From the IMG/VR virus record IMGVR_UViG_3300020180_000003, positions 1 to 64,000 of that record: a stretch of DNA of 64,000 nucleotides, one strand, 5' to 3'. The notes under the pieces were generated by a model. The model was not told where the DNA came from and ran no database searches. It saw only the letters and a list, made by a program, of their open reading frames with translations. Positions 1 to 64,000 of the stretch are shown piece after piece. The stretch is from a virus. Each line of letters begins with the position of its first letter. The stretch's first letter is position 1. The position numbers and the translations under genes were made by a program.

Positions 1-114
1 AGCGCACACGTTGGACACACGCTAATTGCTGGCGTGGACTGGGGCAAGCAGAATGATTTTACAACAGTCAGTATCGGTTGCACGCGATGCAAGGCTGAAG
101 TGGTGCGCGATAGA
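1..114. repeat. Terminal overlap, left copy (identical to 63887-64000)
   Basis: Bases 1-114 match the last 114 bases exactly and in the same reading frame of terL. This is what an assembler leaves when a circular or circularly permuted genome is written out linearly. A true short terminal repeat is possible but unlikely inside a terminase gene. Confidence 0.95.
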
Positions 115-534
115 TTCAATCAGATTGATTATGTGTTTCAGCGCGACAGACTGAAGATTCTTTTCGCCATGTGGCAACCAGCAATAATTTTGGCTGAATC
201 CAATAGCATTGGGCAGCCTAACCTGGAAATGTTACAGCGTGATGGCCTGCCCGTGATTGCATTTGAGACAACAGCCACCACCAAGCCGCCACTAATTGAA
301 AACCTGGCATTGGCTTTTGAGCGTACGGAGTGGCAGTTTCAAGATGATCCAGTTTGGACAGGTGAAATTGAGGCATACGAACGAATCATGTCGCACCACA
401 CTGGACGCAGCCGGTATTCAGCGCCGGTTGGTATGCATGACGATACGGTTATAGCGAGAGCACTAATGCTATGGCAAGCGCAACGATCAGTGATGGCAAC
501 GCCACTCGTTCAAGGCAAAGCAAGAGGATGGTGA
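1..534 (+). CDS. terL: Terminase large subunit, C-terminal nuclease part (continues from 63170-64000)
   Basis: The reading frame is open from base 1 and joins the frame that runs off the right end, because bases 1-114 repeat 63887-64000. Joined, the protein is about 416 residues and this part supplies the last 177. It holds the RNase H-like nuclease: an Asp in GVDWG (about residue 252 of the joined protein) and a late HDDT motif (about 385-388), the usual metal-binding acids of TerL nucleases. The portal gene follows within 4 bases. The break is only where the circle was opened; there is no truncation. Confidence 0.93.
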   Translation, partial: SAHVGHTLIAGVDWGKQNDFTTVSIGCTRCKAEVVRDRFNQIDYVFQRDRLKILFAMWQPAIILAESNSIGQPNLEMLQRDGLPVIAFETTATTKPPLIENLALAFERTEWQFQDDPVWTGEIEAYERIMSHHTGRSRYSAPVGMHDDTVIARALMLWQAQRSVMATPLVQGKARGW

Positions 535-537
535 TTT

Positions 538-2049
538 ATGGCCTGGTATGACTTTTTTCGGCGTTTCCTACCAAAACGTACAGCGCCGCCGATAGCAATG
601 CGTGCATTACCAAGTGGGCGCGCTTCGGTGGATGACATGAACAGTTACGCCGCCGCTAATTGGGTGGTGATGCCGCCGAACAATTACGAAAGTAACTGGC
701 AACTGCTCAACTTTTCGTCTAAGGATTTTGATGGCATTGCGCCAACGAAGTTACTCGAAATTTTGGTGGATCTGTCGCCGGAAGTCAGCCGCGCGCACTA
801 TGATTTTCTACGCATGTGCAATCCTGGCTTTGAGGTAAAAGTCACACGGCTGGGCAGCGACACGCCAGACAAGCGCGGGCAGGCGGCGACTGATGAGTTT
901 GTCAATCGCCTTAACGATAGATACGGCACGCTCGATGTCGTAATCGGGCGCATTTTTACCGGCGCATTTATGCGTGGCGCATTGTGTGCAGAACTCGTAT
1001 TAGACAAGCGCGGTCGGATGCCGCTAGATTTGGCAACACCCGATCCGGCGTCGATTCGTTTCCGGCGACGCAGTAGCCCCGATGGTAGCGGCGACGAATG
1101 GCAACCCGGGCAATGGCAGGCGTATGAGTTCAAGGCGCTAGACATTCCGACATTTCGCTATATCCCGATTGACCCGATGCCAAGCACGCCCTATGGCAGA
1201 CCGCTGGCCGCACCCGCACTGTTCACGTCGCTGTTTCTGCTCGGCATCATGCACGATCTAAGGCGCGTCATTCAGCAGCAAGGCTATCCGCGGATCGACT
1301 TGAGTATCGATGTTGACAAGCTGCTAGCAGCAGCGCCACATCTAGCGCAGAATCCCGAGTCGTTTAACGCATTGGTTAGCGACTTGGTTGATCAGGTAAG
1401 CACGGCTTACGCACAATTGCAGCCCGACGATGCATACATTCATACCAGCAATGTCAACGTCAACCGTCCTGTTGGTGCAGTGGATTCCAGCAGCTTGGCC
1501 GGTATTGACAGCATTATCACGGCACTAGAACGAATGTCGGCACGGGCACTAAAAACCATGCCGCTAATGCTGGGTATCACTGAGGCAACCGGCGACGTGC
1601 AGTCGAATCGTCAATTCGAGATATTCGCGGCTGGCATCAAGAGCATCCAACACTATGCAGAAACCATGCTGAATCGCCTGTTTACGTTGGCCCTAGAAGC
1701 GCAGGGTATCCAGGCGAAAGTCAGCTTTGTGTTTGCAGAATTGCGTGCCGCTGAAATGCTGCGTGATGCGCAAACTGAAACCATGAAAATCAACAACGAA
1801 CGCGAGAAACGCAATCAGGGCTGGATTACGCAGGACGAGGCATCGATTGCAATCACCGGCAGCCCAGCCGTGGAAGAAGCGCCGACGATGCAAGCACCAG
1901 CGCCGCCAGGGATTCAGCAGGGAGATGGTGAGGGCATGGAAGTTGTGCGCAGCGCTGAAGCGTTCCTGGCAGAATTACGTACCGGACGTGCCGAAGTAGC
2001 GGAAGCGCTGGGAGTTGTGCGGACAAATGGCTATCACAAAAACGATTGA
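538..2049 (+). CDS. Portal protein
   Basis: A 503-residue protein directly after terL, the usual place for the portal: the dodecameric ring through which DNA enters and leaves the capsid and on which the connector is built. The size, the position between terL and a gp7-like minor head gene, and the central and late helical regions (for example SPEVSRAHYDFLRMCNPGF near residue 82) fit the DUF935/SPP1-type portal group. The C terminus is Pro/Ala-rich (about 430-460). It overlaps the start of the next gene, suggesting coupled translation. The call rests on synteny and overall character. Confidence 0.85.
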   Translation: MAWYDFFRRFLPKRTAPPIAMRALPSGRASVDDMNSYAAANWVVMPPNNYESNWQLLNFSSKDFDGIAPTKLLEILVDLSPEVSRAHYDFLRMCNPGFEVKVTRLGSDTPDKRGQAATDEFVNRLNDRYGTLDVVIGRIFTGAFMRGALCAELVLDKRGRMPLDLATPDPASIRFRRRSSPDGSGDEWQPGQWQAYEFKALDIPTFRYIPIDPMPSTPYGRPLAAPALFTSLFLLGIMHDLRRVIQQQGYPRIDLSIDVDKLLAAAPHLAQNPESFNALVSDLVDQVSTAYAQLQPDDAYIHTSNVNVNRPVGAVDSSSLAGIDSIITALERMSARALKTMPLMLGITEATGDVQSNRQFEIFAAGIKSIQHYAETMLNRLFTLALEAQGIQAKVSFVFAELRAAEMLRDAQTETMKINNEREKRNQGWITQDEASIAITGSPAVEEAPTMQAPAPPGIQQGDGEGMEVVRSAEAFLAELRTGRAEVAEALGVVRTNGYHKND

Positions 2050-2860
2050 TGCGCAGCTTGAATCTGGATTGCGCAAGATGCTACGTGCCTATGAGGGTCT
2101 GCTCTCGTTGCGCGAACAAGTTTTACCAGAAGAGATCGCGCTGGGCGATCAATGGCAATCCGAGTTAGAGCCGGCGTTGCGTGACCTGTATTGGTATCCA
2201 TTCCGCAACGGATTCGCGCAAGTGCCCGATACGGCGGGTAAGCTGCGCGCATGGCTAAAACGTCGATACAAAGAGGCAGACGCTACACAGCCGATACGTG
2301 AGGTGTTGCGCCGCTACGGACGTAGAGCCGCCAATCTAGGTGGCAGCATTGCATTGTCTGATCTGGGCATTGCCGGTATGTTTCGCCTGACCAATCCTGG
2401 CTATTTGGACGCGCTAGACGAACACGCCGCCATGATGACAAAACAAGGCACCGAACTGAGCCTGATTGACACGACCATCGATGATCTGGTGACGGGCATC
2501 ATTCAGGCGAACACAAGCTCAACTAGGAGCCTGGCCGATGGCGTATCTGGCGTGGTGGGTGTGCTGATTCGTGGCTGGTCATTTGTGCGCAGTGGAATGA
2601 TTGCTATCACAGAAACAACGCGGCGCGTTTCTAACATGATTGGCGAGGCGTTTTGGCGGAACAGTGTGTCGTATCAGTTTTTTGTCACACGCGAAGATCG
2701 GGCCGTTTGCAAACTGTGCGCGCCGCTTCACGGCGAACGGATGGTGGTAAATGATGTCCCGTCCTATTTGCAAATACCCATCCATGTGAATTGTCGCTGC
2801 ACCTACCGACCCGATCTGACTGACTGGATAATACCTAACACGATATGGATAGGAGATTGA
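2027..2860 (+). CDS. Minor head protein, SPP1 gp7 / Mu gpF family
   Basis: A 277-residue protein. The C terminus shows the hallmark of this family: an Asp followed by CKLCAPLHGER, then a Pro and HVNCRCTYRPD, that is a Cys-x2-Cys and a terminal HxNCRC. Family members sit inside the procapsid bound to the portal. The ATG at 2027 is preferred over an in-frame TTG at 2015 because the portal gene ends only at 2049 and a GGAG lies upstream. The gene overlaps portal by 23 bases. Confidence 0.87.
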   Translation: MAITKTIDAQLESGLRKMLRAYEGLLSLREQVLPEEIALGDQWQSELEPALRDLYWYPFRNGFAQVPDTAGKLRAWLKRRYKEADATQPIREVLRRYGRRAANLGGSIALSDLGIAGMFRLTNPGYLDALDEHAAMMTKQGTELSLIDTTIDDLVTGIIQANTSSTRSLADGVSGVVGVLIRGWSFVRSGMIAITETTRRVSNMIGEAFWRNSVSYQFFVTREDRAVCKLCAPLHGERMVVNDVPSYLQIPIHVNCRCTYRPDLTDWIIPNTIWIGD

Positions 2861-2861
2861 C

Positions 2862-3062
2862 ATGGAAAAAAGTCGGATGACAAAGCTGGAATATGTCGAT
2901 CACGCAATATCTGCTGAGGAAATGCGAGCATTGCACAATGCTATGGTGGATGTGATTAATGCCATGAGCGAACGCTTAGAGATTATTGAATCTACCTTGC
3001 CCAGAGAACGAGACGCACGCCAGGCGCATGTCGTGGATTACCGGCAAGCGAAGCCATTGTAA
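2862..3062 (+). CDS. Small protein of unknown function, head gene cluster
   Basis: A 66-residue charged, helix-prone protein (EEMRALHNAMVDVINAMSERLE is the amphipathic part). It starts one base after the minor head gene with a good GGAG ribosome site. I do not recognise a family. Its position suggests a small accessory of head assembly, but nothing in the sequence proves it. Confidence 0.6.
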   Translation: MEKSRMTKLEYVDHAISAEEMRALHNAMVDVINAMSERLEIIESTLPRERDARQAHVVDYRQAKPL

Positions 3063-3081
3063 GGGTAGCGGAGAGGTGGAC

Positions 3082-3285
3082 ATGTCACTTTTAACAGATC
3101 GAGAGACAGAGGTTGTCACTCTATTGGCTCAGGGTAAAAGTCAGATCATCATAGCGCGGCAGTTGATTATCAGCCGCCATACCGTCTATAGCCATGTTCG
3201 CAACATCAGAGAGAAAACCGGCGCGGCGTCGGCGTTTGAATTAGCCCTGAGCGCTGCAATGCAGATGAAATCAGGGCATCCCTAA
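3082..3285 (+). CDS. Small LuxR/GerE-type helix-turn-helix protein
   Basis: A 67-residue protein made almost only of a LuxR-type DNA-binding domain. It opens with LTDRETEVVTLLAQGKS and continues with the recognition-helix pattern SRHTVYSHVRNIREKTGA. There is no receiver or sensor domain. The ATG at 3082 has a GGAGAGG ribosome site; an upstream in-frame start would overlap the previous gene heavily. It sits inside the head operon just before two hairpins, so it may regulate late transcription. A second such protein is at 56284-56574. Confidence 0.8.
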   Translation: MSLLTDRETEVVTLLAQGKSQIIIARQLIISRHTVYSHVRNIREKTGAASAFELALSAAMQMKSGHP

Positions 3286-3306
3286 AAGTAATGACTTTTA
3301 GGGATG
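3277..3306 (+). terminator. Perfect 13-bp hairpin overlapping the stop of the LuxR-type gene
   Basis: CATCCCTAAAAGT (3277-3289) pairs without mismatch with ACTTTTAGGGATG (3294-3306) around the loop AATG. The stop codon of the upstream gene lies in the left arm. The following bases are AT-rich but have no strong T run, so it may be an attenuator, a processing site or an operator as much as a terminator. Confidence 0.5.
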
Positions 3307-3320
3307 GAATAATTGTTTTG

Positions 3321-3356
3321 AACTCGTTACAATCATCGTAATGAGTTATTTTTATT
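3321..3356 (+). terminator. Probable intrinsic terminator before the protease/scaffold gene
   Basis: AACTCGTTAC (3321-3330) pairs with GTAATGAGTT (3338-3347, one G-U pair), followed at once by ATTTTTATT. The stem is GC-poor, so termination may be partial. It would let the packaging genes upstream be expressed at a different level from the capsid genes downstream. Confidence 0.5.
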
Positions 3357-3369
3357 TACGGGAAAACAC

Positions 3370-4581
3370 ATGAGCGAACTAGACGTAACCGGCTTAACTT
3401 TCACAATTCCAGCGCGTATTTTGCGTCCATCCGAACAACGGCAGATGGATTTGCTGGCAATCATCAAAGAGCGCCACGCGTTAGATCCGGCAATCCTTGA
3501 GGAAAAAACGCCATTCTTTTGGGATGCCGAAATCTCATCGGACCTGATCGACGCCTACTCATCTCACATGGCGCTGAGTACCCTGTCCAATTTCCGTGAT
3601 GATGCCCGGGCCGGTGTATCTTTTCTGCCGGGGCACAAACATCACGAACTGCCATTTGGCCGGTCGTTTGAGGCCACGCTGCAAGACACACAAGAGCCGC
3701 CACGCACACGCGTTGTGGCTAGCTTCTACACAATCCCTGGCTTGCGCCTCAACGACATCACGACAGACGACCTGATTGGCGGCTTGCGTAGTGGCATCCT
3801 CAAAGACACCTCTGTTGGTTTTCACGGCGGTGAGCAAACTTGTGATTTGTGCAACCGCAGCATCTGGGATTGGGATTGTGTACACGTCCCGGGCCTGCGC
3901 TACGAGGTCAAAGAGGGCAACCTTGTCAGCGCAAAACTTGCAACATACGCCGTGCATAATGCGCGCCTTTCCGAGGTTAGTAGCGTATTCGACGGCGCTA
4001 CACCTAGAGCAGAAGTAATCAAAGCAGAGCGCGAGGCAAGCGAAGGGCGCATGAAGCCCGACGCTGTACGCATGATCGAAGAACGCTATCGGGTAAAACT
4101 ACCGACTAGGCGTCAGTTTGCTGTAAGCCAGCAGAAAGACAAAGCAATGGATTTTGAACAAGTAATTAACCAAATTCGCGAGGTGCGCGGGCTTGACGCT
4201 TCAGCGGACATTATCACGGCGCTACAAAGCGAAGGTGCCGAACTTGGCCGGCTCCGTGCGATTGAGCCAAAATTAGCCGATGCCAGTGCTAAACTCATCG
4301 AGCTTGAACCGCTGGCCGCTGATGGGCGTGCCTATCGTGCTGATCTTGTCGCCGCGGCACTTGAGGAAGGTGTACGCGCCCACGGTGACAAGTTCGACCA
4401 AGCCACCTATGAGACGGTGCTGCGCAGTTCACCAATCGCCATCATTAAACGGATGCGCGATGACTGGATGGCGACCGGCGATCAACGTCTCTCTGGCGGC
4501 CGTCAAAGCACCGATGAAGGCGAACCGGCAGGTAAGCCCAAGCAGCGCACAACCGTGCCGCAGAAAGCGTACGCGGTCTAA
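3370..4581 (+). CDS. Probable prohead protease with fused scaffold region
   Basis: A 403-residue protein placed between the minor head gene and the capsid genes. The N-terminal half contains a His-rich GHKHHELPFG (about residue 88) and a Ser in GILKDTSVGFHGG (about 142-154), compatible with the His/Ser centre of phage prohead proteases. It also has an unusual CDLCNRS pair of Cys. The C-terminal third is Ala/Glu/Leu-rich and coiled-coil-like, as in scaffolds. An internal ATG at 4147 could give a separate scaffold, as in lambda C/Nu3, but its ribosome site is weak. Function is inferred from position and layout. Confidence 0.62.
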   Translation: MSELDVTGLTFTIPARILRPSEQRQMDLLAIIKERHALDPAILEEKTPFFWDAEISSDLIDAYSSHMALSTLSNFRDDARAGVSFLPGHKHHELPFGRSFEATLQDTQEPPRTRVVASFYTIPGLRLNDITTDDLIGGLRSGILKDTSVGFHGGEQTCDLCNRSIWDWDCVHVPGLRYEVKEGNLVSAKLATYAVHNARLSEVSSVFDGATPRAEVIKAEREASEGRMKPDAVRMIEERYRVKLPTRRQFAVSQQKDKAMDFEQVINQIREVRGLDASADIITALQSEGAELGRLRAIEPKLADASAKLIELEPLAADGRAYRADLVAAALEEGVRAHGDKFDQATYETVLRSSPIAIIKRMRDDWMATGDQRLSGGRQSTDEGEPAGKPKQRTTVPQKAYAV

Positions 4582-4583
4582 TC

Positions 4584-5024
4584 ATGCGAAAAACATTCCT
4601 TTCAGGACTGATTGCCGCATTGCTTCTGGTGGCGCTACTCAATATACCAGCGCTTGCACAGGGGATCAGCAACTTTTCTAGCCTTGTGTTGAGTGGCGAT
4701 CTGGTTGTCGGTGATGACGTGACGATTGTTGGCGACGTGGTGACACAGCCGACTACTGCCATCGTTGTTACTAGTGGCAGCACGATCACGCCGTTGGGTG
4801 CATACGTGCCGATTACCGGCAGTACGGGCGTTGGTACATCAAGCATTGCAGCACCCACAGCAGGGCGACTTATCTACATCACAAATCTGGCAAATGCCAC
4901 GATCACACTAACTGACACCGGTACGCTCAAGTTATCAGCCAATTTCGCAATGGGGCAATACGACAGTATCACGCTCCGTGGCGATGGCACCAACTGGATT
5001 GAAGCCGGACGAAGCAACAACTAG
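4584..5024 (+). CDS. Secreted-type protein with signal peptide in the head operon
   Basis: A 146-residue protein that starts two bases after the protease gene. It begins with a clear signal peptide: MRKT, a hydrophobic stretch to about residue 22, then ALAQG as a likely cleavage site. The rest is Gly/Thr/Val-rich beta-structure and ends with a GDGTNWIEAGRSN motif like those in phage tail or decoration proteins. An exported protein between protease and capsid genes is odd. It could be a surface fibre that borrows a host-derived leader, or a protein shown on the infected cell. I do not know its function. Confidence 0.7.
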   Translation: MRKTFLSGLIAALLLVALLNIPALAQGISNFSSLVLSGDLVVGDDVTIVGDVVTQPTTAIVVTSGSTITPLGAYVPITGSTGVGTSSIAAPTAGRLIYITNLANATITLTDTGTLKLSANFAMGQYDSITLRGDGTNWIEAGRSNN

Positions 5025-5036
5025 GAGGATTTTACA

Positions 5037-5462
5037 ATGGCAGATCCACGCAACGCCGTCGCCTTCGAGGGCATCGGCTACTCAGCACAAACGTTCTGGA
5101 TTGACGACAGCACCATTACCTATAGCGCAACCGCCACCAACGGCAGCGCGGGAGTCGGCTTGGCCGTCGCCTTTTCGGCAAGTGAAACGGTCGAACTCGC
5201 CGGTGATGGCGAGGAGATTGTCGGCAAGTTGATCTCCGTCGAATCCGACAACAAAGCCGTGGTGCAGACAGGCGGCTACATGACATTGCCAGCCGGGACG
5301 GGCGCAACGCTTACGCCTGGCAAAAAGATTGTCGGTGACTTGCTGGTATCGGCAGAAGGCTATATCCGCGAAGTTGCCACCGCAACCGCCGCCGAATTAG
5401 GCGTCGCACGCGGGATGATTGTTGACGCAGGCACGACCACAGCCGTGGTTGTCAAACTCTAA
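5037..5462 (+). CDS. Head decoration/stabilising protein, DUF2190-like
   Basis: A 141-residue, beta-rich, Gly/Ala/Thr-rich protein directly before the major capsid gene, with a strong AGGAGG ribosome site. Size, composition, the GKLISVESDNKAVVQTGG segment and the position match the DUF2190 / capsid-cementing group, which binds the outside of the HK97-fold shell. The family call is from pattern and synteny only. Confidence 0.72.
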   Translation: MADPRNAVAFEGIGYSAQTFWIDDSTITYSATATNGSAGVGLAVAFSASETVELAGDGEEIVGKLISVESDNKAVVQTGGYMTLPAGTGATLTPGKKIVGDLLVSAEGYIREVATATAAELGVARGMIVDAGTTTAVVVKL

Positions 5463-5473
5463 AGGAGTGATTT

Positions 5474-6718
5474 ATGACTATCGAATTTAAGGAGTTGGGC
5501 ACCCGCGAATTGTGGGAACAGTTCCAGAGAAAACCGATTGACATCTACAACACGGTTGCCAACCGTATGTTGGAGTCAGGTATCGAAGACACGCCGACAT
5601 TAAGCCGCGCGCTTGAGGAAATCAGCCCCAGCCAAAAAGGCGACCAGTTGGATACCTTCGAGCGCCTTATGTTGGAAGCCGGTATTCGCACGCAATCAGA
5701 TGCCACGGCAGGCTATTGGGCTAGTAACGCCAGTGCCTTCACACGCAACGCCGGGACCAAGGCGCTGTTGACCGAATTCGTGGCACGCAACTGGCGCAAA
5801 GTTAGTTACGGCATGAGTCAGCATCGTGCCACCTTTCTGAGCAATGATGGCGTGACCGGCTCATGGGAGCGGCCCTATTCCGACGCAATGGGTATTCGGC
5901 CTAGCGAACGGATTGCGCCCGCTATTCCGTTGAACGAACTGATCAGCATGACCACGGCCATCGACAGCGATACCTATCGCAGCTATTTCCTGACCTACGA
6001 TGCCGAGGCGCTGCGCAAATATCGCGTTGGTGAAACTGCCGACATTCCGATTGCCAAACTGACCGGCGGGGACACTTCGATCCGCCTGCACAAATACGGG
6101 CGTGGCATTCAGGCATCCTACGAGGATTTGCGCCGAATGCGTGTCGATAAACTCGCCTTCTATATCCAATGGATGGCGCTACAAAGTGAAATCGACAAAG
6201 TTTCGGCCGCCATGACTGTGCTGATTAATGGTGACGGAAATGCAAGCACCGTGCCGACCACACACAATCTGACTACACTGGACACCGCCGCGACGGCTGG
6301 CACGCTCACCCTAAAAGGCTGGCAGGCCTTCAAATTTAAGTTTGTCAATCCGTACATTGTGACCACGGCCCTCATGCAAGAGGCGGTTGCGCTGCAATTG
6401 GCACTGCTGAATACCGGATCGGCCAACATTCCACTGGCGACCGTGCCGGTTGGGCAAGGTGGGCTGGGCACTGGCCTAACACCAATCAATCAATTTGCTG
6501 ATACCGTGCGCTACGGCTGGACCAGTGACGCACCGGCGTTGAAGATCGTCGCCTTTGACAGTCGTTTCGCCTTGGAACGTGTCACAGAAATCGGCAGCGA
6601 GATCAGTGAGTTCGAAAGATTTATCACGAATCAGACGCAGATTATGACAATGACTGAGGTAGAGGGATACGCAGTAAGTGACGGCGCTGCAACTAAAATT
6701 CTCAATGTGAACGGCTAA
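5474..6718 (+). CDS. Major capsid protein (HK97 fold)
   Basis: A 414-residue protein with a strong AAGGAG ribosome site after the decoration gene. The alpha-helical N-terminal arm, a central segment with RKYRVGETADIPIAKL and a basic YGRGIQASYEDLRRM helix, and a C-terminal domain with FDSRFALERVTEIGSE resemble HK97-like coat proteins of the Mu/SPP1-type heads. Many copies build the icosahedral shell. The DNA is even in codon use with its neighbours. Confidence 0.87.
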   Translation: MTIEFKELGTRELWEQFQRKPIDIYNTVANRMLESGIEDTPTLSRALEEISPSQKGDQLDTFERLMLEAGIRTQSDATAGYWASNASAFTRNAGTKALLTEFVARNWRKVSYGMSQHRATFLSNDGVTGSWERPYSDAMGIRPSERIAPAIPLNELISMTTAIDSDTYRSYFLTYDAEALRKYRVGETADIPIAKLTGGDTSIRLHKYGRGIQASYEDLRRMRVDKLAFYIQWMALQSEIDKVSAAMTVLINGDGNASTVPTTHNLTTLDTAATAGTLTLKGWQAFKFKFVNPYIVTTALMQEAVALQLALLNTGSANIPLATVPVGQGGLGTGLTPINQFADTVRYGWTSDAPALKIVAFDSRFALERVTEIGSEISEFERFITNQTQIMTMTEVEGYAVSDGAATKILNVNG

Positions 6719-6730
6719 GGAGGCTTTCTG

Positions 6731-7048
6731 ATGGCTGAAACAATCAAAGTCAAGGCAGCGAAGAAAGACGGGAAGGTCGTGATCTGGGAAACACATCCAG
6801 ATCACCCAGCCGGCGAAATCTTCATCAGCGGTGACGACAATACGCACGATGCAGCGGAGACAGCCGAGGTGCTACTGCGAATCAAGGCGGGCACGTTGGT
6901 CAAGGTATTCGATCCATCAGCGACTAAACCGGCAGCACCTGAGCCGGACAACGATACAGCGTCTGTACCATGGGGCGATAATCCCGCTGATGTATCTGAT
7001 GCTGCCACGCTCTCCGTGATTACTACCAACACGAAGGCACGCAAGTAA
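6731..7048 (+). CDS. Small protein after capsid gene, unknown function
   Basis: A 105-residue protein with a very strong AAGGAGG ribosome site. The N-terminal half is charged, with WETHPDHPAGEIFISG; the C-terminal half is Pro/Ala/Asp/Thr-rich and probably disordered. The next gene starts right at its stop codon. A head-completion or head-accessory role is likely from its position only. Confidence 0.65.
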   Translation: MAETIKVKAAKKDGKVVIWETHPDHPAGEIFISGDDNTHDAAETAEVLLRIKAGTLVKVFDPSATKPAAPEPDNDTASVPWGDNPADVSDAATLSVITTNTKARK

Positions 7049-7468
7049 ATGGCTGTCACGCTGACGATTGCCGACCTAGAGCAGCCGACAGGGGAACTAA
7101 CTACCGAGTTATTCCCCGGCAGTGTGCTTGCTGTGCTGCTCTCTGGTTGGTTGGAACAGGCTGAAACGAAGGTTGAAGCCGACCCCGGCATCGCTACGGC
7201 TAGCCAGAATGCTGCTGCTGCGGCCTGGGTTTATCACCGCGCCTACAGCTACAAAGCGAACATGCAAGCCAGTACACCGAATCAGGTGAACTTTAGCAAT
7301 CAGCCTGGCGTGTCGAAAACCATGTCATCTGATCAGCGTGAGTATTTTGTGAATCTCGCCAATCTAAAACTGGCGGAATACGAAGGCCATGCCGCGGTTG
7401 GCAGTACGACAGGCACGGCCCCGGCTTTCTTTGGACGTATCAGCGCACGGCGCGGGATTCGGTACTAG
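7049..7468 (+). CDS. Head-tail connector-type protein
   Basis: A 139-residue protein starting immediately after the previous stop. It is largely helical, with an Ala-rich NAAAAAWVYHRAYSYKAN core, similar in size and layout to adaptor (gp6/gp15-like) head-completion proteins. No family motif is certain, so the function is inferred from its position between capsid and tail genes. Confidence 0.6.
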   Translation: MAVTLTIADLEQPTGELTTELFPGSVLAVLLSGWLEQAETKVEADPGIATASQNAAAAAWVYHRAYSYKANMQASTPNQVNFSNQPGVSKTMSSDQREYFVNLANLKLAEYEGHAAVGSTTGTAPAFFGRISARRGIRY

Positions 7469-7981
7469 ATGGCTGACGTGTTCTGGAATGCGCTAGACAC
7501 CTACATGGTGAATATGTACACGACCGCGATGGGCGCGGGCAGTGCCTATACCACCATGAAAGCGAAGACGATTAACAAAGAGTATTACGCCGACGCCTTC
7601 GTGTGGTCTACGTGGACATTGCCAGCTATCGCGGTTGCTTGTTACCGCATTGACTATACGCTTGACGGCCACACCGGTGGCGACAGCACGCTGTACCGCA
7701 AAACCTACCGCTGCGCTGCATGGGGCATTGTTGGCGGCGTACTCAGTCCGACAGCTAATTCAACAATCGGCACGCTGGCCGAAGAGACGAAAGAATTCTA
7801 CGAGCGCATGGAAGCACCTTTGCGCACCGATAAGTTTGCGATGGTTGCCGCGGGATTCAGAGCGCGTAAAGTCACCATAACCAGCGGTGATTGCGATGTG
7901 ATCAGATTTGCTGACGATGGCATCGAGAGCACTAAGCGGCTAGGCATTGCAATGATCCTATTCGACATACAAGCGAGCTAA
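7469..7981 (+). CDS. Probable neck/tail-completion protein
   Basis: A 170-residue mixed alpha/beta protein that starts at the base after the previous stop. Position, two genes before the tail tube gene, suggests a neck or tail-terminator role. I see no diagnostic motif. Features include ALDTYMVNMYTTAMGAG at the N terminus and aromatic-rich beta segments. Confidence 0.55.
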   Translation: MADVFWNALDTYMVNMYTTAMGAGSAYTTMKAKTINKEYYADAFVWSTWTLPAIAVACYRIDYTLDGHTGGDSTLYRKTYRCAAWGIVGGVLSPTANSTIGTLAEETKEFYERMEAPLRTDKFAMVAAGFRARKVTITSGDCDVIRFADDGIESTKRLGIAMILFDIQAS

Positions 7982-7987
7982 AAAATT

Positions 7988-8266
7988 ATGACAAGAGACA
8001 AGCTACTCGAATATATCACCGACAAACACAAAGCGGCGCTAAAGAAGGTCGGCCTTGAATCAACCGACGCGCAAGAAACGCTGTTCCACATTCTCAATGA
8101 TGCAATGAACGGCGTAGATGCTGCGGCGCAAAAAACCATTGCCGATCGCGAGGTGGGAATCCTGATCCGCGACCGCAAGGCGATGGCGAAAGCGGAAGTG
8201 GAAGTGGAAGTGGAAGTGGCGGAAACGCAGAAGGAAGTGACAGATGTCAGCAACGTCGGAAGCTAA
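7988..8266 (+). CDS. Small helical protein with hexanucleotide repeat tract, unknown
   Basis: A 92-residue charged helical protein before the tail tube gene, which it overlaps by 23 bases. Near the C terminus, four GAAGTG units (8195-8218) encode alternating Glu-Val. Related Glu-Val tracts occur at 26002-26040 and 39741-39756 in unrelated genes. Function is unknown. Confidence 0.6.
   Translation: MTRDKLLEYITDKHKAALKKVGLESTDAQETLFHILNDAMNGVDAAAQKTIADREVGILIRDRKAMAKAEVEVEVEVAETQKEVTDVSNVGS
8195..8218 (+). repeat. GAAGTG hexanucleotide microsatellite, 4 units
   Basis: Four perfect tandem GAAGTG units inside the preceding coding region. Unit changes would add or remove Glu-Val pairs without shifting the frame. 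Confidence 0.9.
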
Positions 8267-9275
8267 TTCCCAATCAGCGTTCTTGGCCATCGGCAAACAG
8301 ACGGCAAAGGGGACGCCAGCTACTACGCTATTTAGGGCGCTGGCGACCGTCAGCGAACTAGCGCCAGAGTTTGAGTACCAGGAGGGGCGCATTGAACACC
8401 CGTCCTCTGTGCCAGATACAAGCTGGCTGCTAGCCGCGCCACAGGTGCCTACTGGCTACCTCGCCGGTGCGGCCGTGACGTTCGCACTGCGTCCTAATTT
8501 TATCGTGCCCGTCCTGATGGCGGCGGGTTACAAAGTGGTTACGGCTGCTTCAACCGGCTACTATACGCACACGATCACGCAAGATACGGACGTCAATCAC
8601 AAATGGTTTACCATTGCATGGAGCGTGCCGGAAAGCGACGGAACTTTTGTTACACGCGGCGTCGATATGCGCTGCACGTCATTTTCCTTCGAGATCTCAC
8701 CCGAGGAAATCATAGTGACGGCAGAGTTCCGCGGCCTGACCGTTCAACCAATGTCGGGATCGCCTACCTATACCGCGGAAGTGTTGGATGAAATCGTGCC
8801 GTGGCTGGGTACACGCACGACCTTGACCATCGGCGGCTATTCCTGTGTAGAGCGTGTCCGTTCGATCAGCATCGAAGGCACGAACGAATTACGCGAGGAT
8901 GACAAAGCGATTTGGGAGGCGGTGCGCACGGGCCTTGGTCGCACCAGATTCGGGCTAGACATCGGGATAAGTGAAGCCAATATCAGCGATGATATGTACG
9001 AGGCGCTTTCCTATGGAGCGACGGGCGGCACAACCGTAGCCACCGGTGCGGTAATGGGCGCTGTCGATATCCAATGGCTAAGTGCTGCCGTGATTCCGAC
9101 AACGATAGTGCCGTACAAATTCCAGACAGCCATGCCGTCAGTGCAGTGGAAAATGGACGGGCGTCCACAGGCGAATGGTGATGACCTGATGACGATTGCC
9201 GCCACCGGCAGTGTTATCGCAAATGTTGCGGTGCCAAACACTATCACGGTTGTGAATGGGGTAGTAGCCTACTGA
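8244..9275 (+). CDS. Major tail tube protein
   Basis: A 343-residue protein immediately before the tail chaperone pair, where the tube gene normally lies. It opens with a segment typical of this group (QSAFLAIGKQTAKGTPAT, about residues 9-26) and is beta-rich throughout. It has two similar halves around FSFEISPEEIIVTAEFRG and an MPSVQWKMDG region, compatible with tail tube folds. The ATG at 8244 has an AAGGAAG ribosome site. Confidence 0.8.
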   Translation: MSATSEANSQSAFLAIGKQTAKGTPATTLFRALATVSELAPEFEYQEGRIEHPSSVPDTSWLLAAPQVPTGYLAGAAVTFALRPNFIVPVLMAAGYKVVTAASTGYYTHTITQDTDVNHKWFTIAWSVPESDGTFVTRGVDMRCTSFSFEISPEEIIVTAEFRGLTVQPMSGSPTYTAEVLDEIVPWLGTRTTLTIGGYSCVERVRSISIEGTNELREDDKAIWEAVRTGLGRTRFGLDIGISEANISDDMYEALSYGATGGTTVATGAVMGAVDIQWLSAAVIPTTIVPYKFQTAMPSVQWKMDGRPQANGDDLMTIAATGSVIANVAVPNTITVVNGVVAY

Positions 9276-9814
9276 TGACCGATATTCTAAAAAAAATCGA
9301 CACGCTGGAATTTGTCGTTGACGATGGCGATGCTGAGGTCGAATACCGGCTCACCTTTGGCGCTTGCAACGGATACCAAAAGAGCCTGTTCGACCGTTAC
9401 CGCGAACGGGCCTTTGGCATCATTGCCGATGAATACGCGCCACCGGTGAAAGACGGAAAAAAGGCCGACGCGGTGCCGCTTGCGCGCGTACGCTATGCCG
9501 AAACCGTAAAATCACTTTCGACATTCGAGCGTGACGCCGCCGAAAGCAAACTGAATGCCATGATCCTACACGCAGCCAATCTTGCATCGCTGCGTAAAGT
9601 GGAAGCGAAGGACGGCGAAACATGGAAAGAAGCCAAGCTGCCGGAATTCTGGTATGACATGAGCGCAGCGGTGGAACAGATCTCATCCGATTTGGCCGAC
9701 GCTCTTTTGGTAAAAACCTTTACTGTCAACCCGCCGCGCCTGTTTGGTTTTCTGACAGATAACGACGATGAAAAAAAAATGCTACGGCTGATCGTGCCGA
9801 AATCCGTGAGCTAG
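9275..9814 (+). CDS. Tail assembly chaperone (gpG-like)
   Basis: A 179-residue acidic helical protein overlapping the tube gene by one base (TGATGA). It lies between tube and tape measure, the place of the chaperone that coats the tape measure during tail assembly. Near its end the codons GAA AAA AAA run through a nine-A tract, and a long open frame without a start follows in the -1 frame. This is the classical arrangement for making a G and a G-T product. Confidence 0.82.
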   Translation: MTDILKKIDTLEFVVDDGDAEVEYRLTFGACNGYQKSLFDRYRERAFGIIADEYAPPVKDGKKADAVPLARVRYAETVKSLSTFERDAAESKLNAMILHAANLASLRKVEAKDGETWKEAKLPEFWYDMSAAVEQISSDLADALLVKTFTVNPPRLFGFLTDNDDEKKMLRLIVPKSVS

Positions 9815-10122
9815 CCCGGGCGATTGTCCGTGTTGAGGAAGACGGCAAATCGGATAAGCCGAAGAAGCCGCCAACCGCTGCTGAGTTACGGCAGAAACAG
9901 AAAGACGGCGAACTAGATGGCCTATGTGATTCAACGTCACTGGACGAGTTTATTAAATGGCGCGCATTCGGCGGTGAGCAACGAGGCATGTCCTATCAGG
10001 AAGTTAGCGAGATGCCGGCAGTGCGTCAAGCTGACTTTCTTTTTATTTTATCGGTAATCGGTGAGGAACGGGACGCCGTACCGAAGACGCCAAGGGCACC
10101 AGGCAGACGGGGGAAACGATGA
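9275..10122 (+). CDS. Tail assembly chaperone frameshift product (gpGT-like)
   Basis: Reading 9275-9778 and then slipping back one base at the A run gives a 282-residue fusion. The -1 extension (about 114 residues from AAT at 9778 to TGA at 10120-10122) has no start of its own. It is charged and includes KPKKPPTAAELRQKQKDG and SLDEFIKWRAFGGEQ. It ends in an ATGA overlap with the next gene, as real genes here do. The amount of frameshifting cannot be read from sequence. Confidence 0.8.
9771..9779 (+). promoter_or_regulatory. Slippery sequence for -1 ribosomal frameshift
   Basis: A run of nine A provides an A-AAA-AAA heptamer (9772-9778) in the zero frame GAA AAA AAA ATG. It is placed exactly where the long -1 frame opens. 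No downstream pseudoknot was worked out. Confidence 0.82.
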
Positions 10123-10598
10123 TCACACTTACGACAAACAGTCGTTTCGATGATTTAGAAAAACTGATTGACCGTATCAATCGCCCTGGCTCCGGCAACA
10201 CGCGCAAAATCGCGGACGCCATTACGCAGGGTTTTCAGGACAATTTCACGCGCCAATCATCGGGCGCTGGGCCGTGGGCACGGCTGGCAGCGGCAACGAT
10301 TACCGACCGGCGACGGAAGGGCTTTGGCGCTGGACCAATACTTGTGCGTACGGGCGGGTTACGTGCTGGCTATGTCAGCCGTGGCGCACCGAACCACCAT
10401 GAGCGCATTTGGCAGAGCGCAATTGGCCTAACGATTGAGGGAGGCAGCGCAGATGAACGGGTTGCACTATTCCACGAGCGCGGCACTTCCAGGATGCCGG
10501 CACGCCCCATCAGCCTACTGGGTGAGTCGTCTGAGGCGCGGATCATCGATACGATAGAATACGTGCTTGGGCAAGTTGACAGAGAGTTTACGCGCTAA
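10119..10598 (+). CDS. Phage virion morphogenesis / tail completion protein (gpS/gp10-like)
   Basis: A 159-residue protein overlapping the frameshift product (ATGA). It has features of the virion morphogenesis family: GFQDNFTRQSSGAGPWARL, TITDRRRKGFG, ILVRTGGLRAGY, then LFHERGTSRMPARPI. Relatives finish the tail top or connector. Its place between chaperones and tape measure is less usual than before the tube gene. Confidence 0.83.
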   Translation: MITLTTNSRFDDLEKLIDRINRPGSGNTRKIADAITQGFQDNFTRQSSGAGPWARLAAATITDRRRKGFGAGPILVRTGGLRAGYVSRGAPNHHERIWQSAIGLTIEGGSADERVALFHERGTSRMPARPISLLGESSEARIIDTIEYVLGQVDREFTR

Positions 10599-13500
10599 AT
10601 GGCTAGAGAACTGATATACCGCGTATCTATAAACACATCCGACGCCAAACGGCAGGCGGCGAATATTCGCGCCACGTTTGAATCAGAGTTGCGTAAGATC
10701 ACGGTTGGCAAACTTGACACATCCTCACTGAAAGCTGCCACCAACCAAGCCAAGCTATACGGCGATGAACTGAAAAAAGCGGCACAGGTGAAAGCTGGCG
10801 AGATAGACACATCGCACTTGCAGCGGGCCACAGGCGAAGCGCAGCGACTGCGTGCGGAGATGGAACGAGCGGGTGCCGCGGCTAGTGATATCAAGGTGGC
10901 ACCCATCAGTAACGCAGGCGGCGCGGGCATTGGCGGCGCGGGCATTGGCGGCGGTGCGTTGGCTGGCCTGGGCGGTGCGTTGGCTGGTGGCCTTGCGGTG
11001 GGCGGGGCAGTTACAGCACTCAAGACGCTAGGCGGTGCCATTGATGGCGTGGCGCGGCGTGGCGCGATTCTTACGCAATTGAACGATGTGCTTGATAGCT
11101 ATACCAAGAGCATTGGAAGTAACTCCGAAGCATTTATATCAGCAGCGCGCAAGGCGTCCGCCGGTACGATTTCAAATTTCGATCTGATCCTTAACGCAAA
11201 CCGGGCGATCCAATTCGAGGTCGCTCAAACGGCTGAACAATATGCGCAACTAATCGAGCTATCCACGGCGCTGGGGCGTGCACAGGGGATCAGCGACACG
11301 CAGGCTCTGGAATTCCTTACCACTGGGTTAGCGCGTGAATCGAGATTGATTCTTGATAACCTTGGGCTGATTATCAATGTGTCCAAGGCGAACGCGGATT
11401 ACGCTGACTCAATCGGGAAAACGTCTGACCAACTTACTACAGCGGAACGTAAGCAAGCGCTGTTGGCAGAGGCGGTCCGGCAGGGCGCTGTAGCGATTGA
11501 GGCAAATCGGAATGCGTTTGATAGTGCAGCAACGCAGTACGAACGGTTTGATGCAAACGCCCAAAATCTAAAAGACTCCCTTGGCAAATTGGCTGCACGT
11601 ATTTTGTCTATGCCTTTCGCCAAGGCGGCTGGTGCGCTCGAGGAGTATAACGAAAAGTATTTCCAGGGCGGTGTATCGGACGATACGCTTTTGCGACGCC
11701 GAGCCGAACTGCAAGCCGAAATAAACAAGATCGAGGCAGATGGGGGAAAATCGAATGTTCTAGGCATACAATTTGACGATGAAATGATTGGACGTGCCGA
11801 GACATACCGGGATACCATTGCTGAAATAGATATCCTGATCAGAAATATGAAATCGGCTGATCCGAATCCCATCACCGGGCCTAGCTTGGAAGATTTTCAA
11901 CAGGGGTTTTCAACTAAGAAGCTAACCTTTAGCGCGTCTGAAAACGCGGCCACCAATATTATTGCGCAGGAGAGCGAACAGATAGAGGCGGCACTAATTG
12001 CACGCGCCAAGCAAGCAGTCGCCAACCTGGGTGCGGAAGGCATAGCGTCTGTCACGGCGCAAATGCAATCTGTGCGAACACAGATGAATGCCGCCATTGA
12101 CGAAATGATCGCACGCGGACTCAGCGACCCGCAGCAGATATCTTTCGAGAGTACGGCACTAACTGAATCGCTGCTTGCCACATTCGATCAGCTTGAAGCC
12201 GCCGCCAGCATTGCCCCCACGCTTAATCTAGGCAATCTTGTTGCCGAATTTGACGCACTCGGTGCAGCGTCTGCCAACTTCGGCGCTGGCTTTGTGGATT
12301 TCCTGCCAGCAGTTGCGGCGGCGCGTGACGAGCTTTTTGAGCTTGGCAACGAGCTACTGACGACCGGCACACTCACCGACGAACAGGCGGCACGCCTTGA
12401 ATATCTCTCGGCTGTGGCCTACAGCGTTAGCGATGGTACGTCGCATCTCGGGCAAGTCGTCAATGAACTTGGCAGCGCTTTCCTAGAAAGCAACGATCAC
12501 GCGGCGGCGCTTGTAGGCAAGATGTTTGAGGTAGAAGCATCGTTTCGTGCTGGGCTTATTTCGGCTGATATTTATGCCGGTGTCACGGCGGCGCTAGGTG
12601 GCGATCTGCTGCTTCTGGCAAGTAACGCCGGTGTCGCTACGTCCGCGATTTGGGCATTGACACAGGCGCAATCTAATATGGCAAGCGCTGGCGCAATGCA
12701 GATTGGCGCGGGTATTTCCGGTGGCATTCAGACACAGCAGGCTGCTAGCGCACGCGAGAATAACCGCAGAGAGTTAGATCGTGTTGCCAAAGCGGAAGCC
12801 GCCCAAGCGAAGCAGATCGCACGCCACCAGGAAAGCGCTGCGCGGTCAGCTGCGAGGACGACCGAGGGCTCGGCGCGGAAGGCAGGCAAGGAGCTAGAAA
12901 AGGGCGCAAAGAAAGCCTCGCAGGAACTAATCAGCGCGCTCAAGGGCGTTGAAGGCTTATTCAGCGCTAGCCAAGTCACCGAAGACGACATGAAGCTGGG
13001 CAGTGACTACACCGATAAGGCCGACGAATATCTACGCCGGTTACGGGACGAAGTAATCAACGGCGTCGATTGGGCGGATGTGTCTATTGAGGAGGCTAAG
13101 GCCGCAATCGAGGGCATCGGCGTCAACGCTGCTCAAACAAAAGAGGGCATCCTTGCCCAGTTTGAGCAACTGTGGAATAACCAAGCGCTGTTTTCCGACG
13201 CCGCAAACATTGACAAATTTATCAATGATGAAGCGGTGCAACAGGCGTTGGATTTGCAGGAGAAGTCGGCGCAAGGCGAAAAGAACATTCTTGCTCATTT
13301 CGGCGTGGTTGTCGATGAGGCCGTCGATGCAGTGATAGCAGGCGCAAGCGGCGGTGGTGGTGGTGGCGGCGTTAGCTTTGCACCATTACAGCTAGATCCG
13401 ATTGAACCGGCAAAGCTGATTGACGTAGATCTGCTTACTGATGGCGTGCAGGACGGACTAACCGACTACGTGGGCCGTGCGGCGTCCAGTATACGAAAAG

Positions 13501-15062
13501 TTTTCACGGACGCCAAAGAGCCTGTGCTTGATACCAATCGATTATTTGGTGGCATTGGTGGGAAGATCGGCAGCACGCTGCAAGAGCGAAAGGCGCAAGC
13601 AGAAGTCGTGATCACGGCCTCGCCTGCTGCTGCACAGATCGGCGCATATCTGGCAAAAGAGGACAGCGCAGCCGGAATCAACCTCACGCCAACATTCGAC
13701 GCCGTGGCTGCACAGGCTGAACTCGATAAGCTAGAACTTACCCTAGCGATAAAGCCGACCTTGGCTGTCGATTCGGGTGAGGCACTGGCGCGAGAACTAG
13801 GCGACCAACTATCGAAACAGTCCGCCACGCTGGTGTCGCACGGCACGAACATTGGCGGCAATCTCAAGACGGGCCTGATTGCAGCGTTAGGGCTGGGCAA
13901 AGACGACGAAGCTGTAAAAGTCGATATTGCTGGATTGATTGGCGGCAACCTACAGGCGCAACAAGCGCGCTTTAGTGGGCAAGGCGAAACTATCGGCGGG
14001 CTACTGAAAGCGGGCATCGCAAAAGCCTTTGCCAACACAGACACGGCAGGCTTGCAGGACGAACTCGACAAGCTGGATTTGAAAGCAGAAATCAAGGCCA
14101 GCCTCAGTGCGGAAAATCTATTGACGATTAACGGCTTGATCACTGCGCTGACGCCTACGATTAAAGCAAAGGTAAGCCTCAGTGCGGAAAATCTATTGAC
14201 GATTAACGGCATCGTCACTGCGTTGACGCCTACGATTAAAGCAAAAATCAAATTGGATGCCGAAAACATAATTGGCACCAACGGTTTGATTGCAGGGTTG
14301 ACGCCGGGGATCGTTCCGTCCATTACCGCGTTTACGATAGCCGAGGGCGTGCGCCCTGCTGATGTCGGCGTGTTGGGGGTGCTAAACCAGTTCGCTATTG
14401 ATGAAACGGCATTACGCAGTGCGGAACTGACTGTACCCGTGAAAATCAAACTAGAGGAACCGAAAGCCGAACCAGGCGTCGATCCGGCGAATGCGCCGAA
14501 TGCAATTACACCACTCATTACAGGCATCAACACGCAGATCCGCGCTAGTACGGAAGGCCTCAAGCGCGAGGGTGCTACGGTGGCACAAATCATTATCGCT
14601 GGCATCATTGCTCACTGGCAGGCTGGAGCCGGTGCGGAAGGTGACGGGGTTGGCGCGATTGCGGCGGCGCTGATGACGAATGTAGCCACGCAGTTCACCA
14701 CCTCGCAGAATATGTTTTATGCGCTGGGTTTCATTCCGGCGGGCAGTGTAGAAAGCGGCTTCAAAGCATACGTGTACACCGGCATGGATAGCGGTATTCT
14801 GGATAGCATCACCAATGGTATTCGCACCAATGCGGAGAATTATCAGCAGCGCGGCGCAACGATTGGCAACTACGTGCAGCGCGGCTTGAACGATTCATTC
14901 AGCGGCGAAGTTGGCTTGTCGTTGGCCGTGGCCGCGGGTACCGCATGGGGCAGCGCTTTCCAGAGAGGCGTGTTAAACCAACTCGCCGCGGGCAGTGGCC
15001 TAGTGACGGCAATCACTGATAAGGTACTGGAAGGCATCGCTACGGAAATGGAGCAGCCCTGA
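10599..15062 (+). CDS. Tail tape measure protein
   Basis: A 1487-residue protein, the longest of the tail core, beginning at the base after the previous stop. It is mostly helical and Ala-rich, with a Gly-rich hydrophobic segment (about residues 105-145), a Lys/Ala/Glu coiled-coil region (about 715-780), and late hydrophobic repeats. At 14101 and 14176 a 75-bp unit (25 residues, NLLTINGLITALTP type) is duplicated almost perfectly, with a degenerate third copy. Tape measures set tail length and often form a channel into the cell. The stop overlaps the next start (TGATG). Confidence 0.93.
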   Translation: MARELIYRVSINTSDAKRQAANIRATFESELRKITVGKLDTSSLKAATNQAKLYGDELKKAAQVKAGEIDTSHLQRATGEAQRLRAEMERAGAAASDIKVAPISNAGGAGIGGAGIGGGALAGLGGALAGGLAVGGAVTALKTLGGAIDGVARRGAILTQLNDVLDSYTKSIGSNSEAFISAARKASAGTISNFDLILNANRAIQFEVAQTAEQYAQLIELSTALGRAQGISDTQALEFLTTGLARESRLILDNLGLIINVSKANADYADSIGKTSDQLTTAERKQALLAEAVRQGAVAIEANRNAFDSAATQYERFDANAQNLKDSLGKLAARILSMPFAKAAGALEEYNEKYFQGGVSDDTLLRRRAELQAEINKIEADGGKSNVLGIQFDDEMIGRAETYRDTIAEIDILIRNMKSADPNPITGPSLEDFQQGFSTKKLTFSASENAATNIIAQESEQIEAALIARAKQAVANLGAEGIASVTAQMQSVRTQMNAAIDEMIARGLSDPQQISFESTALTESLLATFDQLEAAASIAPTLNLGNLVAEFDALGAASANFGAGFVDFLPAVAAARDELFELGNELLTTGTLTDEQAARLEYLSAVAYSVSDGTSHLGQVVNELGSAFLESNDHAAALVGKMFEVEASFRAGLISADIYAGVTAALGGDLLLLASNAGVATSAIWALTQAQSNMASAGAMQIGAGISGGIQTQQAASARENNRRELDRVAKAEAAQAKQIARHQESAARSAARTTEGSARKAGKELEKGAKKASQELISALKGVEGLFSASQVTEDDMKLGSDYTDKADEYLRRLRDEVINGVDWADVSIEEAKAAIEGIGVNAAQTKEGILAQFEQLWNNQALFSDAANIDKFINDEAVQQALDLQEKSAQGEKNILAHFGVVVDEAVDAVIAGASGGGGGGGVSFAPLQLDPIEPAKLIDVDLLTDGVQDGLTDYVGRAASSIRKVFTDAKEPVLDTNRLFGGIGGKIGSTLQERKAQAEVVITASPAAAQIGAYLAKEDSAAGINLTPTFDAVAAQAELDKLELTLAIKPTLAVDSGEALARELGDQLSKQSATLVSHGTNIGGNLKTGLIAALGLGKDDEAVKVDIAGLIGGNLQAQQARFSGQGETIGGLLKAGIAKAFANTDTAGLQDELDKLDLKAEIKASLSAENLLTINGLITALTPTIKAKVSLSAENLLTINGIVTALTPTIKAKIKLDAENIIGTNGLIAGLTPGIVPSITAFTIAEGVRPADVGVLGVLNQFAIDETALRSAELTVPVKIKLEEPKAEPGVDPANAPNAITPLITGINTQIRASTEGLKREGATVAQIIIAGIIAHWQAGAGAEGDGVGAIAAALMTNVATQFTTSQNMFYALGFIPAGSVESGFKAYVYTGMDSGILDSITNGIRTNAENYQQRGATIGNYVQRGLNDSFSGEVGLSLAVAAGTAWGSAFQRGVLNQLAAGSGLVTAITDKVLEGIATEMEQP
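14101..14325 (+). repeat. 75-bp tandem repeats in tape measure gene
   Basis: Bases 14101-14175 and 14176-14250 are near-identical, with a diverged third unit after them. Each codes for 25 residues around NGLITALTP. Gain or loss of a unit would change tape length without breaking the frame. Confidence 0.85.
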
Positions 15063-15403
15063 TGCACTTAGGTGGAACGACAATACCAGATAGTATTGGC
15101 AAGAGCGGGCGCTATCTCATTAATAGAGAAGTTCTGCGCTACAACGGTGATGGTGAAGCGGTGACGGCCAACTATTCCATATTAGTATGGACATTCCCGC
15201 TGATGACCATCGTTGATTTTACTTGGATTGCTACCACGCTCCTCAGTGGCAATTACAGCGTGAAATACACGAGCGCCAGCCTAAAAAGTGATCTAGGCGC
15301 CGACACCAGCTACACCAACGCCGTCGCCTACCGGCCTACCTATGGCGTTGCCACTGGTGGCTGGCTGGCTGATGTCACATGGGAGATCAAGCGCATCCGC
15401 TGA
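15062..15403 (+). CDS. Distal tail protein, small
   Basis: A 113-residue beta-rich protein between the tape measure and the large tail-tip gene, with one-base overlaps at both ends (TGATG). By position it is a distal tail or baseplate component. I recognise no motif. Its tight coupling to both neighbours shows it is translated. Confidence 0.68.
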   Translation: MHLGGTTIPDSIGKSGRYLINREVLRYNGDGEAVTANYSILVWTFPLMTIVDFTWIATTLLSGNYSVKYTSASLKSDLGADTSYTNAVAYRPTYGVATGGWLADVTWEIKRIR

Positions 15404-18069
15404 TGGCTACACTTACCGAAGCTAATTTTCGCATGTGGATTGGCCCACATCATACACATATCAACTGGTCAACGCTCAATCTTGGCGCGTCTTTCGTGCC
15501 TACCACCACGACCACCACCGGCCAAATTAGTGGCGCAACATCACTGGTGTTGGCGTCTGCCACCGGCGTCACCGTACCAGGTGGCGCATGGGTGGGGCCA
15601 AACGGCAGTGGGCAGGGTTGGGAATATGAGCAGATCTTGTCTGGCGCGGGCAATACGAAAACAGTCGTTCGAGAATCAATTACCGACCGCGAGCATAACG
15701 GCATCCATACGAACGGTGCCGCCGTGCATCAATGGTATCCCGGCACCACGAATGACGGCGTGCTGAGCGCTACTGACGAATGTGACGACACGGTGACGAC
15801 CATCACCTATCGCGCTACTGTGTCCGGTGTGCGTGCCCCGCAGCACGTCTTACGCAACGGGCATGTCGTTGTAATTACCACATCCACTGATGGCGGCGCG
15901 TACACAATCGCGCTACTTGGCTTTGTGGACTCACCGACGATCACCGACGACATGTACAACAACGCCGAATGGACGCTGAACATTATTTCAGCGGCAGGGC
16001 TGGCGGCAGAAATAGAAGCGAATGGTGTGCGGGTTGGTGATGCTGATTTGGCTGATGCCGGTAACGCGTCATCCTCGCAGGAACTCGTGCTAGCCTTTGA
16101 CGAGCGCGCCAGTGGCGACTACACAGCCGCTGCGCCAGATTTTAGCGCCGCCAGTGCTGTCGATAATGACCTATCGACACTCTGGATTGCTGAGCACTAC
16201 ACTGGCACAGACATTTGGAGCACCACAGCGAACAGCGATCCGGAAAATGGCTACCCGCTGCGCTTCTCACAAATCTACATCAATCCACCAGCTAGCGCGC
16301 CACCTGGAGCGAAGTTTATTGAGTTGGCAGTCGTGTCATCGTTAAATGTCGTTGGCTATAACATTTATAGTGCCAACGGGGCGCTACCTTTGGCCGCGTG
16401 GTATTTCAAGGGGCCGGGCGATCTAGAGCCGCGTGCGCGGATTATTCTAGCGGAGGATGCGGCCGTATTCAGTCAGATGAATCCACTAGCCGAGACAGCA
16501 GCCATCTACGAGAATAAAATATTCTTCGCAGGCATCCAATCGAGTGGCGGTGAATTTTGGTTGCGCTTTGGGCCAACAAATTCGTGGCAAGCGCGCGTGC
16601 GCTGGGGCGATGGCAACGGGCTTGTCGATCATGAGGACTCGCCGTCTAGATCATGGACAGGTTCTACGCTGACTGTACCAGCGTTAGGCCAGACGATGCG
16701 TTATCTATTCAACCACACAACAGGCACCGCATCAGCCTACTGGCAGACAGGCATGGTGCGTCACGCTGGCTATGATGTGGATGACGACGATCCGATTTGG
16801 ATACTAAACACGCTGCCGGGATTGGGCTTGACGCTAGCGCAGGACATTTCATCTGCTCTGACGGGTGCCGGGAAAATCTACATCAACGGCCCCGATGATA
16901 AATACAGCACGGACGGATTGCCGCCATCTGGCAATGTGATGATTGGTGATGAAATTATTTTCTATGGAGCGAAAACCACCGAATATCTCACCACCCTCAC
17001 GCGTGCTAATTCGAGTACAACAGCAGCCGCGCACAAGGCCAAAGATGAGGTATTCGTCCTTGACGGCAGCACACCGACTGACGCCTATCTGATTAAAGAG
17101 ATCGGGTGGGAGCGTTCCAACGGCACGATCTACCCAAAGAATTTCGTTGTACGTGCTTCAAATCTGATCAACACACCACGCACGCCGGACCAGGACAATT
17201 ACACAGACGATTATCATCTTGGCTATAGCGGAACTGACAACACTGCCGCAAGCTGGTCAGTACCGCTCTATGGGCAGCGCGTCAAGCATGTATTGATTGA
17301 GATCCTCAGCATGACGACGAACCCAGCGCGCCCGCGGCTGAATGAGATCAACGCGATTGTCGATCCGGCATTGCACAATCCAGATTTGTGGTTAGCGTCC
17401 GGTACGACTGCCGGCGCATTGATTCAGAAGGTTCTAGAAATGGCAGGAATTCCCTCCGGTGCCATCTCGCACAGTGGCACGCCCGCGATTGCAAATACCG
17501 TCACCGCCGATGAGAACACATGGACCGTCGTTACAGATCTGGCTGAGTATAGCGGGTGTCGCATTACGGTGACACGCGATAGCAAATTCGTCATCACCGC
17601 CGATACCTTCTGGACGGGCACGCCGTCCATTCTCACAACCTGGAATCGCACCAGCGCGGTCAGCGTAATGCAATCATTCAGCAAAGGCACGCCGGTATCG
17701 CAGGTGATATTACCGTGGAAAACGCCTAGCGGTGAAGCTGATGGCAAAATTTACTATCCAGAAATGCCGGGGCGCGGTACCAAGCTAGAACAGCCGGAAA
17801 CACTATACGCGTCCGAAGCAGCGGCCACGAGTGCCGCGCGGCGTCTCTATTTTATGCGTCTCTACCCGTTTGAGTCAATGGTAACGGCCTCCGGCAGCGT
17901 ACCAGACAAGCGCGCTGGCGAGGCACATCAGCTTGTCTGGCAGTTTGCCGATGATATGCAGTCGCTAGATAGGCTGTGTGTTTGTATGTCGGCAGAACAC
18001 AGACTAGAAAAAGGCAGTTGGAGCAGCACTTTTAGATTGCGCCAGTACGGGCACGAAAGCAACTTATGA
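15403..18069 (+). CDS. Large tail-tip / baseplate hub protein
   Basis: An 888-residue protein downstream of the tape measure. The ATG at 15403 overlaps the previous stop and is preferred over an in-frame ATG at 15379. The N-terminal third is beta-rich. A central segment (about residues 300-350: FIELAVVSSLNVVGYNIYS, later ILAEDAAVF) looks like a lamin-tail-type fold. The C-terminal part reads like late hub domains. Probably it forms the tail tip that carries the fibres. The lamin-tail idea is a guess from pattern. Confidence 0.7.
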   Translation: MATLTEANFRMWIGPHHTHINWSTLNLGASFVPTTTTTTGQISGATSLVLASATGVTVPGGAWVGPNGSGQGWEYEQILSGAGNTKTVVRESITDREHNGIHTNGAAVHQWYPGTTNDGVLSATDECDDTVTTITYRATVSGVRAPQHVLRNGHVVVITTSTDGGAYTIALLGFVDSPTITDDMYNNAEWTLNIISAAGLAAEIEANGVRVGDADLADAGNASSSQELVLAFDERASGDYTAAAPDFSAASAVDNDLSTLWIAEHYTGTDIWSTTANSDPENGYPLRFSQIYINPPASAPPGAKFIELAVVSSLNVVGYNIYSANGALPLAAWYFKGPGDLEPRARIILAEDAAVFSQMNPLAETAAIYENKIFFAGIQSSGGEFWLRFGPTNSWQARVRWGDGNGLVDHEDSPSRSWTGSTLTVPALGQTMRYLFNHTTGTASAYWQTGMVRHAGYDVDDDDPIWILNTLPGLGLTLAQDISSALTGAGKIYINGPDDKYSTDGLPPSGNVMIGDEIIFYGAKTTEYLTTLTRANSSTTAAAHKAKDEVFVLDGSTPTDAYLIKEIGWERSNGTIYPKNFVVRASNLINTPRTPDQDNYTDDYHLGYSGTDNTAASWSVPLYGQRVKHVLIEILSMTTNPARPRLNEINAIVDPALHNPDLWLASGTTAGALIQKVLEMAGIPSGAISHSGTPAIANTVTADENTWTVVTDLAEYSGCRITVTRDSKFVITADTFWTGTPSILTTWNRTSAVSVMQSFSKGTPVSQVILPWKTPSGEADGKIYYPEMPGRGTKLEQPETLYASEAAATSAARRLYFMRLYPFESMVTASGSVPDKRAGEAHQLVWQFADDMQSLDRLCVCMSAEHRLEKGSWSSTFRLRQYGHESNL

Positions 18070-21000
18070 CCTCAGCGACATTCAAGCGCAACGCGAAACG
18101 AATCAAAGACGCCATCGCTGCCAAGACTGAGCCGAAGCAGACCACATCCATAGCGGGTGCAGTCGGTGGAACAAAACTGTTCATCGGCGGGCAAATATTC
18201 CCAGGCTCTATCACAGGCACGCAGGAAGTTGTCAACGCAGGCCGTCCAGCGGCGGCGTCCTATGTGGCAAAAAATGGTGGCGGTGGCGGCAGTGTTTCCG
18301 TAAGTAGCGGTGGCGGAGCAGCATCTGTTTTGCCAACCACCGTGTATCTGCCGCGTGACGGCTCATTGTCCATGACTGGCAGTCTGGACATGGGCGAAAA
18401 TAGTATTATCAATGTTCAACGCGTAGACGGGCGCGACTTGCAGGCTGATGGCGTTATCCTGGACGGCATGAAAAACGCCGATGTGTTGGTGCTGACCGCC
18501 AACGCCGATTACACGAATGAGCGCGTGTTGACTTTCAGCGCAGCTTTTACGACCGTGGATTCAGGCGCAAATAACGCATACACTGTTAGCATTGTGACGC
18601 CGCCAACATTGTCAGTTTCCTCAACCAACAACGGCACCACACGGTCCCATGCGATTACTACGTCAAGTAACCCGGGGGCGGCGGCTAGTATCCTGGCATC
18701 CAGTGCCGCGGGCATGTTGACGCTACCAACATTCACGGCCAGCACGAAAGTGCGCACGCCACTACTGGATACGGCGTCAGGCAATATGACGATACAGCCA
18801 GCCGGTAATTTGATTATCCGTGCTGGCGTCGGTGTTAGTCCGATTGCGCTTATTCCGTTTGAGCGTGATGCCGTATCCGAAACACGCATTGGATCGGATG
18901 ACTATGCTAGCCAAACGACAGGCTGGGCAATCGAGCATTACGGCGGGGGTGACTTCCGCTATCTCTACACTGACGAAATGCACGCGAAGGTATTCATTGC
19001 CGATTTGGAGCAAGCGCTAGCCGGTGGGCAGATCATTGCCAAGTCGGTGACGTTGCTGTTCCTTGTGTTTACGGCTCCGGCAGCGGGTGGCACTACAACA
19101 TTGACGGTTCGCGATTTGCCTAGCGCCACGGGGATGGCCGTCTTTCAAAATGGCGATATGATTCGCCTGCGCAACTTTAGCCGTGCTGGTGGTAGCCTGG
19201 ACATTTCCGATTGTTGGGGTATTGCCACGCTCGATACTAGCTATGGGACAGGCGGTTTCGACTCTACCACCAAATCGCAACGATACACCTTTGTGCGATC
19301 TAGCGGTAGCTATGCGGGCCACATGACGACGGGGACTACAGTGCAGCCGGAAAGTATTGTACTGGACTACGGCATCAGTGGCAATGGCTACTATGAAGTC
19401 AATGCGATTGATGGTTACTACGCTGCCAACTCACCTTACGCGCAAATCGTAACCTGGACGGTTCATCCCGCAGCTACGGCACCAGGAACCGGGCTAAAGA
19501 TAAAGGCGCGTCTTGGCAACCTAGTAGGCATTACCGATGTTAACCTAAACCCTACGGGCTACGGGTTGTATTCTGAGAATACCTATTTAAAGGGCGACTT
19601 TCTCACCGGCGATGGTGTGATTCGCATGTACAACGCGACCGGCATCAATATTCTACAAGACGTGTGGAGCAGTTGGGACAACAAGCGCGCTGTGCAATGG
19701 TGGCCTGATATTACGAGCGTGTCCGGCGATCCATCGTTGAGTATCTACACCGGCAAGGTTGTCGGCGGCTTTACAGCCAATCAGAATTTCAGTTATATCG
19801 ACGCTAATCCAACGGGCAATGTTTTGGCTGGGCTATCACTCTCGGCGTTCGGACAAGGTACGGCATCGGATGCCATTGTCTACATTGAAGGCGGGAGTCA
19901 GTCGCTTGGCACGACACCGACAATTACACTGACGGCGACGACTATCGAAGCGGTTGGCACACTCGCCATCACCGGCAACATCACCGTCACGGGCACTGTT
20001 GACGGCGTGGACATATCCGCATTTAAGGCAACTTACGATAGTCACACCCATGACAGCACGTATCTAAAATTGATTGGTGGCACGCTGACCGGCACCTTGA
20101 CCAGTCGTACGGTGGCACCATCAGCGAACAATACCTATGATATTGGTACAACCGGCAACTACTTTAATTATGCCTATATCCGTAATCTCGTAGTCGATAC
20201 GGTGGTCGGCACGCCTACCTATAGCCATACCCATGCAGCCGGTGACATTACCAGTGGCACGCTGGCATCTGCAAGAATCCCCGACCTCTACGTTTTGACG
20301 GCGGGCGACACAATGAGCGGCGCTCTGGTCATCGATGCAGACACCGGCACCACATCCAATTATGTGCGCTGGCTGACACAGACATCAACTGGCAAAGCCT
20401 GGGACATGATCGGGCGCGCTCACGACTACGCCACTAGCGCACAGCAGAACGACCTACTACTGACCTACTACGATGGCGCAACCATTTACGTTGCGCTGCA
20501 ATTCGACAGCGGTACGCGGGTGGCTGATTTCCTCAATACGCCAACGGTTGCAGGCACGGCGGTCAGTCTGTCCACGCATAATCACGACGCGGCTTATGTG
20601 CCGGTAGCGCGCACTGTCACTGCTGGAGCGGGATTGACTGGCGGCGGCTCTCTCTCTGCTAATATCACCATCAGCCATAACGACACAAGCACTCAGGCAT
20701 CCGTCACAAACACCACTTCGCTTATTCGGGATGTCACGCTCGATACATACGGACACGTCACCGCGCTTGTCTCCGCGACTGTCCTATCAATCGCTCCCGA
20801 ATTGCATCTTGGTGCTAGTTCCACAGCCGGAACATTGGACTGGAATGACGTGTCCAACACAAAGCCCAATAGCGGAAGCACCCTTCTGAGGGGGACTGCG
20901 GCTAACGCGATGGGCGGATTGGGTTATTATCACCCTATCAACTTTGAGTATGCCACAAAGAACGGCACGGGCAACGTCACGCAATGGGCAGTGCCCTACA

Positions 21001-23594
21001 GTAATGATTCATTAAATTCTGGATTTTATTACCGAGGTCGGTTTTCGGGAACGTGGTCGAGTTGGTACAAAATGTGGTCCGAGACAAACGATGGTCACGG
21101 TAGCGGATTAGACGCCGATACCGTTGACACCATTCAGGGCGCGAGTATTGTCCAGATCACACGTCTCGTGTCTGCGGGAAGTGGCTTGACGGGTGGCGGC
21201 GCACTGTCTGCTGATATTACACTGAGCCTCGCCACGCCTGGTTCATTGACTGTTTCTACAACGAACAGTGCAGCAGCGCATACACACGCGATCACATCGT
21301 CGGCGGCACCTGGTGCAGCGGCGTCCCTGCTTGCCTCGTCTGGCGCTGGCATGTTGACACTACCGACATTTACGGCTACAACCAAAGTTACGACGCCGCT
21401 AATAGACACAGCAAGTGGGAACTTGACACTGACCCCCGCGGGCGGCACCGTAACCGTAACAGGCGCGGGCACGTTCACGACCAAAGTCACATCGCCACTA
21501 ATTGACACAGCGAGCGGTGATCTGCAACTACTTCCAGCAGGGGGCAGGGTGGGCATCAACCGCGTGCCCAGTGGCGCTGCGCTCGATGTGATTGCCGACA
21601 ACAACGCCGATCATACGCAACGCATAAAGCAAAAAAGTGGACAGACGGGCCGATTATGGCGTATTGAGGACACGACCAGCAATGAGTTGATTGTCCTCGA
21701 TAGTGTTGGCAATCTACAGAGTGGCAGCCCCGGCTTTGCGTCCGGTCTCACTGGTTGGCAAATTACGCCGTGGGGGAAGGCGGAATTCAACGACGTGTGG
21801 GTGCGTGGCGAATTGCACGCGTCCATATTCGTCATGGATGAGTTCCACGCTTCGGGCGGCACGCTATTTGTGTCACCGGCGGGCAAGCTGGAAAACGACG
21901 CGATTATCAACGTCACCACCGGCATAGAATCCATAATGGATATCCGCACCACATCGGCATCAGGTAGCGGCACACAAGTCACGATTCGCACCACATCGGC
22001 ATCGGGTAGCGGCACGCAGATTACAGCGCGCTGGATTGGAAACTATTTCGACATAACCGATCCTCCATCGGGGCACGCGATGATTTTCCAGCCCGGAGAT
22101 GTGATCCGCTGCAAGGCGCTCGGTATGGGTGTAGGGATTGACCTGTGGGACATCTGGGGAACGATCACCGCAATCGAGGACGTGACGGACTATTATCGTT
22201 ATTTCTTCACACGTGAAAACGGCGGTAGCCAGGGTGTGGTGATTCCGTCCGGCACCGCCATCGTGAGTTATGGAGCGGAGGGTGATGGGCGCATTTTGAT
22301 TACCGCTGACCAGAACTATGCGCCATATATTGATATTTTCACCAGCGGCAAGAAACCGTGGATTGGTGAGATTGTCCCACATGTGCGCCAGGGTCGTTTG
22401 GATGGGGTGGGCCTACCTGGGGTGAGCGGCGTCGAGCAGTATGGCATGGTAGGCAGTACGAATTTAGCCAATGCGAACTCGCCTTACTTCATTATGTCGA
22501 ATCTTCAAATGGCGATGTACAAAATCAATAGCCGCTGGAATGATGGAGCAAACGACACGGTACAGATTGAAGCGAATGGACGCGTTCGCTTTGGCACGAA
22601 CATCGGGCAGTCTGCAACGACCGGCTTTGATTTTGAGCCAAGTACCGGCGACCTGACGATCGGGTCTCCGTCCTATGCAGGTAACGTCACGATATACGGT
22701 CAGATATTCCTGCCGGACGGCTCACCGGCGGGCGTCGTGTGGCGCGGCGCATGGGCTGCTACCACAAACTACGAGAAAAATGATACAGTCAGTAATGGCG
22801 GCAAAAGTTACATTTGTATTCTAGCCCATACGAGCGGTGGCAGCTTCCCCGGCATTGGCGCAAATTGGGATCTGATTGCCGACCAGGGCACGACAGGCTC
22901 AACGGGATCGACAGGCGCTACAGGATCACCAGGCGCTACAGGGGCGACGGGGCCAGCCGGTGCGGACAATCAGGATTTCCCCTTCCTTGAGGCGAACTCA
23001 GCCGCGATGGTGGGCAAGGCAGCGGGCCTGTATATGATAAACACGCACCTGGGCTACTGGAATGGCACATCCTTCAACGCCTATATCGACAATGGCGGAA
23101 ATTTCCGTTTCGGGCAATCAGGCAGCGCGTACGTGGGCTTTGATGCATCCACGGGTCTATTGCTAGGCAAAGACAGCAGTAGCGTTACACAGTGGTATGC
23201 TAGTAGTACCGATGGTAAATTTCGAGCCGGGGCGGGGGCTATCGTTATCGACAGGGGTGGTATCCATGTCGCCAATAGTGGCGTATCCAACGGTATCGTT
23301 ATGTACAACATTGACACTTTCACCAATGCAAACAAGGCAGGGCGACTGTGGGCACTGAGTGACCTAGGCCGACAAGTTTATCTGACGGCTGGACGTAGCA
23401 CAGGCGACAGCGACGCCACGAATGCCACAGGCATTCTCAGTCTATTTGCCTACAACGGCAGCGGAAACCCTGGGGCGGGGTTGGTGTTGACAGGTGGCAC
23501 AGGGATAATTTCAGTTACTGGCGACCTCGATATAAACGGATACGACATAATCGAAGCGAATAACATGGTAGGAGTAAGAACAACAGCATGGTAA
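18066..23594 (+). CDS. Giant tail fibre / receptor-binding protein
   Basis: An 1842-residue protein coupled to the hub gene (ATGA). It contains many fibre signatures: NHDAAYVPVAR and HTHDSTYLKLIGGTLTGTL linkers, GSGLDADTVDTIQG, a WRGAWAATTNYEKNDTVS carbohydrate-binding (CBM5/12-like) module near residue 1560, and a collagen-like stretch of about ten GxT/GxP triplets near 1612-1635. Two large domains are repeated: a GAAAS(I/L)LASS segment recurs about 870 residues apart, each followed by a DE(M/F)HA domain. At 21943-22013 a 36-bp unit is tandemly duplicated. The protein likely binds the host surface. Confidence 0.85.
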   Translation: MTSATFKRNAKRIKDAIAAKTEPKQTTSIAGAVGGTKLFIGGQIFPGSITGTQEVVNAGRPAAASYVAKNGGGGGSVSVSSGGGAASVLPTTVYLPRDGSLSMTGSLDMGENSIINVQRVDGRDLQADGVILDGMKNADVLVLTANADYTNERVLTFSAAFTTVDSGANNAYTVSIVTPPTLSVSSTNNGTTRSHAITTSSNPGAAASILASSAAGMLTLPTFTASTKVRTPLLDTASGNMTIQPAGNLIIRAGVGVSPIALIPFERDAVSETRIGSDDYASQTTGWAIEHYGGGDFRYLYTDEMHAKVFIADLEQALAGGQIIAKSVTLLFLVFTAPAAGGTTTLTVRDLPSATGMAVFQNGDMIRLRNFSRAGGSLDISDCWGIATLDTSYGTGGFDSTTKSQRYTFVRSSGSYAGHMTTGTTVQPESIVLDYGISGNGYYEVNAIDGYYAANSPYAQIVTWTVHPAATAPGTGLKIKARLGNLVGITDVNLNPTGYGLYSENTYLKGDFLTGDGVIRMYNATGINILQDVWSSWDNKRAVQWWPDITSVSGDPSLSIYTGKVVGGFTANQNFSYIDANPTGNVLAGLSLSAFGQGTASDAIVYIEGGSQSLGTTPTITLTATTIEAVGTLAITGNITVTGTVDGVDISAFKATYDSHTHDSTYLKLIGGTLTGTLTSRTVAPSANNTYDIGTTGNYFNYAYIRNLVVDTVVGTPTYSHTHAAGDITSGTLASARIPDLYVLTAGDTMSGALVIDADTGTTSNYVRWLTQTSTGKAWDMIGRAHDYATSAQQNDLLLTYYDGATIYVALQFDSGTRVADFLNTPTVAGTAVSLSTHNHDAAYVPVARTVTAGAGLTGGGSLSANITISHNDTSTQASVTNTTSLIRDVTLDTYGHVTALVSATVLSIAPELHLGASSTAGTLDWNDVSNTKPNSGSTLLRGTAANAMGGLGYYHPINFEYATKNGTGNVTQWAVPYSNDSLNSGFYYRGRFSGTWSSWYKMWSETNDGHGSGLDADTVDTIQGASIVQITRLVSAGSGLTGGGALSADITLSLATPGSLTVSTTNSAAAHTHAITSSAAPGAAASLLASSGAGMLTLPTFTATTKVTTPLIDTASGNLTLTPAGGTVTVTGAGTFTTKVTSPLIDTASGDLQLLPAGGRVGINRVPSGAALDVIADNNADHTQRIKQKSGQTGRLWRIEDTTSNELIVLDSVGNLQSGSPGFASGLTGWQITPWGKAEFNDVWVRGELHASIFVMDEFHASGGTLFVSPAGKLENDAIINVTTGIESIMDIRTTSASGSGTQVTIRTTSASGSGTQITARWIGNYFDITDPPSGHAMIFQPGDVIRCKALGMGVGIDLWDIWGTITAIEDVTDYYRYFFTRENGGSQGVVIPSGTAIVSYGAEGDGRILITADQNYAPYIDIFTSGKKPWIGEIVPHVRQGRLDGVGLPGVSGVEQYGMVGSTNLANANSPYFIMSNLQMAMYKINSRWNDGANDTVQIEANGRVRFGTNIGQSATTGFDFEPSTGDLTIGSPSYAGNVTIYGQIFLPDGSPAGVVWRGAWAATTNYEKNDTVSNGGKSYICILAHTSGGSFPGIGANWDLIADQGTTGSTGSTGATGSPGATGATGPAGADNQDFPFLEANSAAMVGKAAGLYMINTHLGYWNGTSFNAYIDNGGNFRFGQSGSAYVGFDASTGLLLGKDSSSVTQWYASSTDGKFRAGAGAIVIDRGGIHVANSGVSNGIVMYNIDTFTNANKAGRLWALSDLGRQVYLTAGRSTGDSDATNATGILSLFAYNGSGNPGAGLVLTGGTGIISVTGDLDINGYDIIEANNMVGVRTTAW
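21943..22014 (+). repeat. Tandem duplication of a 36-bp unit in the fibre gene
   Basis: Two adjacent copies encode RTTSASGSGTQ(V/I)T. They differ in only a few bases, which suggests recent slippage or duplication. Confidence 0.8.
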
Positions 23595-23779
23595 AATCGT
23601 TGACACTCAGCCAGCAACAGCACCTGTTGGCATTGATTGAACGGCAACGGGCGGCACAGGTGGCCGTGGCTACATTTATCGAGTATCTACGCGACGAACA
23701 CAGCGCACCGGAACAGATGGGCTGGCAGATTCAGGATATACAAACGGGATTTGTGCAGCCGGAGGAGGAAACGAAATGA
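23588..23779 (+). CDS. Small helical protein between fibre genes
   Basis: A 63-residue protein overlapping the end of the giant fibre gene and the start of the next gene. It is Gln-rich and helical at the N terminus (SLTLSQQQHLLALIERQRAA). It may be a fibre chaperone or linker; no family is recognised. Confidence 0.6.
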   Translation: MVKSLTLSQQQHLLALIERQRAAQVAVATFIEYLRDEHSAPEQMGWQIQDIQTGFVQPEEETK

Positions 23780-24582
23780 CACGATATGTTGAACAATTTA
23801 ACGAATGCACCGATCCAGTAACGGGTGATTTCCTCTGGATTGTAGATGCCAGCGCAGGAGCCACCGATAAAGATCGCAAGGTGAATATCAGCCGGTTCGC
23901 CATCCTCGCGAACGCGCAGACATTCACGACAACGCAGACGATTGCGCCGACTGCGACTGGCGTGGCGGCACTAAATGTTACGTCACCATCGGGGTCGAGT
24001 GTGCCGATTTTGAACATAAATTATGCGGCGAGCAGACGGATCTCTGTTGTCGAAACCGCAACGAGTTCATCGGTTCAGTTGGATTCGGCAGATTTAGGCA
24101 ATGGTGCAGTTGGCCCATACATCCGAATCCTCGGCAACACAAACGCGACCCAATCGTCTAGTGGATCGCTGATCCTTGATGATCGGGCTGGATCTCCGCG
24201 TTCACTCTGGATCGACGCCGCCAATAATCTGCGCACGCATTCAACCAGCCCGACGAATTTTGCCACGGATACCAGCGGCACGGTTGTCGGCACGCAAACA
24301 AGCTCGCTGGATAGTAAAAATGTACTAGGCGAGTTTACCGACTATGACGCAGCGCTGCAATCCATCGTGAACGCACCGCTGTATGATTTTACGTATAAAT
24401 CGGGCGCTTTCAACGGTGAACGATTCACCGGCGTTATCACCGACTATGCACCTCTGTTCGGTATGGATAGAGACGAGGCACATCCAGCGGGCAAGTCGCT
24501 AAATGAGGTAACGGCACACGGTTACACGATGGCAGCAATCAAGGCATTGGCGAAACGAATTGAACAATTGGAGGCAAGATGA
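23776..24582 (+). CDS. Tail fibre with C-terminal S74-like chaperone domain
   Basis: A 268-residue protein. The N-terminal part is beta-rich, with IAPTATGVAALNVTSP. From about residue 180 it has the pattern of the peptidase S74 intramolecular chaperone: SLDSKNVLGEFTDYDAALQ, APLYDFTYKSG, ERFTGVITDYAP, then a helical end IKALAKRIEQLEAR. Such domains trimerise fibres and then cut themselves off. Self-cleavage here is possible but not proven. Confidence 0.78.
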   Translation: MTRYVEQFNECTDPVTGDFLWIVDASAGATDKDRKVNISRFAILANAQTFTTTQTIAPTATGVAALNVTSPSGSSVPILNINYAASRRISVVETATSSSVQLDSADLGNGAVGPYIRILGNTNATQSSSGSLILDDRAGSPRSLWIDAANNLRTHSTSPTNFATDTSGTVVGTQTSSLDSKNVLGEFTDYDAALQSIVNAPLYDFTYKSGAFNGERFTGVITDYAPLFGMDRDEAHPAGKSLNEVTAHGYTMAAIKALAKRIEQLEAR

Positions 24583-24998
24583 TTACTAGAAATTTATCGA
24601 GTCAGATAGAAGGCTATTGGCAACAATCGGACTCGCCAGAACTAACCCCAGCGGCACGGCTTGAGTTGAAGCTCGTTAGCTTCCAGATGCTGATGACTGC
24701 CGTTATTAGCGGCGTTGACGGTGTACAGCGCTTCTGGGATAGCACGGCGTTACTAGTGGCATTACTGGCAGCGGCAGAGGGTGCGGCACTGGATAGCGGC
24801 GGCGCCGTAACAAAGGAGGCATGGGTGAAGTATCAGACATTGTTTATATCGTTTCGCACCTGGTTGAACACACCAGTAAGCGCAAATCTGCCCACGGGCA
24901 CGCTCGACGCAAACGGTGTGATGATTGCTTTTCTGTCTGAGTTAGAAGAGACTCCGGCAATGCTGATCATGCGTCAACCGGAGAAAGTGACGCCTTGA
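24579..24998 (+). CDS. Hypothetical tail-region protein
   Basis: A 139-residue, mainly helical protein coupled to both neighbours (ATGA before, TGATG after). No motif is recognised. Its place after the fibre genes suggests a chaperone or virion accessory. Confidence 0.6.
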   Translation: MITRNLSSQIEGYWQQSDSPELTPAARLELKLVSFQMLMTAVISGVDGVQRFWDSTALLVALLAAAEGAALDSGGAVTKEAWVKYQTLFISFRTWLNTPVSANLPTGTLDANGVMIAFLSELEETPAMLIMRQPEKVTP

Positions 24999-25195
24999 TG
25001 AATCTCAAACAACGCCGCGCCGAACTGACCACAGTGTTGGCCGAACAACGTGACATTCAACGCCAAGCGCAGCAGGCAATCGACAGTGCCCGCGCCGCCG
25101 AGCATCAGGTTCTGGGGGCGATTGCCATGATCGACGAAATAGAATCGTCTACGAAAACAAAGAAGGCCCGCGAGGAGGAAGTGGTTCAGGAATGA
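24998..25195 (+). CDS. Small coiled-coil protein
   Basis: A 65-residue protein, almost entirely one charged helix (Gln/Ala/Arg/Glu heptads), ending in Lys/Glu. The ATG at 24998 overlaps the previous stop. It may be a small fibre-associated or lysis-associated coiled coil; function unknown. Confidence 0.6.
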   Translation: MNLKQRRAELTTVLAEQRDIQRQAQQAIDSARAAEHQVLGAIAMIDEIESSTKTKKAREEEVVQE

Positions 25196-25241
25196 TGATG
25201 CCTAGTACCCACACAGTGGATTGGACGCTCAGAGAGGCGCC

Positions 25242-25751
25242 GTGACCAATATCTATTTGCCCATCGCGGGCAACGGCATCGCTGACCCCGCGGCCACCAT
25301 TTTCGACAACCCGTTCGCGCTGGCATTCTACCGGATCTTGATCACCGATCCGCGCCAGAAGCGCGCCATGCTCGACCCCTGCCCGACCCTGGTCGCCGCG
25401 GCACGCCATCGGGCGGCGATGCTGTCCACCATGCCCAACATCGCGCACGTTGACCCAGACGGCACAACGCCCAATGAAATCGCTCGACGATTCGGCTGTG
25501 CGTTGCCGCCAGACTATCCAGAGAGCGGCAATGGCATAGAATCGCTCGTCGCGGGCACCGGTGACCCACAGGCGGCGTTTACTGCGCTGGCGAACAGTCC
25601 TAGCCATGCCAAGCACTTGTTTGCGCTAGCTGGTGATGGGCGGGCTGACGCATATTATGGCCGACAGAATGCGTGTGGGATTGCGATGCTGGACGCTCCG
25701 GGCAGCCGATGGGGCTGGTATTGGGTGGTGTTGCTCTCTTCGTGTGGGTAA
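25242..25751 (+). CDS. CAP (SCP/PR-1-like) domain protein
   Basis: A 169-residue protein beginning with GTG at 25242, which has a GAGAGG ribosome site; a TTG further upstream lacks one. After a short YLPIAGNG leader it shows the CAP core: ARHRAAMLSTMPNIAHVDPDG (the His pair of the metal site), GNGIESLVAG, then SPSHAKHLFAL and a final YYGRQNACGIAML and WVVLLSSCG. CAP proteins are usually secreted and bind or cut surface molecules. No signal peptide is visible. It is the last rightward gene before the convergent terminator. Confidence 0.78.
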   Translation: MTNIYLPIAGNGIADPAATIFDNPFALAFYRILITDPRQKRAMLDPCPTLVAAARHRAAMLSTMPNIAHVDPDGTTPNEIARRFGCALPPDYPESGNGIESLVAGTGDPQAAFTALANSPSHAKHLFALAGDGRADAYYGRQNACGIAMLDAPGSRWGWYWVVLLSSCG

Positions 25752-25756
25752 CAAAA

Positions 25757-25780
25757 AAGCGCACCGGCTAGGGTGCGCTT
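25757..25780 (-). terminator. Intrinsic terminator of the leftward early transcript
   Basis: AAGCGCACC (25757-25765) pairs perfectly with GGTGCGCTT (25772-25780) around a 6-base loop. Read leftward, the stem is followed by a run of T (the A run at 25753-25758), so it ends transcripts from the leftward genes where they meet the rightward tail operon. Confidence 0.85.
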
Positions 25781-25797
25781 GGTTGTGGGACTAGGAG

Positions 25798-26049
25798 CTA
25801 CGGCTGAAATTTAGCCGTGATGCCATTCTCGCTGGCGATTGACTCGGCGGCGTTGCGAGCGCCCGCCTGAGACCAGTAGGAGGTGGTTTCCTCCTGGTTG
25901 TCTCCGTCTTGGTTGGTAAACCACACAATCACCATGTAAACGGGGCAGTCCTCGCCGTTCTTGGGCTGGGTGCCGCGTTGTCCGGTGTAGTACACTTCTG
26001 CTTCTACTTCTACTTCTACTTCTACTTCTACTTCTACTTCGTTACGCAT
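25798..26049 (-). CDS. Small protein with Glu-Val repeat N terminus
   Basis: An 83-residue protein, last gene of the leftward operon. It starts MRN and then alternates Glu and Val for about 14 residues, coded by a perfect hexanucleotide tract. The rest (YMVIVWFTNQDGDNQEE, then an Ala/Ser helix) looks like a small folded domain. Function unknown. The repeat could change length by slippage. Confidence 0.65.
   Translation of the reverse strand: MRNEVEVEVEVEVEVEAEVYYTGQRGTQPKNGEDCPVYMVIVWFTNQDGDNQEETTSYWSQAGARNAAESIASENGITAKFQP
25996..26040. repeat. TTCTAC hexanucleotide microsatellite, about 6 units
   Basis: Six perfect TTCTAC units (26002-26037) plus partial flanking units lie inside the coding region of the preceding small protein and stay in frame. 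Confidence 0.92.
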
Positions 26050-26063
26050 GATTGTTTCTTTCT

Positions 26064-26091
26064 CCCGCGCTATAGCCGGCGCGGGTCGGCT
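26064..26091. promoter_or_regulatory. Intergenic GC hairpin between leftward genes
   Basis: CCCGCGC and GCGCGGG pair around TATAGCCG between the stop at 26100 and the start at 26049. A similar CCCGC/GCGGG pair lies at 26484-26502. They resemble the larger repeated hairpins near 27.0-27.7 kb and may protect or partly terminate the mRNA. Confidence 0.5.
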
Positions 26092-26099
26092 TCACTTTA

Positions 26100-26471
26100 T
26101 TAGCCTGTGTTAGGAATCCACGGGGTACGCTTGAATGTCGAGCCACTCCAAAATCCTGGGGAGCCGATGCGCCGCAGTGATATGGGCACCCCCTTGCTGT
26201 ACAGGAATAACTCAACTGGGTTAGACCCGAGTATCTCAAATGTGATGGCCCACACTTTTTGGGCCATCGGCGGGGATTTGCGAATTTTTTCCGCTATCTC
26301 CCGTCTAGCAGCGTAGACTGCCGACAGGCCATCTTCGCTTGGCTTGTCTATCTCTATCTCGTGGTCATCAATTAGGAGATAGTATGCAGCGAAGTCGCTC
26401 GGTGGGCGGTAGTCGCCCCCGACTTGTCGCCCGCGTAAATGTCGATCTTGTTTCTCTATGCTGATTGGCAT
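26100..26471 (-). CDS. Hypothetical protein, leftward operon
   Basis: A 123-residue protein with the ATG at 26471 chosen for its GAAGGA ribosome site. It contains DFAAYYLLIDDHEIEIDKP and an alpha/beta pattern ending in a basic tail. No family is recognised. It overlaps the upstream gene by 16 bases. Confidence 0.62.
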   Translation of the reverse strand: MPISIEKQDRHLRGRQVGGDYRPPSDFAAYYLLIDDHEIEIDKPSEDGLSAVYAARREIAEKIRKSPPMAQKVWAITFEILGSNPVELFLYSKGVPISLRRIGSPGFWSGSTFKRTPWIPNTG

Positions 26472-26779
26472 AGTTTTCCTTCTCCCGCACATTGCCGGTG
26501 CGGGGCGGCGTTACTCAACATGATTGTCAACAGTGTGTCCGCCGCTTCGGACATGCTCGTGTCCATTACTACGGCGTAGGCGATCAGCTTCGATTTGGTT
26601 CCGGGTTCCAGGCTTATCGTCACCCGTACTTTCCGCTCCTCCTCCGGCATCGGCTTGGGGCCGGTACCGCGCCGTGCGCCGCCGTTGTTGCGCCGCCCGT
26701 CGCGCTTGGGCTGAGGCTCGTACATCTCAGGCGGCTCCGCTGCCATGTCGGCCAGCGCTTTGGTGTAGGTGTCAGTCAT
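26456..26779 (-). CDS. Probable ribbon-helix-helix DNA-binding protein
   Basis: A 107-residue protein. The first 50 residues are charged and low-complexity (RRNNGGARRGTGPKP). Then follows a ribbon-helix-helix pattern: RKVRVTISLEPGTKSKLI and a helix with MDTSMSEAADTLL. It probably regulates the small-gene operon. The family assignment is by pattern. Confidence 0.6.
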   Translation of the reverse strand: MTDTYTKALADMAAEPPEMYEPQPKRDGRRNNGGARRGTGPKPMPEEERKVRVTISLEPGTKSKLIAYAVVMDTSMSEAADTLLTIMLSNAAPHRQCAGEGKLCQSA

Positions 26780-26963
26780 ACCGCGCCTGCTCCGCCTCGA
26801 ATTGCGCGATCTCGATCAGGTGTGCCCGCATTCGATCAAACATGTCCTCTGGCGTGGTGTTGGTCGTCCACATGTCACGTTTGGGGTACATGGTGGCCGG
26901 GCTATTTACCCCGGCGTCACGCAGTTCCTTCAGTAGTTTTTCGCGTTCTTGTTCAGTAGTCAT
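26772..26963 (-). CDS. Small helical protein, unknown
   Basis: A 63-residue charged helical protein starting MTTEQEREKLLKELRDAG. The ATG at 26963 is preferred, because the longer frame only translates the repeated leader sequence. It overlaps the next start by a few bases. Confidence 0.62.
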   Translation of the reverse strand: MTTEQEREKLLKELRDAGVNSPATMYPKRDMWTTNTTPEDMFDRMRAHLIEIAQFEAEQARYD

Positions 26964-27006
26964 TTTTTGTTTTCTCTGTTGATTGATTGTGGCCCAGTGG
27001 CCCAGT

Positions 27007-27057
27007 TGGTTGATTGTTGGTGTATGCCCCGGCATTTCACGCCGGGGCTTGGGACTA
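27007..27057 (-). repeat. Repeated intergenic hairpin module, copy 1
   Basis: GCCCCGGC (27026-27033) and GCCGGGGC (27041-27048) pair perfectly around ATTTCAC, flanked by a conserved GGTTGATTGTTGGTGTAT and TTGGGACTA. The module lies between the stop of the gene at 27055-27309 and the start at 26963. The same module recurs at 27342 and 27643. Confidence 0.85.
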
Positions 27058-27309
27058 CGCTGCCTGCTTCAAATACGCTTTGACGTAATCAAAAACAGAT
27101 AGCTCGCAGCCGTCGTAGTCAACCCATGTGGCCCCGCTTTCTGCGAACAGATCGCTGATGGCGTAGGCGGCAATCACAACTGAACCATAGGCAGCGACTG
27201 CTTCGGCAACCGACATGTCGCCGGAACCGGCCCACATATCCTCACCAATGCTGGCTGGTGTGTCCGTTCGAGTATCAACTTCTGTCTGACCAAATTCGTT
27301 TGTGCGCAT
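27055..27309 (-). CDS. Small acidic protein, unknown
   Basis: An 84-residue acidic protein beginning MRTNEFGQTEVDTRTD. The start at 27309 follows a GGAGAAAC ribosome site. The middle is Ala-rich, and the end has DYDGCELSVFDYVKAYL. A similar DYDGK(V/L)S phrase occurs in the next gene upstream, so the two may be distant paralogues. Confidence 0.62.
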   Translation of the reverse strand: MRTNEFGQTEVDTRTDTPASIGEDMWAGSGDMSVAEAVAAYGSVVIAAYAISDLFAESGATWVDYDGCELSVFDYVKAYLKQAA

Positions 27310-27341
27310 GATGTTTCTCCTGTTGATTGTTGGTTGAATGT

Positions 27342-27392
27342 TGGTTGATTGTTGGTGTATGCCCCGGCATTTCACGCCGGGGCTTGGGACTA
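27342..27392 (-). repeat. Repeated intergenic hairpin module, copy 2
   Basis: The same sequence as copy 1: stem arms 27361-27368 and 27376-27383, loop ATTTCAC, with identical flanks. It sits between the genes starting at 27309 and ending at 27394. Confidence 0.85.
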
Positions 27393-27393
27393 G

Positions 27394-27627
27394 TTAGCGA
27401 TTGTTTAGCTCCCGTTCGATTTCTGGCCGCCAGTCATCCGCAGACAGAACTTTACCGTCATAGTCTGTGATGGACACTGCTGCGTCTATGTACTTTATCG
27501 TTTCATAGTAATCAAACGCTTCTATTTTTTCTAACTGCTGTCCGCATACGTCCGACAGCAGTCCTTGCACGAAATCGAGTTGGTTGTAATCGCGGGTATC
27601 TACGTTGTATGTTGGTAAGCTACGCAT
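27394..27627 (-). CDS. Small acidic protein, unknown
   Basis: A 77-residue protein starting MRSLPTYNVDTRDYNQ at 27627 after a CAGGAGAATGA ribosome site. It ends with SITDYDGKVLSADDWRPEIEREL. It may be related to the product of 27055-27309. Function unknown. Confidence 0.62.
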   Translation of the reverse strand: MRSLPTYNVDTRDYNQLDFVQGLLSDVCGQQLEKIEAFDYYETIKYIDAAVSITDYDGKVLSADDWRPEIERELNNR

Positions 27628-27642
27628 TTCATTCTCCTGTTG

Positions 27643-27698
27643 ATTGTTGGTTGATTGTTGGTGTATGCCCCGACATTTCACGCCGGGGCTTGGGACTA
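27643..27698 (-). repeat. Repeated intergenic hairpin module, copy 3
   Basis: Stem arms 27667-27674 and 27682-27689 with the same loop and flanks as copies 1 and 2; one arm base differs (GAC for GGC), giving a single mismatch. Confidence 0.82.
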
Positions 27699-27953
27699 GC
27701 GAAGTGATTCTGCCACATAGGTAGTGACGGCGTGGCGTAAGAGGTCGATGGTGAACCCTTTCACCCCGTCCCTCGTTCGCTGGATGTTTTTTGTCCAGCG
27801 AACATTGTCTGGATTCACTTGCTGAAAAACAGCAGCGCATTCGTCAATCGTCAGATGCTTACACACCTGCACAATAGCGCCGGCCATTTTCGTTCCCATT
27901 TGTTCGGCCTGGATTTTTTTTGCATTGTTGGCTAGTTTTTCGATTGTAATCAT
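27696..27953 (-). CDS. Small protein, unknown, first gene of the hairpin-spaced operon
   Basis: An 85-residue protein with ATG at 27953 and a CAGGAGAATC ribosome site. It is helical, with a KHLTIDECAAVFQQVNPDN segment. No family is recognised. It is the first gene after the promoter at 28010-28038. Confidence 0.62.
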   Translation of the reverse strand: MITIEKLANNAKKIQAEQMGTKMAGAIVQVCKHLTIDECAAVFQQVNPDNVRWTKNIQRTRDGVKGFTIDLLRHAVTTYVAESLR

Positions 27954-28009
27954 AATTTTGATTCTCCTGTTGCTTATCGGCCCGGTCTCGTTTGCCTTGC
28001 CTTGATTGA

Positions 28010-28038
28010 ATCATACCATACTCTATTCAATAATTCAA
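28010..28038 (-). promoter_or_regulatory. Leftward sigma70-like promoter
   Basis: Read on the minus strand: TTGAAT (28033-28038), 17 bases, TATGAT (28010-28015). It would drive the small genes from 27953 to 25798. Confidence 0.6.
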
Positions 28039-28113
28039 TAGGCAAAACACACCAATATCGCCAAAATCCACCCGAAAATGCGGTCACGCCTTACGATTGT
28101 ACACACAATCATC

Positions 28114-28134
28114 AAACGCACCGGTCACGGTGCG
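28114..28134 (-). terminator. Hairpin downstream of the 28153 gene, possible terminator
   Basis: CGCACCG (28117-28123) pairs with CGGTGCG (28128-28134) around GTCA. On the minus strand it is followed by TTTGATGATTG, so it is at best a weak intrinsic terminator. It lies just before the next promoter. Confidence 0.45.
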
Positions 28135-28152
28135 CGTTGTTGGTGGTGGTGA

Positions 28153-28584
28153 TCAGGCTGGTTGCCCTTGCGGATCGTAGCCTTTTTGCCGTAGGAATTC
28201 GTCGATGACGATGCAGGCATTCGCTGGCGTTGGTTCGATGTTGTAAAATTTGGGATCTATTTTCTCCCAGTTCCATTGATAAAACAGTGCCTTGGTTTCG
28301 GCTTCGGTCATGCCTGTGACTTTCCGCGTGCAACCTACCCAATCGTCATCCCAATCGGATAGGTTGCCCGGGTATACGTCGCCATGTTCATCCACGTGGA
28401 TGCCGAAGTACCGGATCGTTATGGAGCCGCCTATACAGAACACCGTACCACAATCGATCTGTTTAATTACCTCGTTCAGTTCCCGGTCGTCCGTGATGAG
28501 CACGAAGTTAGCCATGTTGAATAACTCAGCGTGCGCCATGATGTCGGCCTTCGCTTCGACTAGTGGGGTGGGGTTGAATTTCAT
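28153..28584 (-). CDS. Hypothetical protein
   Basis: A 143-residue acidic protein with a CAAGGAGA ribosome site. It is mixed alpha/beta, with FVLITDDRELNEVIKQIDCG and DEHGDVYPGNLSDWDDDWVGC. I do not recognise it. It is expressed from the plasmid-like block to its right. Confidence 0.62.
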   Translation of the reverse strand: MKFNPTPLVEAKADIMAHAELFNMANFVLITDDRELNEVIKQIDCGTVFCIGGSITIRYFGIHVDEHGDVYPGNLSDWDDDWVGCTRKVTGMTEAETKALFYQWNWEKIDPKFYNIEPTPANACIVIDEFLRQKGYDPQGQPA

Positions 28585-28643
28585 TTTGTTTCTCCTTGTT
28601 GGTGGTGGTGGTGATTAGTGAGTGACTCCTTGCTATGCACGCA

Positions 28644-29564
28644 CTAGGTCGCCAAGTATTCCTCGTGGCGACCATTGACTGTTACGACTTTGCGCCGACC
28701 TTCCTTGACAGCATCAAAAACGCCAATGCCAACAAGTGTTGAAATCTCCTTAGACACTGCCGGAACTGACCATCCTACATGCATCGCTGCGTCCTCGAAT
28801 TTGGCACCAGGATTTGCCTTATAGTACATCACTAACTTTTTGCCCAAGCTTTCGCCAGATACTTTCTCAACACTTTCTGGAAAGTTTCCGCCAGATAGTT
28901 CACCACCTGTAGATAAGTTTTTTGTATCTTTATCAGAAAGTTTCACTGCTGCTTTTTTCTCTTTGATTCGTAACTCAGCAAGTGCGCGCTCGCGATCTAA
29001 TTCGACATCCTGTGTAAGCTTTGCCTTGTACGCGTCAAGATCAACTTGTTGACGCTGGCGCTTTAATTCACGGTCTGATTGAGTATCTAACTCTTGATCG
29101 GCGCGTGCCGTATCTTTTTCATACTGTGTATCAATTTGTATTTCCTTCAAATATTCATGGAAGGCATATAGCCCAGCGCCCGCCAGTGTGAAGAATGGAT
29201 AAAGCATAGGCACGCTAGATCGGATCGCATCAGCCCATAGGAAGTCACCTGTCCAAGCCGGAATAACTTTGTAGCCCAACATTAGCCCTTCGATGATTAT
29301 GGCATACACAATCAGCGGAATCATAGCCTGTCTCATCGGCAATACTTTTCGGCGCACTGCTTCAACCATTTTATCTCCGATGGCATAGCCAACCATCTCA
29401 ATCGTAACGACTGTGAACCACGCGAAAGCCGAGTAATTCGACACCTCTAAAATTACCGCAATCGATGGGATGGGCGCAATCACTGGCGCAAAGCGCACGG
29501 TAGCATACCCCAAGCTATCAACGATCAAATCAACTCCCTTTTCCCAACCATTTTTCATTTTCAT
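28644..29564 (-). CDS. Membrane protein with cytoplasmic coiled coil and winged-helix end
   Basis: A 306-residue protein in three parts. Residues about 15-135 hold three to four transmembrane helices (for example SAFAWFTVVTIEMVGYAIG and MIPLIVYAIIIEGLML). Residues about 145-210 form a charged coiled coil. The last 80 residues look like a winged helix: AKFEDAAMHVGWSVPAVSKEISTLVGIGVFDAVKEGRR. The layout recalls membrane-anchored plasmid proteins of the DUF2637 kind. It could tether DNA to the membrane next to the translocase. The function is inferred. Confidence 0.72.
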   Translation of the reverse strand: MKMKNGWEKGVDLIVDSLGYATVRFAPVIAPIPSIAVILEVSNYSAFAWFTVVTIEMVGYAIGDKMVEAVRRKVLPMRQAMIPLIVYAIIIEGLMLGYKVIPAWTGDFLWADAIRSSVPMLYPFFTLAGAGLYAFHEYLKEIQIDTQYEKDTARADQELDTQSDRELKRQRQQVDLDAYKAKLTQDVELDRERALAELRIKEKKAAVKLSDKDTKNLSTGGELSGGNFPESVEKVSGESLGKKLVMYYKANPGAKFEDAAMHVGWSVPAVSKEISTLVGIGVFDAVKEGRRKVVTVNGRHEEYLAT

Positions 29565-29593
29565 AATCTCATCCCCTTTTTTCTATACAAAAC

Positions 29594-30040
29594 CTATCGT
29601 TGCCAAAACAGCATTCTGTCCAGCCGCAGATGGTCCAGATCCTGCAATCCCTGCCCCACCAACACCAGCGCCCAGAGTAGTGCCGCTTCGGGCATCCAGA
29701 GTAGCGTAGCTGCAATGGGCAGCCAGAACAGGTACAGGAAGCGCTCAACCGTGCCGCGTAGCGTGTGGCTGCGTCCACGGTGCGGATTCAGTTTCGCGTA
29801 GGGCCACCAGAAGGCCACCCACAGCCAACCGAACAGCTTGAAACGGCGCAACATCCGACGTTCTTCTATCGTGATCCGGTGATGATCAATGTCGGGCGTC
29901 AGGCAATGCCCAACCCATGCACCCACGGCAATCGCCAGCGGCCACGTTTTGCCGGCTACTACGAACCAACCCACGCACAGGCAGGTGATGATAATGCCGT
30001 TCCGCAACGTGCTGGATGAGTGTAGTTTGCCAGAGGACAT
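29594..30040 (-). CDS. Membrane metal-binding protein, YdjM/DUF2227-like
   Basis: A 148-residue protein with several hydrophobic helices and a conserved set of His/Asp: HCLTPDIDHHR (about residue 45), GRSHTLRGT (about 89), and a late GLQDLDHLRLD. This fits the YdjM/DUF2227-type membrane proteins with a putative metal site. Its start overlaps the end of the neighbouring membrane gene. The biochemical role of the family is not settled. Confidence 0.68.
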   Translation of the reverse strand: MSSGKLHSSSTLRNGIIITCLCVGWFVVAGKTWPLAIAVGAWVGHCLTPDIDHHRITIEERRMLRRFKLFGWLWVAFWWPYAKLNPHRGRSHTLRGTVERFLYLFWLPIAATLLWMPEAALLWALVLVGQGLQDLDHLRLDRMLFWQR

Positions 30041-30318
30041 TAGGCCATCACCACGCGCTGCACACCGAACTGCATTCGATACGCGCTATGACTGTCGGCG
30101 TGCATCGCTGGTTGACGGCGAAACACCGTGAATGGCACCGGCCCCAGCGCCATGCCTAGGATATTGTGCAGCGCATAGCCAGCGATGCACGCCGACAGGA
30201 GCCGCATGGTGACCGGTAGCAGCCGCCCGGCATCGGTTGACGTGATGTGCGTCTCTCTGGCAAGCAGAACAGCGACAACGCCGATGATAATAGTCAAAAC
30301 GTACTGGATGATTGTCAT
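30040..30318 (-). CDS. Small membrane protein
   Basis: A 92-residue protein with one strong N-terminal transmembrane helix (IIQYVLTIIIGVVAVLLA) and a second hydrophobic stretch (MRLLSACIAGYALHNILGMA). The C-terminal end is hydrophilic. It is coupled to both neighbours. Possibly part of a membrane complex with the translocase. Confidence 0.65.
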   Translation of the reverse strand: MTIIQYVLTIIIGVVAVLLARETHITSTDAGRLLPVTMRLLSACIAGYALHNILGMALGPVPFTVFRRQPAMHADSHSAYRMQFGVQRVVMA

Positions 30319-30758
30319 TTCTGTTTACCCTTCTTCGCGTTTCGCCAGGCATTCTTGCCTTCGCTGCAACTTGATTCCAACCACGGCTGGCCTGCCTTCC
30401 ACGCTGGTGGCATCTGTCCGGCGTGACGTGCTGCCCAGGCCTGATTGCGCTTGTCGATGTACGGGCCATAGACGCGAAACGTACCCGTTCGTAGGATCAG
30501 GTATTCAGCCCATGACGCCGCCTTTGCGGATACTGTGACCTCGGCCACTTGCAACGCCGGAACCATGCGCCCTAGGTGGTCAACTTGCTCGGTATACTCC
30601 TTGAATCCGTGAATCACCACCCCATACGGCTGTAATGCGCCTGTGATTTGGTCACGTGCCGGGCAACAATATGGCTTGGCGACAATGATTGTGCGCGTAG
30701 CGCTGCCACCGAACGCTGATTTAATTTCCGTGACCAATTCACCAAACATCAGCGCCAC
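30315..30758 (-). CDS. Hypothetical protein in the translocase module
   Basis: A 147-residue soluble protein with an alpha/beta start (TRTIIVAKPYCCPARDQI) and a very basic C terminus. The WAARHAGQMPPAWKAGQPW segment is unusual for its Trp and Pro. No family is recognised. It overlaps both neighbours by a few bases. Confidence 0.62.
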   Translation of the reverse strand: MALMFGELVTEIKSAFGGSATRTIIVAKPYCCPARDQITGALQPYGVVIHGFKEYTEQVDHLGRMVPALQVAEVTVSAKAASWAEYLILRTGTFRVYGPYIDKRNQAWAARHAGQMPPAWKAGQPWLESSCSEGKNAWRNAKKGKQK

Positions 30759-31216
30759 TCCGTGAAAGTCTGATCTTCGGCGTCATCGTCATCACTATCC
30801 ATGTCCCACAGAGCAGCCGTTGCGGGTTGCGCCAATCTGCTCTGGGCGTCCGTCAACAGCTTTGCCTGCTGTGTGGCTAGACTATTGACGCGGCGTGCAT
30901 CCAGCACGGTCAGTTGTGCCGCTGCACGATTCATGGCTGATTCACCCTGACTCATAGCCTTGAAGGATTGCAAACGGTATTTGTCGATCTGTGCGTCATT
31001 CGCATTGAATTTGGTTATGGCGTCCAGTGTCATTTTTTGATTCATGTGGGCGAACATGGCACCACCCGCAAACACAATCACGCCGACCAGTGCGAAAATC
31101 ACCAGCACGGTATAGTCTTTGCCGATTGCCCCGTCTAGCCACCACACGGCTAGCCCGATGAAACCCAGCACGGCTGCTAATTTTAGAAAGTCCCACGTCC
31201 CATCATGGTTGTGCAT
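30749..31216 (-). CDS. Membrane protein with long cytoplasmic helix
   Basis: A 155-residue protein. The ATG at 31216 has a GGGGAGGGGATAG ribosome site; a longer frame reads back through the translocase end. Two transmembrane helices (LAAVLGFIGLAVWWL and TVLVIFALVGVIVFAGGAMF) are followed by a coiled-coil-like region and an acidic DSDDDDAEDQ tail. It follows the tiny 40-aa membrane gene by two bases. Confidence 0.7.
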   Translation of the reverse strand: MHNHDGTWDFLKLAAVLGFIGLAVWWLDGAIGKDYTVLVIFALVGVIVFAGGAMFAHMNQKMTLDAITKFNANDAQIDKYRLQSFKAMSQGESAMNRAAAQLTVLDARRVNSLATQQAKLLTDAQSRLAQPATAALWDMDSDDDDAEDQTFTEWR

Positions 31217-31218
31217 TG

Positions 31219-31341
31219 CTATCCCCTCCCCATTCTCTGATGGGCAAACAACAACCCGATGAATGTTATCGACAGAACAAGCAGCAACCCCGCCTGCCCA
31301 GCCGATAAACTCACGACCTGATTTACCCAGAGGTCGATCAT
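31219..31341 (-). CDS. Tiny single-TM protein (40 aa), translationally coupled
   Basis: An ATG at 31341 overlaps the stop of the FtsK-like gene (TGATG). The frame runs 40 codons to TAG at 31219-31221, just before the next ATG at 31216. It has a single hydrophobic helix (GLLLVLSITFIGLLFA) after MIDLWVNQVV and a basic tail. Coupling at both ends supports a real gene. It resembles the small membrane spread proteins found beside TraB-type translocases, but similarity is by layout only. Confidence 0.62.
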   Translation of the reverse strand: MIDLWVNQVVSLSAGQAGLLLVLSITFIGLLFAHQRMGRG

Positions 31342-32711
31342 CAGTCACCCCCAGCCGCGCGGCGTGGCAGACGAATAATTTTGGTATCGACAACGGGCTC
31401 GATCCGATCCAATGCCTGATTGATTTTTGCCGTCCAGGTATTCCCCGCAAATGGCTTGCCAAACGCTGCTTGTGACGCCGCGCTTTTGCTCATGCCAGGA
31501 ACCCACACGCTGCGCAATCTAGCCACCATTCTGCTGATCTCATCCTCTACTGACGGCTCTACTGACGGCTCTACTGACGGCTCTACTGACGGCTCTACTG
31601 ACGGCTCTACTGGTGGCTCTACCGCACTGCTCACACGAGTGAAAACAGGAAATTCCTGTGCAGTAGAGAAAGCAGTAGAGGTCACACCACGCCACTTGCG
31701 CCCAATGCGCGTAATCAATGATTCGCTGGCTACTTCATCCAACAGGTACGACTGGTAGCGGATGCAATCCAGGCCCGTGACATACAAAAACGCACCTTTG
31801 CCGGGCAACAGTTCGGCGTGCGTGCCCGGCCGGCCGGCTGCACAACTGGCGGCGCTTGCATCAGCGACCAACCCAACACACCGCGCTGAGAAATTATTTT
31901 TGATGGTTGAATCGCCCATCGCTTTGCCGGTCGGATGCTGGGTTGCAACCAACAGATTGATGTTGGCAGCTCGTCCCTTGCATACCAGTTCACCAACCAA
32001 ACGCATACAATCAGCGTCGGCGGTCAGGTCGGCGTACTCGTCGATCACAATCAACAGGCGGGGCATGGCGACACGTTTAGCCTGTCGGCGTGCCATTTCA
32101 TTGACGGCATCGGCAAGCACGGTTGAGGCACGGCTAATGGTTGTCGCCAGTACAGTGGCATGGGGCAATCTAGCCAGTGGCACAAGGTCAGTATTCTTCA
32201 TATCGATCAACAGAATCCGCAGATCGTCGGGCGACGTATTCCAGCACAATGGCAATAACATATTCAGCATTGCCACACTCTTGCCCGCGCCGGTTGTGCC
32301 TGCTATCAGGACATGCGGCGCATCGCTGAAACTGTGCCATAGGTCACGCGCCGCGCCGTCGTATGTGCGTCCCAGTAGCATCGAATGTGGTTCGCCGGTC
32401 AACGCTTCGGCATTCCATAGCAGCGGCTTGCGGTGTGGATGTGTCACCTCCAACCGCAACGGGTGACGCAACAGGCGCACCAGGGTTTTCGTCCGGCGCT
32501 TGTTGCTGATAGATTCGCTAATCTCCGGTAGGCGGCGCTCGATGTCGCTAATCGCCTGCCCTGCGACGGCACGCAGGCCGTAGATGACAAGCTGATCGCC
32601 GCCGACCACGGCCCAGGCTGGTTTCGTTCCGGCTTTCAGTTTGAAAGCTCGGAGCGTGGCGTTGATTGCCGAAATTTCCGACAGCAGATGTTGGCGTAGT
32701 TTGTCGTTCAT
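31341..32711 (-). CDS. FtsK/SpoIIIE-type DNA translocase (TraB-like)
   Basis: A 456-residue hexameric-motor type ATPase. Walker A GTTGAGKS is at about residue 140, Walker B LLIVIDEYADL at about 220, and an ATQHP sensor at about 258, all in FtsK order. There is no membrane domain, so it may dock on the adjacent small TM proteins. After the motor comes a linker of VEPS repeats (about 365-388) and a C-terminal 60-residue domain with MSKSAASQAAFGKPF that may bind DNA, like the gamma domain. Such proteins move double-stranded DNA in actinobacterial plasmids. This role in a phage is inference. Confidence 0.85.
   Translation of the reverse strand: MNDKLRQHLLSEISAINATLRAFKLKAGTKPAWAVVGGDQLVIYGLRAVAGQAISDIERRLPEISESISNKRRTKTLVRLLRHPLRLEVTHPHRKPLLWNAEALTGEPHSMLLGRTYDGAARDLWHSFSDAPHVLIAGTTGAGKSVAMLNMLLPLCWNTSPDDLRILLIDMKNTDLVPLARLPHATVLATTISRASTVLADAVNEMARRQAKRVAMPRLLIVIDEYADLTADADCMRLVGELVCKGRAANINLLVATQHPTGKAMGDSTIKNNFSARCVGLVADASAASCAAGRPGTHAELLPGKGAFLYVTGLDCIRYQSYLLDEVASESLITRIGRKWRGVTSTAFSTAQEFPVFTRVSSAVEPPVEPSVEPSVEPSVEPSVEPSVEDEISRMVARLRSVWVPGMSKSAASQAAFGKPFAGNTWTAKINQALDRIEPVVDTKIIRLPRRAAGGD
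31546..31617. repeat. 12-bp tandem repeat (TCTACTGACGGC), 5 perfect and 1 variant unit
   Basis: The units lie in the linker of the FtsK-like gene and encode Val-Glu-Pro-Ser repeats. They can change linker length in frame. Confidence 0.92.
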
Positions 32712-33232
32712 GCTCCGGCCTCCTCTGACTTGCTGCGTGGCTTGCGCTTGCGCCGGTTAGCCTGTTGCTCTTTGGCCGTGGCCCATCGGCAATTACCCGG
32801 GCTGTACCCTTTGTCATTGTCGATACGATCTATGCTCTTACCTGGTGGCCGTTCCCCCATGTCTGCGTAGAAATTCGCAAAGCTAGTCCAGCGTTCGCAA
32901 ACGGCTATGCCGCGTCCCCCGTAGTCGGCATATTGTTTGTGGTTTGAGTTAGTGCAGCGCTGGATCACATGTGCCCATGTCACGTAAGTGCTGGTGCCGG
33001 TCAGCCCGTGCGTGGTGCTGCGCTCGGTGCTGCTCTCGATACGGCGCTCGGCATTAAGACAGCCACATCTGCGCGTAGCCCCGCCTTGCAGGTTGTCACC
33101 CCTCACTGTGGTCTCCTGTCCGCACTCACATCGACACACCCAGCGGGCATTGCCGCTACTGGCATTCGCCGCCCTGCTGATGACGGTCAACCGGCCGTGG
33201 TTTTGGCCGGATATATCAATTAGCTTTGTCAT
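32708..33232 (-). CDS. AP2/HNH-type homing endonuclease-like protein
   Basis: A 174-residue protein starting MTKLIDISGQNHGRLTVISR at 33232. A Cys-rich AP2-like N-terminal part (CRCECGQETTVRGDNLQ, then RRCGC) is followed by the usual phage HNH end: YADYGGRGIAVCERW, SIDRIDNDKGYSPGNCRWAT and a basic tail. Such free-standing nucleases often insert between phage genes. Here it overlaps both neighbours (ATGA), so it has become part of the operon. Confidence 0.83.
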   Translation of the reverse strand: MTKLIDISGQNHGRLTVISRAANASSGNARWVCRCECGQETTVRGDNLQGGATRRCGCLNAERRIESSTERSTTHGLTGTSTYVTWAHVIQRCTNSNHKQYADYGGRGIAVCERWTSFANFYADMGERPPGKSIDRIDNDKGYSPGNCRWATAKEQQANRRKRKPRSKSEEAGA

Positions 33233-33447
33233 AGTGTCACCTTGCGCGGGAACGTAGCCACCGCGAACACGGCTGTAAGCGCCAGGCCAACCCATAAAGT
33301 CGTTGGGATAGCCATAATGGACACCGCGACGGCCACCACGGCCACGATAAGCAGAGTGACAAGCAGCAGGGCTTGCAGCAACGTAGCCTGCCATGCTGTG
33401 GCGTCACGTACAACGTGGGACGTTCCAAATACGATAGTCGATAGCAT
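33229..33447 (-). CDS. Small membrane protein, two TM helices
   Basis: A 72-residue protein with the ATG at 33447 and a GGAGGC ribosome site. It has two hydrophobic helices (LLQALLLVTLLIVAVVAVAV and LWVGLALTAVFAVATF) and a basic end. It is the first gene of the translocase block; function unknown. Confidence 0.68.
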   Translation of the reverse strand: MLSTIVFGTSHVVRDATAWQATLLQALLLVTLLIVAVVAVAVSIMAIPTTLWVGLALTAVFAVATFPRKVTL

Positions 33448-33508
33448 ATTGCCTCCGGTAAATGGATTATGGAGGGCAAACAAATGCCCACCAAAACGAT
33501 AGAAGATT

Positions 33509-33568
33509 ACCGTTAGATGGGCATGTGCTATACTTGGTATAGCCTGCCCGTTAGGTCTGCTCTAACGG
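33509..33568. promoter_or_regulatory. Cluster of inverted repeats upstream of the translocase block
   Basis: GCTATAC-TTG-GTATAGC (33527-33543) is a perfect 7-bp inverted repeat. CCGTTAG (33548-33554) and CTAACGG (33562-33568) form another, and a third CCGTTAG lies at 33510-33516. They sit in the 173-base gap between the genes starting at 33447 and ending at 33621. Operators or an RNA leader structure are both possible. Confidence 0.55.
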
Positions 33569-33620
33569 TTATGGGTTACAGGGTGGATAGGTGTTTGCGC
33601 ACCTGCTACCCTGGTACAAT

Positions 33621-33770
33621 CTAGATACTGAGTCGAACGCTGCCAGACTTAACATCGGGTAGGCTGCGCAGTCGTGACATTTCTGCCTTAGCATCGGCCT
33701 CGTTCACGAGTTTTGAATGCTTCGTGCCCCGCATTGATTCCCACACGATTTTGATTTTTCTATTCGCCAT
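33621..33770 (-). CDS. Small basic protein (49 aa)
   Basis: An ATG at 33770 is preceded by a very strong GGGGGGAAATC ribosome site and gives a 49-residue product ending at TAG 33621-33623. It reads MANRKIKIVWESMRGTKHS and then a short Ala/Glu helix. It starts inside the end of the upstream gene (stop at 33760). No family is recognised. Confidence 0.6.
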   Translation of the reverse strand: MANRKIKIVWESMRGTKHSKLVNEADAKAEMSRLRSLPDVKSGSVRLSI

Positions 33771-34014
33771 GATTTCCCCCCCGACTATAGCGCTGCTTGA
33801 TATGGCTAGCTATCCCTAGCAGGCGCAACGATTCAGTATATTCATTGCCGGTGAACTTGGTTGCCAGTGCCCCGGCATTCAGCGACGTAATGTCTCCATC
33901 TTTGCCGACAATTGCACGTAACTTGTGGCCGACTCTAGTCGATAGCCGCACAGCGCAATGCGCCTGTATGCGCCGGTACACTTTTTGGCACTGCGTAGGC
34001 TCCGGTCGGTTCAT
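33760..34014 (-). CDS. Small basic protein, unknown
   Basis: An 84-residue basic protein overlapping both neighbours (ATGA with the gene to its right). It contains GHKLRAIVGKDGDITSLNAGALATKF, in alpha/beta pattern. No family is recognised; perhaps nucleic-acid binding from its charge. Confidence 0.6.
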   Translation of the reverse strand: MNRPEPTQCQKVYRRIQAHCAVRLSTRVGHKLRAIVGKDGDITSLNAGALATKFTGNEYTESLRLLGIASHIKQRYSRGGNHGE

Positions 34015-34274
34015 AACTGTTTTGCCTTATCCGCAGTCAGTGCCGCCATCTGTGCATGTAACCGCATTAGCTCACCCTCTAGGCTTTTCAGTCGCCCCCC
34101 TAGTCCTTGTACCATCAGGCGCAATGACTCAACGTCCAGGCCCGTTACATCCTGCCCGGCGTCAATCGAGCGTAGCAGATTAGACAGGTAGTCGCCCCTT
34201 TTGCGCTCACCTCTGGCCAACTTGTTGAGTAACTCCCCGATCCCATCGTCTACCGACAGGTTTAGACGTTCCCC
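34011..34274 (-). pseudogene. Ribbon-helix-helix type gene lacking a start codon at the CRISPR junction
   Basis: The open frame begins right after an in-frame TAG at 34275-34277, which lies inside the first CRISPR repeat. It encodes ERLNLSVDDGIGELL, NKLARGERKRGDYLSNLLRS and then a leucine-rich coiled coil. The start region looks like the N-terminal strand of an RHH protein, normally preceded by a Met within a few residues. No ATG, GTG or TTG is present before a TTG at 34220, which would cut off the DNA-binding strand. Either initiation uses CTG at 34259 or the gene lost its 5' end when the array arrived. Confidence 0.6.
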
Positions 34275-34483
34275 CTAACCCCTGCGCGTGTGGGGCGACC
34301 GTTTGCCCCGGCCAATGACAATTCCTGTGCAGCCCCTAACCCCTGCGCGTGTGGGGCGACCCTCGATACGTTGTTCGTGGTTCTGCAACGTTGCCCCTAA
34401 CCCCTGCGCGTGTGGGGCGACCTGTTTCCAGGTCAACGAGTTTGGCAGACGCATCCCCTAACCCCTGCGCGTGTGGGGCGACC
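34272..34483. CRISPR. Mini CRISPR array: 4 identical 29-bp repeats, 3 spacers of 32 bp
   Basis: The repeats are at 34272-34300, 34333-34361, 34394-34422 and 34455-34483. All four are identical. Each starts CCCCTAACCCC and ends GGGGCGACC, with a CCCC/GGGG stem around a GCGC core. Spacers are 34301-34332, 34362-34393 and 34423-34454, all 32 bases and unrelated to one another. A 29/32 geometry and a stem in the repeat middle are typical of type I-E. No cas gene is visible in the window. It probably borrows host Cas proteins. Confidence 0.93.
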
Positions 34484-34610
34484 CCTATTACGGCAGTCAC
34501 CCGCAAGGTTATCCACGCTTACAGGGTTCCTAGTTCATCGGCGCACTATCGTGCTGTCCTCCCTAGGCCATTTTAACGACCACGGTGTAGGTACTCCCGC
34601 AGTCGGCGCA
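34484..34610. other. Gap between CRISPR array and tnpB: possible TnpB right end / guide RNA
   Basis: After the last repeat there is no further repeat. TnpB genes usually carry the 3' end of their guide (omega) RNA just downstream of the gene. Here the minus-strand sequence after the tnpB stop runs about 80 bases to GAACTAGGAACCC (34524-34536), which looks like an IS605-type right end. The next 16-20 bases toward the array would be the guide. This is a pattern guess. Confidence 0.4.
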
Positions 34611-35783
34611 TTAGGCTGCGCTTGCCAATCTAACGGCCTCATTGCGAATATTGATTGCAGCGTTGCCGTCTCGTTCGTGTTCAGCCCCACAATCAGGACA
34701 AGCCCAGGTTCGTATTGACAATGGCAGTTCCTTGACCTTTTCACCACAATTAGAACAGGTCTTGCTGCTGGCGAACCAGCGATCTACAGCGATGACCTTG
34801 CCGCCAACAGAAATAGACTTGTATTGCAACTGTAGGCGCACTTGATACATGCCTGCATCGCTGACGGCTTTGGCTAATCGGCGATTCTTGACCATGCCTT
34901 TGATATTCAGGTCTTCCACTCCAATCAATCCATATTCGCCAACGATTTCCGTTGTCATCTTATGGGCATTATCCCTGCGAACGTCAGCAATGCTTGCATG
35001 TAGCTTGGCAATTTCCAGTTTTCGCTTTTGGTAGTTTCTCCCCTTCACGTCTGCATCACGCATTCGCTGAAACGACCGTTGCAGTTTTGCGAGCTTGCGT
35101 TGATGTTGTTTTAGCGCCTTGGGGTTGCGATAAACCACCCCGTCGCTAGTGACGGCCCGATACCTGATTCCCATATCAATCCCGACCGTCTTCGATATGT
35201 CGGCGGTCTGTTCAAGGTCGGCGACTTCGGACTGTACGGCAAGATACCAGTACCCGCCCGTGTAGCTGACGCGTCCGCCCAATACTTTCCCTTCAAAGCG
35301 CAAAGGTTCGGCCATATTAACGGCCCCGTCTGGGCAGCGTGAAATCATGACGCCGTGACCGTCAAACTTCATTCCGCCATTGTTAGCAAGTCCAAAGGAC
35401 GGCGTTACCTTGTCGCGTGACTTGAAGCGCGGCCAACCAAACGGCTTCCCGTCCTTGCGCGGTTTCCAGCCTACTGGTGCCTTCAAGGTGCCTTTTTTCC
35501 TTAGATCAAAGTATCGGCTGATCGAAGATTGTAAATCTTGAAAGGCGTACTGATTGGCGTAGGTTTGTACTTCTGCCACAAAAGGTGCAAATTCTTCCTG
35601 ATTGCGCCGACGATTAAACTCCTTCTTTAATTCTAGAATTTTGGGCTTCTCGCCACGTGTTAACCCGTTGTTGTATTCAGCCAACGCCCAGTTCCATGTA
35701 AAGCGGGCGATTCCTGCGCACTGCCAAAAGTAGCGAGCCTGTTCGTCAGTTGGGTTCAATCGTATTCTGTGCGCCCGAATCAT
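34611..35783 (-). CDS. tnpB: TnpB RNA-guided nuclease (IS200/IS605 family), apparently intact
   Basis: A 390-residue protein. It starts with MIRAHRIRLNPTDEQARYF, typical of OrfB N termini. The RuvC-like site is complete: Asp in VGIDMGIRY (about 203), Glu in IGVEDLNIKGM (about 289), Asp in ERDGNAAINI (about 372). A zinc ribbon CSNCG and CPDCG lies between. No tnpA transposase is next to it, as in IS1341-type solo elements. It sits between the CRISPR array and an RHH gene and cuts the leftward early region in two. Confidence 0.93.
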   Translation of the reverse strand: MIRAHRIRLNPTDEQARYFWQCAGIARFTWNWALAEYNNGLTRGEKPKILELKKEFNRRRNQEEFAPFVAEVQTYANQYAFQDLQSSISRYFDLRKKGTLKAPVGWKPRKDGKPFGWPRFKSRDKVTPSFGLANNGGMKFDGHGVMISRCPDGAVNMAEPLRFEGKVLGGRVSYTGGYWYLAVQSEVADLEQTADISKTVGIDMGIRYRAVTSDGVVYRNPKALKQHQRKLAKLQRSFQRMRDADVKGRNYQKRKLEIAKLHASIADVRRDNAHKMTTEIVGEYGLIGVEDLNIKGMVKNRRLAKAVSDAGMYQVRLQLQYKSISVGGKVIAVDRWFASSKTCSNCGEKVKELPLSIRTWACPDCGAEHERDGNAAINIRNEAVRLASAA

Positions 35784-35844
35784 CTAGAACTCCTATCCAC
35801 AATATCGCCAGAATGACTGTATGCCACCTAGATTTGATTTTATA

Positions 35845-36063
35845 CTATATTGCCGTGTATTCCGGTGTTGCGCTTGTTTCTAGCGCCTCTATGCGCTGTT
35901 CATGATTATCTAGTCGTTTCGCAATTGAGTCGTGGTGTCGATAATCACGAACAAACATTTCCACCAACGCGGCGCGTCCTTTGGTGCCTTCCACTTTACA
36001 AATCTTATCCATTGCATCTATCGTCTGTTGAGATAATCGCAATGACAAAGGTTTATTTGCCAC
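35845..36063 (-). CDS. Ribbon-helix-helix (CopG-type) regulator
   Basis: A 72-residue protein. The start GTG at 36063 has a perfect GGAGGCGAT ribosome site. The N-terminal NKPLSLRLSQQTIDAMDKI and the following helix fit a ribbon-helix-helix, followed by a short coiled coil (IAKRLDNHEQRIEALE). A promoter lies 40 bases upstream. It likely controls its own transcript. Confidence 0.72.
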   Translation of the reverse strand: MANKPLSLRLSQQTIDAMDKICKVEGTKGRAALVEMFVRDYRHHDSIAKRLDNHEQRIEALETSATPEYTAI

Positions 36064-36102
36064 ATCGCCTCCGTAGTCCGTTCGTATCACCATTTGGGCT
36101 AC

Positions 36103-36132
36103 ATTCTAACACGACTCCATCCCCCGTGTCAA
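36103..36132 (-). promoter_or_regulatory. Leftward sigma70-like promoter
   Basis: On the minus strand, TTGACA (36127-36132), 18 bases, TAGAAT (36103-36108), just before the RHH gene and tnpB. Confidence 0.6.
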
Positions 36133-36542
36133 GCACCAGTTTTCAATGGTGTCCGTTCTGTGCGGTTGTAGCATTCGTTGATGCGCGCCCGCAATGTTTC
36201 GCGCTCGGCATCGCTCAGTCGGAGCCAGGGTCGCACGCTTTGAGCGATGGTCGTTTCGATACGCGGTGCGGGGCGTTTCTCTGGGCGTGGCGACGCTCTG
36301 GCTTTTTTGCGCAGTGGCGGCTGGCGCGGCGTCCCGGCAATCTCCTGCTGTGTGCGGCGTTTCACGCAACCGCAACTCCGCACTTTGCCTTTAACAATGT
36401 CGGCGGCGGCCACGTTGCGCGTACCGCCACAATCGCAGAGGCATTCCCAGAGGATGCCGCCGCTTTTGTTTTTGCCGACCACGCGCACGGCTACCAGTTT
36501 CGTCGATCTCATCCCTGCTACGTTCAATGACTGCCTGATCAT
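36129..36542 (-). CDS. AP2-like DNA-binding protein
   Basis: A 137-residue protein with ATG at 36542 and an AAAGGGGC ribosome site. It has an AP2-type zinc-bearing core: GGILWECLCDCGGTRNVAAAD and VRSCGC. It then becomes basic and Pro-rich and ends with a helical SDAERETLRARINE. It resembles the DNA-binding half of AP2/HNH homing nucleases without the HNH part. Confidence 0.62.
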   Translation of the reverse strand: MIRQSLNVAGMRSTKLVAVRVVGKNKSGGILWECLCDCGGTRNVAAADIVKGKVRSCGCVKRRTQQEIAGTPRQPPLRKKARASPRPEKRPAPRIETTIAQSVRPWLRLSDAERETLRARINECYNRTERTPLKTGA

Positions 36543-37150
36543 TTCGTTTGCCCCTTTCGATACAATTTGAAACAATTACTACACATCGTTGTCAGCGGCC
36601 ACGCCCGTCGATCCCTGGCCGTCTGCGCTGTCACCCACTGCGCTTGCACCGACCGACCGCAAAGGCCCACGGTGCCCATATCGCGGCTGATGTGGATACG
36701 TGCCCCATTTCGCCCGATTAGCGCCCATTGCGGAGGCGCCGGAGGACAGACGCAGCCGTTGATGCACCCGCAGTCAGAACACACGATATCGGCGGCGGGT
36801 AGCTGTTCGCCGTAGACGTACCACGGCGCCGCAGCTAGTGTTTCGATATCGGCCAACACTGGCGCAAACTCCATGGAGCGGCCCACATTGTTGGCCGCGA
36901 ATAGGCCGCATAACATTTCGGCATAATGCCGGCTCGCGATCGGATCGGGCCCAACCGGGATGACTGGCACACACCGGCCTGGATGTTGGGCATTGGTGTA
37001 GCGTCGGCCCTCCTTCTCCAGCGACGTACCGCCACTAATTGCCGACAGAGGCCAGCGAATTTCGACAATCCAGAACAGCCGGTGCAATTCGTTCTGACGA
37101 GATGCCCCGGCGATGACTTTGCGCTGGAAGGTGTTAGTCTGGGTTGACAT
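36539..37150 (-). CDS. Cys-rich hypothetical protein
   Basis: A 203-residue protein with a four-Cys zinc-ribbon-like group CSDCGCINGCVC (about 123-134) and a late CSNCFKLYRKG. The N-terminal half is alpha/beta. It is coupled to the genes on both sides (ATGA type). I do not recognise the family. Confidence 0.62.
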   Translation of the reverse strand: MSTQTNTFQRKVIAGASRQNELHRLFWIVEIRWPLSAISGGTSLEKEGRRYTNAQHPGRCVPVIPVGPDPIASRHYAEMLCGLFAANNVGRSMEFAPVLADIETLAAAPWYVYGEQLPAADIVCSDCGCINGCVCPPAPPQWALIGRNGARIHISRDMGTVGLCGRSVQAQWVTAQTARDRRAWPLTTMCSNCFKLYRKGQTK

Positions 37151-37908
37151 CAGTTATACGCTCCGTCCCCGGCATCCTGTAGCATGTCGGCGTTTGGTGT
37201 GCAGCGCTCTGTTTGCGCCGTCGCCTTCGCTGCGAGTGCCGCTTTGATTGCCTCCAACTCGGCAACCTCGGCTTTGCGTTCGGCGGCCAGCGTTGCTAGC
37301 GCTGCTTCTAGTATGGCGATCTGTGAGTCCTTCGCTGCGAGGGCTGCTTCGTACTCTTTTCGCATTTCAAACACTGGTGTAAGTAGATCGTAAATCTGGT
37401 TATCGCTCCATAGTGTTTCAGTCATTTTGCAATTCCCCTTTTTATGGTGACAAGCATGTAAATCGTTCGCGTCCGTGACGTGGGCTAGCGAATCAACAAT
37501 CTGCTGCAAGTACTGAGCCGTCGCGAATCCTGTCGGTATGCGGAACACACGGTATCCGAGTAGCGTGGCGGTGTTGTATTTTACGCAATCCTCGACAAAT
37601 CCTTTTCCCCGTGTGTGCCTTCCGCCTGTCCATACTCCGCCCTCGAGTTCAATCAGCCATTTGCCTGTCGCTGTTTCACAGTAATAATCCGCGTGCCACT
37701 TTCGCCACTCACAGAAGCGAAACTCCGGCGTAAGCGCTGGCCCGCCCAATGTGCGCCACACCGCCTCGAACTGCATAGCGAAGTTGCGGCGCTGCTCCGC
37801 CTCTAACCGCTTGCGGGCCTGCGTCTTGTCTTCCTTCGGCGGCGCGGCTAGGTGTTTGTTGGCGGCGTATACTTCGTCGCTGACCTCAACTCCGAATAGA
37901 TGGGGCAT
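37150..37908 (-). CDS. PD-(D/E)XK nuclease with C-terminal coiled coil
   Basis: A 252-residue protein. The N-terminal 160 residues show a Vsr/DUF559-like nuclease: WRKWHADYYCETATGKWLIELEGG, then W, GRHTRGKGFVEDCVKYN and LLGYRVFRI. That gives an Asp, a Glu in IELEGG and a late Lys/Tyr helix. A Cys/His-rich joint (HACHHKKGNC) leads to a coiled coil. An in-frame ATG at 37425 has its own strong AAGGGGAATTGC ribosome site, so a separate 91-residue coiled-coil protein may also be made. A role in replication or recombination intermediates is likely from context. Confidence 0.72.
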   Translation of the reverse strand: MPHLFGVEVSDEVYAANKHLAAPPKEDKTQARKRLEAEQRRNFAMQFEAVWRTLGGPALTPEFRFCEWRKWHADYYCETATGKWLIELEGGVWTGGRHTRGKGFVEDCVKYNTATLLGYRVFRIPTGFATAQYLQQIVDSLAHVTDANDLHACHHKKGNCKMTETLWSDNQIYDLLTPVFEMRKEYEAALAAKDSQIAILEAALATLAAERKAEVAELEAIKAALAAKATAQTERCTPNADMLQDAGDGAYN

Positions 37909-37931
37909 GGGTTGGCACCTTCTTTCGCTGA

Positions 37932-39335
37932 TTATCGATTTAGGCTAGTCACGTCAAACCCAGCCGGCAAGTCACCAACACGGTAGCATTCACCACGAAA
38001 CACTTGGTGGAATGTTTTCGTAGCACCTCGGTTTTGCTTGTCAATGCGCAGCGTAGCGATAGGCGAATAGTCGCCTTCTTCGGCAATCTTGGTGGGACCG
38101 TCCCACTGCCCGCCGACGCCGACAATCTGGCGCGTGAGAATCATCACAAGCTGCGCCCGTTGCGACTTTTTGCCACTGCCATCAATCGATTGGCGAGTCT
38201 GGATCTTGCCCTGCTCCTGCATAGACTTGTTGCCTTGCGTGGCTGTGAAGATCGGAATACCGGCTTTCTCGGCAAAGTTCTTAAGCATGTTCATGTTGTC
38301 GCCTTCGCGCAGATACTGATTATTGCCGTACAATTGTAGCTGTCGGCGATCCGGTTCGCATTTGTCGATGTAGTCCAGTACGACTGATTCGCATTCACCT
38401 TCGTCTGCCAACTTCTGCAACTCACGAATCACCTCGGACATTGACCAGCCCGGAGCGTGCGTGTAATGCAGATTATCTGCCCAATCACTCATTTGCCGTT
38501 CCGCTTCCAACATAGCTGCAATCTGCTGTTGCGTTAGGTTGCCATCTTCGATAGCAGCTAGTGGCACGCTTGAATGTCGAGCCATGCGCCGGTCCAGCTT
38601 ATACTGGTGATCATCTTCCAAGTGGACCATCACAACCTTGTTGTTGCGTTTGGCCCAATGTTCGGCAATCCATTCCAGATAGGTTGATTTGCCTACGCCG
38701 TCCGGCGCTGCGAGCACGGCCACCAGTCCAGACCGTAATGGACGAACGTAATCATTCCATGACTTCCACGGCCAGTTAAAGCGCTGAGACAATCCCGACT
38801 CGGCCTCTAGTCTGCGATCCTTGACTGACTCACGGTGACTGTCGATTGTCTGCCAACCGTACAGCGTTGCACCACGATCCGTCTTAGGGGCCAGCGTCTG
38901 CAATCGTTCCTGCGCGGCCGTAAATAATTCATCAGGTGCCGGATTCGACTTGAGTTCGTCTACCATCCAGTAAGCGAAGTCTCCGGCGCTACGGAGCCAA
39001 GCCAGGCGCTTGACAGTACCAGCGTAGGCCACGGCGCGCCGTGCATCGCCAGACAATCCAGCCACAAAATCTGCGCTAACGATTGTTGCGATCTTGTGTT
39101 CACGCGCCATGTTACTGCACTCGGTAGCGATAGCCTGTGCGTCAATCGCCTCTACGCTGTTGAGTAAACTTTTAATCGCCAAAAAAATCAGCTTGTGCTT
39201 ATCGTTGGCAAAATCGGCAGAGTCCAGCATTTCAGCCAACTGTGTTGCTTGATCGACGTTGTCACGCATAGCTGCCAGTGTAGTTGATTCGGCTGTCGGG
39301 TGAATCAGGTTTTCAAAAACAGGTTTTGTTTTCAT
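37932..39335 (-). CDS. Replicative DNA helicase, DnaB-like
   Basis: A 467-residue protein. The N-terminal region is like the DnaB N domain (helical, about 1-150). The RecA-like motor has Walker A AAPDGVGKST (about 210) and Walker B ESVVLDYID (about 325). A late TATQGNKSM and a C-terminal beta region also fit the DnaB family. The neighbouring initiator-like gene suggests the two act together to open the origin and load the helicase. Confidence 0.87.
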   Translation of the reverse strand: MKTKPVFENLIHPTAESTTLAAMRDNVDQATQLAEMLDSADFANDKHKLIFLAIKSLLNSVEAIDAQAIATECSNMAREHKIATIVSADFVAGLSGDARRAVAYAGTVKRLAWLRSAGDFAYWMVDELKSNPAPDELFTAAQERLQTLAPKTDRGATLYGWQTIDSHRESVKDRRLEAESGLSQRFNWPWKSWNDYVRPLRSGLVAVLAAPDGVGKSTYLEWIAEHWAKRNNKVVMVHLEDDHQYKLDRRMARHSSVPLAAIEDGNLTQQQIAAMLEAERQMSDWADNLHYTHAPGWSMSEVIRELQKLADEGECESVVLDYIDKCEPDRRQLQLYGNNQYLREGDNMNMLKNFAEKAGIPIFTATQGNKSMQEQGKIQTRQSIDGSGKKSQRAQLVMILTRQIVGVGGQWDGPTKIAEEGDYSPIATLRIDKQNRGATKTFHQVFRGECYRVGDLPAGFDVTSLNR

Positions 39336-39347
39336 TTCGCCTATCTC

Positions 39348-40271
39348 CTAAATCGTTGCCATGTTGATACCAGTAACGTCCGTAACCGGCTTGCGATTAA
39401 TCAATTCCTGAGAATCACGCCAGCCATGCAAATACACGTCCAGCACGTTCGGATAGGATCGGAATGCCTTAATCGAACAATCTGCCGTCACCTGTCGCCA
39501 CTTGTCCAAGTCCGTCGCCTTTTCGTTCATGTCCCGGATTTGCGCGGCTGTCGGTACCCAGGCGAACGACTCTTTCCAAATCTCAATCTGTGTTTTGCCT
39601 GTGCCTTTCGGTAACAACCCTGCTTGAACCTGTCTAGGATCAAAAAGCGTTACCGTGCCTCTGATTTTTTCCGGTTTATGATTTGGTTGAGGAGCGCTTG
39701 GCGGCGTTTCCGTTGGCGGCGGCACTTCGCCGCTATTACCTTCTACTTCTACTTCCCTTAAACTTCTACTTACCTTAGGCTGGACTTTATCCGGAGTTAG
39801 TCCGGAGTTAGTCCGGAGTTTGTTTGGATTAGGTTCGGCACTTGTCCGCTGCTTGATTTCTTGTTCGTTTTTTACCTGCGCCGTAGGTGTATGACCAGTC
39901 AGTAGAAGTCCGGACGGTGAGCGCGTGTAGCCTGGTGGTGGGCCGAAGCCACTAGGTGCCTCGCGGTCGTAGCGCATTCCTTGCTGATTTTTGGCAAAGC
40001 CTACGAAAAACAGAACAACATCATCTTTATCTTCGTAGGAGACAACAAGACCTGCTGCAACTAATTCATCAATTAAGCCAGATATTTTAGGCATCAGTTC
40101 GGATCGGCGTGGACATGTCTGGGCCCACAAAAGCATTGGATCACCAAAGATTAAGCCGTCTCTGTCTAGGTGGGGAATCGTCTTTAGATAGACAAGCTCT
40201 GCTTCCAAGCTGAGTCCATTTAGCTTTTTGTCGGTTGCTACTGACTGACTTAACATTCTACCGCGTGCCAT
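39348..40271 (-). CDS. Replication initiator / DnaD-like helicase loader
   Basis: A 307-residue protein with an N-terminal winged-helix start common in phage replication proteins (MARGRMLSQSVATDKKLN, ELVYLKTIPHLDRDGLIFGDP). A Pro-rich low-complexity linker follows (about 120-200) that includes a Glu-Val repeat and Thr-Asn-Ser-Gly-Leu repeats, and a C-terminal helical domain. It lies just upstream of the helicase, as expected for a primosome or initiator protein. Confidence 0.72.
   Translation of the reverse strand: MARGRMLSQSVATDKKLNGLSLEAELVYLKTIPHLDRDGLIFGDPMLLWAQTCPRRSELMPKISGLIDELVAAGLVVSYEDKDDVVLFFVGFAKNQQGMRYDREAPSGFGPPPGYTRSPSGLLLTGHTPTAQVKNEQEIKQRTSAEPNPNKLRTNSGLTPDKVQPKVSRSLREVEVEGNSGEVPPPTETPPSAPQPNHKPEKIRGTVTLFDPRQVQAGLLPKGTGKTQIEIWKESFAWVPTAAQIRDMNEKATDLDKWRQVTADCSIKAFRSYPNVLDVYLHGWRDSQELINRKPVTDVTGINMATI
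39739..39814. repeat. Low-complexity repeats in the initiator linker
   Basis: A TTCTAC tract (39741-39756) and an 11-bp GGAGTTAGTCC repeat (about 39791-39812) lie close together in the linker coding region. Confidence 0.7.
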
Positions 40272-40273
40272 AA

Positions 40274-40522
40274 TTATGCCTCTCTCGCGCTTATAATCAC
40301 GTCTATCCAGGCACGTTCTAGCGCTGCCTGTTCTGCAACTTCGTCTAGCGCTGGCGGTTCGGTAGGCAGTCGTGCAACGTCTTCATCGGTGGCCGAACCT
40401 AACGACTTTCCGCAATCATCGCATTGATACAGGTTGAGTGACAAATGCTCCGGGCCTGTATCAATGCCTAGATCGTAAATTCCTTCATAGGTGACAATCG
40501 TTGTGTGTTTATGTTTGCACAT
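40274..40522 (-). CDS. Small zinc-ribbon protein
   Basis: An 82-residue protein with CKHKH at the N terminus and YQCDDCGKSLG in the middle, which together can form a zinc site. The C-terminal half is acidic and helical. It is close-packed with its neighbours. Function unknown. Confidence 0.62.
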   Translation of the reverse strand: MCKHKHTTIVTYEGIYDLGIDTGPEHLSLNLYQCDDCGKSLGSATDEDVARLPTEPPALDEVAEQAALERAWIDVIISAREA

Positions 40523-40718
40523 GGTTTTCTACTTCTCTCAGGAATGCGTCATAGCATTCTAGCATCCATTCAGTGTCAACGTGTTTAGCTAGATAGCGGC
40601 CAGCAGCGGCGGGGTCTGTGGGTAGCTGATAGCGCCGCGTCTTGTCTGGGTCAATGATCCCGGCTGCAATGGCGGCGGCTCTTGCGCTGCGATATTCGCC
40701 CCGCTTCATTCCTTCCAA
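40509..40718 (-). CDS. C-terminal part of a frame-split DNA-binding-type protein
   Basis: The frame reads EGMKRGEYRSARAAAIAAGI and runs to a short acidic end. The product of the next gene to the right (40651-41169) ends with YLTARIARDNPDIL before its frame goes off into GRNEAGR. Joined, they give the phrase ARIARDNPDIL-EGMKRGEYRSARAAAIAAG, which is the usual continuous pattern in this protein type. A one-base +1 shift at the CTT-G-GAA around 40717 would join them. On its own this frame could start only at TTG 40718 or ATG 40709. Confidence 0.62.
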   Translation of the reverse strand: MEGMKRGEYRSARAAAIAAGIIDPDKTRRYQLPTDPAAAGRYLAKHVDTEWMLECYDAFLREVENHVQT

Positions 40719-41169
40719 GAATGTCCGGATTATCGCGGGCTATGCGGGCGGTCAGGTATTTGGCGTTATCACCTCTTTGTTTAATCGAATCAAGGTGATA
40801 ATCATTACCTTGATTATTGCATTCATCCAACTGTCTGTCGCCACCATTTACCGCTAATGGCTGCGCAGTCTCGGCCAGCGTCTGCGTTGTCTTGCGCTGA
40901 GTGACTTCAATGTTTATGGATATCTTAGTCTTGCCCAGCCCGCTAGGCGGCGGCGCTGCACAGAATTCATCGAAGGAAGAAAAGCCAAGTGCTTGGTAGC
41001 CAGACTTTTCTTCCATCAGCTTGATCATGCCTTCGAGGTGATCCGCGCTACTTTCCACATTGTGAAGGGCAGACAAGATTTCTCCTTTTACTGCCACTGC
41101 CCAAGATCGGCTACCTGGCTTTGCAGCTAGGTCGCCAACCTCATCCATTGTGATTGTTCTGTTGGACAT
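40651..41169 (-). CDS. DNA-binding-type phage protein, N-terminal part of a frame-split gene
   Basis: A 172-residue protein with ATG at 41169 and an AAAAGGTACC ribosome site. Helical first half (SRSWAVAVKGEILSALHNVE), a Pro-rich turn and then a basic end that belongs to the wrong frame from about residue 153. See the neighbouring 40509-40718 frame. Function is unknown. The continuous form occurs in plasmid or phage ParB/replication-linked proteins, by my recollection. Confidence 0.6.
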   Translation of the reverse strand: MSNRTITMDEVGDLAAKPGSRSWAVAVKGEILSALHNVESSADHLEGMIKLMEEKSGYQALGFSSFDEFCAAPPPSGLGKTKISINIEVTQRKTTQTLAETAQPLAVNGGDRQLDECNNQGNDYHLDSIKQRGDNAKYLTARIARDNPDILGRNEAGRISQRKSRRHCSRDH

Positions 41170-41234
41170 TGACCGGGTACCTTTTCTGCAAATACGCCCA
41201 CACCGCACCGAGTTCACTTTCGGTCATAACGTTC

Positions 41235-41744
41235 CTATCCGCCCTTGCGCCGCTTTTCCATTTCGTCCAACTTGCCCCACTCCGCCATCATGATTTCGCA
41301 ATAGTTACGTCCCTTGCGTCGCCAAAATGCCCGTGCAACTTTGGATGGATCAGTGGTTTCCACACCGCTGGCGCTGTTGGCAAATTCAAACCATTGCTTG
41401 ACAAGCCAGCGCAACTTTTCGATATCTGCGTCTTCATAGAGAATATCCTTAAATGGGGTATATAGATGAATGGTTTCGATCTCTTTGTCGCTACCCCAAA
41501 TGATCATTACCGTATGCCCATCGTCAACCAGGCTCATCATCGTCATCATTTGCCCTATCGGGACGGGCGCTCCTGGTTGCTTTGTTTCCAAAAATAATTT
41601 ACGCCCGCGTCGCTCGACGCAACCATCAATGTCTGTTGGGCTGATCTTGGTTGTACCAAAGCAGCCTTCCAAGATGCTCCAATCCCACACGCCGCGATCA
41701 TAAGATGCCATATTTCGGATTTGACCGCGCTTAATTTGCGCCAA
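41235..41744 (-). CDS. PD-(D/E)XK-type nuclease
   Basis: A 169-residue protein. The pattern DWSILEGCFGTTKISPTDIDGCVERRG and LFLETKQPG gives Asp, then Glu-x-Lys, the PD-(D/E)XK core of resolvase- or exonuclease-like enzymes, followed by a Gln-rich turn and HTVMIIWG. The TTG at 41744 has a GGGGGTG ribosome site inside the end of the methylase gene, so it is the likely start. It may act in recombination with SSB and ERF. Confidence 0.72.
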   Translation of the reverse strand: MAQIKRGQIRNMASYDRGVWDWSILEGCFGTTKISPTDIDGCVERRGRKLFLETKQPGAPVPIGQMMTMMSLVDDGHTVMIIWGSDKEIETIHLYTPFKDILYEDADIEKLRWLVKQWFEFANSASGVETTDPSKVARAFWRRKGRNYCEIMMAEWGKLDEMEKRRKGG

Positions 41745-41747
41745 GAT

Positions 41748-43019
41748 TCACCCCCGAATCACCCCTACGAAACCGAACGATCTAAATTCATCCGAAAAGT
41801 CACTTTTCTTTGTGCCAAAATATAGAATTGCTTGCCCTTGCAGAGGTGCGCCTGTTTCACCATCTGGTCGCCAGAATCTCACTCGGCTTTTTGGGAAACA
41901 AACGCAAGTTGCCATGCGCGCCATGCGCTGAAACCAGGCTGTCTCAGTAGCGTTATTGACTAACACGATAGCCTCTGTCACGTCGCCAGCCTGATAGTGA
42001 TTACACAGCTTTTTAGAAAATCGCCCAACGAGATCGGAAGAATAGGGCGGGTTCATCCACACCTTGCCTGTCCATTCTTGCGTTAGCCCATCGTCATCTA
42101 CCGTGTAAAATTCGCCAGCCTGTACAATTGTGTTGGCAATCTCTGACGTTGCTGGATCTAAGTCAATTCTCCCCAACACGCGGCGCGCAGATTCGACATA
42201 TTCCCTCGGCGTGTACCATTCATTATTGCCGGAGTTATTCGCGACGTGTGGCTTGGATGACTCGTGTGCCCTGACATCTGGTGATATGTTGCAATAAGGA
42301 CAATAGGGAAGATCCGCTATCCATAGCTTACTGCAAACTCCGCACTGCTTCGTATCACCACGCTGCTTGTAATTGCCGGATACCCCCACTATTACCGGAG
42401 AGAACGCCCAGGGATCATCGTTATATTCGCCGCCATCATAGTTGCCGCCATCCTCGGCTAATGCTTCGGCTTCCTGATCGTATGTATCGCCGCTGTCGTG
42501 CGTGCCGTTGGTGCGCGGCGCATTGCGTTCTGGATTGTCGAATTGTGGTTCGACGGTGGTGTCTTCAACTGGCTGTATCTGCTTGAGGTTGGCTTCGTAC
42601 TCACGAGCGGACTCAAGTAGATCACGGCTACTTAGGTTGTGATCAATGGCGTAGCTAAGTAAAGAGCGTTGGGTATCTTCATCAAATTTTGCAACATGCC
42701 AATGGTGTGTCCATGATAGTTTCTCTGTGCGCACAGAGAAATGTACGTTGCGAGAGGTGTATGAATAATTCATCAAATTTTGCAACGTATTGCCCGTGAC
42801 CTCAATCGCTTGGGTATACTTGTCGCCCCAGCGATTTTCCCCCTCGTTTATCCAATCGCCAAGCCACCAGTTTTTTGCACTGTCAATGTACCTGAATCTT
42901 TCTCCAACATCTGTCCACTGATCGTAAGTCATGTTGGCTGGGGGTTGCCACGATACAGCGTCAATGACGCCGTAATTAGAAAGTAATTCGTCTAGATTCG
43001 ATTTAGCTAGGTGCTTCAC
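41748..43019 (-). CDS. Dam-like N6-adenine DNA methyltransferase with fused DNA-binding N terminus
   Basis: A 423-residue protein in three parts. Residues about 1-150 look like a plasmid-type DNA-binding module (SAKNWWLGDWINEGENRWGDKY, then a helical region). A CGVCSKLW...CPYCN zinc ribbon is at about 225-242. The last 160 residues are a phage Dam-type methylase: NEWYTPREYVESARRVLG, DLDPATSEIAN, KVWMNPPYSS (about 321-330). The catalytic NPPY is intact. The enzyme probably protects phage DNA; the fused front may choose the sites. Confidence 0.85.
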   Translation of the reverse strand: MKHLAKSNLDELLSNYGVIDAVSWQPPANMTYDQWTDVGERFRYIDSAKNWWLGDWINEGENRWGDKYTQAIEVTGNTLQNLMNYSYTSRNVHFSVRTEKLSWTHHWHVAKFDEDTQRSLLSYAIDHNLSSRDLLESAREYEANLKQIQPVEDTTVEPQFDNPERNAPRTNGTHDSGDTYDQEAEALAEDGGNYDGGEYNDDPWAFSPVIVGVSGNYKQRGDTKQCGVCSKLWIADLPYCPYCNISPDVRAHESSKPHVANNSGNNEWYTPREYVESARRVLGRIDLDPATSEIANTIVQAGEFYTVDDDGLTQEWTGKVWMNPPYSSDLVGRFSKKLCNHYQAGDVTEAIVLVNNATETAWFQRMARMATCVCFPKSRVRFWRPDGETGAPLQGQAILYFGTKKSDFSDEFRSFGFVGVIRG

Positions 43020-43028
43020 TGTTGATCC

Positions 43029-43205
43029 TTATTCCTCTACCGGCTTGCAATCGGCAGCGTTCTGAATGCTACGAATGCGATTAATTTCGGCGGACAGCAG
43101 GCGATCAACAATATCAAGCATTCTTTCGCCTGTCTCAGCATGAATGCGTCGCAAATTTTGCAACGCGTCCGTATAAATTCGCGTATGTGTTGATTCTTTT
43201 ATCAT
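43029..43205 (-). CDS. Ribbon-helix-helix-type regulator, possibly leaderless
   Basis: A 58-residue protein (MIKESTHTRIYTDALQ, then two helices) that fits a ribbon-helix-helix. The promoter -10 box ends only six bases before the ATG, so transcription should begin at the ATG itself. An imperfect palindrome GTATACctcgATATAC overlaps the promoter and could be its own operator. It precedes the methylase gene. Confidence 0.68.
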   Translation of the reverse strand: MIKESTHTRIYTDALQNLRRIHAETGERMLDIVDRLLSAEINRIRSIQNAADCKPVEE

Positions 43206-43210
43206 GAGTA

Positions 43211-43240
43211 CAGTATACCTCGATATACTTGTTATGTCAA
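43211..43240 (-). promoter_or_regulatory. Leftward promoter with overlapping operator-like palindrome
   Basis: On the minus strand, TTGACA (43235-43240), 17 bases, TATACT (43212-43217). The palindrome arms GTATA and TATAC (43213-43228) cover the spacer and -10 box. The gene at 43205 begins six bases later. Confidence 0.75.
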
Positions 43241-43248
43241 AATGAAAG

Positions 43249-43273
43249 AAAGCCGCGAATCGATTCGCGGCTT
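43249..43273 (-). terminator. Intrinsic terminator after ssb
   Basis: AGCCGCGAAT/CGATTCGCGGCT (43251-43272) is a perfect palindromic hairpin. On the minus strand it is followed by TTCTTTCATTTT. It ends the SSB-ERF transcript just before the next promoter. Confidence 0.85.
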
Positions 43274-43294
43274 CCACCTATACACTTGCGCTAC

Positions 43295-43675
43295 TCAGAA
43301 CTGAACTTCTGCCGAAGTCTCTACACTGACGTTGTCTGTGGTGTCATTGCGTCCACTGAGGAATCGCACATTCTGCGCCTTGATTTCCAGGCCAGCGCGT
43401 GCCTCGCCAGCCTTATCCGTATAGACGTTCGGATCCTCTACTTCACCAGTCACTAACACCTTGCTGCCTTTGTGTAGGTACTGGCTCACGGTCTCGGCTT
43501 GTTTGCCCCACACAGAGACGCGAAACCACGTCGTCTTCTCTTGCCGCTCTCCGTTGGCATTGCTCCATGTACGGCTGGTTGCCATACGAAACGACGCCAC
43601 TGCTACACCACTCGGCGTGTAGCGCATTTCTGGATCGTTGCCCAGGTGCCCGATCAACGTAATCTGTTGATACAT
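43295..43675 (-). CDS. ssb: Single-stranded DNA-binding protein
   Basis: A 126-residue protein with the standard SSB start (MYQQITLIGHLGNDPEMRYT), WFRVSVWGKQAETVSQYLHKGSKVLVTGEV and a short tail. The usual acidic DDDIPF end is missing: it finishes SAEVQF, so contacts to host replication proteins may differ. Placed next to ERF, it fits a recombination and replication role. Confidence 0.95.
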   Translation of the reverse strand: MYQQITLIGHLGNDPEMRYTPSGVAVASFRMATSRTWSNANGERQEKTTWFRVSVWGKQAETVSQYLHKGSKVLVTGEVEDPNVYTDKAGEARAGLEIKAQNVRFLSGRNDTTDNVSVETSAEVQF

Positions 43676-43687
43676 GTGTTATTCTCC

Positions 43688-44527
43688 TTAAGCCGTTTCA
43701 GGCTGTGCTTCGATTTGCACCTTCGGCTTGCTGAGACAATCCTCAACGAATGCGGCAATGACAGCTTTCAGATTCGCCGGTGTGACTCTGTTGCTGAACT
43801 TGGCTTTTGCGAGTTGCGCCCAGCGATTCTGTGCGTGGTGTGTGTTGCTGCACCATTTACCGTCGATAGCCCACAGTTGCGCTGCTTGTGGTGAACTCAA
43901 CCCGGCTGCAATGGTGACGGCTTCGGTGGCGATTGCGTTATCGGATTCGGTGGCATTGGGTATCGCCTCAAAAGACTCAGCGGCGGGCGCTGGCAACGCC
44001 TTCGGTTGTTCCGGCTGACGGTGCGTAGCGTTGACGGCAGGCGGCGCTTGGCGCACTGGCTGCTGTGGACGTTGCGCTTGCTGGCGATTGCTTGCCAGTT
44101 CCACCGGTGCGCTTTCACCGTCTGGATCTTCACCACCGGCACCGACAACGAATAGCTTGATCAGAAATGTCTTAGTGGCATAGGTGATTGCTTTCGTCAA
44201 CGCCTTGTCTGCGTTGCCGTAGTCGATACCTTCAGCGATCCAACGACTGGTAAACGTGTCGCCATCAGCGCAGCAAATGTGCATATCGAATTCGACTTTA
44301 CACCGTGTCATTTTGCCTTCTGTTACAGTTTCGTAGTTCGCTATTGACGGGATAACACAGACGCCGAACTCAGCCATTGCTTTGCCGATAGCCTCTAGCG
44401 CCGTGTCACTAGTGATGTATCGGTAGTCGCTTTGCTTGTTGTGTCCATCCTTGGGCAGGCTGCGAACCTTGCCCATCACCTGGGCAATGCGTCCGAACAA
44501 TTTGCCGTTGTTAACTTCCTCTGTCAT
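43688..44527 (-). CDS. erf: ERF-family single-strand annealing recombinase
   Basis: A 279-residue protein. Residues about 1-150 show the ERF core: DYRYITSDTALEAIGKAMAEFG, then GIDYGNADKALTKAITYATKTFL, and AGGEDPDGE. The middle is Gln/Pro-rich and the end helical. These proteins bind and pair single strands and help phage recombination or circularisation. Adjacent to SSB. Confidence 0.9.
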   Translation of the reverse strand: MTEEVNNGKLFGRIAQVMGKVRSLPKDGHNKQSDYRYITSDTALEAIGKAMAEFGVCVIPSIANYETVTEGKMTRCKVEFDMHICCADGDTFTSRWIAEGIDYGNADKALTKAITYATKTFLIKLFVVGAGGEDPDGESAPVELASNRQQAQRPQQPVRQAPPAVNATHRQPEQPKALPAPAAESFEAIPNATESDNAIATEAVTIAAGLSSPQAAQLWAIDGKWCSNTHHAQNRWAQLAKAKFSNRVTPANLKAVIAAFVEDCLSKPKVQIEAQPETA

Positions 44528-44658
44528 AACTGTTCCTTCTGCCGGTTACGGTGACGGCGCACCAGGTTGTAACGTGCTGCGTTTTGCAGCAATGCACCGG
44601 CTGCGCTTCGAGTCGCACTGTGGGCAGGCCATACTGCCACCGGTGTTTTGTTTACCAC
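44524..44658 (-). CDS. Possible small basic protein (44 aa) before ERF
   Basis: A frame from GTG at 44658 overlaps the stop of the gene to its right and ends with TGA overlapping the ERF ATG. It contains NAARYNLVRRHRNRQKEQL. A different frame from an internal ATG would give a 28-aa peptide with CPQC. The coupling favours the first but neither is secure. Confidence 0.35.
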   Translation of the reverse strand: MVNKTPVAVWPAHSATRSAAGALLQNAARYNLVRRHRNRQKEQL

Positions 44659-45029
44659 TGCTCGATATCTGCGTGATCGTACTGACCTTCGTATGATCTG
44701 CCGCGCTGGTGGCCCGTCAGGACATATCCATGCTGCGCTAGGTTGGATTGAATAAACACTGTCGGCGCAACAGCGAATTCGCTAGTAATATGGCGATCTA
44801 GGTGCTGGATGATCACCTCGTTCGTGTGGTCGCCACCCGTGACATTCGGGTAGAATTCCAACAATATCGTTGTCGTTTTCGGGTACTGCTGGATGGAAAT
44901 ATCCAGCGCCCCGCCTTCTACTTCCAGGTTGTTAACCTGTGTATGGACATAAGGTACGCCGTGCTGACTCTCACACCGGCGTATCGTGGACTGGTAGTTG
45001 CGTTTGTATAGCGAGATCGTGTTACTCAT
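44652..45029 (-). CDS. Hypothetical protein, recombination cluster
   Basis: A 125-residue alpha/beta protein beginning MSNTISLYKRNYQSTIRRC. It overlaps the upstream stop (ATGA). No family motif is clear. Its place beside ERF suggests a role in DNA metabolism but the sequence does not show it. Confidence 0.62.
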   Translation of the reverse strand: MSNTISLYKRNYQSTIRRCESQHGVPYVHTQVNNLEVEGGALDISIQQYPKTTTILLEFYPNVTGGDHTNEVIIQHLDRHITSEFAVAPTVFIQSNLAQHGYVLTGHQRGRSYEGQYDHADIEQW

Positions 45030-45433
45030 TTGCGAATCCTGCCAAACAGGGCGAGTTGCAGGAATATGTCGGCCTCTTCTGCGTCGGCTTCCCCACTGAG
45101 AACGGCATCAAGGTGCTCCGGGTAATTCGCCGCCAGCAGTTGGAAGCCATTGATACAGGCGGTACGATCCAGAGAAAGCCAATTTCCTCCGACTTTCTTA
45201 AACGTGATCGAGCCGCCCTTGACAGCTGCCCATAATAGGCGATCCCATTCGTTGACTGCTTGTGGTACAATTGCCGGTGCCGTTTGCTTCATGCCGTAGT
45301 ACAAAAACCCAGTCGCCTCATCCTCAAATGCGCTGGACAACAATGCCAGTAGGATGTCATCGCTCACCTCCAACGACAGTCGGACGTCAAAGTCAGTTTC
45401 GATTTCAACAATGCATGGCGTTAGATCGTTCAT
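45026..45433 (-). CDS. Hypothetical protein
   Basis: A 135-residue acidic alpha/beta protein; ATG at 45433 with a GGAGAGGATC ribosome site. It ends in DIFLQLALFGRIRK. No family is recognised. It overlaps the next gene upstream by four bases. Confidence 0.62.
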   Translation of the reverse strand: MNDLTPCIVEIETDFDVRLSLEVSDDILLALLSSAFEDEATGFLYYGMKQTAPAIVPQAVNEWDRLLWAAVKGGSITFKKVGGNWLSLDRTACINGFQLLAANYPEHLDAVLSGEADAEEADIFLQLALFGRIRK

Positions 45434-45711
45434 GATCCTCTCCGTTCCTCCTGGCGCTCTGCTATTCCTGCGTCCATCGTGTACCGCTCCCAATCGCCAT
45501 CGTCAATCAAGCTGCGTATCGCCTTCGCCATCAAGTCATATTCGTTCGGTGCGCAGATCGCTGCGACTTCTGCCTCTGTGGGCCAGTCGGCTGGCGGCGT
45601 TATGACACGGAAGCTACTGCCATTGACACAGCGCCCGATTGCAATCACACGACGATTGTCGGTTGGTGTGCCTAGTCCACGGAAGGTTAAATCTGTGAAT
45701 CGGTGGCTCAT
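45430..45711 (-). CDS. Hypothetical protein
   Basis: A 93-residue protein with RVIAIGRCVNGSSFRVITPP in the first half and a helical acidic second half. It overlaps both neighbours by about four bases. Function unknown. Confidence 0.6.
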   Translation of the reverse strand: MSHRFTDLTFRGLGTPTDNRRVIAIGRCVNGSSFRVITPPADWPTEAEVAAICAPNEYDLMAKAIRSLIDDGDWERYTMDAGIAERQEERRGS

Positions 45712-45851
45712 TTTTTCTTGTCCTTTCGTTCCTGTGCGGCTTCACGTAGGAGTATTGCGGCTTCGGCGTCTTTCTCGGCTTGATCGACTTCGTCTTGCAT
45801 CGGCGGTATTGACGCCTTCTCATCTTCGGTTAGTGCTGGTGTCTTTCTCAT
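45708..45851 (-). CDS. Small Lys/Glu/Ala-rich helical protein
   Basis: A 47-residue protein with ATG at 45851 and a GGAGGC ribosome site: MRKTPALTEDEKASIPP and then a charged coiled helix ending ERKDKKK. Longer in-frame starts run into the upstream gene without a good site. Confidence 0.6.
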   Translation of the reverse strand: MRKTPALTEDEKASIPPMQDEVDQAEKDAEAAILLREAAQERKDKKK

Positions 45852-46051
45852 TCGCCTGCCTCCCACATCGCAGTACGGTACGCCCGCTGTCCAGCGAATT
45901 CCCAACCGGCCAGTTGGCGAGGTGTCCAATCCTTACTAGGTATGAACCCTAGACGATGGCACTCTTTGCCTAGCGCAAAATCGTCAACGGGTGCGACATA
46001 ATTCTTGTGGCTTGACTCACGTTTGATGTTTTGCAGAGTTGCTTCTGTCAT
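45848..46051 (-). CDS. Small protein, unknown
   Basis: A 67-residue protein with a CAGGAGATTATAAC ribosome site. It has LGKECHRLGFIPSKDWTPRQLAGWEFAGQRA. It is the first gene after the promoter at 46138-46166, behind a leader hairpin. Function unknown. Confidence 0.6.
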   Translation of the reverse strand: MTEATLQNIKRESSHKNYVAPVDDFALGKECHRLGFIPSKDWTPRQLAGWEFAGQRAYRTAMWEAGE

Positions 46052-46081
46052 GTTATAATCTCCTGTGTGTGTGGTTGTAAC

Positions 46082-46114
46082 GAGCGCCCGTCTGTTTGTA
46101 GCAGATTGGGCGCT
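46082..46114 (-). promoter_or_regulatory. Leader hairpin in the 46051 transcript
   Basis: AGCGCCC (46083-46089) pairs with GGGCGCT (46108-46114), with an inner GTCTG/CAGAT extension. It lies in the 5' leader between promoter and start codon. No T run follows on the minus strand, so control of translation or stability is likelier than termination. Confidence 0.5.
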
Positions 46115-46137
46115 TTACGTTTTTGTGGTAGATACCT

Positions 46138-46169
46138 AGTTTACCATACGTCTTGCCATTTGTCAAGTA
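46138..46169 (-). promoter_or_regulatory. Leftward sigma70-like promoter
   Basis: Minus strand: TTGACA (46161-46166), 17 bases, TAAACT (46138-46143). The -35 region is embedded in TACTTGACAAATGGCAA, which is identical to the -35 region of the rightward promoter at 47049-47065, pointing to a shared regulator. Confidence 0.8.
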
Positions 46170-46217
46170 GCAATGTAGAAGTCACCCCACATCCGCAAAC
46201 AGAGGCGTATGTTAATC

Positions 46218-46478
46218 TCATCGCGCCAGCAGCATCACCGCGCAAAGAGAACCCACCGTCATAATGAATAAACAGGCAGTCATCAGCTTCCACCGGTGTG
46301 CCTCAGCAGCGTGTCGGCCAGCCGCTTGGCACAGGCGCAAGTCACGCGCCATGAGTTCACGGACGCGTGACTTTAATCGTGTGTTCTCTAGTAGCGCGTC
46401 GTTCAACTCTCTCATCGCATTGCTAGATTCTGCGCAGATGTGCGCTGGCGTGCGTGTGCCTACCCACAATTCTCGCAT
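46218..46478 (-). CDS. Small single-TM protein with coiled coil
   Basis: An 86-residue protein; ATG at 46478 with a GGAGGCACA ribosome site. A helical, charged N-terminal part is followed by a C-terminal transmembrane helix (LMTACLFIMTVGSLCAVMLLA). Probably a membrane-tethered coiled coil with the N terminus inside. Function unknown. Confidence 0.62.
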   Translation of the reverse strand: MRELWVGTRTPAHICAESSNAMRELNDALLENTRLKSRVRELMARDLRLCQAAGRHAAEAHRWKLMTACLFIMTVGSLCAVMLLAR

Positions 46479-46702
46479 TGTGCCTCCGCTTCTTTGACGC
46501 GCACTGCCGGTTGGATACTCATGCCGGTAGCGCAGATTATCCGATAGAGCGCCGGTCCTGATGGCCTGCGATCCTGGCTGATGTAGCGACTAACAGCGCT
46601 TTCTGATAGTCTGCACCGCTTCGCTAATTCCGCAGCTGTTATCTCGTGTTCTTCCAGGTAGGCCACGAGGTGCGCCGATACCTGTTGTCCAATGTCTGTC
46701 AT
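46460..46702 (-). CDS. XRE/Cro-type helix-turn-helix regulator
   Basis: An 80-residue protein with a standard Cro/CI helix-turn-helix: EEHEITAAELAKRCRLSESAVSRYISQDRRPSG. It is placed just behind the leftward early promoter, so it is the best candidate for the regulator of the divergent promoters. The last residues (QCENCG) may bind zinc. Confidence 0.82.
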   Translation of the reverse strand: MTDIGQQVSAHLVAYLEEHEITAAELAKRCRLSESAVSRYISQDRRPSGPALYRIICATGMSIQPAVRVKEAEAQCENCG

Positions 46703-46965
46703 TATTCGCCTGCCTCCAATTCGATTTCAAACTCAAAGGGTTCTACCTTTTTGGAGTTGTCGAAATTCTCCAAAAAGGTACCGACGATCTTTGGCGTCGG
46801 TACTGATACTCCAATACATTCGCCAATCGGAAAAACATCAATAGACACAATGTCTACAGTGACATCCCCGCCAACAGCATCGCGTATGGCTCTGTTGATA
46901 GGACACCACTTTATGTTCATTTTGCAACCAGCGTCAATATGATCCTGCGTCACTTTGATAATCAT
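46702..46965 (-). CDS. Hypothetical protein, first leftward early gene
   Basis: An 87-residue protein starting MIIKVTQDHIDAGC, then an alpha/beta region with NRAIRDAVGGDVTVDI. It ends at the start of the XRE gene. It starts about 40 bases from the leftward early promoter. Function unknown. Confidence 0.65.
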   Translation of the reverse strand: MIIKVTQDHIDAGCKMNIKWCPINRAIRDAVGGDVTVDIVSIDVFPIGECIGVSVPTPKIVGTFLENFDNSKKVEPFEFEIELEAGE

Positions 46966-47003
46966 TGAAAATCTCCTTTTTGTTTTATATATGTGTCATC
47001 CGC

Positions 47004-47032
47004 ATATTAGCATGGATATTGCCGAATGTCAA
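47004..47032 (-). promoter_or_regulatory. Leftward early promoter
   Basis: Minus strand: TTGACA (47027-47032), 17 bases, TAATAT (47004-47009), reading to the gene at 46965. With the rightward promoter at 47052 it forms a divergent pair; the two -35 boxes are only 19 bases apart. Confidence 0.85.
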
Positions 47033-47048
47033 GCATTATCCATTTTGG

Positions 47049-47080
47049 TACTTGACAAATGGCAACGGATGTGATAGACT
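47049..47080 (+). promoter_or_regulatory. Rightward early promoter
   Basis: TTGACA (47052-47057), 17 bases, TAGACT (47075-47080), ahead of the gene at 47130. The -35 region shares a 17-base word with the promoter at 46153-46169. Confidence 0.82.
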
Positions 47081-47129
47081 AGATACATCGAACAAAATTG
47101 TATAATTCAGAGGAAGGGACATAATTACT

Positions 47130-47360
47130 ATGTTTATTGAAACTTTTGACGGGGAACTAGTGAATCTGGATCGTGTTGGGATTATCCGTGTCAGCCCCCG
47201 CGGCACCGAGTCGGAGGTAATGGCGTGTATGGGGGCGCTCGACCGCGACGGTGATGAGATAAGTTATCAATTGTTCCGGGGCACAGGAGAGGCGTGTAAG
47301 GCATACATGACGGCTCTCAAAGAGCGCCTGCGTGGCTGGGATCGCTGGATGAAGTTGTAA
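47130..47360 (+). CDS. Small protein, first rightward early gene
   Basis: A 76-residue alpha/beta protein with a GAGGAAGGG ribosome site. It looks like a small beta sheet followed by a helix (EACKAYMTALKERLRGW). Function unknown. Early expression is inferred from its position behind the promoter. Confidence 0.7.
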   Translation: MFIETFDGELVNLDRVGIIRVSPRGTESEVMACMGALDRDGDEISYQLFRGTGEACKAYMTALKERLRGWDRWMKL

Positions 47361-47569
47361 TGGCAATTACCACATGCGGATATGACCCCACAAAGATGGC
47401 AGACCATTTTACCATCACTCAGTTGGAGGAAATGCTCCATAGACGGCGTGACGACCCAGATAACCGGGCAAAAAAGCCTGGTATCTATTTGTTCGACAAA
47501 AAAACCAATAAGCGGATCGACAACATTACTTGGGCAATCTACTACAAAACGAAAACGAAGGGGACATAA
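47360..47569 (+). CDS. Small basic protein
   Basis: A 69-residue basic protein overlapping the previous stop by one base (TAATG). It contains TITQLEEMLHRRRDDPDNRAK and KPGIYLFDKKTNKR. No family is recognised. Confidence 0.62.
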   Translation: MAITTCGYDPTKMADHFTITQLEEMLHRRRDDPDNRAKKPGIYLFDKKTNKRIDNITWAIYYKTKTKGT

Positions 47570-47571
47570 AC

Positions 47572-47832
47572 ATGGCAAAGAAAAAAGCACCGCCACTGAA
47601 TAAGCCATTTGGTAGAACTGCTCGACAGGAGCTAGTGGCCGCTGCACAATTGAAGCTGCTTATTTGGCGGCGAGACGGGCAAACTGCCACACCGGGAGAC
47701 GCAATAGAGTCTGTTGTCGACGGCAGTCAACCCAACACGTTGGGCGGTATGATGAAAATCTATGTCTTGGGATTAAACGCCACCGGTTGGCGTAGAATCG
47801 AATGTGAAATAGAGAGAGAGGCGGCAAAATGA
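47572..47832 (+). CDS. Small basic protein
   Basis: An 86-residue protein with ATG at 47572 and a GGGGACATAAAC ribosome site; it begins MAKKKAPPLNKPFG. It overlaps the nucleotidyltransferase start (ATGA). Perhaps a partner of that enzyme. Confidence 0.65.
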   Translation: MAKKKAPPLNKPFGRTARQELVAAAQLKLLIWRRDGQTATPGDAIESVVDGSQPNTLGGMMKIYVLGLNATGWRRIECEIEREAAK

Positions 47833-48341
47833 TCGAAAAATACCCATACTTTGAGATGCACAGGATCTCCGTTGGATTAGTGCAACGGCTGCTCCCCGCC
47901 TGTGTACGTATCGAAGTCGTGGGCAGTATTCGCCGCAGGGAGGCGGAGATTGGCGACATCAAGATTATCGTCATCCCACACACCCCGCTAGATGCGCTAC
48001 TTGCATCCCTGCAAGTATCGTTCCTAAAAAACGATGCTCAGCACAAACAATTTCTGTTTTCTGAAAATAGGCGTCGGCGTGGACAGGTGTACCAGGCCGA
48101 AATACTCCTGCAACGTGACCCGGCGACGTGGGGCATCAATATGCTGTTGCACACCGGTGCCGCCGATTTCAACCATCAGATGATGATACCGAAGCGAAGC
48201 GGCGGACTGATGCCGAATGATTTCCAAATACGCGAGCGTCGCGTATGGTTTGGAGGGTTGGCGCTGGACACGCCGACAGAGGAAAGTATTTTCGAGTTAT
48301 GGGGGATGGAATGGATCGCTCCAGAGGATCGCCATGATTGA
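47829..48341 (+). CDS. PolX/Pol-beta-type nucleotidyltransferase with altered active site
   Basis: A 170-residue protein with the palm pattern of family X enzymes: VVGSIRRREAEIGDIKIIV (Gly32-Ser33, Asp43) and YQAEILLQRDPATWGINM, then a TGAADFNHQMM that matches the Pol-beta palm. The three usual metal acids are Asp, Asp and Asp. Here the second is Lys45 (GDIK) and the third is Glu91. It may be inactive, or may have a different substrate. The fingers and 8-kDa domains are missing. Confidence 0.82.
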   Translation: MIEKYPYFEMHRISVGLVQRLLPACVRIEVVGSIRRREAEIGDIKIIVIPHTPLDALLASLQVSFLKNDAQHKQFLFSENRRRRGQVYQAEILLQRDPATWGINMLLHTGAADFNHQMMIPKRSGGLMPNDFQIRERRVWFGGLALDTPTEESIFELWGMEWIAPEDRHD

Positions 48342-48492
48342 CTTAACCGAACTTTTGCGCCACCTAGCGCAATCGTCACAGCCCGTCAAGATGCAATGCG
48401 CAGGCTGTGACGGCTGGTTTCATTCGCGGATCATGGGCAGAGACGGGATTGGTCGGTGCAAAAAGTGTAACGAGAATCAGGAGGTGCTATGA
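48334..48492 (+). CDS. Small zinc-ribbon protein, copy A
   Basis: A 52-residue protein with CAGCDGWF and CKKCNENQ, a four-Cys ribbon. The first 80 bases are almost identical to those of the gene at 51638, so one arose by duplication. It overlaps the end of the nucleotidyltransferase gene. Confidence 0.72.
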   Translation: MIDLTELLRHLAQSSQPVKMQCAGCDGWFHSRIMGRDGIGRCKKCNENQEVL

Positions 48493-48824
48493 CCATGACT
48501 GAATCAGTAATCAGAATCAGCGACATGCCAGCAACGCCGATGGATGAAGAGGGCGACTTCATCCACGAGTATACGACCGCTGGTATATTCGTCAAGCCCG
48601 ATCCGCCTGACGAGGGCTGGGGGTGTTCGTTTGGGGCGTGGTACGAGAATCCAGTCTACCTTAAAGGGTTTGACTCCTCGTTCGACGCTTGGGCTTTTGT
48701 TGTGGCAGCTACCGGAATCAATCCAACTGCCGGCAGTCCAGATAAATTTAATCAATGGACAAAGAGGCCGCAACCAGACACGGCGGGAATGGTGGCCGAG
48801 CCGGAACAAATGAGGCTGATGTGA
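48489..48824 (+). CDS. Hypothetical protein
   Basis: A 111-residue acidic protein with a strong GGAGGTGCT ribosome site. Aromatic-rich middle (GWGCSFGAWYENPVYLKGFDS). No family is recognised. It overlaps the next start. Confidence 0.62.
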   Translation: MTMTESVIRISDMPATPMDEEGDFIHEYTTAGIFVKPDPPDEGWGCSFGAWYENPVYLKGFDSSFDAWAFVVAATGINPTAGSPDKFNQWTKRPQPDTAGMVAEPEQMRLM

Positions 48825-49006
48825 GAACTCGCGACAAACGTCCAACCGGCTGCGAGTCCACCAGCCACGACCACGACGATTGCCGCGGCGAACTGTGGCA
48901 GTGTGAGAAGTGCGGCAAACAGGTGTGCTACGCCGATGGCACCGACAACGACCCGGAAATATGCGACGCGTGTTGGAATGAGAAACACAAAGGGGACATA
49001 AAATGA
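48821..49006 (+). CDS. Small zinc-ribbon protein
   Basis: GTG at 48821 overlaps the previous stop (GTGA) and gives 61 residues; an ATG at 48755 would overlap the previous gene deeply. Contains WQCEKCGKQVC and ICDACWNEKH, a four-Cys zinc ribbon. Possible nucleic-acid or protein adaptor. Confidence 0.66.
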   Translation: MRTRDKRPTGCESTSHDHDDCRGELWQCEKCGKQVCYADGTDNDPEICDACWNEKHKGDIK

Positions 49007-49323
49007 ACAATGTCAAAATAGCAATCGCCGCTGTCGGCCTAGTAGTCCTGCTGATATGGCTTGCTGTTGAAGCACAGGCCCAGGCAGTCTGCGCAACCCA
49101 GCCGGACGGTAGCGTGTTGTGTTGCGTAACCCAGCCGGATGGCTCTCAACTATGCATGAGCAGTATCAGCAGCACACTGACGCCGTTCGTGCCAACCAGC
49201 ACGCCGGTGCCGACAGCGCAGCCCACACTGACGCCCACGCCGGTGCCAACAGTGGTGATACGTCCGTGGAAGAGATTCGTTTATTTGCCAATAGTCAATC
49301 GTCAAGAATTGAGTCGCGATTAA
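49003..49323 (+). CDS. Secreted Thr/Pro-rich protein ending in YLPIVNR
   Basis: A 106-residue protein. Signal peptide: MNNVK and a hydrophobic core (IAIAAVGLVVLLIWLAV), then a tandem (V/L)CxTQPDGSxLC repeat. Next comes a Thr/Pro linker (PTSTPVPTAQPTLTPTPVP) and a C-terminal RFVYLPIVNR. This linker plus terminal YLPI motif is, to my knowledge, common in Chloroflexota exported proteins. It may be shown on the cell surface. Its role in infection is unknown. Confidence 0.75.
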   Translation: MNNVKIAIAAVGLVVLLIWLAVEAQAQAVCATQPDGSVLCCVTQPDGSQLCMSSISSTLTPFVPTSTPVPTAQPTLTPTPVPTVVIRPWKRFVYLPIVNRQELSRD

Positions 49324-49360
49324 GCCGCGGACGTGCTGCACTGAGAGCGAGGATCGAGAG

Positions 49361-49609
49361 ATGAATGGAAAATTGCCACCACCAGTTTGGGAAGATGGCT
49401 ACCCAGCCAATCTGTCCGCCACAATCGAGGATTCTCTGATGTGGATGAGGGCGCACCGAGACTACATCGCCACTATCTGTCGAATCAACCGCAGTGCTAA
49501 GGCGAGCATCGCTGATAATCTGCAGCGCATAGAGCAATGCATCGAGTTCATGGAGTCCTACCTACCAGACGCGGAAAGCCACATCGAGAAAATCATCGAA
49601 TCAGCCTAG
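49361..49609 (+). CDS. Small helical protein
   Basis: An 82-residue helical protein with a GATCGAGAG ribosome site: SATIEDSLMWMRAHRDYIA and IEQCIEFMESYL. No family is recognised. The stretch to the next gene (49610-49755) shows nothing that I can name. Confidence 0.62.
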   Translation: MNGKLPPPVWEDGYPANLSATIEDSLMWMRAHRDYIATICRINRSAKASIADNLQRIEQCIEFMESYLPDAESHIEKIIESA

Positions 49610-49755
49610 TCGCTTCACGGTCGCCGCCGCCTGCAACATGCTGCAACGTCGCACCCCGCAGGCTATCGACCATCAATCCACCGGCGAAGGCGGGCAGTCG
49701 GGTAGCTCACACTCTTATTTGGAACGAGCCTGTTCTGGTCCAATCAAGGAAAATC

Positions 49756-50580
49756 ATGAACAACAAAACCAATGGTATGCGCGCAAACCTAGCTGGCGCA
49801 AACCTATGGGGTAAAAACCTAGTTGGCGCTAACCTAGTCGGTGCGAAACTGCGGGGCGCTGATCTAGGGAGCGCTTTGCTGGATGGCGCGAATCTGCGGG
49901 ATGCGGATCTAGGGGGCGCTTCTCTGTGGAATTCTCGCCTAGAGGGTGCCGATCTAAAAGGTGCCAATCTAGTCGGTACCGATCTAGTCGGTACCATTCT
50001 GACGGGTGCAAATCTAGAGGGTGCCAATCTGTCGGGTGCCAATCTGGAAGGTTCGGATCTGACGGGTGCCAATCTGGTCGGTGCCAAGCTAGTTGGCGCT
50101 AACCTAGTCGGTGCGAAACTACGGGGCACCAATCTGGAGTGTGCCAATCTGTTCGGTGCCAATCTGGAGGGTGCCAATCTGGAGTGTGCCAATCTGTTCG
50201 GTGCCAATCTGGAGGGTGCCAATCTGGAGTGTGCCAATCTGGAGGGTGCCAATCTAGTCGGTGCCAATCTGTCGGGTGCGGATATGTCGGGCGCGGCTCT
50301 AGAAGGTTCGGATCTGACGGGCACTGTTCTAGAAAATGTCAAAAATATTATTATAGCGGGTACCGATCCCCGCGGGCATCTATTCTATGGCTCCATTGAC
50401 AAGAACGGATGCCTGATCGTAAAAGCCGGTTGCCGGAAATTCGCTGGCGTGGATGCTGCGAATATGCACTGGCGGGTTCGACATCATGACGATCCAGTAC
50501 TCCACGCGGCTTGCCTGGATCTGGTTAGTGAGATCGAAGAAAAAGCTGCTCGCAATGGGTGGCAGCTTAACCCCAATTAG
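49756..50580 (+). CDS. Pentapeptide-repeat protein
   Basis: A 274-residue protein; ATG at 49756 has an AAGGA site. From about residue 10 to 190 it is made of A(N/D)LxG pentapeptides, nearly 40 in a row, which fold into a right-handed beta helix. Then a 75-residue tail with YGSIDKNGCLIVKAGCRKFAG. DNA-like pentapeptide proteins can bind gyrase or shield DNA-acting enzymes, but most have unknown roles. The DNA is highly repetitive (GGTGCCAATCT units). Confidence 0.88.
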   Translation: MNNKTNGMRANLAGANLWGKNLVGANLVGAKLRGADLGSALLDGANLRDADLGGASLWNSRLEGADLKGANLVGTDLVGTILTGANLEGANLSGANLEGSDLTGANLVGAKLVGANLVGAKLRGTNLECANLFGANLEGANLECANLFGANLEGANLECANLEGANLVGANLSGADMSGAALEGSDLTGTVLENVKNIIIAGTDPRGHLFYGSIDKNGCLIVKAGCRKFAGVDAANMHWRVRHHDDPVLHAACLDLVSEIEEKAARNGWQLNPN

Positions 50581-50641
50581 ATGACGTCATCGGTCATTGG
50601 TCTCACTCATAGTATACTAGCTCACATAGAGAAAGGCATTT

Positions 50642-50857
50642 ATGGCATACACAAGCAAGCAATACGCGGCTCAAGCCGCTGTGCAACAACTGATTTGCAG
50701 GGCCGAGGCAGACGGACTATGTGCAGTCTGCCACCAAAAAAAGCGCGCCCGATGGCGTGATACAGGCGAGATGCGCATGACATGTGGTAGCGACAAGTGT
50801 TTCATAGACTGGCTTCCGGTGAAAGGATTACATCAAGCCCGAAAGGAAAAGTTATGA
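50642..50857 (+). CDS. Small Cys-rich protein
   Basis: A 71-residue protein with [11 protein letters not shown] and MTCGSDKCF, a possible zinc site. It overlaps the dCTP deaminase start (TTATGA). Function unknown. The short gap before it has a palindrome ATGACGTCAT at 50581. Confidence 0.65.
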
Positions 50858-51417
50858 TATGGAATGATACCAAGATACGCGAATGGGGCGCATCTGGTGG
50901 ACTCACACCATTTGAACCTAATCAGGTACGCATGGTTGATGACAAGAAAATCATCAGCTATGGGTGTGGCAGCTACGGCTACGATATTCGACTAGAAGAT
51001 GAATTCCAGGTTTTTGCCGTCCCACTAGATCGGCAAGGCATTATCGATCCGTTGAATTTCGATCCCCAAAACTTGCGTGAGCATAGAGGCGATGTTTGTA
51101 TCATTCCACCTAATAGCTTTACGTTGGCACGCAGTTTGGAGTATTTCCGTATGCCCCGCAATGTAACGGGTCTAGCTGTAGGTAAATCAACCTACGCACG
51201 CTGTGGCATTATCGTCAATATAACGCCACTAGAAGCAGCATGGGAAGGCATTTTGACAATCGAGATTAGCAACACTACGCCGTTACCATGCAAGATTTAT
51301 GCACACATGGGGATTGCTCAAATCTTATTCTTCGAGGGCGACGCACCTTCTGTCAGTTACGCTGACCGACAAGGAAAATACCAGGGGCAGCGAGGGATCA
51401 CTCTAGCTAAAGTGTGA
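50854..51417 (+). CDS. dcd: dCTP deaminase
   Basis: A 187-residue enzyme that turns dCTP into dUTP for dTTP supply. The signature is present: [15 protein letters not shown], then [23 protein letters not shown] (Ser112, Arg116) and the catalytic Glu in ILTIEISN (Glu137). Length agrees with the family. Phages carry it to shift nucleotide pools. Confidence 0.95.
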
Positions 51418-51429
51418 GGAGATTGTCGG

Positions 51430-51645
51430 ATGACTGAAGAGTCGCAACGCTACTCAAGGCGAACGGTCCGTTGGCAAGTCCATTTTTTCGAGAATGGTGA
51501 ATGGTGGAATGACACCGCTGCCGGTGATCACATGTCTCTGGAGACGGCTGCATTGACAATGCGGGTTCGAATGCGAAAGCCGGGCGTGACACATGGGCGT
51601 ATTATGGAAGTCATCAAAACTGAAACCGAGGTGACGAATGATTGA
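51430..51645 (+). CDS. Hypothetical protein
   Basis: A 71-residue protein with RRTVRWQVHFFENGEWWND, aromatic and basic. Good GGAGATTG ribosome site. It overlaps the zinc ribbon copy B. Function unknown. Confidence 0.6.
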   Translation: MTEESQRYSRRTVRWQVHFFENGEWWNDTAAGDHMSLETAALTMRVRMRKPGVTHGRIMEVIKTETEVTND

Positions 51646-51835
51646 CTTAACCGAACTTTTGCGCCGTCTAACGCAATCGTCACAGCCCGTCACGTTGCAA
51701 TGCGCAGAATGCGAGGACATGTTCGTGTCGCTGATCGTTGGCGGTGACGGCTGGGGCCGGTGTGTGAAATGTAACGAAAATCAGGAGAAAAAAACAGGAG
51801 AAAAAAATGAGATACACAGCAACCCCCAGCGATGA
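51638..51835 (+). CDS. Small zinc-ribbon protein, copy B
   Basis: A 65-residue protein nearly identical over its first 19 residues to copy A at 48334 (MIDLTELLRRL, then CAECEDMF and CVKCNENQE). The C-terminal end reads on into the next gene's leader and is longer. A duplication of at least 80 bp. Confidence 0.7.
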   Translation: MIDLTELLRRLTQSSQPVTLQCAECEDMFVSLIVGGDGWGRCVKCNENQEKKTGEKNEIHSNPQR

Positions 51836-52007
51836 CGGAATCGCCTGGGGAGTGACAGACGGACTGGGAGCGATAAGCTACCAGCCCGATATGACAGAAA
51901 TGCAGGCCCGAATTGTGGCTATGTTCCACAACAATGAATTTGCGCAGGAGTTTGATAAAATCTGCGCAATCCTAGAAGATGCCGGCATTGATTTCGAGGC
52001 ACTGTGA
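51807..52007 (+). CDS. Small acidic protein
   Basis: A 66-residue acidic protein; GGAGAAAAAA ribosome site. It has MTEMQARIVAMFHNNEF and a final helix DKICAILEDAGIDF. Last rightward early gene before the noncoding repeats. Confidence 0.62.
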   Translation: MRYTATPSDDGIAWGVTDGLGAISYQPDMTEMQARIVAMFHNNEFAQEFDKICAILEDAGIDFEAL

Positions 52008-52108
52008 TCTGCCCAAGGCTAAAGCGCTTAGGCTTCCAAGTCGGTGACTTGGCCCGTTGGCGTCAAGCCCTGTATGATACTAGCTACACCTCGAAGGGTG
52101 TGGGCGAA

Positions 52109-52153
52109 TAGTGTGTGGATTGCGCCGGGTGTCCACACACCTCGTGCCCGCGT
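52109..52153 (+). repeat. 45-bp direct repeat, copy 1
   Basis: Starts TAGTGTGTGGATTGCG and ends CCCGCGT. Internal GTGTGGA and TCCACAC can pair. The partner is at 52283-52327. Confidence 0.9.
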
Positions 52154-52282
52154 GGGCAAACATGAAAAGGATCAAAATGATACTTTTCAACCGACCTTCA
52201 CACCATACCCACGTGGGGCCAACATGTCGGTAAATGAGGATCAAAATGACCCTCATATTCAGCCCATGCCCACGTGGGCAAT

Positions 52283-52327
52283 TAGTGTGTGGATTGCGTC
52301 GGGTGTCCACACACCTCGCGCCCGCGT
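52283..52327 (+). repeat. 45-bp direct repeat, copy 2
   Basis: The same unit as copy 1 with two transitions; the inverted arms are intact. Confidence 0.9.
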
Positions 52328-52364
52328 ATTGCCTCACCTACGCAACGCATTCTCGTCCAGCCTA

Positions 52365-52392
52365 TTGCGTTCCCCAACAACTGTGATATACT
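52365..52392 (+). promoter_or_regulatory. Possible rightward late promoter (extended -10)
   Basis: TTGCGT (52365-52370), 16 bases, TATACT (52387-52392), with a TG one base upstream of the -10. It faces the late genes from 52628. Confidence 0.45.
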
Positions 52393-52627
52393 GATTGTGG
52401 CTTTCCTGTAAAATATTTACCTGACGCCAACCAGGACAGACGCGGCGGCGTGCAGACGTCGAGAAACTTTTCCCTGGTGCCACCCTGCCGAATCCGCGCC
52501 CAAAGGGTGGCCGCGGCAACTTTGATTCTCCTTTGTGACTGGGGCGGCGTTTCATGGCGCTGCTCCAGGAGAGGGAAAACATGGACACAGTGAGTGCAAT
52601 TATCGGGCACACGGGGGCGCTTGAATA

Positions 52628-53233
52628 GTGCTCAACCGTGACGAGTTGCGCCGCCTAGTAATCCCTAATGAGCCTCTTCTTAACACCGCGCTTTATTCCC
52701 GCGTTGAGCGCGCCACGGCACCGACTGCGTGGCGCGCTATCCTCGTCTACCACCTGCTGCCCCACGAAAACGGCAATCAACATAATATTTTCATTGACTG
52801 CCTAGACACTGGCGGCAGATGGGCCAGAGCGGACGAGATGCAGGTGGGCTGGACGTGGGAGGGCAGACGAGAACACGAACCGGCACCAGCGCGACCCTTT
52901 GAGAAGCGGCCACCCGAGCCGCGCGCCCAGGTGGATTTGTACGCGCGTCAGGTGACGAGTGTGTGGATACAGGATAATATGGGCGTGCCGTCTGACCGCG
53001 TGCATGGGTTGCGTTCTGACGTTGAGGACGTGCCGGGGAACAACCTATTTCACAATAGTTTTTTTTGTATATTCCAGCTAATGACGCGCGAAGTCGCACC
53101 GCCCCCGGTCGTGATTGCGCCCGGGCCCGACGAACCACAGCAGCCTACATTGACGCTAGAACAGAGAGTTGCAGCAACCGAACGTGCTATCGCTGAATTG
53201 GCAGCGTGGCGGCGATCAATGGAAGGCGATTAA
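52628..53233 (+). CDS. Protein with GWTWEGRR accessory module and coiled-coil end
   Basis: A 201-residue protein starting at GTG 52628. Residues about 38-150 (VYHLLPHENGNQHNIFIDCLD, then VGWTWEGRR, VTSVWIQDN, PSDRVHGL, NSFFCIFQ) match, as I remember it, a beta-sandwich module common beside glycoside hydrolases in Chloroflexota. No catalytic domain is present. The last 35 residues form a helix. It may help bind the host envelope or a depolymerase. Confidence 0.62.
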   Translation: MLNRDELRRLVIPNEPLLNTALYSRVERATAPTAWRAILVYHLLPHENGNQHNIFIDCLDTGGRWARADEMQVGWTWEGRREHEPAPARPFEKRPPEPRAQVDLYARQVTSVWIQDNMGVPSDRVHGLRSDVEDVPGNNLFHNSFFCIFQLMTREVAPPPVVIAPGPDEPQQPTLTLEQRVAATERAIAELAAWRRSMEGD

Positions 53234-54037
53234 ATGCGTGTATTGTTTGTGGCACCGCTAACAGACCTCATGTTCGCGGATGAGGAAGCGCAGGACGTGT
53301 CAAATAGTGGTTTGGATATTACGTCACTACGCGGCACGGTTACACAGGCCGAATTGCTACGGGCTATAACAGGCGGCGAGCATGATTTACTGTGGTTGGC
53401 CACGCACGGCAATAAAGACGGCGTATTGCTGAGTGACGGTATTCTGTCCGCTTCGCTGCTGACCTCTCTGGTGCGTGGGCGATTCGATACCGTGTTCCTG
53501 AATACCTGTGAAAGTTTCGAGGCTGCACGTATGCTACAGAACGAGACGCAGGCTTCCGTTATCGCGACAATTCAAGCGGTGCCAGACAAAGAGGCTTACC
53601 AGACTGGCGCGCTGTTCGCCTACTGGCTACAAAAAACAGATGACGTAGCTGAGGCATATCAGCACAGCAAACCTGGCGGAAATCGCACCTACGTGCATCT
53701 GGCCGGTAGTAAAAAAAAAATGAGCGCTGACAAAAATCAGAATTTCCCGGCATCTTCATTGAGTGAGCAATTGTTGCTGGCTTATATCAAAGAGGATCGA
53801 GAATGGAAGCGCAGCATCGAGCAACGCCTAGGGGATGTCGAAAGCAGTCGCCCAATAGCCATCACGCCGCAAACAATGTGGCTATTGTTGATCATCATGG
53901 GACTAGTGATTTCATTTGTGGTTTTCGGCCTCGAGTATGTACGTAGCTCAGGATATGGTTTCGGAGGGAGCATCACGTTTCCACTACCGTGCGCTGAAGT
54001 GGTGCGACAATATTGTCAGGAAAAACAATGGATCTAA
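53234..54037 (+). CDS. CHAT/caspase-like protease with membrane anchor
   Basis: A 267-residue protein that starts at the base after the previous stop. Its N-terminal 150 residues have the caspase-like dyad in the CHAT arrangement: His in LLWLATHGNKDG (His58) and Cys in TVFLNTCESFEA (Cys92), followed by QTGALFAYWLQ. A Lys-rich joint and a helix (about 185-210) lead to one transmembrane segment (about 216-237) and a short outer tail with two Cys. The protease head would sit in the cytoplasm at the membrane. CHAT proteases act in bacterial cell death and defence. A phage copy next to lysis-type genes could control lysis or exclude rivals. Confidence 0.82.
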   Translation: MRVLFVAPLTDLMFADEEAQDVSNSGLDITSLRGTVTQAELLRAITGGEHDLLWLATHGNKDGVLLSDGILSASLLTSLVRGRFDTVFLNTCESFEAARMLQNETQASVIATIQAVPDKEAYQTGALFAYWLQKTDDVAEAYQHSKPGGNRTYVHLAGSKKKMSADKNQNFPASSLSEQLLLAYIKEDREWKRSIEQRLGDVESSRPIAITPQTMWLLLIIMGLVISFVVFGLEYVRSSGYGFGGSITFPLPCAEVVRQYCQEKQWI

Positions 54038-54372
54038 CGATTGCGTATCTCCTGACGTGTATATTGGGGATATCGAAAACGATTCGACACCTATTTGACT
54101 ACTATTGGGGGCCATACGTACCGAATAACGGTTGGTATTTCACGATTGGTGTGACATCTAGCCTATTTCTGGCCGCGTGCGGCGCGTTGCTCTGGATAGG
54201 TGTTGGCGATCATCCCATGTTTGCTGCTGCTTCAATCCGTTATTATGTGCGTATAAGTTTTTTGGGATTTGTATTATTCGGTATCCCGTTTGAGGCAATC
54301 TACTGGATTGATAGATTATTCGTCCATCAGGTGCCGGGCAAACTAGAAGTGACGGAATCGAAAACCGATTAA
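54028..54372 (+). CDS. Multi-spanning membrane protein next to CHAT protease
   Basis: A 114-residue protein, ATG at 54028, coupled to the CHAT gene by a 10-base overlap. Three hydrophobic helices: LTIAYLLTCILGI, WYFTIGVTSSLFLAACGALLWIG and ISFLGFVLFGIPFEAIYWI. The end is hydrophilic. It may be a holin or the partner of the protease. Confidence 0.7.
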   Translation: MDLTIAYLLTCILGISKTIRHLFDYYWGPYVPNNGWYFTIGVTSSLFLAACGALLWIGVGDHPMFAAASIRYYVRISFLGFVLFGIPFEAIYWIDRLFVHQVPGKLEVTESKTD

Positions 54373-54387
54373 TAGGAGAAAACATCG

Positions 54388-56271
54388 ATGTCAATTTGGA
54401 TTTCAAAAGAAGAGATTGCCGCGTTGCCCACAAGCGGCACTGCATGGAATAGTGTTCTAAGTGCAGCGAATAGCAGCTGGGGCAGCGCGGACCTGTCCGA
54501 CAACAACAGTTCGCACGATGTCGCCACACTAGCCGGGGCACTGGTGGCGGTGCGCAATGCAGACAATGCCATGCGCGAGAAAACGATTGCAGGCCTCAAG
54601 TCTGCAATGGCGTCGAAGTTTGCGCGGGCGCTTGAACTGAGCCGTGGGCTGCAAACGTATATCATAGTTGCCGACATCATCGGCTACCGTGATGCAGCTT
54701 TTCTGACGTGGGTAGAGAAAGCTACCACGGCCACCGTGCAAGGCCATTCTGGTGGCGACGGCGTTATCGGCACAGCCGAGCAATCCGCCAACAACTGGGG
54801 CGGTCATGCCCGGGCATCACTAGCCGCCGCCGCTGTATTCCTGAACCGTACCGATTGGAAGGCATTGATCATCACCGCTCACCGTGCCTTCATCGGGGCA
54901 AGCGCACCGGGAAACAAGATGCGCTATGGCAGTACCGGCTGGCACGCTGGCACACCACAGTCGGGTATCAACCGGCCTGATGCAAAAAGAGGTGCAGTCA
55001 GTCTGTCCGGCGTGCTTGCCGAAGACTGGCGGCGTGGTGCTGATTTCAAGTGGCCCCCGTCTGCTAGCGGCTATATGTGGGAGGGTATGCAGGGGCTGGT
55101 TGTGACCGCGGTCATCCTACACCGTGCTGGCTGGGTAGCGTTCAATGAGTCTGACAATGCGATTGTGCGCGCTATGGATGTGCTCTATGGTACCGGCGCG
55201 GCGGCTGGCAATAGTCCAGTATTCAAAAACCCCGCAGCCAGTGATGACACATGGATCCCCTGGATAGTCAACGCTGTTGCTGGGACAAGTTACCCGACGA
55301 CCGCCGCTTCGTCTGGTAAAAATATGGGATACACCGACTGGACGCACGCCAAAGCGGGCACAGCGCCACCAGTGGAACCACCCGTGGACCCGCCACCCGT
55401 CGATCCGCCACCGACTGGTACATCGCCAATGGATTTTCTGGATTCATCAAGCTGGTATCTCACGCTCCCGACAAAAATCAAGGCTACGCCTGACACGGTG
55501 AAAATACCAGAGTTGCGAACCTACGCTAGCGAATGGTTTCGTTTGAATAGTGCCAAGGACGGCGTTGTTTTCAAAGCGCCCACAGACGGGGCAACGACAA
55601 CGAACTCAAAGAACCCACGTTCTGAATTGCGCGAGATGTCACCCGATGGCAAGACGCAAGCCGCCTGGTCATCGACCACGGGCACGCATTCGATGGATAT
55701 TGAGCAGATGGTCAGTGCCGTGCCGATTGGCAGCAAGCCCGTCGTGGTGGTGGGGCAAATTCACGACGAAGACGACGATGTAACCGTATTCCGATTCGAG
55801 GGCAATACCAGCGGCGACCGCAATGTCGGGGAACTCTGGATCACCGATGGCAACACATCGCATGGTCATCTCGTAGATGACAACCTGGCGTTAGGCACCA
55901 AGTTCAGCGTAGGGTTCCAGGTGGCTGATGGCAAAATAACCTACACCTACAACGGCCAGACGGTGGATTATACACAATCCAAGAAACTCAGCGGCTGTTA
56001 TTTCAAGGCTGGCTCCTACAACCAAGCCGGTGGCATTGTTACTAAGCTGCCCGATGGTAAAGCCGACTATGCCGAGGTCACGATCTACGCGCTTCAGGTA
56101 TGCCATGATGGAAAATGCACCGGACGCAAGCCAGGCGTTATCGTGCCACCTGTTGACCCACCCGTAGACCCGCCCATCACATACAGCCTGACGGTTACGG
56201 GCGCCGCGACATCTATCGCTGCGTTAAAGGCTTTCATCAAGGCTGACACGTCTTCGCTGAAAGTCAGCTAG
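54388..56271 (+). CDS. Two-domain alginate-lyase-like depolymerase
   Basis: A 627-residue protein. Residues about 1-320 look like a toroid-type alginate lyase (SRGLQTYIIVADIIGYRD, ANNWGGHARASLAAAAVFL, GYMWEGMQGLVVTA). A Pro-rich linker (PPVDPPPVDPP) joins a PL7-like lyase, about 348-560, with the three family motifs RSELRE (about 411), QIH (about 457) and YFKAGSYNQ (about 538). A short beta-rich tail ends the protein. It should cut acidic polysaccharide in capsule or biofilm. There is no signal peptide. Released at lysis or part of the virion. Confidence 0.82.
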   Translation: MSIWISKEEIAALPTSGTAWNSVLSAANSSWGSADLSDNNSSHDVATLAGALVAVRNADNAMREKTIAGLKSAMASKFARALELSRGLQTYIIVADIIGYRDAAFLTWVEKATTATVQGHSGGDGVIGTAEQSANNWGGHARASLAAAAVFLNRTDWKALIITAHRAFIGASAPGNKMRYGSTGWHAGTPQSGINRPDAKRGAVSLSGVLAEDWRRGADFKWPPSASGYMWEGMQGLVVTAVILHRAGWVAFNESDNAIVRAMDVLYGTGAAAGNSPVFKNPAASDDTWIPWIVNAVAGTSYPTTAASSGKNMGYTDWTHAKAGTAPPVEPPVDPPPVDPPPTGTSPMDFLDSSSWYLTLPTKIKATPDTVKIPELRTYASEWFRLNSAKDGVVFKAPTDGATTTNSKNPRSELREMSPDGKTQAAWSSTTGTHSMDIEQMVSAVPIGSKPVVVVGQIHDEDDDVTVFRFEGNTSGDRNVGELWITDGNTSHGHLVDDNLALGTKFSVGFQVADGKITYTYNGQTVDYTQSKKLSGCYFKAGSYNQAGGIVTKLPDGKADYAEVTIYALQVCHDGKCTGRKPGVIVPPVDPPVDPPITYSLTVTGAATSIAALKAFIKADTSSLKVS

Positions 56272-56283
56272 GGGCGGCGTCGC

Positions 56284-56574
56284 ATGATCGCGAAACGCAA
56301 AGCCCAGCCTAACCGCAGAATTCTGATGGAGACGGACCAAGGCCACGGGTTGAGTTTATCGCCAACCGAAGAACGGGTTGTCCGTGCTGTGTTGGCTGGG
56401 CATGTGACTGGTAAGGAATTAGGCAAGTATCTCGGCATGACGCAACGGGCACTGATATGGCACCAGCACAGAGTTTATATCAAAACCGGAGCGCGCAATC
56501 TAGTCGATTTGGTGTTAATGATAACTGGACGCATAGAGCGCCCGGGGAATCTGGATGACATAGAAAAGGAATAA
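56284..56574 (+). CDS. Small LuxR/GerE-type helix-turn-helix protein
   Basis: A 96-residue protein with LSPTEERVVRAVLAGHVTGKELG and MTQRALIWHQHRVYIKTGARN. This is a LuxR-type domain similar to the one at 3082, with a longer basic N terminus. No sensor part. It may control late genes. Confidence 0.75.
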   Translation: MIAKRKAQPNRRILMETDQGHGLSLSPTEERVVRAVLAGHVTGKELGKYLGMTQRALIWHQHRVYIKTGARNLVDLVLMITGRIERPGNLDDIEKE

Positions 56575-56575
56575 C

Positions 56576-56833
56576 ATGACAAAAGGCATTCTTGTACCTG
56601 GTGTAATTTATAGTTTGGTTTTGGCCGTCGCGACCTGGGCAATCGATTATTTTAGCGTGGGCGCGGGCGGCGGCATTCCGTGGGCACCGATTCTCATCGC
56701 AACAATTCCGGTGCTACTAAAACTCATAACCGTACAGGCACCAGAACCGGTGCAGCCTGCGTCTACTACGCGCGGCTTTGACGATGAGCCGGCAGAACAG
56801 CCGACTAAAGTGCAGCGCTTTCTGTTAGGATAA
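56576..56833 (+). CDS. Holin-like small membrane protein
   Basis: An 85-residue protein with two transmembrane helices (VIYSLVLAVATWAIDYFSV and PWAPILIATIPVLLKLI) and a charged hydrophilic tail with EPVQPAS. Size and layout fit a class II holin. A canonical endolysin was not found nearby, so this is uncertain. Confidence 0.6.
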   Translation: MTKGILVPGVIYSLVLAVATWAIDYFSVGAGGGIPWAPILIATIPVLLKLITVQAPEPVQPASTTRGFDDEPAEQPTKVQRFLLG

Positions 56834-56840
56834 CCAACCA

Positions 56841-58934
56841 ATGACCGTCGCACGCATTATCCCGAAACGCATACGTGACCAACAGGATGCCAACCTAACA
56901 CTAGGAGCGGGCACCAATGGCTATGCCGTCATCTACAGCCATACCACCGGCTTATTCGAGTTGGCGGCGCTTGAGGCCGTAGGCGTGGCGGCTGGGCTGA
57001 TTACCGCGCACGTTGGATTGTCGAATCCACACACCCAATACACTCTTGCATCGTCATTCACCACGCACCAAGCGCTGACCACGGCGCATGGTATCAGCGC
57101 GTATGGCGCAACGCTGGTTGATGACGCCGACGCTACAACAGCGCGTGGTACGCTGGGACTGGGCACAATGGCGACGCAGGACAGCACTGCGTATCTGTTG
57201 GCAAGCGGCTACACGGCAGCAGATGTACTCAGCAAACTATTGACTGTAGACGGCAGCGGTAGCGGTCTGGACGCTGATTTACTGGACGGGTTGAGTAGCG
57301 CCGCGTTTGAGGCTGTGGGTGTGGCGGCCACACATGCGGCTCTTACCGCGGCGCATGGCGCAACCGGTGCGGTGGTCGGTACCACGAACACGCAGACCCT
57401 GACTGGCAAAACCATCGCGGGCGGGGCTGCTGCTACAGAGTCGGCCAATCTTGTCGTCAATGGCACATTTGACACTGATACCAGTTGGACGAAAGGCACC
57501 AACTGGACGATTGCGGCAGGGGTAGCAACAAAAACGGCGGGGAGCGCAGCGGATCTCACACAGAATCTAGGCGAGGCGGCGGGAAAAATGTACAGTGTGC
57601 GCTTCGGCTACACACGCACGGCGGGCACGTTGTCGGTCTCCATCGGCGGGGTCACGCACGCAACGACATTTAGTGCGGCCAGTGGTAGCGGCGATTTGTA
57701 TATGCTGGCAATCAGCACAGCAGATTTGTCATTCATAGCAGATGCTACGTTCGCCGGTACGATTGACAATGTAATTGTTGGTGAGATTGTGGCGACCACT
57801 ACCGTGATGTCACTCAGTAATGCTGCTGGCACTGTCGTACGTCCGGTGCGTCTGGCGACTGGCTCCATCGGCATAGATGGCGGTGGGACATTCAACACGA
57901 CAGGCAACTACTGGAATGCCCTTGGGCAACAAGCAGGCTACAGTAACACGACAGGCGGCTACTGGAACGCCTTCGGCTATCAGGCAGGCTACTTTAACAC
58001 GACAGGCGGCTACTGGAATGCCCTTGGGCAACAAGCAGGCTACAGTAACACGACAGGCACCTACTGGAACGCCTTCGGGCGGGAGGCAGGCTACAGTAAC
58101 ACGACTGGCAGCCAATGGAACGCCTTTGGCTTACAGGCAGGCTACTTTAACACGACAGGCGGCTTCTGGAACGCCTTCGGCTATCAGGCAGGCTACTTTA
58201 ACACGACAGGCGGCTACTGGAACGCCTTCGGGCGGGAGGCAGGCTACAGTAACACGACTGGCAGCCAATGGAACGCCTTTGGGCGGCAGGCGGGCTACTT
58301 TAACACGACAGGCAGCTTCTGGAACGCCTTCGGCTATCGAGCGCTCTATCTAGCGACCGGATCCGGCAACCAGGGATTTGGCTTCCAGGCTGGCGACAAT
58401 ATCACGACCGGCCAATATAATCTCGTACTGGGCTACGACCTGGATGCACCATCTGCCACCGCCGATTACCAACTAGCCATCGGTGGCTATATCGTTGGCG
58501 ATGGTAGCCGTATTTGGCTTGAACCACGCACCGACTCGACGACGGGAGTCCAGTTTCGCGCAGCGAACGGCACGACTGTGCTGTTTAATGTGGACACGAC
58601 ATCTGGGCTGACGACGCTCACCGGCACCAGTACGGCGACTCATGCCGCTTTCCAAATGATGAGCAGCACAACGCCTGGGCGAGATGCCGGTCGACTGGCA
58701 TGGGACTGGCCTACGCCAACCGATGCCGTACGAGCTAGTCGTGGCAAACTGACGGCCTATTTTACGTCAACCGAACAGGAAGCAATCCGCTGGACTGGCG
58801 ACACGGGCGGGATTCTGCTTGGCTTTTACGGGCAGGCGGGGGCAGCACGGCAACTACTCGCCACCGGAGCAGCACGCACGGTTGACGATGTGATCACGTT
58901 CTTGCAAAATTTAGGATTAGCAAAGCAGTCATAG
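56841..58934 (+). CDS. Tail fibre/spike with 17-residue repeats
   Basis: A 697-residue protein. The N-terminal part has fibre linkers (LSNPHTQYTLASS, ADATTARGTLGLGTMATQDS). Residues about 350-502 are eight full copies of a 17-residue unit of the type WNAFGxQAGYxNTTGx plus a partial ninth, which are expected to form a beta helix. The end (AARTVDDVITFLQNLGL) is a coiled-coil cap. It likely binds host surface sugars. Confidence 0.83.
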   Translation: MTVARIIPKRIRDQQDANLTLGAGTNGYAVIYSHTTGLFELAALEAVGVAAGLITAHVGLSNPHTQYTLASSFTTHQALTTAHGISAYGATLVDDADATTARGTLGLGTMATQDSTAYLLASGYTAADVLSKLLTVDGSGSGLDADLLDGLSSAAFEAVGVAATHAALTAAHGATGAVVGTTNTQTLTGKTIAGGAAATESANLVVNGTFDTDTSWTKGTNWTIAAGVATKTAGSAADLTQNLGEAAGKMYSVRFGYTRTAGTLSVSIGGVTHATTFSAASGSGDLYMLAISTADLSFIADATFAGTIDNVIVGEIVATTTVMSLSNAAGTVVRPVRLATGSIGIDGGGTFNTTGNYWNALGQQAGYSNTTGGYWNAFGYQAGYFNTTGGYWNALGQQAGYSNTTGTYWNAFGREAGYSNTTGSQWNAFGLQAGYFNTTGGFWNAFGYQAGYFNTTGGYWNAFGREAGYSNTTGSQWNAFGRQAGYFNTTGSFWNAFGYRALYLATGSGNQGFGFQAGDNITTGQYNLVLGYDLDAPSATADYQLAIGGYIVGDGSRIWLEPRTDSTTGVQFRAANGTTVLFNVDTTSGLTTLTGTSTATHAAFQMMSSTTPGRDAGRLAWDWPTPTDAVRASRGKLTAYFTSTEQEAIRWTGDTGGILLGFYGQAGAARQLLATGAARTVDDVITFLQNLGLAKQS
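57890..58348 (+). repeat. 51-bp tandem repeats (about 8-9 units) in the fibre gene
   Basis: Each unit runs CTACTGGAATGCC...GGCTACAGTAACACGACAGG or a close variant. Units differ at set positions (Tyr/Gln/Phe before WNA, then GQ/GY/GR/GL, and Ser or Phe before NTTG), which is how a repeat array can be shuffled. Confidence 0.9.
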
Positions 58935-58943
58935 GAGACAATC

Positions 58944-59219
58944 ATGGCAGTTGACCAGACATCAAAACAACGCAATTTGGCGACCAATCTTATCCAGCAG
59001 GCGGTCGCGCTGGAGGCGATTCTGACGCAGGCGGAGGCGCTCGTAGCGCAACACCCGCTCGCCGGGGAGTATAAGGTGTTAACGTTCGAGGGAACCGACT
59101 TGCAACATATTGACGGCGCTGATTTGAGTACGCTGATCGCTGGCTTCGACGCGCTACTGGCATGGATCAACGAGTCTGGGCAATTCCGGCGTGACATTTT
59201 CCGCAAGGTGCTGCCGTGA
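58944..59219 (+). CDS. Small helical protein
   Basis: A 91-residue protein: helical first half (NLATNLIQQAVALEAILTQAEAL) then mixed. Good GGAGACAATC ribosome site. Perhaps a fibre chaperone. Overlaps the next start. Confidence 0.62.
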   Translation: MAVDQTSKQRNLATNLIQQAVALEAILTQAEALVAQHPLAGEYKVLTFEGTDLQHIDGADLSTLIAGFDALLAWINESGQFRRDIFRKVLP

Positions 59220-59434
59220 CCGAACAATCAGAAGCGCCACTGACCATTGAGCAGCACCGCGCCCACATTGCCAAATATCTAGCTGACAACGGGCTGAAAA
59301 TCATCATCATCGCGGTGGGCATTCGTAGCGGCCAGCCGTCGAATATTAGTGATTTTCTCGGGCACAATCACTTTGCTGATTGCATGATCATGGAGGCGGG
59401 AACCAATGCCACAAACAACAGCAGTAGCGGCTGA
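59216..59434 (+). CDS. Small protein, unknown
   Basis: A 72-residue protein whose GTG start overlaps the previous stop (GTGA). It contains KIIIIAVGIRSGQPSNISDF. The next fibre gene starts inside it. Function unknown. Confidence 0.6.
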   Translation: MTEQSEAPLTIEQHRAHIAKYLADNGLKIIIIAVGIRSGQPSNISDFLGHNHFADCMIMEAGTNATNNSSSG

Positions 59435-61085
59435 TCTGGGGCTACTTCACACGGCTAAAGCTATCGGATATCGCGTCCTCAATTTGGACGCAACTATCTA
59501 CAGCGCATTCAGCACAACCGGCGTTGCAGAAACGAACGTGCTTGGTTTCTACCGCAAAGACAATGGAGCGGTTGTACCCGACGCTGGCGGCTATATCGTT
59601 TGGGGCGTGAGCGGCACGGATTACGCCGCGGATACTATACCGCCAGCCGCGCCGACTGCCGCGCAGATTAACGCTGAGGTAGACACGGCATTGGCTGATT
59701 ATGACGGCCCAACCAAAGCGGAACTCGATAGCGCCGTCGCACCCCTGGCGAGTGCGACGAATCTGGCGACTCTTGCGGGCTACGTCGATACGGAGGTAGC
59801 GGCAATCAAAACCAAAACCGACGCATTGCCGGCTGATCCGGCTGATGCCAGCGACATTGCCGCGGCAATTAGCGGACTGAATAATCTAAGTAGTGCTCAG
59901 GCCCAAACCGCAGCCGAAGCCGCATTGGCATCCGCTGGCGTAACAACCACGGTTACCGGACGCATTGACGCTGCAATTACAAGCCGATCAACCCTGACTG
60001 CGCAACAGGTGTGGGAGTACAGCACGCGCACGCTGTCCAGTTTCGGCACGCTGATTGCAGACATTTGGTCGAACGCAATCCGCACGATCACGGGTGGTAG
60101 CTTGACCACAGCACCTCCAACCGCCGCACAGATTGACACGCAACTGAGCGGCACACACGGCGCGGGCGCATGGTCTACGGCGACAGGGTTCGCAACACCG
60201 ACCAATATCACGGCTGGCACGATTACCACCGTCACGAATCTAACAAACGCACCGACTGCCGGCGACTTGACCGCCACCATGAAAACCAGCGTAACCACGG
60301 CTGCAACAGCGGCGACACCGACCGTCGCAGCCGTCACCGGTAACGTGGGCGGCAATGTTGTTGGCAGCGTTGGTAGTGCCACGATTGTCAATGGATTAGC
60401 TGCCAACGTTATCACGGCTGCGAGCATCGCCACAGACGCCATTACCGCCGCAAAGGTGGCCGCCGATGCAGTGACGAAGATCCAGCTTGGACTAGCAACG
60501 CCAACCAACATCACGGCTGGCACGATTACCACCGTCACGAATCTAACAAACGCACCGACTGCCGGTGACCTAACCGCCACCATGAAAACATCAGTTGCTA
60601 CAGCGGTGTGGGCAGCGGCTACGCGCACGCTCACAGGTTACGGGACACTGGTGGCAGACGTATGGGCCGCTGTTTCGCGTACCATCACTGGCGGCACGAT
60701 TGCAACTGTGTCAGATAAGACCGGCTACAGCTTGAGTGTTACCCCTCCAACCGCCGCACAGATTGATACGCAACTGAGTGGCACACACGGCGCGGGTGCA
60801 TGGGCGACAGCGACAGGGTTCGCAACACCGGCAAACGTCACCGCCGCGCAGGCGGCAATCATTGCGGCCCAGCCGAGCGCCGCAGCGGTCGTGGCTGCAA
60901 TCATGGCGTACGCGGTGGCAACCGGCCTGACGTTTGAACAGGCCATGTTGAACATCTGGTCGGTAACGGCTGGCGATTCCACCGCCAATGATGCGCAGAA
61001 TCCAACCAGCATTGTGTACGATGATCCGGACGGTACAACCAACGTGACGCACACACTGACCGATACAACCCGGGTGAACGTGTGA
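59406..61085 (+). CDS. Tail fibre / baseplate protein with internal repeats
   Basis: A 559-residue Ala/Thr-rich protein. The ATG at 59406 lies in the end of the previous gene and has a GGCGGGAACC site. Repeats include PPTAAQIDTQLSGTHGAGAW (two copies) and TPTNITAGTITTVTNLTNAP (two copies), near-identical at the DNA level. They form a long shaft. The C terminus has YDDPDGTTNVTHTLTDTTR, a beta-rich end. Confidence 0.72.
   Translation: MPQTTAVAADLGLLHTAKAIGYRVLNLDATIYSAFSTTGVAETNVLGFYRKDNGAVVPDAGGYIVWGVSGTDYAADTIPPAAPTAAQINAEVDTALADYDGPTKAELDSAVAPLASATNLATLAGYVDTEVAAIKTKTDALPADPADASDIAAAISGLNNLSSAQAQTAAEAALASAGVTTTVTGRIDAAITSRSTLTAQQVWEYSTRTLSSFGTLIADIWSNAIRTITGGSLTTAPPTAAQIDTQLSGTHGAGAWSTATGFATPTNITAGTITTVTNLTNAPTAGDLTATMKTSVTTAATAATPTVAAVTGNVGGNVVGSVGSATIVNGLAANVITAASIATDAITAAKVAADAVTKIQLGLATPTNITAGTITTVTNLTNAPTAGDLTATMKTSVATAVWAAATRTLTGYGTLVADVWAAVSRTITGGTIATVSDKTGYSLSVTPPTAAQIDTQLSGTHGAGAWATATGFATPANVTAAQAAIIAAQPSAAAVVAAIMAYAVATGLTFEQAMLNIWSVTAGDSTANDAQNPTSIVYDDPDGTTNVTHTLTDTTRVNV
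60117..60835 (+). repeat. Long internal repeats in the fibre gene
   Basis: A unit of about 58 bases at 60117-60174 recurs at 60749-60806. A unit of about 70 bases at 60198-60267 recurs at about 60500-60570. Differences are mostly silent. Recombination between them would shorten the shaft. Confidence 0.8.
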
Positions 61086-61279
61086 GCCGATTCAAGCGGA
61101 TAGCTAGCCGCGGCTGGCTAGGCAATGCGCTATCCGTGTTGACATACGGATACTTTCCGTACCGCGACGTTGCCATCGGTACAATTTGCATCGGTGCAAT
61201 TCTCATGACAACACCGTCCGCGTCTGTGTCTATGGCGATACCGAATACACTAATTGAATTCGAGGATTGCGAAGAATGA
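61082..61279 (+). CDS. Small membrane-type protein
   Basis: A 65-residue protein coupled at both ends (GTGA/ATGA). It has a basic start (MSRFKRIASRGWLG) and a hydrophobic stretch VAIGTICIGAILMTTPSASV. Perhaps a small tail or lysis accessory. Confidence 0.6.
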   Translation: MSRFKRIASRGWLGNALSVLTYGYFPYRDVAIGTICIGAILMTTPSASVSMAIPNTLIEFEDCEE

Positions 61280-61617
61280 TTGACATCAGTGTTACGCCAG
61301 CGGAAAAAGGCACAGCAAAAGTCACCGTTGGCCCGTTTGCGGATGAAGACGGCACCGTGATCACACCGCTGACCATAACATGGATGCTAACCGACCGGCG
61401 CGGCACCGTGATCAATAATCGCACCGCCGTAGTGGTGACACCCGCGGATACGGTGATGTTTGCGCTGACAGGCGACGATTTGGCGATTGCCGGAAACGCG
61501 CTACAGCGTGTGATTACGGTTAGCTGGACATACAACAGCACGCTGGGCAGCGGCTTGACGGGTAGAGCACAAGCTCGATTTAGTATCGAACAGATGGCAG
61601 GGATTGCAGATGGCTAA
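61276..61617 (+). CDS. Beta-rich small virion-type protein
   Basis: A 113-residue beta-rich protein, ATG at 61276 overlapping the previous stop. It reads like an immunoglobulin-like fold (PLTITWMLTDRRGTVINN, ITVSWTYNSTLGSG). It may be a decoration or tail protein. Overlaps the methylase start. Confidence 0.6.
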   Translation: MIDISVTPAEKGTAKVTVGPFADEDGTVITPLTITWMLTDRRGTVINNRTAVVVTPADTVMFALTGDDLAIAGNALQRVITVSWTYNSTLGSGLTGRAQARFSIEQMAGIADG

Positions 61618-62839
61618 GTCAATCACCTGGACGAACGAAAAGCGCAAACTCCGCGACCTCAAACCGTGGGCACGCAATCCGCGCGTTATCAAAAACAAGC
61701 AAGCCGAACGCTTGGTTGAATCGGTCAACGACTTCGGTCAGGTGGAAACGCTAGCGATTGGGCCGAACGATGGCGAACTCTACAACGGGCATCAGCGATT
61801 GTCTGTGCTAGCCGGTGCATACGGCCTTGACTATGAGGTTGACGTGCGTGTGGCAAGCCGCCCACTGTCTGAGAAAGAACGCGAACGGCTCACCGTATAT
61901 CTCCATCGCGGCGCGACCGGCGATTTCGACATGGATCTGCTGGCGAATGAGTTTGAGGTAGACGATCTGCTTTCCTGGGGCTTTGACGCATTTGAGTTGG
62001 GCATAGAGGAACCAGAGGCAGACGCAGGCAGCGATACAGAGCCACAGATAGACAAAGCTGAGGAGTTGCGCACAAAGTGGGATGTGGAGTTGGGGCAGAC
62101 GTGGCAGCTTGGTGATCACCGGCTCATCTGTGGCGATTGCACGGACGCTGCGACGGTGGCGCGGTTGATGGGTGGAGAGAAGGCGGAAGTCGTGGTCACC
62201 GATCCACCTTATGGAATTATGGCGCTGGGCGGACGCCGACAAACTCACGCAGCAAAGGGGATTCAGCTAATTGAGAATGACGATCTTACTGGGGATACTC
62301 TGATAAGGTTTTTGGCTGATTTTATAAACTTGTGTCCAGTTAAGAATGAATCATCCTTCTATGTCTGCTATGGGTGGAAGTCTCAATCAGAATTTACTCA
62401 GGCAATGAGAGACAATAGCTTAACATTGCGCGCAACTATTACATGGGTGAAAAACGTATTTGGATTGAGCGCAAAAAACAGCGTTGGCTACAGGCCGCAA
62501 ACAGAATTTATGTACTTTGCAACGAAGTCGCAGGACTATAATTGGAAATGGAACGGTGGCGGTACACAATCGGACGCGTGGTTTATTGACCGCCCCACTG
62601 AGCGCGAAGGTAATCACCCAACCAACAAGCCCATAGAGTTGCCGGTGAAATGTATTGAAAACTCTAGTGATATTGGCGACATTGTTTATGACCCATTTTT
62701 GGGCAGCGGCACAACACTGATCGCCTGCGAGAATCTTGGGCGCAAATGTCGTGCTGTGGAACTTTCGCCCGCGTACGTTGCGGTAGCACTTCAGAGATTC
62801 GCAGACCATACCGGCATCGAGCCTGTGTTAGTGAAGTAG
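61610..62839 (+). CDS. ParB-like/N6- or N4-DNA methyltransferase fusion
   Basis: A 409-residue protein; ATG at 61610. The first 85 residues have the ParB/sulfiredoxin-type pattern KPWARNPRVIKNKQAERLVES, then GELYNGHQRLSVLAGA. From about residue 165 it is a DNA methylase: LICGDCTDAATV, TDPPYGI (about 198) and a late FLGSGTTLIACENLGR motif, the order of the beta class. It lies directly before terS; both may act on packaging DNA. A restriction partner was not seen. Confidence 0.87.
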   Translation: MAKSITWTNEKRKLRDLKPWARNPRVIKNKQAERLVESVNDFGQVETLAIGPNDGELYNGHQRLSVLAGAYGLDYEVDVRVASRPLSEKERERLTVYLHRGATGDFDMDLLANEFEVDDLLSWGFDAFELGIEEPEADAGSDTEPQIDKAEELRTKWDVELGQTWQLGDHRLICGDCTDAATVARLMGGEKAEVVVTDPPYGIMALGGRRQTHAAKGIQLIENDDLTGDTLIRFLADFINLCPVKNESSFYVCYGWKSQSEFTQAMRDNSLTLRATITWVKNVFGLSAKNSVGYRPQTEFMYFATKSQDYNWKWNGGGTQSDAWFIDRPTEREGNHPTNKPIELPVKCIENSSDIGDIVYDPFLGSGTTLIACENLGRKCRAVELSPAYVAVALQRFADHTGIEPVLVK

Positions 62840-62865
62840 TTATACAAGTTGAAACAAGCTGAAAC

Positions 62866-63201
62866 ATGGCAAATCCAACCGGCAAAGGTGGCTTCGGGGA
62901 AAACAGGCAGCGCATAAATCGCAAAGGGCGACCGAAGACGTTCGACGCGCTGCGCACCCTGGCCCAAGAGATCAGCCATGAGACCATTCCCGGCAAAGAC
63001 GGCAATCCTTACACCGTAGCCGAGGCCATCTTACGCAAGTGGGCGACCAGTCCCAACCCAGCGCTACAAATGAAGTTTGTTGAGGTGGCCTTCGGCAAAG
63101 TGCCCGAGGAGGTGAAATTGTCCGGCGATGTGAGCGGCGAGGTCGTTATAAGGATTATCTACGGCAACGATGGAAGTAATGACGAACGAATTAATAGTTA
63201 A
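62866..63201 (+). CDS. terS: Terminase small subunit
   Basis: A 111-residue protein before terL. Gly/Lys/Arg-rich start (MANPTGKGGFGENRQRINRKG), then a helical core (FDALRTLAQEI, VAEAILRKWATSPNPALQMKF) and a beta end (GEVVIRIIYG). It fits the DUF5681-like small terminases that recognise the packaging site. It overlaps terL. Confidence 0.78.
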   Translation: MANPTGKGGFGENRQRINRKGRPKTFDALRTLAQEISHETIPGKDGNPYTVAEAILRKWATSPNPALQMKFVEVAFGKVPEEVKLSGDVSGEVVIRIIYGNDGSNDERINS

Positions 63202-64000
63202 CCTACCATTGCCGCACGAGAAGCAGCTTAGCTTTATGCGCAGTCCCGCAAAGCGCAAAGTTGTCTGTGCTGGGCGACGCGGCGGCAAAACTACCGGCAT
63301 GGTGTCGCTGGCGGTTGAGTCCATGCTGAGCGGCAAACGTGTATTAGAAGCTGCTCCAACATCTGATCAGACAAATGTTTTTTGGACTGGTTGCAAGCGC
63401 GCTTTGGTGGACTTGGTCTCTGCTGGTGTTGTCTACAAAAACGAAACCGAACGCGTATTGGAAATCAAAAACGGTGGACGCATTCGCACAAAAACGGCAT
63501 GGGATGCCGATTCTCTACGTGGTGATCATGCTGATTTATTAATACTGGACGAGTACAGTATTATGAATCCAGACACATGGACAGAGGTTGGCGCTCCAAT
63601 GTTGCTCGATAACGATGGCGATGCCGTATTCATATTTACGCCAAAGCGTAAAAATCATGCACACAAGATCTATCATCAGGCCATGGGCGACACAACAGGC
63701 CGCTGGGCGGCGTTTCATTTTACAAGCCACGACAATCCGTATTTGAGCAAAGACGCGTTGGAGGAAATTACCTCTGATATGACAGAGGAAACCTATCGAC
63801 AAGAAGTCCTTGCTGAGTTTCTCGAAGGCGAAGGTGCTGTTTTTCGCAATATTGCGGCTTGTATGAGTGCGCCAGTCACAACGCCTAGCGCACACGTTGG
63901 ACACACGCTAATTGCTGGCGTGGACTGGGGCAAGCAGAATGATTTTACAACAGTCAGTATCGGTTGCACGCGATGCAAGGCTGAAGTGGTGCGCGATAGA
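63170..64000 (+). CDS. terL: Terminase large subunit, N-terminal ATPase part (continues at 1-534)
   Basis: The frame opens with ATG 63170 (or 63179) and runs off the right end into base 1. Walker A AGRRGGKTT has Lys40, Walker B LLILDEYS has Asp127-Glu128, and a FTPKRKNHAHK follows, as in packaging ATPases. The joined gene is 416 residues. It is the DNA pump and the enzyme that cuts concatemers. Confidence 0.94.
   Translation, partial: MEVMTNELIVNLPLPHEKQLSFMRSPAKRKVVCAGRRGGKTTGMVSLAVESMLSGKRVLEAAPTSDQTNVFWTGCKRALVDLVSAGVVYKNETERVLEIKNGGRIRTKTAWDADSLRGDHADLLILDEYSIMNPDTWTEVGAPMLLDNDGDAVFIFTPKRKNHAHKIYHQAMGDTTGRWAAFHFTSHDNPYLSKDALEEITSDMTEETYRQEVLAEFLEGEGAVFRNIAACMSAPVTTPSAHVGHTLIAGVDWGKQNDFTTVSIGCTRCKAEVVRDR
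63887..64000. repeat. Terminal overlap, right copy (identical to 1-114)
   Basis: Same bases as 1-114. Remove one copy to get the 63,886-bp unit genome. Confidence 0.95.

Follow-up and report, generated by a model that had tools for sequence, protein, structure and literature searches.

A small CRISPR array with the geometry of type I-E systems lies within the closed genome of a phage (IMG/VR record IMGVR_UViG_3300020180_000003), of which we analyzed positions 1 to 64,000, hereafter the window. We consider it probable that this is a virus-borne mini-array without cas genes, which uses the Cascade complex of the host against related phages. Two of its three spacers resemble genes of the carrier phage itself, whereas neither a host array with the same repeat nor a perfect protospacer was found in the collections searched.

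The array consists of four copies of a 29-nt repeat (CCCCTAACCCCTGCGCGTGTGGGGCGACC on the plus strand), 100% identical to one another, which follow an exact 61-nt period and enclose three 32-nt spacers (Table 1). Four identical 29-mers with this periodicity cannot be the product of chance. Conservation ends sharply at the repeat edges, the spacers are mutually unrelated (6/32, 11/32, and 10/32 identical positions when compared in register), and no fifth or solitary copy of the repeat occurs in the window, the best other site matching at 19/29 positions. CRISPR arrays in general consist of identical direct repeats of ~23-50 nt with unique spacers of nearly constant length between them, and type I-E arrays of 29-nt repeats and 32-nt spacers with a 61-nt period; both sets of features are present here, as an initial annotation of the window had recognized. 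We apply the I-E label to the geometry and do not regard the element as a proven I-E array, because the repeat was not found in a locus with I-E cas genes in a search sample that was limited. A search of Rfam gave no match.

Table 1. Array components and associated features (positions in the window)
Feature	Position	Strand	Remarks
Mini CRISPR array	34272..34483	-	4 repeats x 29 nt and 3 spacers x 32 nt; crRNA strand most likely minus
Repeat copies	34272-34300, 34333-34361, 34394-34422, 34455-34483		plus-strand letters CCCCTAACCCCTGCGCGTGTGGGGCGACC
Spacer 1	34301..34332	-	32 nt; without match in any search
Spacer 2	34362..34393	-	32 nt; resembles own RHH-like gene
Spacer 3	34423..34454	-	32 nt; resembles own head-protease gene
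Gap between tnpB stop and array	34484..34610	-	127 nt, 57% G+C
tnpB (390 aa)	34611..35783	-	RuvC D/E/D and zinc-finger cysteines present
Small RHH-like protein gene	35845..36093	-	RHH_1 E=0.007, below the Pfam cut-off
Promoter-like site TTGACA-18-TAGAAT	36103..36132	-	11/12 consensus positions; before the RHH-like gene
Small gene	34011-34220	-	downstream of array; no family
Small gene	33760-34014	-	downstream of array; overlaps neighbour; no family
Head maturation protease/scaffold-like gene	3370..4581	+	spacer-3-like site at 4280-4311

The record is 64,013 bases long and ends in a 127-base direct terminal repeat. Because the terminase ORF (416 aa) reads continuously across the join once one repeat copy is removed, the phage genome is complete and closed at 63,886 bases. 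The array is located inside this genome, together with terminase, portal, and capsid genes, and is thereby virus-borne. It is surrounded by replication-side genes in a compact minus-strand run, in the order RHH-like gene, tnpB, array, two small genes, and HNH nuclease. In line with the initial annotation, which had seen no cas gene in the window, no cas1, Cas2, cas3, or Cascade families were detected among the proteins scanned with Pfam and PADLOC, which include part of the small ORFs; the tnpB gene, by contrast, goes unmentioned in that annotation. Searches of IMG/VR with the FtsK-like, DnaB, and RHH-like proteins found no relatives and so gave no second phage for a comparison of the array region. 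Elsewhere in the genome, three copies of a 61-nt element (26998-27058, 27333-27393, and 27639-27699; 87-100% alike, spaced 335 and 306 nt) lie between small minus-strand genes and contain a strong hairpin (GCCCCGGCATTTCACGCCGGGGC), suggestive of a repeated regulatory or terminator-like element. A run of 6-nt tandem units occupies positions 26000-26040, and the genome encodes two DNA methyltransferases (41748-43019 and 61604-62839), of Dam-like and of N6/N4 type.

The resemblance of spacers 2 and 3 to genes of the carrier phage is apparent at the codon level. In translation, spacer 3 (ASAKLVDLET) corresponds in frame to ASAKLIELEP in the head-protease gene, with 22/32 identical nucleotides and a serine codon switch (AGT/TCT), and agrees at 23/32 nt with the close relatives L122 and L123. 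Spacer 2 (TLQNHEQRIE) corresponds to RLDNHEQRIE in the RHH-like gene next to tnpB; only 19/32 nt are identical, but L, N, H, E, Q, R, I, and E are kept, largely by synonymous changes. Most differences in the two matches are synonymous. The peptide score of spacer 2 was reached by none of 400 shuffles, and its score of 77, obtained in an all-ORF test, by 16 of 1146 real I-E spacers; the score level of spacer 3 is attained by 1.7% of these 1146. Two of three spacers at the combined score correspond to p ~9e-4 against the real I-E spacers and 1e-4 against shuffles, with both figures based on a longest-ORF gene set that omitted the RHH-like gene. The two peptides are of a coiled-coil-like type, for which convergence can produce similarity, and relatives differ at the spacer-3 site, the 52%-identical L125 having ARAKVTELEP. 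Collectively, these matches are suggestive of an origin of spacers 2 and 3 from diverged relatives of the carrier phage, with an RHH-like gene homologue in such a relative as the likely source of spacer 2. A peptide match of spacer 1 (CHWPGQ in L140) was also considered but disappeared once the comparison was restricted to open frames of at least 60 codons.

None of the spacers has a perfect target in the carrier genome, the best site in the rest of the window matching at 22/32 positions, which agrees with the earlier observation of no full match. Searches of IMG/VR with codon-degenerate versions of spacers 3 and 2 and with a 20-mer of spacer 1 returned chance matches and no protospacer, and the same was true of the whole array compared with phage and plasmid records. 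Spacer 1 is without a match in the carrier genome and in the IMG/VR, phage, and plasmid searches. The initial annotation had proposed to compare the spacers with viral contigs and to look for a PAM beside the protospacers; since no perfect protospacer was found in IMG/VR, phages, or plasmids, a PAM could not be read.

The search for a host gave a similar picture. Chloroflexota, put forward initially as the host phylum, is possible but unsupported: the repeat, for which a search of I-E arrays of this phylum had been proposed, is absent at up to 3 mismatches from all 400 Chloroflexota genomes searched, and the portal protein has no relative at E<=1e-20 in 251 such genomes. Across four phyla, the portal protein gave just two weak matches, both in Bacillota, and DNA of window positions 1-20000 matched 151 Chloroflexota genomes at chance level, with no host spacer recovered. 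The repeat, searched as a 20-mer, had no match in other IMG/VR contigs either. A degenerate paired-repeat scan of genome contigs yielded generic I-E arrays, the nearest repeats among the matches listed sharing 23/29 positions; the best of these belongs to a Dehalococcoidia I-E locus (L060) with Cse2, Cas7e, Cas5, and Cas1. The phage array has in common with it the 29-nt repeat and the 61-nt period, whereas the Dehalococcoidia array is long, accompanied by cas genes, and has a stronger repeat hairpin. An array on another Dehalococcoidia contig (L104, ~2450-3085) shares the unusual 17-nt repeat core with its weak stem, but this candidate was rejected, its genome having no Cas7e match; it is apparently an orphan chromosomal array. 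As a further lead only, an I-E spacer of a Synergistales host (L084) resembles window positions 63078-63109, adjoining the terminase, at 24/32 nt (VEVLFGKVPE versus VEVAFGKVPE), and may be directed against a distantly related phage. The phage also encodes a 627-aa protein (54388-56271) whose C-terminal part is an alginate lyase domain (Pfam E 2.8e-43); it is likely a depolymerase and gives a hint that the host has an alginate-like capsule or biofilm.

The Dehalococcoidia locus also provides an orientation. Its array lies downstream of the cas genes, whose strand carries the repeat as GGTTGCCCCGCACGCGCGGGGGTAGGCC; because the like-oriented phage repeat (GGTCGCCCCACACGCGCAGGGGTTAGGGG, 23/29 identical) is read from the minus strand, the minus strand is most likely the crRNA strand, and transcription of the array would proceed leftwards, in the direction of the gene run. 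The promoter-like site upstream of the RHH-like gene is a possible promoter for the whole run from this gene through tnpB to the array, although promoter-like sites in the region are not more numerous than expected by chance. At the expected leader position, between tnpB and the array, no typical or A+T-rich leader was recognized, and therefore the phage probably acquired the array by recombining with a host array rather than by adaptation in place. The gap may hold the guide-RNA (omega) region of tnpB; the motif GATGAACTAGGAA at 34539 (minus strand) is a lead only. Repeats of type I-E arrays fold into a strong hairpin as the recognition site of Cas6e. The phage repeat hairpin has a CCCC/GGGG stem of 4 pairs with a predicted energy of -6.1 kcal/mol, versus -13 for the Dehalococcoidia repeat; either the host Cas6e accepts this weak hairpin or the array is losing function.

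From these features, we infer how the array would be expressed and processed, which Cas proteins it would use, and what it would target, following the model proposed for the viruses SPV1 and SPV2 (PMC6858448) and for phage mini-arrays (PMC11656645, PMC7099407). Minus-strand transcription of the array, as part of the early gene run, would yield an RNA that is cut by the Cas6e of the host; the resulting crRNAs, loaded into host Cascade, would guide it and Cas3 to relatives of the phage that co-infect the cell or already reside in it. Spacer 2 would target the RHH-like gene of these relatives and spacer 3 their head-protease gene, the carrier being spared by at least 10 mismatches in its own copies. 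Thus, with guides supplied by the phage and Cas6e, Cascade, and Cas3 by the host, the infected cell would become resistant to related phages. The exact geometry, the closed genome, the two codon-level look-alikes, and the agreement with the published pattern of mini-arrays argue for this model; the failure to find a host array with the repeat or a perfect protospacer, the weak hairpin, the matchless spacer 1, the coiled-coil-like character of the peptides, and the variable spacer-3 site count against it. The initial proposal that the array employs host Cas proteins against rivals is accordingly upheld in part: the cas-less array of I-E geometry stands, and spacers resembling own genes at the codon level support use against rivals, as expected if they target diverged relatives, but neither a host with the repeat nor a perfect protospacer has come to light.

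Mini-arrays without cas genes, with spacers against related viruses and often against genes near the array, have been described previously (PMC6858448, PMC11656645, PMC7099407). In SPV1 and SPV2 (Medvedeva et al. 2019), they are cas-less, the viruses' own copies are mismatched, and one target lies near the array (PMC6858448). The phage array is likewise a short intergenic viral array without cas genes, with spacers resembling genes of related viruses, mismatched own copies, and one putative target, the RHH-like gene, nearby. Unlike the SPV arrays, which have 1-2 spacers, host-like leaders and repeats, and perfect protospacers (PMC6858448), it has 3 spacers and no recognizable leader, and neither a host repeat nor a perfect protospacer was found for it. 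The mini-arrays of phages and prophages reported by Faure et al. (2019), as far as they are summarized in later papers (PMC6858448, PMC7099407, PMC11656645), are similarly cas-less and lack a host-like leader; their spacers point at related phages and at genes in the vicinity of the array, as those of the present array may do. They usually carry 1-2 spacers and host-identical repeats, whereas the present array has 3 spacers and a repeat for which no host counterpart was found.

Another explanation, unlikely in our view, is that a fragment of a host I-E array with ordinary anti-phage spacers was captured by recombination and has no present function. The lack of a recognizable leader, the weak hairpin, and the failure to find a perfect target would fit such a relic, and host anti-phage spacers would likewise match relatives of this phage. 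Nevertheless, all four repeats are still identical, whereas decay should introduce substitutions, especially into the terminal repeat, and the array sits inside a compact gene run. We regard it as improbable, too, that the array acts as an RNA anti-CRISPR, its repeat transcripts occupying Cas6e and Cas7e and blunting host immunity, with incidental spacers. Some phages carry single-repeat Racrs that inhibit I-F and I-E systems (PMC10651486), and a mini-array could sequester Cas proteins through repeat mimicry. The phage array shares with Racrs a CRISPR repeat in a phage genome without cas genes, but these are solitary repeats without spacers (PMC10651486), whereas here four identical repeats alternate with three full spacers of regular length, two of which look phage-derived, a property that a decoy does not need. 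Moreover, no solitary repeat is present elsewhere in the genome.

The tnpB gene encodes an RNA-guided nuclease related to Cas12. Its product is catalytically intact, with the RuvC residues D, E, and D and both CxxC pairs present, and the gene is co-oriented with the array, its stop lying 127 nt away. With no tnpA noted beside it and 61 nt to the next gene, this stand-alone tnpB has possibly been domesticated by the phage. It is very unlikely that TnpB uses the array as a phage-borne type V-U-like unit, the nuclease being guided by array RNAs to related phages, either by itself or in addition to host Cascade; this is the one reading that would be new, and it draws on adjacency and orientation. 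PADLOC Cas12u4 and Cas12f models match the protein, but they match TnpB in general, and the repeat shows the length, period, and CCCC...GGGG layout of type I-E. TnpB is ~40% identical to Chloroflexota TnpBs and equally to those of Pseudomonadota plasmids; relatives at this level are widespread as IS607/IS605 proteins, and none of the 3 such regions inspected has an annotated CRISPR feature. Finally, although other intergenic repeats exist in the genome, a non-CRISPR iteron or regulatory repeat cluster, which the initial annotation had named among the refuting cases, is hardly conceivable given the constant 29/32 geometry, unrelated spacers, and sharp edges.

Virus-borne mini-arrays without cas genes are already an established kind, of which the three spacers, the tnpB neighbour, and the unassigned host are variations. 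With this array, the viruses known for such elements gain a closed phage genome from an uncultivated lineage. Its number of spacers is unusually high, and two of them appear to be directed against homologues of genes of the carrier, the mark of conflict among related viruses. Should a host with a matching repeat be found, the array would name both the host of this phage and its rivals.
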